Positions 1 through 64,000 of a DNA stretch of 64,000 bases are shown here, piece by piece; within the stretch, counting starts at the first letter, position 1, and the number at the start of each line of letters is the position of its first letter. The notes beneath the pieces were generated by a model. It ran no database searches and was not told the DNA's origin. It saw only the letters and a list, made by a program, of their open reading frames with translations. The position numbers were made by a program, and so were the translations under genes. Source of the stretch: Mesostigma viride (Eukaryota > Streptophyta > Mesostigmatophyceae > Mesostigmatales > Mesostigmataceae); contig RPFO01000436.1 in the NCBI GenBank assembly GCA_009746045.1, forward strand, positions 117,501 through 181,500. Direction: 5' to 3'.

Positions 1-75
1 GGCACGTATTACCGTAGCTTTGCGAATTTCCCTGCTGTTGGCTCCATCGTCGCGACTTCAGTCGGCCGAGGGGAA

Positions 76-3000
76 ATGGGGAAATTTAGCCTCGTGTTGC
101 CCCTCGTAGTCTTCACGCTACTGGCTTTTCCCACCATCGCTTGGGCGCAGACCGGCGAGGAAGATCAGTGCCTTTGCCCCTGCTCCGAGACCAACACCAC
201 GCGGTCCACCACATGCGAGGACGCGCTGCTGGTATGCCAGAATGGCGGCACAATGGCGCCCCGGACGTGCCGAGTGGACCCTTCCGCCGCCTCCCCCTGC
301 CTCCCATGGGACGCTACCACAGTGTGTGATTGCAATCCCGGATTCCTGGGCACGCACTGCCAGATCCAGACGCCAGAGAGCTGCTCACTGGCCGGGCTCG
401 TGTACGACGGGAGCGTCCTCAACGGCATCCACACCCGCAACATGGAGTGCTTCGCCGGGAGGTCGGACACGCTCTCTCTGCTCGACCTGACGGACCACCG
501 TTTCAACTTCCAGCTGGACCCGATCGAGAGCAGCGCCCGCTTCCAGCTGTACACGCGCCAGCGCGACGGCGGCCCCGGCTCCACGCTCGACCTGTGCCGC
601 AACATGAAGCAGTACTTCGACTGCAAGGTCAGGAACTGCGTGCTGGTCGGGCTCGAGGACCAGGAGGTGATCGAGCTCCGATGCCCCGACAAGAACTGCA
701 CCGCCGTCTGCCCCGAGTCCAACGGCTGCAACGCGATCCTCAAGGCCCTGATGGACAGCTTCGTGGCGAACGATGAGCCGTTCCGTATGCGCGTCGCACC
801 TCTCCAGAACGACCGCGTGAACGTGACGTTCGACATCATCAGCCTCCTCCCGATCGTGGTCGACGGCCGCTGCGTCGTGGGCGCGTGCAAGAACAAGACG
901 GATGAGGACTCGGACATTGTCGGGTGGGACGGCGAGCGCATCTCGACCAAGTCCGACGGCGTGAGCAAGGCGGGGATCGGCATCTCCGCGTCCATCGCCA
1001 TCCTCCTCTACATCTCCCTCTTCGTCCTCGCCATCTACGCCAACGTCGAGATCTCCCACCCGCCGGCCCCGATCTGCCAGATGCTCGCCGATCACGCGCG
1101 CCGCCAGGGGGACCCTGAGAGCGACCCGGTTCTCGTCCGCCCGCTTGGCGAGGGGGAGATCAATGAGGGGAGCGCCCACGACACCAGGAACGGCTTTGAG
1201 GGGACCGACCCCTCGATGCTACCCCCCTTGGGGCCGATACCGATCGCTGGATCCCGCGACGACATCGACGCGCCCATCGACATCGCTGCGACCTCCTCGT
1301 CCCGATTCGGCCTCGTCTGGCGAGACGTCAGCTTCTGGGTCCCTGAGCAGCACGGGCTTGGCCTCCTCCCCTTTGTGCCCTTCTTCCAGCGGCTCTGCTC
1401 GTCGCGCGTGAAGCCCCCACCGGGCGCCCACAAGGTCCTCTGCGGCGTCTCGGGGGCGGTGTTCCCGGGAGAGATTGTGGCCATCCTCGGCCCCTCGGGC
1501 GCAGGGAAGTCGACCCTGCTGGATATTCTGGGCGGGGTGGCGCGCCCAGGGAAGCTGTCCGGCGAGATCTGCGTCTATAGTGAGAGCGGGGGTGGCCGGG
1601 TGTCGTCCGCCAGCGCCGACGCCCCGGGAGGGCAGAACGTCGAAGTGGCGTCGTCCGGTAGCAACCTGGGGCAGCAGGGGGGCGGAATCGCGGGAGTGTC
1701 GCCGCCGCAGCTCGTGGAGCGCACTATCTCCGCCGCGGTGGCGCAGCAGCAAGGGGCGCCCGCACCTGCGCCCCCCCCCCAATTCTCGTCACGCAACGTG
1801 CTATCGTACGTCATGCAAGACGACGTGATGCTGGGCACCGTCACCGTCTGGGAGGCGCTCCTGTTCTCTGCGCGCATGCGGCTACCTGCGAAGCTGTCGG
1901 AGGCCGACATATTCCTCCGCGTGCGCCGCATCATGGAGGAGCTATCGCTTGTGGGCGTGGCCCATCACATCGTGGGCAACGTGGGGGGGGCCGGCACGGG
2001 GCTCATGGAGCGCAGGGGGCTCTCAGGGGGCGAGCGCCGACGGCTAGCATTAGGCGTGGAGCTGATCGCCAACCCCCGCGTGATCCTGTCCGACGAGCCC
2101 ACGAGCGGGCTGGACTCGTTCTACGCGGATATTGTGATCGGGGCGCTCCGTCGGAGGGCTGTGGAGGGCGGCGCTGCGGTCCTCCTGTCCATCCACCAGC
2201 CGCCCGCGCACCTGTTCCCCCACTTCCACCGCATCATGCTGCTCGCGTCTACTGGCGAGCTGGCATTCTGCGGGACACCGGGCGAGGCGCTCACGTTCTT
2301 CGAGTCGCGCGGGGGGCAGCTGTCCAAGGGGCTGGGCGGGCACGGCGCGGTGGCGGCGCTGTACGCGTCCAACCCGTTCGAGGCGCTCATGTCGATGCTG
2401 TCGGACTCGCGCAGCTCGTTCCGCGCGGCCACGGTGAAGGCCTTCCGAACGAGCTTTCAGGCTGAGGCGCTTGAGAGGGACGTCGCGGAGAAGCTGGCGT
2501 CCGCCACGTCGGGGGGCGTGACCCCGACCCACAACTACTACAGCCGGGATGGCAAGACGAATGCAAGGGACAAGGAGCTGTTCGCGAGCATGGGGTCGAT
2601 GGGCACCTCCCAGAACAGCGGATCGGGGCAAGCCAAGGACGTGCATGTCAACGGGAGCGGCTCCCGGTCCACCCCGGCGGCCGCCAAGTCCCCCGGGGAT
2701 GGCCCTGTGAATGGGGGCCCGGGCGGTTCAGCCTCGCCGTCCAGCGCGGGCGGCCCTGTCGGCGCAGGGTCCCTGGAGATCACCCCGTCCCGGGAGGTGA
2801 GCCAGGAGGACCCCGGGGCGGTCTCCACGACGAGCACGGGGAGGAGGACGCCGCGCCACCTGGCGCTGACGCCGCAGCAGCTGCACACGTCGCCCACGAT
2901 CTCGTCGTTGCGCCAGACGTGGCTGCTGACCTCGCGGCTCTTCCGGCACATCGCGCGCGACCCGACGCTGCTGTTGATGTACAACGTGATCTATGTGGTG

Positions 3001-3789
3001 GTCGCCGCGTGCGTGGGCGGGGTGTACTACAACACGGACAACACGACGATTGGGATCCAGAACAGGACGGGGTTCCTGTTCTTTGCGATCCTATTCGTCT
3101 CTCTCATGTCCATGAGCCAGATGGGCGTGTTTGTCATGGAGCGCGCGCTGCTGCGCCGCGAGTCCTACTCAGGTTTCTACAACGCGGGGCCCTATTTCGC
3201 GAGCAAGGTGCTCGTCGACTTCCTGCCCTTTCGCGTGCTCCCCCCGATTCTGTTCTCTGCGATCGCGTACTGGATGGTCGGGCTCCAAGAGGACGCGACA
3301 CACTTTTTGCGGTTCATCGGCGTGCTGATCCTGACAAACCTCGTCGCGTCCGGCGGCGTGTTCTTCATCTCGTCGGCCGCGCCGGACATCGGCCGCGCGA
3401 ACATGTTTGGCACGCTCTACTTCATCTTCTCGATGGGTTTTGGCGGGCTTCTGCTCAACGTCTCGCAGGACAAGCCCGGCGTACGCGGCTTCTCGTACCT
3501 CTCGTTCATGCGCTACGGCTACGAGGGCCTCATGAACAATGAGTTCCACGACCTGTCGCTCCTGTTCAACCTCGCGGGGCTGGGCTCGGTCACCCTGAAC
3601 GTGCCCGGGGACCTCATCCTAGAGCAGGCGGGCTTCTCATACGACAACATGACAATGGACGTGGTTGTGCTCTCGTGCGCGTTTGTCGTGCTCATGGGCA
3701 TGTCGTACTTGACCCTCCTGGTGCGCTGCCGTCGCAACAAGCGGTCCAACCTGAGCATCCTCAGCGCCAAGACGCCGCGAAAGCGGTGA
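76..3789 (+). CDS. ABCG-type half-size ABC transporter with secreted cysteine-rich/EGF-like head
   Basis: 1237-residue intronless ORF with an ATP-driven exporter layout. An N-terminal signal peptide (residues about 1-25) is followed by a cysteine-rich extracytoplasmic region with an EGF-like CDCNPGFLGTHC segment near residue 85, then a membrane segment at about 300-324. The nucleotide-binding domain has Walker A GPSGAGKS (472-479), ABC signature LSGGE (649-653), Walker B ending LSDEP (671-675) and an H-loop histidine at 707. A glycine/serine/proline-rich linker at about 835-940 leads to an ABC2-type membrane domain (about 945-1235) with several hydrophobic helices. The order head, TM, NBD, TMD resembles the plant ABCG24/ABCG28 group (family knowledge); the substrate cannot be inferred. 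The first ATG precedes a good signal peptide. The lack of introns contrasts with the other three genes. A C-run near 1771-1781 sits in a low-complexity NBD insert. Confidence 0.93.
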   Translation: MGKFSLVLPLVVFTLLAFPTIAWAQTGEEDQCLCPCSETNTTRSTTCEDALLVCQNGGTMAPRTCRVDPSAASPCLPWDATTVCDCNPGFLGTHCQIQTPESCSLAGLVYDGSVLNGIHTRNMECFAGRSDTLSLLDLTDHRFNFQLDPIESSARFQLYTRQRDGGPGSTLDLCRNMKQYFDCKVRNCVLVGLEDQEVIELRCPDKNCTAVCPESNGCNAILKALMDSFVANDEPFRMRVAPLQNDRVNVTFDIISLLPIVVDGRCVVGACKNKTDEDSDIVGWDGERISTKSDGVSKAGIGISASIAILLYISLFVLAIYANVEISHPPAPICQMLADHARRQGDPESDPVLVRPLGEGEINEGSAHDTRNGFEGTDPSMLPPLGPIPIAGSRDDIDAPIDIAATSSSRFGLVWRDVSFWVPEQHGLGLLPFVPFFQRLCSSRVKPPPGAHKVLCGVSGAVFPGEIVAILGPSGAGKSTLLDILGGVARPGKLSGEICVYSESGGGRVSSASADAPGGQNVEVASSGSNLGQQGGGIAGVSPPQLVERTISAAVAQQQGAPAPAPPPQFSSRNVLSYVMQDDVMLGTVTVWEALLFSARMRLPAKLSEADIFLRVRRIMEELSLVGVAHHIVGNVGGAGTGLMERRGLSGGERRRLALGVELIANPRVILSDEPTSGLDSFYADIVIGALRRRAVEGGAAVLLSIHQPPAHLFPHFHRIMLLASTGELAFCGTPGEALTFFESRGGQLSKGLGGHGAVAALYASNPFEALMSMLSDSRSSFRAATVKAFRTSFQAEALERDVAEKLASATSGGVTPTHNYYSRDGKTNARDKELFASMGSMGTSQNSGSGQAKDVHVNGSGSRSTPAAAKSPGDGPVNGGPGGSASPSSAGGPVGAGSLEITPSREVSQEDPGAVSTTSTGRRTPRHLALTPQQLHTSPTISSLRQTWLLTSRLFRHIARDPTLLLMYNVIYVVVAACVGGVYYNTDNTTIGIQNRTGFLFFAILFVSLMSMSQMGVFVMERALLRRESYSGFYNAGPYFASKVLVDFLPFRVLPPILFSAIAYWMVGLQEDATHFLRFIGVLILTNLVASGGVFFISSAAPDIGRANMFGTLYFIFSMGFGGLLLNVSQDKPGVRGFSYLSFMRYGYEGLMNNEFHDLSLLFNLAGLGSVTLNVPGDLILEQAGFSYDNMTMDVVVLSCAFVVLMGMSYLTLLVRCRRNKRSNLSILSAKTPRKR

Positions 3790-4740
3790 CGGCACGTGGT
3801 CATCACGGATTGCCCCTCGATAAGGGAAGAGGAGGAGTAGGAGGCGGTGCGAGCCCACGCTCGGGCGGTGGAGGGACGCCCTCTCCAAAAAGGTGGATGG
3901 TGCCGAGGGGAAGGAGGGCAAGGCAACATTTTCCCAATCCACCCCCCTTTTAGGGTCCCAGAAGGAGGGCAAGGCCAGGGTAATGAAAGGAGGAGGAGAG
4001 GAGGGAGGAGGCCTACTCCAGAATGGTGGATGGGAGAGAAGGGCGCGGAGGTTTTTGCCTAGGCCTGGTAGCCGGATGGTAAAAGGATGGCTGTGACATG
4101 CGCCAGCGGGCAGGTACGGAACATAGGGGTCATGCGACTTAAGTGGATCTCATGATTGTCCCAGAAGGTGATTAACCCTCGATCACTAACTGTCGACGGA
4201 ATCCCTTGGTCACTATCTTGCCTGACACCGCCTGCTTGGCCGGTAACACTCACAGCTAGATTGGCTGGTACGGGGTTTGTGGATGGGGCCTTCCCCGGCT
4301 GTTGGTCGCCAGGGTCGTGGGCATCGGGTCTGTTCTCACGGGTCCCTCCGATGGGTGTTCCGTGATGGCCATGAATTCATGTTTCAAGTAAGGGAGGGAG
4401 GGTATAATTGGTGACATTTTCGGTTGTTGCGTGTGCATGTCACGTGGGTCATAATTAGTGAAGTTCTCACATTTGAAGTTGTGTATTATACCGACTGTCA
4501 CGTGTTTTAGCTGTTAGTCACTGGCACGTGAGTCTCCTGTGGTCTTTGTGGCTGTGGGCCCACAGGGCTTAGCTTATTTCTGGCGAACACCTGGGCTCAG
4601 CAACTTTCTCCTGTGCTGTTGTCGCCTTCCCAACGAAGTGCGCAATGCCCCTGTGGAATGGCCAAGCCGTGTGTAGGGCATTAGCGATGCAATGCCAAGC
4701 TTCACATATGTGGGTGCGCGGTGGGCGTCAGCATGCCACA
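3790..4740. other. Intergenic, no gene recognised
   Basis: This stretch follows the transporter stop codon. The part at about 3820-4060 is purine-rich and weakly repetitive. Short ORFs here have no recognisable domain or consistent composition. No convincing polyadenylation motif was found. Confidence 0.5.
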
Positions 4741-4772
4741 TTACATTACATTACATTACATTACATTACATT
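4737..4772. repeat. (TTACA)n microsatellite
   Basis: About seven near-perfect copies of a five-base unit, directly seen. It lies just before a degraded LINE fragment. Confidence 0.85.
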
Positions 4773-4789
4773 TAATTTATGTGTGTCTG

Positions 4790-5040
4790 CATCAAATGAG
4801 CCTCTTCCGGCCGTCTTGCCCACACAGACCAGGTGAATACCGATGTGGGCCCTGCGGGCGGGCTTAGGACTGGCCAACCAGGTAGACACCTCCTCCTATG
4901 GCAGGGTCCCCTTGTCCCGTGGCAACCCACTGGCAAACTTGCGCGTGCCCCGCACCGACGAGGCGCGACCCGGGCCTATGTGACACAACTGCTTGAGGAT
5001 GCAGGGCTTCTGGGACTATCTGTACTCCGCGCCCGCATGA
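4790..5040 (+). pseudogene. LINE C-terminal fragment (RT-coding family)
   Basis: A short degraded stretch whose translation, around an ARTDQV-like segment, resembles the post-RT region of the LINE copy at 18.7-20.1 kb. It ends where the TTAA tail of the next element begins. It is probably a remnant interrupted by later insertions. The assignment rests on one short similarity. Confidence 0.4.
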
Positions 5041-6640
5041 TTAATTAATTAATTAATTAAACTTGTGCTCCCGTTGGTGAGTCAGGGAGCACCGGAGTGC
5101 TTTTAATCCCTGTATGTGCACAACAGGAAGAAAGGGCAGAGACCCCCTTTCTCCTTCATGCCAGAGGCATGCCACAGCAGCAATCGGACATGATAGACGA
5201 TCCGGCAAGTTCTGTGGGTGCAATTTAAGACCCGCGTGAGCACATCATAACAAGGAGCGTGGGCAAGTAAGCGAAGTATAGCCAGGACGTAGCATGGCTG
5301 GTTGTACTAGGGCTAAGCTAAGGCTATGGCTGGTTGTCTACCGTGCGTTAGCGGTGCACGTGACTAGGTATGGTGGCAAGGCTAGGCAAACATTCTAGGC
5401 ATGGCTGCCGTGGCGGCAGTGACTACCAAGGATTACAAGTTATGGCTATTCTAGCCCGCAGGGGGCGTCTACATCTTGTGGTTGATCATCAGGTCCCCGC
5501 CCCTCCAGTACACGTTGGGCTTCTGAGGGTCCTGCTTGTGGCGGAGGTATTCCGGCCACAGGTCACGTCGCTGCTGCTGCTGAGCGGGGGTCCGAGGTCG
5601 TCGTCCAGCGTCCAGGTGAGGTCGTGCAACGTCCTCTTGCAACGAGAAAGGAACCGCTGCTTGTCCACAGGGGAGGGGAAGGTGAGCAGGACTGGTGGGG
5701 GAGCCGCCTTGTCCCGTGAGTGGGGAAGGCGGTGGCACCCGCGCAGTTCTACCTCGATCACCTACCAGGCCCATGGGGGTAAGAAGCTGGTCCTTGAGCT
5801 CGTCGGCAAGGCCGGGTGGTTGACGTCTCACCTGACTTCTGGGGCAAACGACGCAGCACCACTCGGCACTCGCGGCGAGCGCGGTCGGTGGCCTCCCGTT
5901 GTTTTGTCTGGCGAAGGTCTTCAAGCTCATGGAGTTTCGTAGCGATGGCGTCAGTGGTCGAGGCGGTTGCTGACCGCAGCAGGTCTGCGTAGGAGTGCGG
6001 CGAGAGGCTATCATCTGCATGGCGGCCGGGTGGGCTGGGCTGCGATGGTGGCCCTCTGCGCTGCAATCGCCGGGACCTGCGCGGCCAGGGCGTCGGTTTG
6101 GGCGGTGATGGCTTCAAGCTTCTTGACTAGCAGGCTGCACTTGCCCTCCACCGCGCCTGATTTAGGCGAGAGACAAGTTCAGCATGCGCATCAGATGCCT
6201 GCGCCGCGGTCTGCAGCGCCGTGAACTGAGGTTGGAGCTTGTGGACGACCTTGGTTTCTACATTGGAGACCCGGGCCTCCACCGTGTTGAGCGTCGTGTT
6301 CAGCGAGGTCAGCTTCTCGGCCAACCGGGCCAGGTCACGTGCTCCTCCAGCACTGCTCGGATGTCATCCTTGCAGAGGGAGGGAGCCAATGTGGCTGCCG
6401 GCTGCGCAGGCCAGGCCGGGCTGGGTTGCGGAGCCGAGCGTCGAGGTTGTCGTCAGTTAGCTGGAAGAAGCTGTAAAGGACCGGTGACCGGCCCGCGCAT
6501 GACAGAAAAGGAGAAATGGGCTGCCGTCTGCGATAGACACCATATCATGAGGGGCCGGCATGCTCCTGTTTTATCACGGACCGGCCGCCGCCCACATATC
6601 TAGCATGTAGGGTAGAAGTCCGCAGGTGTAGGTTATTGCC
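5041..6640 (-). mobile_element. ORF1-only non-LTR retroelement, copy C
   Basis: The 3' end lies at 5041 as a (TTAA)n tail beside a hairpin-forming GCTCCC...GGGAGC motif (about 5065-5090). Reading leftward on the minus strand, a decayed ORF1 occupies about 6440-5470. Its C-terminal part matches the RRM-like/CTD region of the other copies (a TLDDDL-type segment followed by a QQQQRRDLWPEYL-type segment). No reverse transcriptase lies between ORF1 and the 3' tail. The right-hand (5') end near 6640 abuts the 5' end of copy A and is approximate. Confidence 0.6.
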
Positions 6641-6649
6641 CCTGAGGAT

Positions 6650-9090
6650 AGCAACTACGAGCCACGAGCCACGAGGTAGCCATGGCTGACGGCGGAGCTC
6701 ATAACTTTCACGTTTGGGCACCAAATTCGGCCGTGAATATCACAATTGCTTCGTCTTTCTAAGACGCACACGCTGATGTATTTTTCCGAAGCTATCTCGC
6801 AATATTATGTCAAGCAAATGCAACTCGACGAATCGCAGTTTGGAGGCTGCGATGAGCCAAGCAAATACGCCTGCAGCTTCGGCTGCAGTTTTGCCTCCCG
6901 GCCTCGCAGGCAGGGGTGACCCTAGCCAAGCGTTATAGTGGTTCACTCGGCTCCTCCCGCGGCCTCGCCATCGGCATCGCCTGAAACGGCAAACGCAGTC
7001 GCCCATCCGCGGTTCAAGCTCCACGCGAAAATCGTTTCGAGCCCCACCGGGATGTCCCTTCCGGCGGAAACCTCACGGGATGTCCTGTCAAGCCTCATCA
7101 GATGTTGACGATCACGAATGGTACAACATGGCCCCGTGCACTGCTATGAAGTGCATTTTCTACGGGGAGTCCGCCTCGCTTCTTGTGCTGTGCATCCACC
7201 TTCACAGCATCAACCACCTCCTCGAGCCGGACGGCGTCGGGTTTACGCAGAGCCGAGAACTGCCATGCTGACGGGCCTCTACACCCGGGCCCCGAGCTTC
7301 AGCACATGATTCTCTGCTCCCTACTCACGAAGTCTGACGGCGAGATCTGGGCTCCATCCATCTCCGCACCTACACTCCGCTCCATCATTCAAGCCGCCCT
7401 CGAGCAGCACGTGACACCCCTTGCCGCGAATTCATGTGGCAGCAATGGGCAGCACGCTGGCTGCTGAGCTCCCTCACCTTTCCACCAGTGACCGTCACCT
7501 CCACCTCCACTGCCACCTCCACCTCCACCGCCGACATCAAACCAGCTCCTCGACATTTATTGACCAGCGCCTCAACTCTCAAGGACAACGCCATCGCCAT
7601 TAAAAATTAAATTAAATAAATTATAACATGCCTCCGTTGGGAGATCATGTAGCAGATTTTATTCCTTGCTGGATGGGTGGAGGTGGACGAAGCCGCGTAA
7701 TCGAACGAACCTAACTAGACTATAAGCTTTCTAGGCTAGAAAATCCTAGCTACACTACTCAGCAGAACGCCCCTTCCTCTTGGGGGGAGGTGGCTTGCCC
7801 ACAGTGGCTGGCGTGTGGGCATGGACAATATAGATTCTGCCACCTCGTCTTGTTCTGCATGGCAGTCCAAAGAAGGGAGAGGGAGTAGATGCGGTGTTCA
7901 AACTGAGCTGGGACCACTAGGTCGGCCAGCAACATCTGGGTTCAGTGGCATCGCCATTGAGTGCCTGCAAAACACCGCAGGCCTCACCGCCCAGGCGGTG
8001 AAGGACATCGCTGCCCAGCCGGCATCTGCTGGCCCGGCCGGCGATGCTCCTCCCACCCAGACCTCAGCAGTTGGCGGACATCCTCAAGCAACACACCACC
8101 CCCACCACCTCCGCCGTCGCAGCACAGCTCCAGCAGCAGACGCTCGACCTCCGCGAGCTAGGATCGAGGCTGAGCTCACCAAGCGCAGCCTTAACGTCAT
8201 CGTCAAGAACTTCGACCTGGTGGAAGGTTAGAATTCCGAGAAGCTTGCACAGGCGTTAATGGAGAAAGAAATCCTTGGTCGCATCATGGGCCTCCTTGGT
8301 GAGATCAAGCTGGTCGCCCACGGTCTTCCCCGCTCGCGGGGTAAGGCAGGGGCGCGTCCGCTTCTTCTCATCTTTGAGAACCCGGCGGACAAGATTTCGT
8401 TTCTCAGACGCCGCAAGCGGCTCGAGAAGACTCACTTCACCCTGGACGACGACTTGACTCCCGGCGCAGCAACAACGGCGACGGGGGCTATGGCCGACCT
8501 ACCTCCAGCTCCGGCAGACTGCGTGGGGAAGCCGCGTACTGGAAGGGGGCTCAGTGCCATGATTCTACGTCCGGGCCACAAGCCCAGGCAAGCCCCGCGG
8601 CCCCAGCGCACCTCCAGAGTCACCCCAGCTTAGGGGAATACAGCAGTCGTAGTGTAGAATAGTAAGGCTTAGCCACCGTGGCCTTGTACATGTACGCCTA
8701 TTATGGGCCCCCTACTACGTACCAGCTGATGACTCGGCATTATTTAGCCATGTACATGTGTGCCTATGATGTGCCACACCCCAGATGATGCCTAGCTTTA
8801 TTTAGTTATGCTGTGCCCATGCAGAGAGCTACTCTCTGCTGAGAAGCCATGCTCTAGCCATTGTTTAGCCATGAAGATCTTCCACCCCATGCCAGGCCTT
8901 AATTGAGCTCTGATTCCATGGTCGGGTGCAGGTGCACTTTGTGCTTGTGTAGTTTACACCCTACCCTTGCAGGAAGTAGCCCAGAATGTATTAAAAGCCA
9001 TATGGCCCTTCTCAGGGCTATGTCAGTGCTACATATACATACTCCCAACGGAGTCATGTTCCTAATTAACTTATTAATTATTTATAATAG
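6650..9090 (+). mobile_element. ORF1-only non-LTR retroelement, copy A (host of a nested insertion)
   Basis: The 5' flank at 6655-6780 is the inverted counterpart of 18420-18540, so this copy and copy D share a 5' end. A broken ORF1 runs from about 7080 to 8633; its last part (8259-8633, 124 codons) is open and contains the PLLLIFENPADKISF and FTLDDDL segments. The 3' UTR (8634-9056) leads directly to the CTCCCAACGGAG hairpin and an AT-rich tail with no RT between. The ORF is split by an insertion at 7602-7948 flanked by a 10-bp target-site duplication. Confidence 0.65.
7602..7948 (-). mobile_element. Nested 5'-truncated LINE 3' end
   Basis: Flanked by the direct duplication CATCGCCATT (7592-7601 and 7949-7958), which restores the ORF1 reading of copy A when the insert is removed. 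The left edge carries an (AAATT)n tail and the CTCCGTTGGGAG hairpin, so the element points to the minus strand. It closely resembles 20270-20600, including the AT-rich block and the downstream coding remnant. Confidence 0.75.
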
Positions 9091-9099
9091 CCACTAAAC

Positions 9100-9290
9100 T
9101 ACCACCTCGTCTGCCATTACAGTAGAGGATATAGCTCAGATGAGGATTATATCCCCCTCTAGTATATGGTTGGGGCATGATGCAGATCGCGTGTGACCGG
9201 GCCCGGCCAGTTTAGCATTCACAGTGATTCGGGCAGACGGGCCGTACTGCCCACAACCCCGTAACCAAGTCTTTGATAGCTAGCTCCATA
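9100..9290 (+). mobile_element. LINE 3' fragment
   Basis: The segment around 9190-9265 resembles the 3' part of the plus-strand LINE at 19950-20010 (shared CGCGTGTGACCG and GTGATTCGGGC blocks). No coding potential remains. Confidence 0.45.
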
Positions 9291-10288
9291 CTGAATTGAA
9301 TTGAATTGTAACATAACTCCGTTGGGAGTATATGTAGCACATAGCCCTTGAGAGGGGGGCATATGGCCTATCATACATCCTAAGCTACTTCCTGCAAGGG
9401 TGGGGATGTAAAGGACCCTTGCTCTAGGTGCACCAGGGCACTTGCATCCCCATGATCTTCAAGCTATGCCCAGCGAAGGGGGAGCCTGTCATGGGGGGGA
9501 AGATCAGCATAGCTATACAAAAAAACTAGGGCATGGCGGCTCAGCAGGGAGTTACTCCCTGCATGGGCACTGCATAATTAAATAAAGCTAGGCATCATCT
9601 GGAGGGTGGCTCATCATAGGCACACATGTACATGACTAAAAAGGCTAGGCCTCAGCTGGTATAGTGCCTGTAGTAGGCGGGCATGTACAAGGCCACTGTC
9701 TAACTATTCTACACTACTGCTGTATTCCCCTAGGCGGGGGCTGGAGTTGCTGGGGCCGCGGTGGTCGAGGGGGTCGCTTGCCAGGGCTTGTGGCCGACGT
9801 AGATGGCCGCCCCCTTCCAGTACACCGGCTGGCCCGCCTTGGTCCATGCCGGAGCTGGAGGTAGGTCGGCCATAGCTCCCGTCGCCGTTGTTGCTGTGCC
9901 AGGGTCAAGTCGTCGTCAAGGGTGAAGAGAGTCTTCTCGAGCCGCTTGCGGCGTCTGAGAAAAGAAATCTTGTCCGCCGGGGTCTTAAAGGTGAGAAGGA
10001 GCGGGGGCGGCCCGGCCTTACCCCGCGCGCGGGGAAGGCGGTGGGCGGCCAGCTCGATCTCACCAGTAAGGCCCATGCGATCAAGGATTTCTCTCTCAAA
10101 AGCACGCGCAAGCTTCTCGGAATTCTCACCTTCCTCCATCTTGAGATTCTTGACAATGACGTTGAGGCTGCGCTTGGCGAGCTCGGCCTCCTCGCGGAGG
10201 TCAAGCGTCTGCCGCTGGAGCTGGGCTGCGACGGCGGAGGTGGTGGATCCGACGGCGGAGGTGGTGGCTGCGACGGCGGAGGTGGTGG
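9291..10288 (-). mobile_element. ORF1-only non-LTR retroelement, copy B (5'-truncated, with TSD)
   Basis: Bounded by the 12-bp direct duplication GCTAGCTCCATA (9279-9290 and 10289-10300). The 3' tail is (AATTG)n at 9291-9308 followed by CTCCGTTGGGAG. The 3' UTR is an inverted near-copy of 8640-9080. The ORF1 C-terminal half is open on the minus strand (10139-9714), with PLLLTFKTPADKISF, LFTLDDDL and RRRELWPTYLQL, like the RRM plus C-terminal domain of L1 ORF1p. The 5' end is truncated inside ORF1 and no RT is present. Confidence 0.75.
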
Positions 10289-10593
10289 GCTAGCTCCATA
10301 TAATCCATTAATTAATTAATTAATTAATTAAAAAATAGCTCTGTGGGGAGCATATGTAACACATACTGTAGCCCTGAGAAAGGGGCATCTATGGGGTTTA
10401 GATACAGTCTGGGCTACAACCTAGCTGCAGGTGTAGGATGTAAACTATCACCTGCTCTGGGTGCACAAGGTGCACCTGCACCACCATGCACATGTGATGG
10501 GTCATGCATCCCAATCAAGCACACACGGGGCGGCGTGGGGAACTGGCCTATAGAAGGCTTGCATGACATATGGGGTGGAAGATATATATGGCT

Positions 10594-11549
10594 GATTGGA
10601 TTGCTCTTTTCGCGGACCTCAACGCCCAGGGACGTGCGTGGCTGTTCTCGCTTTCCTTGCGGAGTGTGGGCTCGGCGTACCTTCGTGCTCTTCCCATGGC
10701 CCCCCCATTCGCCTTGGCTCCCAGCCACTACTCGGTGGCGCTCCGGCACCAGCTATATGCCCCGCAGCCTCTTGTTCCGGCCGGGCGGCCTTGTGGTAGC
10801 TGTGGGCAGCCGCTGGATCCCACGGGGACTCACTACCTTGCCTGCATGGGGGGCCAACAGAATCAGAATTGGTATTTGTATTTGCACACTGTCCTCCTGA
10901 CGGTGGTGCTCGCCATGATTCGGTCGGTTTTCCCCCACGCGAACATCCGGTCCGAGGATGCGGATGGCGCTGCCTTCTATTCCCCCAACCGGCACCGGCC
11001 TGACATCGTGGTGCTGGACTTTGAGGGGGTGGCCGGCATCTGCTTATTGACGTTTCGGTGGCGCGGCCCTTGGCTCTTAGCCACGTGGCTGGGGCCTCCC
11101 TCACGGCAGGTTACACGGCGGACCGGGCGGAGCGGGCCAAGCTCCTGGCCTACGGCGACGTCGGGCACCATCCTGTGGTGCCCTTTGTCCTGGAGGAGTT
11201 TGGGGCCATGGGGCCCCTGACCTCCGCCTTCTTCAAGGAGTGCTGCCGGCTCCGGGAGGACCGGCTGGACCTGGAGGGCCAGCGGGCCCCATGGTCGGCG
11301 CGGACCTGGACGTCATATTGGCGTCAGCGCTTGTCGGTGGCGCTGACTCGGGCCATGGCTGACATCATGCTCCGCCGTACGCGGGCTGATTTTGCGGTGC
11401 AGCAGGGCTATTAGGTTCCTCCCGTTAGGCGTTTCCATTGGTCTTATCGTAGTATAGAGCTTTGACATGGCTCTGTATATAGGTTTATAGCTGGGCGTTT
11501 GCTTTGGTTTGAGTGATTTCACTCTGCTGTAAGTACTAATTATATTTTT
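10594..11549 (+). mobile_element. RING/REL-type LINE, 5'-truncated copy P
   Basis: Carries only the end of the element: the zinc-binding-like CGSCGQPLDPTGTHYLAC segment, the PD-(D/E)xK-like nuclease region and the 3' UTR ending CTGTAAGTACTAATTATATTTTT. The reading frame shifts where a G-run after DFE is one base shorter than in copy M2. It is bounded on both sides by AAGATATAT. It forms a large inverted repeat with copy M1, centred at about 11555. Confidence 0.75.
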
Positions 11550-11558
11550 AAGATATAT

Positions 11559-12716
11559 TAAAAATATAATTACTTACAGCAGAGTGAAATCACTCAAACC
11601 AAAGCAAACGCCCAGCTATAAACCTATATACAGAGCCATGTCAAAGCTCTATACTACGATAAGACCAATGGAAACGCCTAACGGGAGGAACCTAATAGCC
11701 CTGCTGCACCGCAAAATCAGCCCGCGTACGGCGGAGCATGATGTCAGCCATGGCCCGAGTCAGCGCCACCGACAGGCGCTGACGCCAATATGACGTCCAG
11801 GTCCGCGCCGACCATGGGGCCCGCTGGCCCTCCAGGTCCAGCCGGTCCTCCCGGAGCCGGCAACACTCCTTGAAGAAGGCGGAGGTCAGGGGCCCCATGG
11901 CCCCAAACTCCTCCAGGACAAAGGGCACCACACGATGGTGCCCGACGTCGCCGTAGGCCAGGAGCTTGGCCCGCTCCGCCCGGTCCGCCGTGTAACCTGC
12001 CGTGAGGGAGGCCCCAGCCACGTGGCTAAGAGCCAAGGGCCGCGCCACCGAAACGTCAATAAGCAGATGCCGGCCACCCCCTCAAAGTCCAGCACCACGA
12101 TGTCAGGCCGGTGGTTGGGGGAATAGAAGGCAGCGCCATCCGCATCCTCGGACCGGATGTTCGCGTGGGGGAAAACCGACCGAATCATGGCGAGCACCAC
12201 CGTCAGGAGGACAGTGTGCAAATACAAATACCAATTCTGATTCTGTTGGCCCCCATGCAGGCAAGGTAGTGAGTCCCCGTGGGATCCAGCGGCTGCCCAC
12301 AGCTACCACAAGGCCGCCCGGCCGGAACAAGAGGCTGCGGGGCAAATAGCTGGTGCCGGAGCGCCACCGAGTAGTGGCTGGGAGCCAAGGCGAATGGGGG
12401 GGCCATGGGAAGAGCACGAAGGTACGCCGAGCCCACACTCCGCAAGGAAAGCGAGAACAGCCACGCACGTCCCTGGGCGTTGAGGTCCGCGAAAAGAGCA
12501 ATCCAATCAGCCGTGTGCAGAATACCCGCGTAGGTTTTCTGGTGTTTATCGATGACGCGAGCAGGGAATGCGGCGGGAGATTGAACGGAGGCGACCGAGG
12601 GAGTGCCGCGAGGGAGGTGGCGCTGTACCGCCTGAGCGGCACGGACGGGAGAACAGGCCTGCTGGATCTCAGCAGAGGCCTCCTGGATGGCAGTGACGAA
12701 GGGCAAAGGGCTGCTT
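11559..12716 (-). mobile_element. RING/REL-type LINE, 5'-truncated copy M1
   Basis: Near-identical to the 3' 1.1 kb of copy M2 but keeps about 54 nt (near 12513-12566) that M2 lacks in frame. It encodes the end of the post-RT region and the nuclease-like domain, with frame breaks at G-runs. Both flanks carry the AAGATATAT target motif. Confidence 0.75.
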
Positions 12717-12727
12717 AAGATATATAT

Positions 12728-15700
12728 TAAAAATATAATTACTTACAGCAGAGTGAAATCACTCAAACCAAAGCAAACGCCCAGCTATAAACCTATATAC
12801 AGAGCCATGTCAAAGCTCTATACTACGATAAGACCAATGGAAACGCCTAACGGGAGGAACCTAATAGCCCTGCTGCACCGCAAAATCAGCCCGCGTACGG
12901 CGGAGCATGATGTCAGCCATGGCCCGAGTCAGCGCCACCGACAAGCGCTGACGCCAATATGACGTCCAGGTCCGCGCCGACCATGGGGCCCGCTGGCCCT
13001 CCAGGTCCAGCCGGTCCTCCCGGAGCCGGCAACACTCCTTGAAGAAGGCGGAGGTCAGGGGCCCCATGGCCCCAAACTCCTCCAGGACAAAGGGCACCAC
13101 ACGATGGTGCCCGACGTCGCCGTAGGCCAGGAGCTTGGCCCGCTCCGCCCGGTCCGCCGTGTAACCTGCCGTGAGGGAGGCCCCAGCCACGTGGCTAAGA
13201 GCCAAGGGCCGCGCCACCGAAACGTCAATAAGCAGATGCCGGCCACCCCCCTCAAAGTCCAGCACCACGATGTCAGGCCGGTGGTTGGGGGAATAGAAGG
13301 CAGCGCCATCCGCATCCTCGGACCGGATGTTCGCGTGGGGGAAAACCGACCGAATCATGGCGAGCACCACCGTCAGGAGGACAGTGTGCAAATACAAATA
13401 CCAATTCTGATTCTGTTGGCCCCCATGCAGGCAAGGTAGTGAGTCCCCGTGGGATCCAGCGGCTGCCCACAGCTACCACAAGGCCGCCCGGCCGGAACAA
13501 GAGGCTGCGGGGCAAATAGCTGGTGCCGGAGCGCCACCGAGTAGTGGCTGGGAGCCAAGGCGAATGGGGGGGCCATGGGAAGAGCACGAAGGTACGCCGA
13601 GCCCACACTCCGCAAGGAAAGCGAGAACAGCCACGCACGTCCCTGGGCGTTGAGGTCCCCGAAAAGAGCAATCCAATGCCGGAATGCGGCGGGAGATTGA
13701 ACGGAGGCGACCGAGGGAGTGCCGCGAGGGAGGTGGCGCTGTACCGCCTGAGCGGCACGGACGGGAGAACAGGCCTGCTGGATCTCAGCATAGGCCTCCT
13801 GGATGGCGGTGACGAAGGGCAAAGGGCTGCTGGGGTCCAGGAGGTCAGGCGCTGCCGTTGCCAAAAGGGGCAGGAGCCGGCAGCTTTCCGCCCACGACTG
13901 AGCGACGGAGCCCAAAAATGCTGCTGGGGCCAGCCGGGCGGCACGAGTCAGACCGCAGCCACCCATCCGTGCAGGCAGGGAGGCAATGCGAATAGCATGT
14001 GGCGGGAGGTCGGGGCCCGGGACCAGCTGCGCCAAGGCCGACTGGATGCGTTCGTCGTGGCCCTCGGCGGCCAGCCGGACCTGAGCCGGAAGAGCGCCCC
14101 GGAGCCAGTGAACGACGCGAGGGTGAGCGCAAAACCACAGAAGCAGACCCTTGGTCTGCGAATCATGAAGGCGCGCAATCAAGGGCAGTACCTCAGTGCG
14201 TGCCTCGAGGGCGGCCCGCAGAGCATCGATGACAAACGCGGGGTCGCCAACCGGAACGCCGAGGACATCCAACCCATGGAGGCGCTCGTCCCGGCCCAAG
14301 AGCTGGGGCGGAAAGCCGGAGCAATCACCTTGGGGCGAGTACACCGCGCACTTGGCCAGGGTCAACTGGAGGTTGATGTCGGCCACCGCGGTCTGCAGTG
14401 CCAGCAGAGCCGCGGTGGTGTCCGGCACAGGGCCCAGAAGGTAGATATCATCCAAGTAGGCCTGAATAGCGACCGCCGGGTGGGCAGCATGGACCGCTTG
14501 GAGGCAACCCTGGAGGGGGGCGGCAAAGTACAGGGGTCCCAGGGGGTCCCCTTGCTGGGTGCCCGACCGCGACAGCAGGCCGCCGCGAGTGCCGTCCTCC
14601 ATGATGTGAACCAGTTGGCCGGGCTGGCCGTAGCACACGGCTGTCCAAGCGTACAAGTCCTCGAAGGACTCCATGACGGCCGCAAACATGCTGGCGCGGG
14701 ACAGACTGTTGAACGCGTTGTGGCAGTCGACCTTGACGACAGCGTGGGTGGGGTGGGCCTCGAGGTAGGCCTGCACCGAATGGATGAGGATATCCGCCCC
14801 GCCTGGAGTCGTCACCCCCAGCTGGGCCGCCACCGAGGTCTCACCCGCTGCGAGGGGCGGGCAGAAAAAGGCACGGAGCTCGGGCGCCTTTTGGCGGCAG
14901 ATCACTTTGCCCACGAGCTTGCGGAGCACCTCACCGCAGGCGATCGGGCGCACCTTGCCCTCGGGGGGGGCAAGACACCCTTGAGCAGAGCGAGGAGGCG
15001 AGCGCCCGCTAACCACTCGCGCGCAGCGGGAGGAACGCGACCAGCCGCCAGGTCAATGAGGGTGTCAAAGAGAATGTCCTCGCCCCCATGCCCCACCAGG
15101 ACCTCCAAGTGCTCGTAGCGCCAGCCCGACGGCCCGGTAGAGGAAGCCCGCGGGACCGCACGCATCACCTCCAGGAAGCAGTCGCGGTCCAGCCGGAGGG
15201 GGGCCGGCAGGGGGTCCGGCACGGGCAGCTGGAATCCGGGCTCCGCAGGGTGAAGAGCCTCCAAGGCCGCCAGGGTAGCCGCATTGGCGGGGGCCAGCTT
15301 GGCCATTTCCAAGCGGGTCATGGCCCGGCTGAGCTGCCCCTCGCGGACGAGGCGGATGACGTCGGCGGCCACCCGCTCGAAGTTGACCTCCCCCGACAGC
15401 CGGGCCGTGCGCGGGGGCGGCACGCCAAACAGCCCCTCCCAGTCCCCCTGCAGAAAGCGTCGGCAACGGGCAATAACCGCACCCTGGAGGCCGCGCACAC
15501 CACGCCCGAGAGGGGTGAGGAGCAGGCGGGGGGTCACCATGTGCAGTTTAAAGCCCAGCGGGTCGTCCGGAGCGGCGTGCATGCGCCGGAGAGAAACGAT
15601 TGCACATTGCGCGAAAAGGCTACGCGCGCGGTGGGGGAGGTCGGTCAGGGTAGACGTCGGGTTGATGGCGCATGCATCCCAGGGAACCGTGTCAAGCCAA

Positions 15701-16528
15701 CGCCAACTGGCCGAGTAGTCGGGCGGCGGGGGCTGGGAGCCGGTGGGAGCCGAGGCGGGAGGGGGGAGGGGGCCGGGACTGCTGGCCGGTTGAGGGGCCG
15801 TTGAGCAACACAGGCGCGCGCGTGCTGAGCGCGCCCGTGAATGGAGTACACCCGCTGGCAGTGAGCTTCCGGGCACCGGTAACAGCTCATGGCCTGCAGA
15901 TCCGCCGCGCCGAGATCGGGGTGCACAGCGCGAAGGTGCTGGCAGAGGAGGTTACGGTTGTGGAACACACCAGCACACGGGGACCCCGTGGGAAGCAGCA
16001 CGGCACACCGGTGAAGGCCGTCGGCGGGCGCTGAGTGGCGGGGAGCGGCGCCAGCAAAGGCAGGACGTGGGGCCTGCGGCGTCTCCCTAGCCGGGCCGGC
16101 AGGCGCGCGCACCACGACCCGACCAGCGCCCGGCATGCCCGCCGGGGCCACGGAGGAGGCAGTGCCCACCGGGGAGACCCCCAGCGGAGGGGGATCGAGA
16201 ACGCCGGCGCCCCTCCCAGGGGGACTCGCCAGCGCGCCCGCGACCACCCCAGGCCCCGGCAACGAGCTGGCCGGGGGCGGCGGCCGAGGGGTCGGGGAGG
16301 CAGCTGGCCCCGGGGCCCGGTGGGGACCCGGCAGGGGACCCAGCGAGACCGGGGGCGGGCCGAGAGGAAGCGCAGTCCCAGGGGGCGGCACAACAGCCCG
16401 GCACAACGGGCAGCGCGGCACGGAGTGGAGCAAGCTGCGCGCGATGCACGCTTGATGGAATGTGTGGCCGCACGCGGGCAGGCGACACAAGCCATCCCCC
16501 GGCCGGAAGGGCTCAAGGCAGATGGATT
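12728..16528 (-). mobile_element. RING/REL-type LINE, near full-length copy M2
   Basis: About 3.8 kb, minus strand. In coding order: a RING-H2-like finger missing only its first cysteine (CLEPFRPGDGLCRLPACGH, then FHQAC, then CPLC; 16525-16405); a proline-rich linker; C2H2-like fingers (about 16000-15830); a reverse transcriptase with KVDCHNAFNS, GTQQGDPLGP and YLDD (about 14960-14400); a CxxC...H...C zinc motif (about 13490-13430); and a PD-(D/E)xK-like region with RPDIVV, LLIDVSV and a downstream AERAKLLAYG (13290-13120). The element ends with a 3' UTR. At least three frame changes (near 15.7, 15.0 and 13.4 kb) make this copy defective. The 5' end is truncated inside the RING finger. The layout is that of LINEs using a restriction-enzyme-like endonuclease; the RING finger is unusual. 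Confidence 0.82.
12861..16528 (-). pseudogene. Frameshifted ORF of REL-type LINE: RING-H2, C2H2, RT, CCHC-like, PD-(D/E)xK
   Basis: The polyprotein is spread over open segments 16490-15645, 15876-14902, 15016-13373 and 13397-12861 on the minus strand. RT motifs 1-5 are readable with catalytic YLDD intact. In copies P, M1 and M2 the frame differs at two G-runs (CMGG and DFEGG codons) by a single base, so slippage or recent indels explain the shifts. The stop follows a QQGY C-terminus. Function (established for such LINEs): target-primed reverse transcription. A working protein would need a copy without the shifts. Confidence 0.75.
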
Positions 16529-17062
16529 AAGATATATATGGCTAGGCTACAGCTGGTACATGGCATCTCAGCAGTCAGAGTAGCTCCCTGCTTGGGCGAA
16601 GCATTGCTACAGCTATTGCAAGGGCTGGTGTGGGCCCATCACGTAGGCATACATGGCCACGTCACTAAGCTTTCTAGTCTATACTGCTATATATTCCCTA
16701 GGCTGGGGTGGCTGGGGTGGCTGGGGCGGTAGGGTTCGCCTGCCAGGGCTTGTGGGCGACGTAGATGTAGTCCGCCCCCTTCCAGTAGACCAGCTTAATT
16801 CTGCCCCGCCGTCTGCTGGAGCTGGAGGTAGGTCGGCCATAGCTCCCGTCGCCATTGTTGCTGCGTCAAGGTCAAGTCGTCGTCCAGCGTGTAGGAGGTC
16901 CCCCCAAGCCGCTTGCATGCGACGCTTGAGGAACTCCATCTTATCCGCCATGGTGTCAAAGGTGAGGAGCAAGGGGGAGGGGCCGGCCTTACCCGCCGCG
17001 AGCGGGGAAGGCGGGTAACCCCCCGCGGCTTGCCCTTACCAGTCGAGAGCCATGGGGACAAG

Positions 17063-17326
17063 CTTCGATCAGATTACTTGCCCACGCTCCTTGTTATGAT
17101 ATGCTCACATACGTCTTATTGCACCCACAGATTGCCGGATCGTTAGCGTGTCCGTTTAGCTAGCGCGCCCGAATGCAGCTCAGTGGCATGCCTTTGCATG
17201 GCATGAAGGAGACTGGGGGTCTCTGCCCTTTCTCCTGTTGTTCACACACAGGGATTAAAAGCACTTCGGTGCTGAGTCCGTGACTCCCCAACGGGAGCAC
17301 GTGTTTAATTAATTAATTAATGGGCC
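17063..17326 (+). mobile_element. Nested 5'-truncated LINE 3' end in copy D ORF1
   Basis: Flanked by an 8-bp duplication GGGACAAG (17055-17062 and 17327-17334). Its 3' end points rightward, with ACTCCCCAACGGGAG at 17283-17297 and a (TTAA)n tail to about 17320. It is the inverted homologue of 5041-5290. It supplies the premature stop of the 353-codon ORF1 fragment upstream. Confidence 0.75.
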
Positions 17327-18378
17327 GGGACAAGGATTTTGTTCTCAAACGCCAGGGCAAGGGTCTCGGAGGTCTCGTCCTGCAGCTGGTCGAAGTGCTT
17401 GACTATGACGTTCAGGCTGCGCTTGTCGAGCTCGGCCTCCTCGCGGAGGTCCAGCGTCTGCTGCGATGCTGGGCGGCGATGGCGGAGGTGGTGGTGGTGG
17501 TGTGGTTCATCAGCATGGCTGCCCAGGTCTGGGTGGGAGGGGCATCGCCGGCAGCCGGGCCAGCAGGGGCTGGCCGGGCGGCGATGTCCTTCACCGCCTG
17601 GGCAGTGATGCCTGCAGTGTTTTGCAGGCATCCGATGGCGATGGCATTGTGCTGCAGGCGCTTGTCGATGGCGAGCAGCTGGGCGGTGCTCAAGGGCGTC
17701 GGTGGTGCATGGTGGAGGTGGAGGCGAGGAGCTTGGAGGTGGCGATGGTGGTGGAGGAGAGGAGGGGAAGCTTGGCGCAGCCAGCGTGCCGCCCATGGCC
17801 GCCACATCTGCGGCGAGTGGTGTCACGTGCTGCATGAGGGCCTGGTTGATGATGGAGCGGATTTCGGAGGTGGAATGCATGGAAGTGGGAGCCCAGATCT
17901 CGGCGACAGGGCGCCCGATGAGGGAGCAGAGGGGGAGGAGCTGAAGGCGGGGGCAGGGGAAGCTGGACAGATCCGGCGTGAAAGCACCGACCATGCGGCC
18001 AGGCGGAATGAGGCGACCTTGGACGCGAAGGTGCTGGCACAGGGCAAGAAGCGAGGTGCGCGACCCGTAGAACAGGGCGCTCATAAACTGGGTGGGAGCT
18101 GCCTGGCAGCTTGTCCACCATGTGGCTGAGTTGACGTCAAAGTCGATTTCTTTCCAGCTCGGCTCGGCAGGGGGTGGATCCTCAGGGCGGCTGCGTTTAG
18201 TAGGCTCAGGCGATGCAGAGGGCGAGGCAAGCCCGGGAGGGGGCTGAGCAACCACCAGTGCGCGACTAGTGTCACCGCTGCCTTCCGGGCCTGAGGGTGA
18301 AGCTGCAGCCGGAGTTGCAGACGTATTAAGTAGCGCAGACGCCAGGCTGCGTTGCGTGGAAGAGCGTTTGCTCGTCAT
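17317..18378 (-). pseudogene. L1 ORF1p-like protein, N-terminal part (copy D)
   Basis: 353 open codons from ATG at 18378, the longest intact ORF1 segment in the window. It has a serine/proline-rich head, a conserved middle shared with copy A (SALFYGSR and LCQHLRVQG segments), a low-complexity proline/serine stretch, and an alpha-helical run. It is then cut by the insertion at 17063-17326; the RRM/CTD part continues at about 17054-16690. By analogy to L1 ORF1p it would bind RNA as a chaperone. No zinc knuckle is visible. Confidence 0.6.
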
Positions 18379-18699
18379 ATATTGCGTTATAGCTTCGGGA
18401 AATTATATCAGTGTGTGCGTCTTAGAAAGACGAAGCAATTGTGATATTCACAGCCGAATTCAGTGCCCAAACGTGAAAGTTATGAGCTCCGCCGTCAGCC
18501 ATGGCTACCTTGTGGCTCGTGGCATGCCCGATTGCCCATATCCATCCCATCCCCTCCCATCCCACTCGACTGTACTGAGGACTATTTATGCTCGCGTAAC
18601 GCGCTGTTACGCGTTATTTAATGAATTAAAATGATTATGCAGACGGTTAATTAATTAATTCTGCATGATGATGCAGACGTACGGTTAATTGATTAATTA

Positions 18700-20110
18700 A
18701 TTAAACGGTAACAGCGTCCTGATCTTCGTCGACTTCATCAAGGCTTTTGATTCTTTCTGTCCTCTGGGACGCTCTATGGGCTGTCCTTGCTCGCGCTCGC
18801 GTCCCCACCCCCCTGATGTACCGACATCCGCACGCTGTATGAGGGGTCGGCCACTTCGGTGCGCACTCAACACGGCTTTACCCTGCCATGCCCACTGCAG
18901 ACCGGCGTCTGGCCGCCGGGTTGCGTGACTTGCGTCCTGTCGCTGTACCTGTTTATTATTGTAGTGGATTATGTTATGCGCCAGGCCGGCACGTGCTCCG
19001 GCTTTGCTAGCATTGCAGGCCGTGCCCCTGGCCTAGCGATCACGAACGAGCTTGGGGAAGGGGGGCCGACTAACAAGCAGAATTTACTAGCTAACCACTG
19101 AGCTAGCCTCATTTATGCCGACGACATCACGCTCATCGAGAAGCCGGAGTCTGCCCAACTTTGGCTGGACTGCCTCGGGCGCGCTCGAGGCTCGGGCGGT
19201 TGGTCTAGAAATCAGCCCCAAAACGGAGGCCGGCCTGGCCCTCAGCATGGCAGGGCCGGCCCCCACCCACACTCCGGCTCTTAGACGACACTGAGGTCAA
19301 CTATACCCTACTTCAGGCCACTTCAAGCTGCTCGGCAGTTGGCTTCCGGCCCGACTGCGAGGACGACCTGACGACACGGATCGGCATGGCGTGGGCGCAA
19401 CTCCATGACCAGCCGCTGGTGGAGCAACCCCGCCCTACCCCGGATCGTCAAGCGTGACCTCTACAAGGTCGTCATTCTGAGGATCCTGACCTACGGCGCC
19501 GAGTCCTGGACACTGACGCAGGAGCTGGAGCAACGACTCGACGGCGCCGTCACCAAGATGCTGCGCCAGGCCCCTTTGGTTTGCACATTAGTAATGAGGA
19601 TTTGTACGCTGATTTGCCCTATGCCTCCCACATTCTTAGGCACAGGCGCCTGGGCCTAGCCGGGCACCTGGCCCGCACAGATCAGGTAGACACATCAGAT
19701 AGACTAGCTGGCACAAAGCCCGCCCAGCCTGGGCGATATGTCCTCACCTGGCGTGCCCCAGGCCGCGCGCGGCAGGGCCGCCACCCGTGGACTTTTCGTG
19801 ATAGACTCGGCATGGACATGTGCTACACTAGACGTGACGGGCTCACACCCGGGCAGCCTCCTGGTTTGTCTGTAATATGGAGGCAGATGGTGCGCAAGGA
19901 TAGATGGCAAGTAGTGATAAAGGAGACCACCCCCAAGTCTGTGGGGGCTCCGCGTGTGACCGCGTATGGCATTCATAGTGATTCGGGCCGTGGTGCCCAC
20001 AACCCTGTATCTAGGACCTAGATTGCTTACACCATCCATTCCATCCCATGTTCCCCTCCGGCGCCCACTGAGGACTTATGCTCACGTGACGCAGTCACGT
20101 ACGTGTCTAT
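18700..20110 (+). pseudogene. Degenerate RT-coding LINE, plus-strand copy
   Basis: Multiply frameshifted, but RT blocks are clear: VDFIKAFDS (about 18730), YLFIIVVDYVMRQ (about 18945), LIYADDITLIE (about 19110), then RILTYGAESWTL (about 19480) and a LAGHLARTDQVDT/RKDRWQVV tail (19655-19920). The 3' UTR ends in a hairpin (20084-20100) and a TTAA-rich tail near 20110. It is a LINE family distinct from the YLDD element, judged by the YADD motif and a different C-terminus. Confidence 0.75.
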
Positions 20111-20136
20111 TAGTTAATTAATTCAATGCACAAGGC

Positions 20137-20266
20137 TACACATTTCCATCTCCATTCATATTCATCATCCTGAACGACTCGAAAACGCGGACAAGATAAC
20201 GGCAGGCTCGAGCTACTATGGTCCGGATTCTCCCGATTTCTGGCCTGCGCTGGTTGTCTCCTTGAT
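20137..20266. repeat. About 130-bp dispersed repeat, copy 1
   Basis: Nearly identical to 34979-35109 (one or two mismatches per 20 bases at the left edge, otherwise close). On the minus strand it contains a GTTCGAGTC stretch that resembles an RNA polymerase III B-box, so a SINE-like origin is possible but unproven. Confidence 0.65.
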
Positions 20267-21925
20267 ATTAAATTAAAATTAAATTAAATTAAATGATAAC
20301 ATGACTCCGTTGGGAGATCATGTAGCACGTACTCCACTGCTGGTGGGTGGGGGTCAGCGGAGCCGCGAAAACTAAGTAAGTTAACTTAATCTAAGCTAAG
20401 ATAAGCCACCAAAATCCTAGACACTCTACTCAGCAAAGCGCCCCTCCCTCCTGGGGGGGGCGGGGCTTGCCCACAGGGGCTGGCGTGCGGGCCTTGGCAA
20501 TGGTCTGCCACCTCTTCTTGTCCTGCATAGCAGTCCAAGCAAGAGAGTGGGAGGAAATGCGGTGTTCAAACTGGGCTGGGACCACTCGGTCGGCCAGCAA
20601 CTGATCTGTATTAAACTCGTGCTCCCGTTGGTGAGTCACGGAGCATTAACCCCGATGGATGGATGGATGGGTACGCGCAATCCTACCGGTCGAATCTATC
20701 TACAAAAACAGGCCAACTCTATATCTATGGTGCCCTCTACCCTAGGGGTCTTGTCTAGCATGCTTCCCGCGTTTGCAAACACGCTGGCGCTTCCCCATGG
20801 GAGGGGGGTCGTTGTCCCGTGAACTGATCTGTATAGCTCATGGCAGGTCTACCAGCCCTGCGGGGCTTGTCCTTGGGGCCAGGCCAGGTCAGGATATGCC
20901 GCCCTGGCTGGCCAAGCTGCTGGGGGCCGGCCAGACCAAAGGGCGGTGTCTACCTGTCTGGTTCGAGCAAGATGTCCTACAAGTGCTATCCTACGCTGCC
21001 TAATCTCATCCGAAATACGGGGCATACTAATATATTCAGACTCTACGATCTATACGTGGAAAACCCTACGTTCAGGACCTGTCGGAGCATCCTGGTTACT
21101 GAGCCGTTCACCTGGGTGACCAGCTGGTCCGAGAGCGTCCATGCCAGACAGTCCAGCCAGTTCTGAATGTGCTCAGGGTGCTCAATGAGGGTGGCATCAT
21201 CCGCATAAATCAAGTCGGACAGGCGGTAACCAGGGCCGCCGCCGCCCTCACTGCGGTAATTAAGGATGTCCAAGCCAGGCTCGAACCCTTTAAGGGCGGC
21301 AAAGCGTGCATGTGCCTGGCGCATGACGTGATCAACGACAATAATGAACAGATATGGGGACAGGGCACAACCTTGCCACACCCCGTTGTGAAGGGGAAAT
21401 GGTGGGGTGGTGTCTTCCGCAGTCCGCACTACTGCCTGTGAACCCTCATACAGCCGGCGAATGGCAGCAATAAATGCTGGTGGCACGCGGTCCAGAGCCA
21501 GAATGGCCCAAAGAGCCCCCAAGAGGACCGTGTCAAAAGCCTTGACATAGTCGACAACTATGAAGACCAGCGGAAAACCGTCAGGGCGAATGCGACGCAC
21601 CTCCTCCACCAGCCGGCGCGCGACAAACACAGCCATGGCAGTGTTACGGCCACGACGAAAATCCATCTGAGACTCACCCAGGTGTGAGTCCAGCGCAGCA
21701 CGGAGCCGATGTAGCATCACATGCGCACGAAAACCTTCAGCGCGGCGCTCTGGAGGCAGACACCACGATTGTTACCGGGGTCAGCAGCAGAACCCTTCTT
21801 GTACAGCATGGCTCGGATGGCCGTCTGCCACTCAGCAGGCAGGGGCTCATCAGAGAGCGGATCACGAGCAGAACGAATATATGGGATGAGGTAACCCTGT
21901 AACAAGGAACTAGATAGCGGCATCC
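20267..21925 (-). pseudogene. RT-coding LINE, minus-strand copy
   Basis: RT is open over 21720-21043 (225 codons) with FIVVDYVKAFDTV, NGVWQGCALSPYLF and LIYADDATLIE. The segment upstream (21923-21717, another frame) carries the AADPGNNRGVCL region, so one frameshift separates them. The region after RT is shortened by a deletion. The C-terminus continues at 20640-20430 after a nested insertion. The 3' end at about 20270-20320 has the CTCCCAACGGAG hairpin and an (ATTTA)n tail, the same 3' end as the ORF1-only elements. Confidence 0.78.
20612..20821 (-). mobile_element. Nested short LINE 3' fragment with 13-bp TSD
   Basis: Flanked by AACTGATCTGTAT at 20599-20611 and 20822-20834. The left edge has the CTCCCGTTGGTGAG-type 3' hairpin, giving minus orientation. 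It interrupts the post-RT part of the surrounding LINE. Confidence 0.75.
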
Positions 21926-22018
21926 ATCCACCGCCATCCCATATTCATTTCCCAAAGGACTTATGCTCACGTGACACAGTTACGTGCATGTAAATTGATG
22001 GGATGGCGTGGATGGATG
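21921..22018. repeat. Foldback element around a LINE-type 3' hairpin
   Basis: The arms CATCCATCCACCGCCATCCC (21921-21940) and its near-perfect reverse complement (21998-22018, one indel) enclose a 55-nt loop. The loop itself contains the CACGTGAC...GTTACGTG hairpin seen at LINE 3' ends. Confidence 0.6.
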
Positions 22019-22323
22019 TAGCTATATAGTAATTCCTACTTACAGGGTTGTGGGCCCAAACCGCTATGCATGCCAACATGCGAAGCCCCCACTGACTTGG
22101 GGATGGTATCCTGCATGATCTACCTGCCACCGGTCCATTGCAATTCATGACTACTTTGTGCAGCGCATGCGATCTGTAATGGCTGACAGCATAATTGTGC
22201 GGCCTGCATGTTGACATGCATGCATGCAGACATGCATGAAGCTTCAGTTTTCACGCCTGCGATGGTTGTCTTATTGATGACCAATAAATTAGAAGCTGCG
22301 CTTGGTACTGCGCAGTGCGGTGA

Positions 22324-25300
22324 TTATCTGTGTTCCTGGACTAGGCTATACACCAAGTCCCTGCGTACGAAGTACGCACTGAAGCGCTTCACGGCCATCG
22401 TAAAAAAGTCCACATCACCTCCAGAACTTGCCAGGTCAACCTGCATGAAGCATACATGCCAAAGGACAAGTTCCCGCGCATTTAGTTTATTGCCTCACTT
22501 TATTTGTAGGCGCACAGATGAAGCGGCACCACGCTCCCTCCCTCCCTCCCTCCCTCCCTCCCTCCCTCCCTCCTCCTCCCTCCCTCCCTCCCTCCCTCCC
22601 TCCCTCCCTCCTCCCTCCCTCCCTCCCTCCCTCCCTCCCTCCCTCCCCCCCCCTCCCCTCCCCCCCTCCCCCCTCCCCCCTCCCCCCTCCCGACCGACGG
22701 ACCGACCGACCGACCGACCGACCGACCGACCGACCGACCGACCGACCGACCGACCGACCGACCGACCGACCGACCGACCGACCGACCGGCCTGCCTGCCT
22801 GCCTGCCGGCCGGCCGGCCGCCCGGCCGCCCGGCCGCCCGGCCGCCCGCCTGCCCGCCCGCCCGCCCGCCCGACCGACCGACCGAATGACCGACCGACCA
22901 GCCGACCGACCGGCCGACCAACCAACCAAACAGGATTCATACAAAATGACACAGTTCCTGTATGGTGTCTCGTGGCCTTGCACTCCGCCAAAGTGCGGTT
23001 GTATCACCACTGCCCCCTGCACGTAGAAGGTCGTCATAATCTCCTGCAAACCACGCATGGCCCAGGTACCACAGATACCCCTTATTGTATCTCCCCCCTT
23101 TTATAGTGACCCCCCTGCCAACGTCATGCTGCTTGTGCCACGCACCTGGCCAAGGTACCACAGGGCGACAAACAGATGAGCCGCCAGTGCCATGAGGTTG
23201 GACTCCAGGTAAAGCGATTCCACCTCCTCGGCAGTCACCTGCGGTGGCGCGGTGCACGCGACCATACTGCTTAATAACAATGACTAATTTAATACTACTA
23301 GTCGTATACTTAGATACTAGTCATTAAATATAATGAATAGATTGGGAGCACAAGGGATACGGTTACAACCAGAAACGTGATCCGACCTCCTCGCTAGTTG
23401 TGTTCGGGGCGGGACGGTGGGCATAACGTCTATACATGGCTACATGATCTCCCAACGGAGTCATGTTATAATTTCAAGGACCCACGGTGGACAAGGCCAG
23501 GAGTGTGTGCGGTACAACCAGAAAGGGCTATGGATACAAACTCTTTCTGTTTTAATAAGCAGAAACAACTCCGGTACAACCAGAAAGGGCTATGGATACA
23601 AACTCCTTCTGTTTTAATAAGCAGAAACAACTCCGAGTGAGCAGAAAGAAGGGGATGGTAGCTCACTGAACAGATTTTTGTGCAAAGAATATCTGTGCAT
23701 CGCTCGATCAGACGAAATAGCAAGTCAACACAGAAAAAAGATGATGTGCGACCCCGTAAAACACACGTAAGCACCATAGACAAAGAGCCACCCAATGCTG
23801 GCTATTAATGGGGGGGGGGGGGAGTAACTTGTGAGGATTTCGGGGGGAGGAAAACAGTACTGAATTTTCTTGCCATGCAAAGCAAGATCTAAAACCTGGA
23901 AGGCATGGTTAGCTCCTGCAAGGAGCAGTGATGTTGGAGCACACAGCAACCCTATCTACGGCCGGAGGTAAGCCAGCAACGAAGCCAAAAGCATCAATTA
24001 GCAATACGCTCAAAAGTAGCACACTTTGTGCTGTCATCGCCGTGAGTTCATACGGAGCGCCAGTACTCATACAGAGCCGACCAGAATGTCCAGCTGTTAA
24101 ATTCCAACCATGGGCTTGTCAAAAACACTGGTTAAAAAATATTACTTGCTCCCATCGGTAGGACCGGTCTAAAGGGTAGCCAGATGCAGAGAACAACCGC
24201 CTCCGAAAACTGATTGCTGGCTCGGCATCACAGCTAAAGGTACGTCGCCACCCCCCCCAACCCCCTGGTGATGTGTGGCAGTTGCGACTGGGAAGTGAGA
24301 CCTGCGAGTTGTATCAATGGGGCTGCCTTGAGAAGCCATAGTCCAACTGCCACCCACCTCGTGCCTGCCATCAGCCGCCAAGTAGTTTCGAATAAAGTGC
24401 ACCTGCTCGGACTTGCTGGGATATCTGCAGGACGCCAATGGTATCGACATGGCACATTGAAATGGAAAAAAAATAGGCACATGACTGCGTCACATGGGTA
24501 CCAATTAAGGGACCTCCAACACGGCGCGTACTTTGATCGACAGATTGCTGTCCTGTAGTGGGATTGAATCAATCGATGCAATCATCTGCATGGTATCTTT
24601 CAAAACAAAGGGGCAACGAAAAGCGTGGCCAGACGCATGCCCGGGATCCACTGGCGTACTTTGCACAGCAAGGCAAGCGGCTTCAAGCCCAAGCTGTAGG
24701 CAATGTACAGTACACTGAACAAGTAGGAAGGCCCAAACAGGTAGGGCTGTTGGATGCAAGAGCGCACAACACTTCCAAGCTCGTGCTCATTGAATCCTAA
24801 TCCGCTCGCGAGTTCGTATATGCCCCCTATGCCTTCTATGGCCCCTATGCTCCCTATTATGCCTTCTCCGCCCTGTATGCCTTCTATGCCCCCGATGCCC
24901 CCGATGCCCTTGATGTCCCCTATGCCCCCTATGCCCCTCAAGTCCCCTCGCATGACCCCCAAGCAAACAACGAAAATTTTGTTGAAAAGACGCCGTGTTC
25001 AGCAGCATACTGTACTTTTCCTCCGCTATCGCGCACATCACTTTACGCACATCATTATATGCACATCTACTTACGCACATCAGTAAGCATTCTGCCCTGG
25101 ACCAACGAGGGCGCAGCTCACACAGCAGTCCTGATGGTCCCGACACAGAACAGGGGTGTCCTGGATGGGAAGCAATGTGCCGTCCACAGAACATGCGGGA
25201 TGCACAGACACGATGCTGGGAACTGGGAATGGCTCGAGTGCTTACTTATCATTTCAGAATGGTGTAAATACCTCGAAAAGTGCGGTCAAATACCTCGAAA

Positions 25301-28300
25301 AGTCGTTGTCCATGCCGCAGTACTCGCAAAAGTGATACCCGAGGTCGTACCCACGTGGGTTGTAGCCGCCGTACTCAAAGTCGATGAACTGGACCTCGTC
25401 TGTAGGGGGGTTGATGGATGTATGTTTAGGAAGAGACAAGATGGTGTTATCTAAGGTTGTAGCCACTGTGCTGAAAGCCCATTAAGTGGACATCGTCTGT
25501 AGGGAGCTAAAGAAGCAAAAGAAGCTGACGAAAATAAAGAAGCTAAGAAGCTAAAGAAATTCAATCAAATCCACATGTGGAGGTTTGGTGGACAGTGGAT
25601 TAATGGATAGGCACACTGACATGGGGCAGAACGAGATCATTGTTGTAATTGGACAAAGTAGCATGGCTATAGGCCGGCATAGACGCGCCTAGGGACTGAG
25701 GCAAAAAGAAAGGGCTGAGGCATCGTTAAAAGCAAGCAAGCTTCACATAAAGTTATAGTAGCATGGATGCAAAAAGAAGGGGCAAGGAAGCACAGCATAA
25801 TAAGCAGGTGCCTTTTGTTAGGTGAATCTTTGCGTTTCTGGCATCCTGGTCAGGGGCAGATTGGCCAGAGAGAGGCAGACAGTAAGGGGATGGGGTTATC
25901 AACGTTGAGTGGGCAGAATCCTCGCTGCTTCAACGAACCTCGCAGACTCACTATCTTTAAAAGTATGAAGTTTGATGAAATAAACATGAATCATAGTTTA
26001 CTTATTATCAACTTCAAAAAGATTAAAACTAGACCGTGGGTTGCATAATGCATAGCCTTGTTGTGAGTGAATTTCGTGCCATCATCGTGTGATAGCGTAG
26101 TCAACTGTAGCAGTTACTTTGGTTTCCTGCCATGAGCACGTGATAATCATGGCAAAATCTAACCTTTGGCCGCGTCAAACATGATGTTGAAGGGCAGCAG
26201 GTCGTTGTGGCAGTATAAGAGGGGCCACCCCCTCCGCCTCCAGATGGCCTGTCACAGACCCGAAACACATTATGGATTGATGACAACATGGGAGGAGGAC
26301 CCGCGAATCAGTGTTCATCGAGGAGGAAGCCCGTACTATAACTGGCAAATCATCGACAAAATCGGAAAAATAAATAAAGACTTTTAATGAGGAAGCGAAT
26401 AAGGTTTAGTAGCAAGGACAACATCAGAGGACACTTTACGACATAACAGAGTTACCAACGTTGCACATTGAGGTCAGTTAGAAGAAGAGCGAGAATTTTG
26501 AAAAAGCAGGTATTTCAGTGAGCGAGAGACTGAGGTGAAAAAAAAAAATAGACGCAGGTGCCTGTTGCCCCAGGCATGGGCACGCAATATAGACTTGTCA
26601 GCATTATGTTTTTGTAAATCATTACACAGAGGAAGGGTGGTGTCAGTTTGGGGATGGGAAAAGAAGCACAGGCACCTACAGGGCAAAGAGGTACATGAGA
26701 GGGAAACAGCACCGATGCTGATCCTGCTGACACGACGGCCACGCTCAGACGGGCGACGGTGCTGGTTCAGCCCATCAGCAGTCATTCAAACTGCAGCATG
26801 AAGGCGATACCTGCAGTTGCAGTCAGTGGCCTGCTCCTTATTTTCATTTGCTATAGAAACTGGCCGACGGGCTGGCTTGTGGGATGGACGCATGGGCACG
26901 GTGCAGCCAGGCTGGAGGTAAAAAGAAGTGAACGCGCCACAATCACGCTTAAAAGTTAATCCGACGAATGCAATAACAATTACACTACCCGGTCATGTAC
27001 GCTATAATGTACTTTGCAGTTCGTAAGGAATCTTCTGTACCCCCAGCCCCTAAATCTCAGCGCCCATGCTCTCCAAGGGCAAACAGAAGAGTATGCATAG
27101 TATTGCCATTTAGTATACATTACCCAAAAAGGTACGTTATAGTGAACGAATGATAGACTATCTGTCTTACCTCCAGTGCGTCCACCTCGGCGTGCATGCT
27201 CTCCACATGCATGCGGTGATAGGCTTCCAGCTGCTCCCCATTGAGCACGCTGCCGAGCTGGCGGGCAAGCACTGTTGTTGTGGGTGATGATTGACAGCAA
27301 TAGGCCATACCTTTGTTAGCATAGTTTGCACCGGCGGGCCAGCACTGTTGTTGTGGGTGATGATTGACAGCAAGAGGCCATACCTTTGTTAGCGTTGTTT
27401 TCACCTGTCACGCTGCCGAGCTGGCGGGCAAGCACTGACTGCACATAAATATTGCTTTTGGTTCTTCTTTTGTTATTGAAGAAAGATTCATCAAGTGCAG
27501 AGCAGTCAGCAGTGTGCCAAGCTGGCAGGCACTGTTGGTGTCGGTGGTGGCGGTGTCAGGAGATAACGGACCACAAAACTAAAACTAAGATTAAAACTAA
27601 ACTTGCAAAGCCGTTGTGATAATGTCTAGCGGCCAGAAAGCCTGCAGAGGTTACAAGGAAGGACTGCTTGCGGGGATGGCTATCAGAAGAAAAGTAGGGA
27701 TACATCACTAGTTAATTAGCAATACAATATCTTAGCACTACTATCTCGTAAGAACAGCAGCCCCGCACTGAGCTGGCAAGAACGAACGATTAAGCAGCTG
27801 CCATACAACAGAAATACGAGTCCTCCAGAAGAAATAATACTCCTCATTGCTACTGCATCGCATACACTGCACGTGCCCTGGGCGCGCCACGCACCTTCCT
27901 AATGGTGCTCGATGGTGCAGCACCTCGGGAGCGTAGAGTGCGCATATCTTTATCTGCATCTTTATCTTTATCTGTTGCTTGTCTAGATACAGGTTACATG
28001 TCATCGTCATTCTACAAATCTACACATCATATGACGCATCATCCACCCAGGATGTACTCGTGCAGAACACCAAACATCCCCAATGCACGCATGCTACTAG
28101 TAGTTTTTTTTTACGGTGAGCTGAGGTGTTACTAATCTTGTCTTCAGGATGTCCCGCCACGCACCGTCCTTAATGTACTCGCGCAGCACTCCGAAGATCC
28201 TCGGCGCCTCCCCCTTGAGCTGCGGCACGTGCAGGTCGTGGAACTTGCGCATGCGCCGGGCGATCTTGGCCGCCATGGAGGGCTCCGCGATGTCTGCGAG

Positions 28301-31300
28301 GTTTAGGCATAGGTGGGGTTTAGACATAGGCATAAGCCACAAATAACCGGCACATCACATACAAATAAGCCATGAGCCATGGAGGGCTCAGCGGCGTCTG
28401 CGAGAATAAGCCACTAAGGCACCGAGAGCAGTGGAGGGGAACAGGATGGCGACAGAGGCACAAAATCGTAAGGCAGAGGCACCGACCATGGAGGGCTCCG
28501 CGGCGTCTGTCAGAATAAGCAATGGAAGATTCCATGAGCAAAGGGGAGCCTTGGGGGAGGTGACGGCGCAGTGCATGGGTGAAGGGGAAAGAAAATGGAT
28601 GCGACGGCAACGGAATTCTGTTCAATGTTGGTAGTAGCCTGAGGATCCTTTCAATGCTGGCGGTGGCCACCCGAAGCGCGCTATCGAGGGCGCGCTCATC
28701 ATTGGGCGCGCTCTCGAGGGCTCTAGAAGAACTAACAAACAGCACCACGCTGGCTGGGGTGGTCCAGAGCGAGGCCGTGGTCGACCTTGAATCATGTTTT
28801 ACGGCTTCAGCGGTGAGTGCCCACGTCGTGGATACTTCCTACTCACAATCGCCCCCGTGGCCGGGCCAGATAGTTTGGCAGGTTCTCATGCTATTCAATA
28901 GGGAGTTTCCGGAGGCACTGGAAACGCTCTCCGGTATCAGAGCTTTTCCGGAGTCGTGCCATGGTTTGGATTGCCGTAGGATCAGTAGACGCCTATAGCT
29001 GCGAACGTCTGCGGAGTTCCTGAGTTTGAATCCTAAGAGTGCGATTATTCCAACAGCATCATCAACTGCGGCCCGACAAGCACAGCAAGCTTGAAGACAT
29101 GAATAGAGGCCGATAGCGATAGACCTATCCGCGCAATCCAGGGCGTGCCCTATCAAAAAGGGCTCCCCCCTGTCAAGAAGGTCAAGAAGGTCATCCTCCC
29201 ATCGTGAGGTCGTGCCGCACAAGCAACAACCCCCCCCAGCTGGGCTTGAAACCCCATAGACCTACACAGGCAGTCGAGCGCGCGACTTGTGAGAAAGGTC
29301 TTGATTCCCCCGTTGCGGAACCGTGCCCAACATTATCACAACATGATCGCAAGCCAACCCCCTTGCACAAGCAACGATCCCCCCCAGCTGTGCTTGAAAC
29401 CCCATAGACCTAGCTAGGCAGTCGACCTACCTAGGCAGTCAAGCGTCCGCCCCGTAAGGAACGTCTCGATTCTCCCGTTGTGGAACGTGCCCAGTATCCG
29501 GCTCCCAAACCCGGCTGACGTGATGTGGGGCAGCGCCTGGAGGCGTTTTTTTTACAGGGTAAACGGGAACGCGGGCAAGGACGAGGTGCGCTTCAGTAGA
29601 AAAGCGGGAAAGAAGGAACAGCATGGCCTACAACGACAATGGGATCACAATTATAACAAGGGGAATCCTTATTACGCAAGGGCAGCACAGCAGGCTGACA
29701 AGGGCCCCACCCCCCACAACACACAGCACAACAGCGCTGCTTCATCACTCAGCAGCACGCCAGCAACAGGCCTCACCAGCGTCTCCGACAGCAGGTCGAC
29801 GTACTCGATTCAGCTCCTGTGGTCCTATCAGTAACCCTTAACATTCATTACCTGTGTGGCGTGCAAGGGCCTCACCTGCGTCTCCGAGAGCGGTCGACGC
29901 ACTCCATTCAGTTCCTGTGGTCCTATCAGTAACCCTTAACATTCATTACCTGTGTAGCGTGCAAGGGCCTCACCTGCGTCTCCGAGAGCGGTCGACGCAC
30001 TCCATTCAGTTCCTGTGGTCCTATCAGTAACCCTTAACATTCATTACCTGTGTAGCGTGCAAGGGCCTCACCTGCGTCTCCGAGAGCGGTCGACGCACTC
30101 CATTCAGTTCCTGTGGTCCTATCAGTAACCCTTAACATTCATTACCTGTGTAGCGTGCAAGGGCCTCACCTGCGTCTCCGAGAGCGGTCGACGCACTCCA
30201 TTCAGTTCCTGTGGTCCTATCAGTAACCCTTAACATTCATTACCTGTGTGGCGTGCAAGGGCCTCACCTGCGTCTCCGAGAGCGGTCGACGCACTCCATT
30301 CAGTTCCTGTGGTCCTATCAGTAACCCTTAACATTCATTACCTGTGTAGCGTGCAAGGGCCTCACCTGCGTCTCCGAGAGCGGTCGACGCACTCCATTCA
30401 GTTCCTGTGGTCCTATCAGTAACCCTTAACATTCATTACCTGTGTAGCGTGCAAGGGCCTCACCTGCGTCTCCGAGAGCCGGTCGACGTACTCGTTGGTG
30501 CGGTCCATGAAAATGCGGACCACCACGGGCTCCACATTGCCATCGTCCGGGGTCAGTTTGAAGACTGCATTGGCCAATGAGTGATGGAGGACAGAGAGCA
30601 TCAAGCACAAAGTCAAGGCCTATTTAATTATTTAAGCATCTACTACTATGATGGAAGCGAGCATGGAGACGAATGAGCGACGATCGAGGGCCAGAACGCA
30701 TCAACTATTTACGGCTGGCCGTCTCGTCGAGTAAAATCAAAACATGGACTTTGGTTACACGCGCCACAACGTAGCCCAAGGAGGGCATGCCTTGTGCACT
30801 GTGGAGGTGTGCAGGGACCCACCCTGGGTGCTGACGGGCCGCCATCCGGGACGTGGGCACCAAATGGTGGGGGGAAAAAGGACACTTGCACATCAATAGA
30901 AAGAGAACTCCCAGGATAGGGTTGGCACTCACTTCAGCATAAACAATAGGGAGGGAAGCAGGGCGTATATCAGGATGTCTTTGCATTTTTCACTTCCAAG
31001 TTTTTGTCAATATTGAAAAGGGCGTGGAACAGCACGTACAACAGCGAGACAGCGGCAACTCGGCCCGTGTATCCGCGAGTCATCGTTAGGTAGAGGAAGC
31101 ACCCCCTGGTCCAGTACTTTTCCGTGTCTTCTCCCCCACCCTCCCCTTTGCCCCATCCCTTCCCCTTTGACCCTCCCTTCTCCCCTTTCCTTCTCCCCCT
31201 CCCTTCTCCCCCTCCCTTCCCCCTCCCTTCCCCCTCCCTTCCCCCTCCCTTCCCCCTCCCTTCCCCCTCCCTTCCCCCTCCCTTCCCCCTCCCTTCCCCC

Positions 31301-32461
31301 TCCCTTCCCCCTCCCTTCCCCTCCCTTCCCCCTCCTTTCCCCCTCCCTTCCCCCTCCCTTCCCCCTCCTTTCCCCCTCCCTTCCCCCCCCTTCCGCCTCC
31401 CTTCCCCCTTCCTTCCCTCTCCCTTCCCCCTCCCTTCCCCCTCCCTTCCCCCCTCCCTTCCCCCTCTCCCTTCTCCCTCTTCCTTCCCCCCTTCCTTCTC
31501 CCCTCCCCCCCCCACTTGTTCTCAACCCACCTCCTCATGCACACAAAGCACACAAACAACCGTCTTACGTTTCTTCTCCCTTCCCGACACACACCACACT
31601 TAGTCTCAACCCACCCACCCCTGCGCAAAAGGCACGCACGCAACCATCTTATTTCAACTGTCTACCTGTGCGTTTTTGCCTGCATGTGTGTTTATCTGTG
31701 TGCTTTTGTCTGCATGTGTGTTTATCATGTGTGTTTTGTCTGCATGCGTGCGGTTGTCTTCATACATCTGCATTGGTGGGATAGATGATTACCTTTCCAC
31801 TTGAATTCAGTTCATTTGTATTGGTATCCATTTGTATTGGTATGCATCCACTGCGTTGGGGTAGGTGATGTATGATGGGTGCACATCGATAGCATTCGTT
31901 CTAGTATGGCGGGCGCTGGTCTTGGTGATACTTGGATAATATGTCAGCATTTAGGCACTACCATTACATGCGCTCAGTTTTACTATTGCAGATTGTTAGG
32001 AAAAGCTTTGCTGAGAAACACATGCGCAAAGGCAGTTCCATGGACTAGCAAAAAGTGCAGGCAAAAGGACATTAAATAAATGCTGCCTCGAGAATTATTA
32101 GCTCACGTTTGTTGGTCAGCCCCCCAGAGATGATCGTTACTCGGATTTGGTGGCTCGAAAGCGCCGACCATCCAGGCAGCAGAGACTGGCAAACTTGCCT
32201 GTACGTACGCCCAGGAATGGACAGGATACAAAATGTAAGAACGGCCGCTATTATTCACCAACACAAAATCGAAACGCGCGCCCGGCATGCTCACATTTTC
32301 TTCGGAAATGTTGATGGCGTAAGAGGCGTGTCACAAAAGCTCGACGAGCTGTACACACATTCGTAGACTTACTTTGCAGGCTCAAAACAGCTCTCGTTGG
32401 TTTCTGACTCCACCGTGAAGTCGGCGTGCGGAATTGTCGGGTGTATAGGCCCGCTGTACAT
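22324..32461 (-). CDS. Choline/ethanolamine kinase (multi-exon)
   Basis: ATP-dependent phosphorylation of choline or ethanolamine, first step of the CDP-choline/ethanolamine routes (family knowledge). Exons placed: 32461-32373, 30564-30464, 29536-29431, 28293-28165, 27271-27171, 26248-26164, 25399-25294, 24424-24358, 23238-23146, 22440-22324 (TAA). From the second listed exon on, every junction is GT–AG and in phase. Diagnostic residues: VRIFMDRTNEYVDR; LGTFHNGRIE; Brenner-type YCHNDLLPFNIMFD; choline-kinase motif IDFEYGGYNPRGYDLGYHF followed by CEYCGMDND; C-terminal helices NLMALAAHLFVALWYLGQ and AVKRFSAYF. The first exon (MYSGPIHPTIPHADFTVESE) ends in phase 2, whereas the next needs phase 1, so at least one exon with the usual GGxTN region is missing between 32373 and 30564. 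Choline versus ethanolamine preference cannot be told. Confidence 0.9.
22528..22925. repeat. Composite tetranucleotide microsatellite
   Basis: (CCCT)n at about 22528-22690 passes into (GACC)n at about 22691-22788, then CCTG/CCGG/GCCC units, then (GACC)n again to about 22925. It lies in the last intron of the kinase gene (between 23146 and 22440). All long ORFs across it are compositional artefacts. Confidence 0.9.
23340..23475 (+). mobile_element. LINE 3' fragment in kinase intron
   Basis: Ends with ATGATCTCCCAACGGAGTCA (23445-23464), the conserved 3' hairpin of the ORF1/RT LINE family, followed by TGTTATAATTTC. The 5' limit is uncertain. A 57-bp tandem duplication follows at about 23515-23632. 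Confidence 0.5.
24818..24960. repeat. Imperfect 9-bp tandem repeat
   Basis: ATGCCCCCT-like units repeated about 15 times with substitutions, in an intron of the kinase gene. Directly seen; no coding role inferred. Confidence 0.8.
25269..25508 (-). repeat. Exon-edge echoes of kinase exon 25294-25399
   Basis: The 3' edge of the exon and its donor (TACCTCGAAAAGT on the plus strand, at 25291) recurs at 25269. The 5' edge with its acceptor (CTCGTCTGTAGGG at 25397) recurs as ATCGTCTGTAGGG near 25495. Both lie outside the exon. Confidence 0.65.
27320..27535 (-). repeat. Exon-edge echoes of kinase exon 27171-27271
   Basis: The start of the exon (ARQLGS coding region) with its acceptor is repeated upstream: as GGCGGGCC...TTGTTGTGGGTGATG at about 27333-27365, as GAGCTGGCGGGCAAGCACTG at 27418-27437, and as a weaker copy near 27517-27534. 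Confidence 0.65.
27888..28080 (-). repeat. 3' exon-edge echoes of kinase exon 28165-28293
   Basis: Two decayed copies of the exon's REYIKD-coding end lie downstream in the intron: 27888-27945 (starts ACGCACCTTCCTAATG) and 28030-28075 (GATGTACTCGTGCAGAAC). The true site at 28160 reads ACGCACCGTCCTTAATGTAC. Confidence 0.6.
28376..28520 (-). repeat. 5' exon-edge echoes of kinase exon 28165-28293
   Basis: CATGGAGGGCTC plus GGCGTCTG blocks at 28379-28402 and 28487-28511 repeat the exon start (CATGGAGGGCTCCGCGATGT at 28274-28293) with its acceptor region. They lie upstream in the preceding intron. Confidence 0.65.
29110..29330 (-). repeat. 3' half echoes of kinase exon 29431-29536
   Basis: 29261-29330 repeats about 70 nt of the exon 3' half including its donor (true copy 29427-29494), with roughly one difference in four bases. 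A weaker second copy lies at about 29121-29205. Stops and indels make them non-coding. Confidence 0.65.
29755..30463 (-). repeat. 98-bp minisatellite built from kinase exon 2 edge
   Basis: Units begin at 29863, 29961, 30059, 30157, 30255 and 30353. A degenerate one starts at about 29765, and the series ends at the real exon edge (30451). Each unit repeats CCTCACCTGCGTCTCCGAGA, which is the end of exon 30464-30564 with its GT donor, followed by intron sequence. Up to seven extra copies of a genuine 5' splice site therefore lie in the intron. Confidence 0.92.
31125..31530. repeat. (CCCTCCCTTCCCC)-type polypyrimidine array
   Basis: About 400 bp of CCCTTCCC/CCCTCCC units in the long intron near the start of the kinase gene. 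The opposite strand is pure purine. ORFs across it are artefacts. Confidence 0.9.
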
Positions 32462-34978
32462 GGTTCGCGGTCAATGGCTCCCCGGGCTAAGTCAAAAGAC
32501 GCGAAGGTCTCTCAGGTTAGGTTATTCTGGCTAGCGAAAATGTTGGGAAGATGTAAACCCTAACCCCGGCCTGCAGGCATACCATTTAGTTTCCCATGGT
32601 AACCACGTGTTATGGCTGCCGCGGTGCCATGACTGCCCCCAGTATGATAAGTGAAGCATTAATGCATCTAGTTTGACCAACGCACTCCACGGTTGTTCTC
32701 GGCTTTGGCACAGCTACCGGGGGGCTAGCGTCTTATGATGCTACCAACAGGAAAAGCAAACACTTGCGCACATTCCGTTTTATGTGGTAATGGCTGGCAC
32801 ACGCAAGGCACAGGCCATAATTTTGCTTCGTTGAATCAGGGTTGAATCCCTAAATACCAGTCGGCGCAGGTCGTGGTAGTAATACTTCTGCTGTATGTCT
32901 AGTCTAGCCCGAGTGTATGACTAGAGAGTCTGCACTTCGCTGCTGTAAGCCCAAGCTCAAGCTTGCTTGCTACCGCATGTGCCGGCGTGCCGCCACGTGT
33001 TCTCGGACTAGTGTTTCCGGTTTTCCCAAACAAAACAAATGCTGCTGCATGCCACCTTCATTAGGATTCGCTGATACTCATTTCCCCTCTCACCTCTTTG
33101 GTCCATAATTGGCTAATAAAATATACCCATTTCCCCGAAAATGCTGCTGCATGCTCCTGAGTAGCTATTTTACCATGGAACGCAGTACTATGCCCTAAAA
33201 TACGCCAACAGACATGTGCACTCTTTTGTTGGGCTGCATAGCTTCATCACGGGCATTCGCTTGTGTGGGACATCGGAACACCGAACATATCTGTTTAGAT
33301 CTCCAGGTGCCACAAGGGCGTCGATCGATAATTCGATGTATAGATCATGGATCCGCCTACGTCTGTGTCCATTCTCTGTGTCACTCATTGCCGTCCATGC
33401 CGTGAGGAGTAGCAAATTACCGGTTATGCAGCGTCCCGCATCGAATAGGTTGGTTTGAGCTACTAAGGCCACCTAGAGAAAATTCTGACTGGCATCTGGT
33501 TTCGAAGTGCAGTACGGACCGCTGCAACTAAATTACATTCATTGGCGGCACTGGTTCGATACCTATTCGATGCTCCGCGCCTTTATAAATCGAAACCTTT
33601 CTTTTTAAGGCGCATCACGCTTGAATTTAAAAGGTTTTGTTGTAGACATGTTGCTTTGGAGTCCATATATTCGTATGATGACAGGAAAGTAAAGCAGCTA
33701 TAAATAATAGGCTAGCTTCGGGAGGACAGCAAGTGCTCAAGGCACGCACACAAGCACTAACGCACACCGATGCACGTCGTTAGTCTTTGTGACATGCACA
33801 AATTGTGGCACGGGCTCGGGAAGCCGCCGGCTGGCATACTACAGCAGGAATGGCAACCTCATCATGTGGCCGGTATTGAGCATAGCTTCATGCGTGAAAT
33901 AATAAATAGAAACCTGTCTTCCTACGCCACACTTTGATGGCCAATAATGACGAGGGGTAGTTATTGCGGTTCCCAGAAGTATTCAATCGACACATTTTTA
34001 ATTAGCAACGTGTTTGCTGATAGCATCTGAGCCGAAGTGATCGACTCGGCAGGCTTCAGCAACGATGTGCCATGCATATGCATGGGTGGCTCCGGACGTC
34101 TGTCGTGCTCATGCATCACACATTGCATGGATCATGCAGGGATGCGCATGCATAGTGTCACTCTACGCGACCTTCATGTGAACCTTCATAATATGTCGAA
34201 TAAACCATTTACGCTCGTCGCCCCGGCCAGCTTTCCCCGTTTCAGATTTAATAGCATCTTCACGCGTTCCCATGCTCGCACATCCATATTTCAAGTTCAA
34301 ATACACACGTTTCCCAGCCATAGCATATACAGATCGAGCCTCTCTTCTCCACACAGCAGAGGTGATGGTGCCCATGTGCTTGCAGCTCTCCGAAGTAAAT
34401 TTAGCATACTGGGGTTCAAATACTCCCAGGCCACATTTGTTTGTCTGCAGGTTCCTTAGCTATGTACGTGATCGCCTGATGGGGCAAAAAGCACTAGCCA
34501 CACAGCCCCCAGAGGACATGCATACCCTTGACCCGAAGTGCTCAGAGCTACTTTCCAAGAAGCCAGGCACACTCAGTCTACCGTCACTTGGTTATTTATT
34601 GGCCCATGAAACACGCATTGCCCTTAGTGCCCACTTTTTGACTGGCCAGGTACCATAAAGTGCTACTGGCTCATGAAACAAGTGCTGTCACAAGCTTTTT
34701 TATATTGAGTCATGATACATGGATTGCCCATTGTTGACTGGATCATTTAAAGATGCAACTGGCTTACTGGGACATAAACCTTTTCAGTGGTTTTCCATTT
34801 GCGGGTATTTCCTCGTAAATGGTGGGAGAGCGATCGCAGCAATGGTGCTCACCACTAGACACTCCCGGCCAGTTAGGCTCGAAACACACGCCCTGATCAA
34901 GCATGCTGTTTCCGGCCCCACCGTCTAGGTCATCTAGTCGCTCTACACGTAAGCCAGCCGTATTTTCAATGCACACGG
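32462..34978. other. Intergenic region between kinase and TONSL genes
   Basis: About 2.5 kb with ordinary composition and only short unconvincing ORFs. I see no domain, tRNA or long repeat. It should contain the kinase promoter (near 32470) and the TONSL 3' end. Confidence 0.5.
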
Positions 34979-35109
34979 ATACACATTTCCATCACCATTC
35001 ATCTTCATCATCCTGAACGACTCGAACACGCGGACAAGATAACGGCAGGCTCGAGCTACCATGGTCCGGATTCTCCCGATTTCTGGCCTGCGCTGGTTGT
35101 CTCCTTGAT
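34979..35109. repeat. About 130-bp dispersed repeat, copy 2
   Basis: Same sequence as 20137-20266, in the same orientation. It begins 18 bp after the TONSL stop codon in the gene's direction, so it probably lies in the 3' UTR. Its end diverges from copy 1 right after CTCCTTGATA. Confidence 0.7.
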
Positions 35110-35126
35110 AAACCTTGTCACATTTT

Positions 35127-60877
<25,751 letters not shown>

Positions 60878-62207
60878 GTTTACGGTATGGTGTGCAGAAC
60901 GGCGCGCGTGTATATGTGGTATAGTGTGGCTGTAGGGTGCGTCTGTAACGCGTACACACGCACGAGATGGGAGCAGGGGAGAAAGACGCCGATTGTAAGC
61001 GAGCTGTTCGTAAGTGAATGCTGGACTCGCGGTCAAAATTCCGCTTCTCTGTGCAGTCATGTTGGCGTCAAATGAGAAGAGAAGAGCTTATGTGAAAAGG
61101 ATAAAACGGGGACAAGAGGGAGATTAACGAAGCCGAGGCAGCCAACATACCGATGTCCGTGTCAACAGCTGTCTAAAATGCGAGTCTGGAGTGCAGGGCG
61201 GATGCAACGTTGCAGATGCGATGCAGCTGGCGCGGTCATGAGCACAGCGGGAAACCTGCCGCACAGCAACGCTAGGCTTCGCGAGAGCCACCCCTCACGA
61301 GAGCCACCCCTTAGGGGGTCGGTTGGCCCGGACCTAGCGCTCTAGCATTTTCTTCAGGAAAACAGCCAGGCGCTGACTGCTGATGTGCACCTTCCGACTG
61401 CTTCGGCTATGGCGGGTTGTCACGGTGTATTGCTATGTGCACAGCGGCATACGGCTAATGACCTTGTTTAGATGAGATGCCGACTTCTAACTTTGCATCC
61501 TGCTTTCAAGTTATGACGCCGTAAGGTGCCATTTTCTGATAGAACTATTGCTTAGAGCACGCCATAGAATTTAATTGTATTATTGCTGCGGGACGCTATG
61601 ATTGTCGTGTCATATGGAAGTTCCCTCGATTTTGGGCTAGGCAATTGCAATCCGAATTCCCACTGCCACGCCATCGCCCGGGGGTGCAGCAGCAGCTGTG
61701 GAAAGGCCCGACAAGTTTCTCCCGCGAAATTTGAAGCTCTAACCTGGCTATAGCCTATAAGACACTTCAATGTCCGCGCCAAAAAAAATTGTGGGTGGCC
61801 TGTTCTTGTCCGTATTAAACCGTAGGTTATTCAAGTAGATGCTTCTCTTAAAGCTGAACAAATAGTCTCTGCTGCACACAATCATGTGCGGCGTGGGCAA
61901 CAACAACAACAACAACAACAACACGCACTGATCTGATTGCCACTTGTACTGCAAAGTCTACCACTACAGATTCTCTGCTGCACATGTGCGGCGTGGAACA
62001 ATAACAACTGCAAAGTTTGGACGGCACGATGGTGGCATTGGGAGATTTTTCATTGGAGAGGCGTGGCCAGTTGTGGAAGTCTTTCTGCTGCGGACTGCAA
62101 TGGAAGGTTCTGGAGCCCGTCTGCGTAAAGCCTGCCGACATTCACTTGCTGCCACCATTACTCGTTTGCTTTCTCGACTGCGACAGTCTTACCGTGGCCG
62201 CGTCACC
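60878..62207. promoter_or_regulatory. Divergent intergenic region (TONSL and PDI-like gene)
   Basis: 1.3 kb between two start codons pointing away from each other, so it must hold both 5' UTRs and promoters; no core elements can be named. It includes an (AAC)n run at 61899-61924 and a direct repeat of CTCTGCTGCACA..TGTGCGGCGTGG at about 61868 and 61975. Confidence 0.5.
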
Positions 62208-63916
62208 ATGGCTAGGTCGTCGTATTCTCGTCGGCTTAGGTATAGTTTAGTGCTCGTGCTTGCCACGGCGTTGCTGCTAGGGAATGTGAGGCCGCAAGAG
62301 GAGGATGCGGAGGGAGGGGAAGACGCCGAGGGGGGTGACATGGGCACGGGGGATATGGATTATGGGGGCTATGGAGATGATTATGGTGGAGGCTACGGGG
62401 GGGGTCCGTCAGATGGACCTGAAAGTCACATTAATGGCGTGTTGGATTTGGATGACATGACGTTTGATAAAATCGTGGATGGCAGCAAACACGTCTTCGT
62501 CGAGTTTTACGCGCCATGGTGCGTTGCTGCTACATCACAGTCGTGCTCTTAGCAGCATTGCGTGGCATTCACTTAAGACAAGCAATGTCGGTAGCCACAA
62601 TATGTAGACGTGCTTTTCCTTCGTGGCGCGCGCTTACCATCCTTGGCATGTTATATCTCTTTGGTGGCATTGCACTCCACAGGTGCGGCCACTGCAAGTC
62701 GTTCAAGGAGGAGTACAGCGCGATTGCCGAAAACCTGGGGTCACAATCCAACCTCCTTCTTGCTAAGGTGAGGAAACCTAAACAGCCGGGTGCACTTGGG
62801 AGGCCGGCGTTCCGTACACTCCGCCGCCCCTGCATTAGTAAGCCCTGTCACTGTTTTGCGATTAAGTTGAAGTAATTTCTTACAGGTAGTGGGACAGCAG
62901 ATTTGTCGCCTTACCATTTTCTGTGTGCGCATGTTGCTGAGCTTTTTTTTCCGTGTGCTAATGGCTTTATCAGCCCCTCTGCGGGTAGTAAGTGGGCTGG
63001 CTTGCTTGCTTTGCCCTTTGTTCTTTTCTGGTACCAAGGAGGAATGATTCTTTTGAGCAATCACATTGTCGCTCTTGGTGGATAATGTGTTTTGGATACT
63101 GGAATATGCACTACACTTCAGACTCACATGTTTATTTGTCCCCTATCACTTTCTCGAAAATGTGGATGATTGGGGTTTGTCTACTGTAAAAGGTTCTATC
63201 TGTGCAATTATTCCATGGTTACATTCCTGGTGTGCCTTAGTCCATGAATAGGTCTAAATTTTCAGCACATAAATACAGGATATGTGTCCTGAATATAGAG
63301 CATCTCTTGTTGGCATGCGCACCCAGAAATTAGTAATGACACATGTAAACAGCAGTTAGGTTTATTCCCCATACAGGCATGTCCCTATAAAACGCCATTG
63401 GTTGCTAATTTTATATGTGCAGGTGAATGCAGGAGATAAAACCATCGGGCTGGATGGGGGCTCGTCCGACTCTGTGGAAATCCAAGCTTGCATGCGTGGG
63501 ATGTTGTTTGTTGCATCTGTCCATCACCACTAGCTGCGCCGCTGTTTCACATACGTGTGTGGCCCCCCGAAAAATGTATAAAAATCTAAAATGAAACAGA
63601 TGAATAGACTATCTGGCACATTCGCTGCTGACAAGTACCGTGCTGTAAATATATATATATACATGATCAGAATATATATACATGTCTGCTCGCGCCCTTG
63701 CTATGTGCGGGTCAATGCGGGTGAGAAGGATCTGGCATCAAAGGCCGGGCTGTTTATATAGGGCTGTTGATGTAGGGATCGGATAGGGATCCTATTCGAT
63801 CAGTAGGGATGGGTATCTATAGGGCATTGAACCATAACCATGGGTTGGTCCATTTGTTCCGTGCAGGTCAACGCAGATGAGAACAAGGGGCTTGGGGAGC
63901 GCCTGGGCATCGAGGG
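62208..63916 (+). CDS. Protein disulfide isomerase-like, first three exons (partial)
   Basis: A secretory-pathway thioredoxin-fold oxidoreductase. ATG at 62208 (context GTCACCATGG). Exons 62208-62518, 62683-62767 and 63867-63916 splice in phase with GT–AG. The product begins with a signal peptide (about residues 1-30, hydrophobic YSLVLVLATALLLGN), an acidic Gly/Tyr-rich stretch (GGEDAEGGDMGTGDMDYGGY), then a thioredoxin domain. The active site WCGHCK is split by intron 1 (APW | CGHCK) and followed by FKEEYSAIAENLG; exon 3 gives VNADENKGLGERLGIEG. The rest lies beyond the window, so whether it has one or two thioredoxin domains is unknown. Confidence 0.88.
63419..63760 (+). repeat. 5' exon-edge echoes of PDI exon 3
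   Basis: GTGCAGGTGAATGCAGGAGA at 63417-63436 and GTGCGGGTCAATGCGGGTGA at 63706-63725 resemble the true GTGCAGGTCAACGCAGATGA at 63861-63880. The first keeps a usable AG acceptor and reads VNAGDKTIGLDGG before running on. The second has lost the AG and hits a stop soon after. Confidence 0.8.
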
Positions 63917-64000
63917 GTGAGTGTCCTTATCTAACCGTCTCTAACTGTCTCTAACAGTCTCGAACCATCTCTAACCGTCTCTAACATTATATATTATAGT

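Follow-up and report, generated by a model that had tools for sequence, protein, structure and literature searches.

The window analysed is a 64,000-nt stretch of the Mesostigma viride contig RPFO01000436.1 (positions 117,501 to 181,500), in which gene models give three genes with 31 introns, 62 splice junctions and consistent reading phases. A choline/ethanolamine kinase gene lies on the minus strand at 22324..32461, with 11 exons, 10 introns and a spliced ORF of 361 aa (PF01633, E 4e-72). A second minus-strand gene, at 35130..60877, has 20 exons, 19 introns, the sixth of which appears to start with a GC donor, and a spliced ORF for a TPR, acidic and LRR protein with TPR and LRR matches, which we take from its domain architecture to be TONSOKU-like. 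A PDI/thioredoxin-domain gene on the plus strand begins with exon 1 at 62208-62518; its first three exons fall within the window (62208..63916) and five further exons were modelled past it. The phase-consistent ORFs and Pfam matches of these predicted genes would agree with undisturbed, regular splicing. A transposon ORF was scanned against viral contigs and no relative was found there.

The introns of the window contain decaying copies of the adjoining exon ends. With junction-spanning queries and a cut-off score of 16, 43 partial echoes of exon edges were found in the edge's own intron, distributed over 14 donor and 6 acceptor junctions (20/62). Mismatched exon-intron pairs gave a match in 3 of 1740 cases, and inverted controls in none of 62. 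This self-alignment bears out the own-intron enrichment expected in the preliminary description, and its count of more than a dozen echoed exons also holds, since the echo-bearing junctions fall at 15 of 34 exons (17 of 31 introns). When 50-nt exon edges alone were used as queries at a score of at least 30, 12 of 62 junctions had a match in their own intron; no match was found in other introns (0/1740 pairs), in inverted orientation (0/62) or in the intron at the opposite side of the exon (0/56). The polarity is the one described earlier, with 3'-edge echoes downstream and 5'-edge echoes upstream. Exon-interior segments reached a score of 25 in 3 of 57 cases at 25-75 nt inside the exon and in 0 of 46 at 50-100 nt inside. 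Echoes at the cut-off are 71-100% identical to the exon edge, several with indels. They are direct copies, nearly all on the intronic side facing their edge, and they cross or closely approach the junction.

In the kinase gene, where all echoes lie on the minus strand, a 98-bp array of 7.4 copies (29769..30493; TRF and alignment) straddles the donor of exon 3. The exon ends at 30464, and the array supplies seven further copies of its end, six with an identical 9-nt donor. The 3' edge of exon 4 has a decayed echo (75%) that retains GT (29259..29310). Exon 5 is echoed at both edges, with two AG-bearing echoes spaced 104 and 213 nt from the 5' edge (28376..28509) and two echoes of the 3' edge (27885..28079), as is exon 6, with three echoes of the 5' edge (95%, 100% and 72%; 27333..27541) and one of the 3' edge (74%; 27031..27075). 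A 50-nt echo (82%) of the 5' edge of exon 8 lies at 25455..25504, a 22-bp-spaced repeat overlies the donor of the same exon (25266..25281), and the echo of the 3' edge of exon 10 (23051..23074) has lost its GT.

The TPR/LRR gene, also with minus-strand echoes throughout, carries three copies of the exon 2 3' edge with a period of about 73 (58904..59082; TRF and alignment). Exon 3 has two echoes of its 5' edge (57132..57563) and three of its 3' edge at spacings of 212, 400 and 512 (56386..56726), and the 3' edge of exon 5 has six (53653..54115). Single echoes were found for the 5' edge of exon 7 (51 nt, 88%; 50951..51001) and for the 3' edges of exon 8 (49837..49867), exon 9 (79%; 48029..48056) and exon 19 (74%; 36482..36519), the last two with scores at the cut-off. 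Two echoes of the exon 10 3' edge, with a period of 63, share an identical donor 9-mer (46340..46439). Exon 15 has a 36-nt echo (92%) at its 5' edge (40588..40623) and three echoes with a period of about 89 at its 3' edge (40139..40340; TRF and alignment). The PDI gene, on the plus strand, has two marginal echoes of the exon 3 5' edge (63417..63727) whose scores of 14 and 15 fall below the cut-off of 16; a score of 15 was reached in 2 of 1000 block shuffles. Echoes in all three genes, as first proposed, were thus clear for the kinase and TPR/LRR genes and marginal in the window for the PDI gene, but 3 of 10 PDI junctions past the window pass the cut-off.

The nearest echoes mostly extend beyond exon sequence, across an entire tandem unit that joins an exon end to the intron start or an intron end to the exon start. 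Homology across the intronic part as well was present in 13 of 18 testable cases against a same-intron null, and in 15 of 19 against other introns; 5 of the 18 had no significant homology past the exon edge. Echo spacing had quartiles of 89, 102 and 137 nt (top tenth above 238 nt), and TRF arrays covered 29% of intron bases versus 2% of exon bases. The unit-wide homology and the range of identities uphold the earlier proposal that tandem duplication across junctions has added intron length, in copies of differing age. The echoes are very probably mirages: minisatellite-like tandem duplications, mostly of about 50-140 bp, whose unit straddles the splice junction. Local tandem duplications would be made throughout introns by replication slippage or unequal exchange. 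A unit within an exon would usually be removed by selection; a unit across a junction would be tolerated, since splicing at the exon-side site still yields the right mRNA, and its second copy would turn into intron. Purifying selection would keep the exon copy nearly unchanged as a reference sequence, so that old junction duplications should stay visible longer than intron-intron ones. Repeated rounds would leave a longer intron with scattered decoy splice sites.

Outside the window, three genes of this contig have echoes at 20 of their 48 junctions, and ten chaperonin-family loci, spread over nine contigs elsewhere in the 440-Mb assembly, have them at 22 of 122. Control matches at the cut-off were 3/48 inverted and 2/42 wrong-side for the contig genes and 1/122 inverted for the chaperonin loci, in which segments lying 50-100 nt inside the exon reached a score of 25 in 2 of 76 cases. 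Nine of the ten chaperonin loci had echoes, unevenly distributed, with 8 of the 22 echo-bearing junctions in one locus, L032; spacing quartiles were 48, 85 and 108 nt. All genes modelled beyond the window are predicted ones; a profile match overlaps 38 of the 71 exons used from the chaperonin loci. One predicted exon of L032 appears by eye to include its own echo and was retained in the count. The pooled total is mirages at 62 of 232 junctions examined, and the recurrence in the chaperonin family suggests that mirages are common across this large genome.

Mismatches between exon and echo were commoner at third codon positions, both for the best echo per junction (42/189 vs 50/390, Fisher p 0.005) and over all 43 echoes (70/387 vs 105/775); from this excess, it appears that selection has acted on changes in the exon after it was duplicated. 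Speaking against the proposed history, together with the 5 nearest echoes that lack wider homology, several decayed units have an intronic part less similar than the simulated mean, as at the TPR/LRR exon 15 acceptor, where the exon side is 92% and the intron part 62% identical (simulated mean 79%, 5-95% range 62-96%). As a gauge of whether the nearest echo is the youngest, its identity was compared with that of the farthest, and was higher at 14 of 21 junctions and lower at 6 (p 0.12); in the chaperonin loci it was higher at 3 and lower at 4 (n=9). A chaperonin-family locus is present in two closely related copies, 97.9% identical, whose differences include insertions; at least two of these, 18 and 7 nt long, are local tandem duplications within one intron. 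These suggest that local duplication continues, as the preliminary description had it for the junctions, but neither insertion spans a junction.

A further question is whether exon ends are favoured for the origin or survival of duplications, over and above the general tandem process, for example through transcription- or splicing-linked breaks or a benefit of spare splice sites. With arrays of three or more copies masked, the window showed a 2.4x edge excess at score 25 (CI 1.5-4.5). The contig genes gave 2.8x (CI 1.6-4.5) and the chaperonin loci 2.9x (CI 1.7-4.8). The corresponding values at score 30 were 2.4x, 4.7x and 4.3x; these excesses are higher than simulations give. Array-masked intron segments were also echoed more often close to a junction, with a fraction of 0.169 of 124 at 100-200 nt from it versus 0.068 of 192 beyond 400 nt. 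Collapsing arrays to single events rather than masking them, however, brought the excess at score 25 to 2.0x (CI 1.6-2.6), and in unmasked window introns segments were echoed in their own intron as often as edges were (340/1025 one-sided tests vs 18/62). The edge/intron ratio at score 30 was 2.5 (CI 1.7-3.6). When untargeted duplication next to a frozen exon was simulated, the ratios were 1.06-1.85 at score 25 and 1.10-1.54 at score 30, ranges that rest on unchecked parameters. A first array mask (ratio 4.3) was rejected because it also stripped two-copy intronic duplications, inflating the edge excess, and a test limited to introns free of internal repeats was dropped as circular at score 30, its introns having been chosen for no internal match at 30. 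A frozen exon beside a non-targeted process would account for much of the edge excess. With the observed ratio above most of the simulated range, neutrality and a frozen exon may be an incomplete account, and there may be a modest bias toward junctions. We therefore regard targeting of exon ends, part of the original proposal, as weakly favoured by the ratios and on the whole unlikely. It is possible, if doubtful, that tandem duplication, or its retention, has a real hotspot at the splice junctions of this lineage, such that more than a quarter of them carry mirages and junction crossing is a leading route of intron lengthening; exon-anchored copies would in that case record intron growth in datable form.

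Templated insertion, in which polymerase-theta-type repair or template switching copies a nearby exon edge into the intron with no tandem duplication, could explain the 5 nearest echoes without significant unit-wide homology and those lying 246-610 nt from the edge. Such repair is expected to yield inverted copies too, and inverted matches numbered just 0/62, 3/48 and 1/122 in the window, contig genes and chaperonin loci; with unit-wide homology kept in most nearest echoes, this origin is improbable. Conservation of echoes for use as ratchets in recursive splicing, or as alternative sites under regulation, appears very improbable. Many echoes keep AG|GT and several donor echoes score equal to the real donor, but with exon-only queries GT was kept in 17 of 22 donor echoes (seven in one array) compared with 98 of 132 for the next six intron bases, and AG in 8 of 9, so that donors are not clearly retained any better. 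A stop codon would be introduced by the use of 40 of the 43 echoes (positions approximate at alignment gaps). An apparent better preservation of intron than exon parts, from alignments that included ten intron bases, is taken to be alignment bias. An assembly artefact or collapsed haplotypes, which might have altered copy number in the near-identical arrays, is scarcely credible for echoes of 71-100% identity, several with indels, that recur in unrelated genes.

Accounts of intron lengthening usually centre on transposons and repeats. For mirages, a conserved exon edge could date the adjoining duplications, making the pace of intron growth readable from single genomes. Kinase intron 3 also poses a splicing question, namely how the exon-side donor is chosen when its nine bases recur six more times behind it. 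The echoes do not behave like introner elements, which are similar sequences dispersed among unrelated introns, as matches in other introns (3/1740 and 18/6616 pairs) were rare beside those in the own intron (20/62 and 22/122).

Introns of Chlamydomonas and Volvox have a high density of tandem repeats that increases toward intron ends (PMC3887541), and repeats are likewise concentrated in introns and near junctions here. The available portion of that account does not describe repeats with exon sequence, whereas the present echoes carry exon ends. In intron gain by tandem duplication (potato, Drosophila; the AGGT model), the duplicate supplies extra splice signals, and in potato the duplication crosses an intron-exon boundary (PMC4974935, PMC2891723). 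As outlined in those sources, the duplicate creates a new intron; here, according to the gene models, an existing intron grows. The preliminary statement that no described system matches does not stand, since mirages are known from amphioxus (lancelet) genes, with units of 10-72 and 150-160 bp (PMC3087553, PMC3902484). In amphioxus, mirages are reported to leave splicing undisturbed and to be polymorphic in length; here the analysis covered genomic sequence, and two related locus copies differ by intronic tandem insertions, in a comparison confined to repeats within the intron. To the extent that the amphioxus cases are covered by the excerpts available, the similarities are close: the repeat unit spans the exon-intron boundary, both exon boundaries are duplicated (14 donor and 6 acceptor junctions here), copies can be diverged, with many but not all keeping AG/GT, and units are of minisatellite range (10-160 bp published; echo spacing here has medians of 102 and 85 nt). 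Within the same limits, the differences are that mirages are found here in another lineage, probably a green alga to judge by gene content and composition, and, instead of single genes, at 62 of 232 junctions, often as decayed copies.

Three genes lie within 22324-63916 of the window: a choline/ethanolamine kinase gene (minus strand; 11 exons, 361 aa; PF01633, E 4e-72), a gene for a protein with TPR, acidic and LRR regions (minus strand; 20 exons), which from its domain order we take to be TONSOKU-like, and the start of a PDI/thioredoxin-domain gene (plus strand), for which a further five exons were modelled past the window and one exon was possibly missed. Phase is consistent in the window's 31 introns as modelled. 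An apparent GC donor (GAG|GCGGGT; 52460-52466, minus strand) was picked by reading phase for the intron after TPR/LRR exon 6. At 61-3789 (plus strand), beside very intron-rich neighbours, lies an ABC-2/ABCG-like half-transporter frame with no introns (1242 aa as scanned; Pfam ABC2_membrane, ABC_tran).

The preliminary description had claimed that introns of all three genes carry partial copies of adjoining exon ends, here termed echoes. When the 50 exon nt adjoining each junction were used as query (score at least 30), 12 of the window's 62 exon edges matched their own intron, compared with 0/1740 mismatched exon-intron pairs, 0/62 inverted and 0/56 wrong-side controls. Junction-spanning queries (score cut 16) detected 43 echoes at 20 of 62 junctions, with 3/1740 mismatched pairs passing, which bears out the enrichment. 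Within the window's exons, segments 25-75 nt from the junction matched in 3/57 cases and those 50-100 nt away in 0/46. Echoes were evident in the kinase and TPR/LRR genes; those of the PDI gene were only marginal inside the window, and its exons beyond the window showed echoes at 3/10 junctions. With exon-only queries, GT was retained at 17/22 donor echoes and AG at 8/9 acceptor echoes, several echo donors being identical to the true donor over nine bases; this retention does not demonstrate selection on the sites.

Replication was sought in DNA that had played no part in the preliminary description. One set joined the PDI exons beyond the window with two further genes of the same contig, by Pfam a BAR-PH-ArfGAP and a GNL3L-type GTPase gene. 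These two were modelled with a small gene finder that recovered 18/19 donors and 17/19 acceptors of the TPR/LRR gene, itself a training gene; from the GTPase model a weakly predicted last exon was removed before counting. The set held 34 echoes at 20/48 junctions, compared with 1/1012 mismatched pairs, and the other controls were not empty at this cut (3/48 inverted, 2/42 wrong-side). The TCP-1/Cpn60 family (PF00118; 58 profile matches) was picked before its DNA was seen. Eleven loci were taken, some without end exons, and one (L029), a near-copy of another locus, was set aside to leave ten; the matches on contigs C1912 and C1106, and that on C2011, which is without introns, were left out. The chaperonin exons are predicted, 38/71 overlapping a profile match. 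Here 42 echoes were found at 22/122 junctions in 9/10 loci, a single locus (L032) holding eight of the 22, compared with 18/6616 mismatched, 1/122 inverted and 0/100 wrong-side controls and 2/76 exon interiors (50-100 nt). The echo rate was lower than in the window (18% vs 32%); over window, contig genes and chaperonin loci, 62/232 junctions bore echoes. A predicted exon at 3205-3407 of L032 (read on the minus strand) seems to hold a diverged duplicate of its own start, and it appears as if the gene finder had taken an echo for coding. About 3.1 kb of L029 (contig C1641; 3546-6670) is absent from the related locus L030 (C887).

The near-identical cases are plain arrays across donors, of 98 bp at kinase exon 3 and of 73 and 63 bp at TPR/LRR exons 2 and 10. 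For each junction, a repeat of the intron-side portion of the putative unit was sought after (or before) the nearest echo. The repeat was unit-wide in 13/18 testable cases (p<0.05 against same-intron positions; 2 of 20 untestable), and in 15/19 against other introns. Median echo spacing was 102 nt (quartiles 89-137) in window and contig genes and 85 nt (48-108) in chaperonin loci. Most exon echoes are thus the end of a tandem unit rather than a stray copied piece. Similarity over the intron-side portion of several decayed units fell below the mean of the simulations, though still inside their 5-95% range or on its boundary.

Repeats abound in the introns of the window: TRF arrays occupy 29% of intron bases vs 2% of exon bases, and a one-sided copy in the own intron was found in 340/1025 tests of intron segments vs 18/62 edges. 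Very long microsatellite-type arrays lie in introns at 59448-60419, 42120-42334, 46081-46209 and 53220-53649 (example: 972 bp, GGA-rich). After arrays in all 116 introns were reduced to two copies, or to a single unit where the period was short, edges matched in 55/232 cases vs 354/3008 for intron segments, a ratio of 2.0 (bootstrap 1.6-2.6), or 2.5 (1.7-3.6) at score 30 and 2.0 (1.1-3.4) at score 36. With arrays of at least three copies masked, ratios at score 25 were 2.4 in the window, 2.8 in the contig genes and 2.9 in the chaperonin loci; the corresponding values at score 30 were 2.4, 4.7 and 4.3. Simulations that placed duplications evenly over introns beside near-constant exons, without targeting, gave 1.16-1.85 in one run set and 1.06-1.53 in another (score 25), so a frozen exon accounts for much of the observed excess of 2.0, but not clearly for all of it. 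Mismatches between exon and best echo per junction were more frequent at third codon positions (42/189 vs 50/390, p 0.005), so the exon seems to have gone on evolving under selection after the duplications.

Duplication had also been suggested to be continuing. Two closely related copies of one chaperonin locus, which are haplotypes or recent duplicates, are 97.9% identical over 3.4 kb and separated by five indels of at least 5 nt. A minimum of two of these indels arose by local tandem duplication in an intron (18 nt, imperfect, and 7 nt). Ongoing local duplication is thus suggested, but neither of these two spans a junction.

Elsewhere in the window, reverse transcriptase frames (PF00078) lie at 13376-15052 and 21046-21771, both on the minus strand; no relatives of the former were found in viral contigs. 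Near-identical repeats, some inverted and some direct, are clustered at 10590-13831 and look like nested or rearranged transposon copies: inverted arms of 548 nt, separated by 25 nt, are 99% complementary, and direct copies recur at a distance of 1.17 kb. Left of the window, several near-identical multi-kilobase coding units at 28551-82208 of contig C1657 (about 54 kb) are probably a transposon family.

One of the papers listed (PMC2812944) concerns changes to human gene structure by internal tandem repeats. No algal or genome-wide account of exon-edge copies was recognised in titles and abstract openings among the literature matches listed, where the only relevant papers on "mirages", tandem repeats with a unit across the exon-intron boundary, were two on lancelets (PMC3087553, PMC3902484). 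A new potato intron arose from a boundary-crossing tandem duplication (PMC4974935), and green-algal introns are reported to be richest in tandem repeats, rising near intron ends (PMC3887541). The introns of the window genes (median 1067 nt) are longer than those of six annotated core-Reinhardtinia algae (medians 198-343; PMC8226300). The novelty first proposed does not hold, the mirage literature already covering lancelets; what may be new is the lineage and the density.
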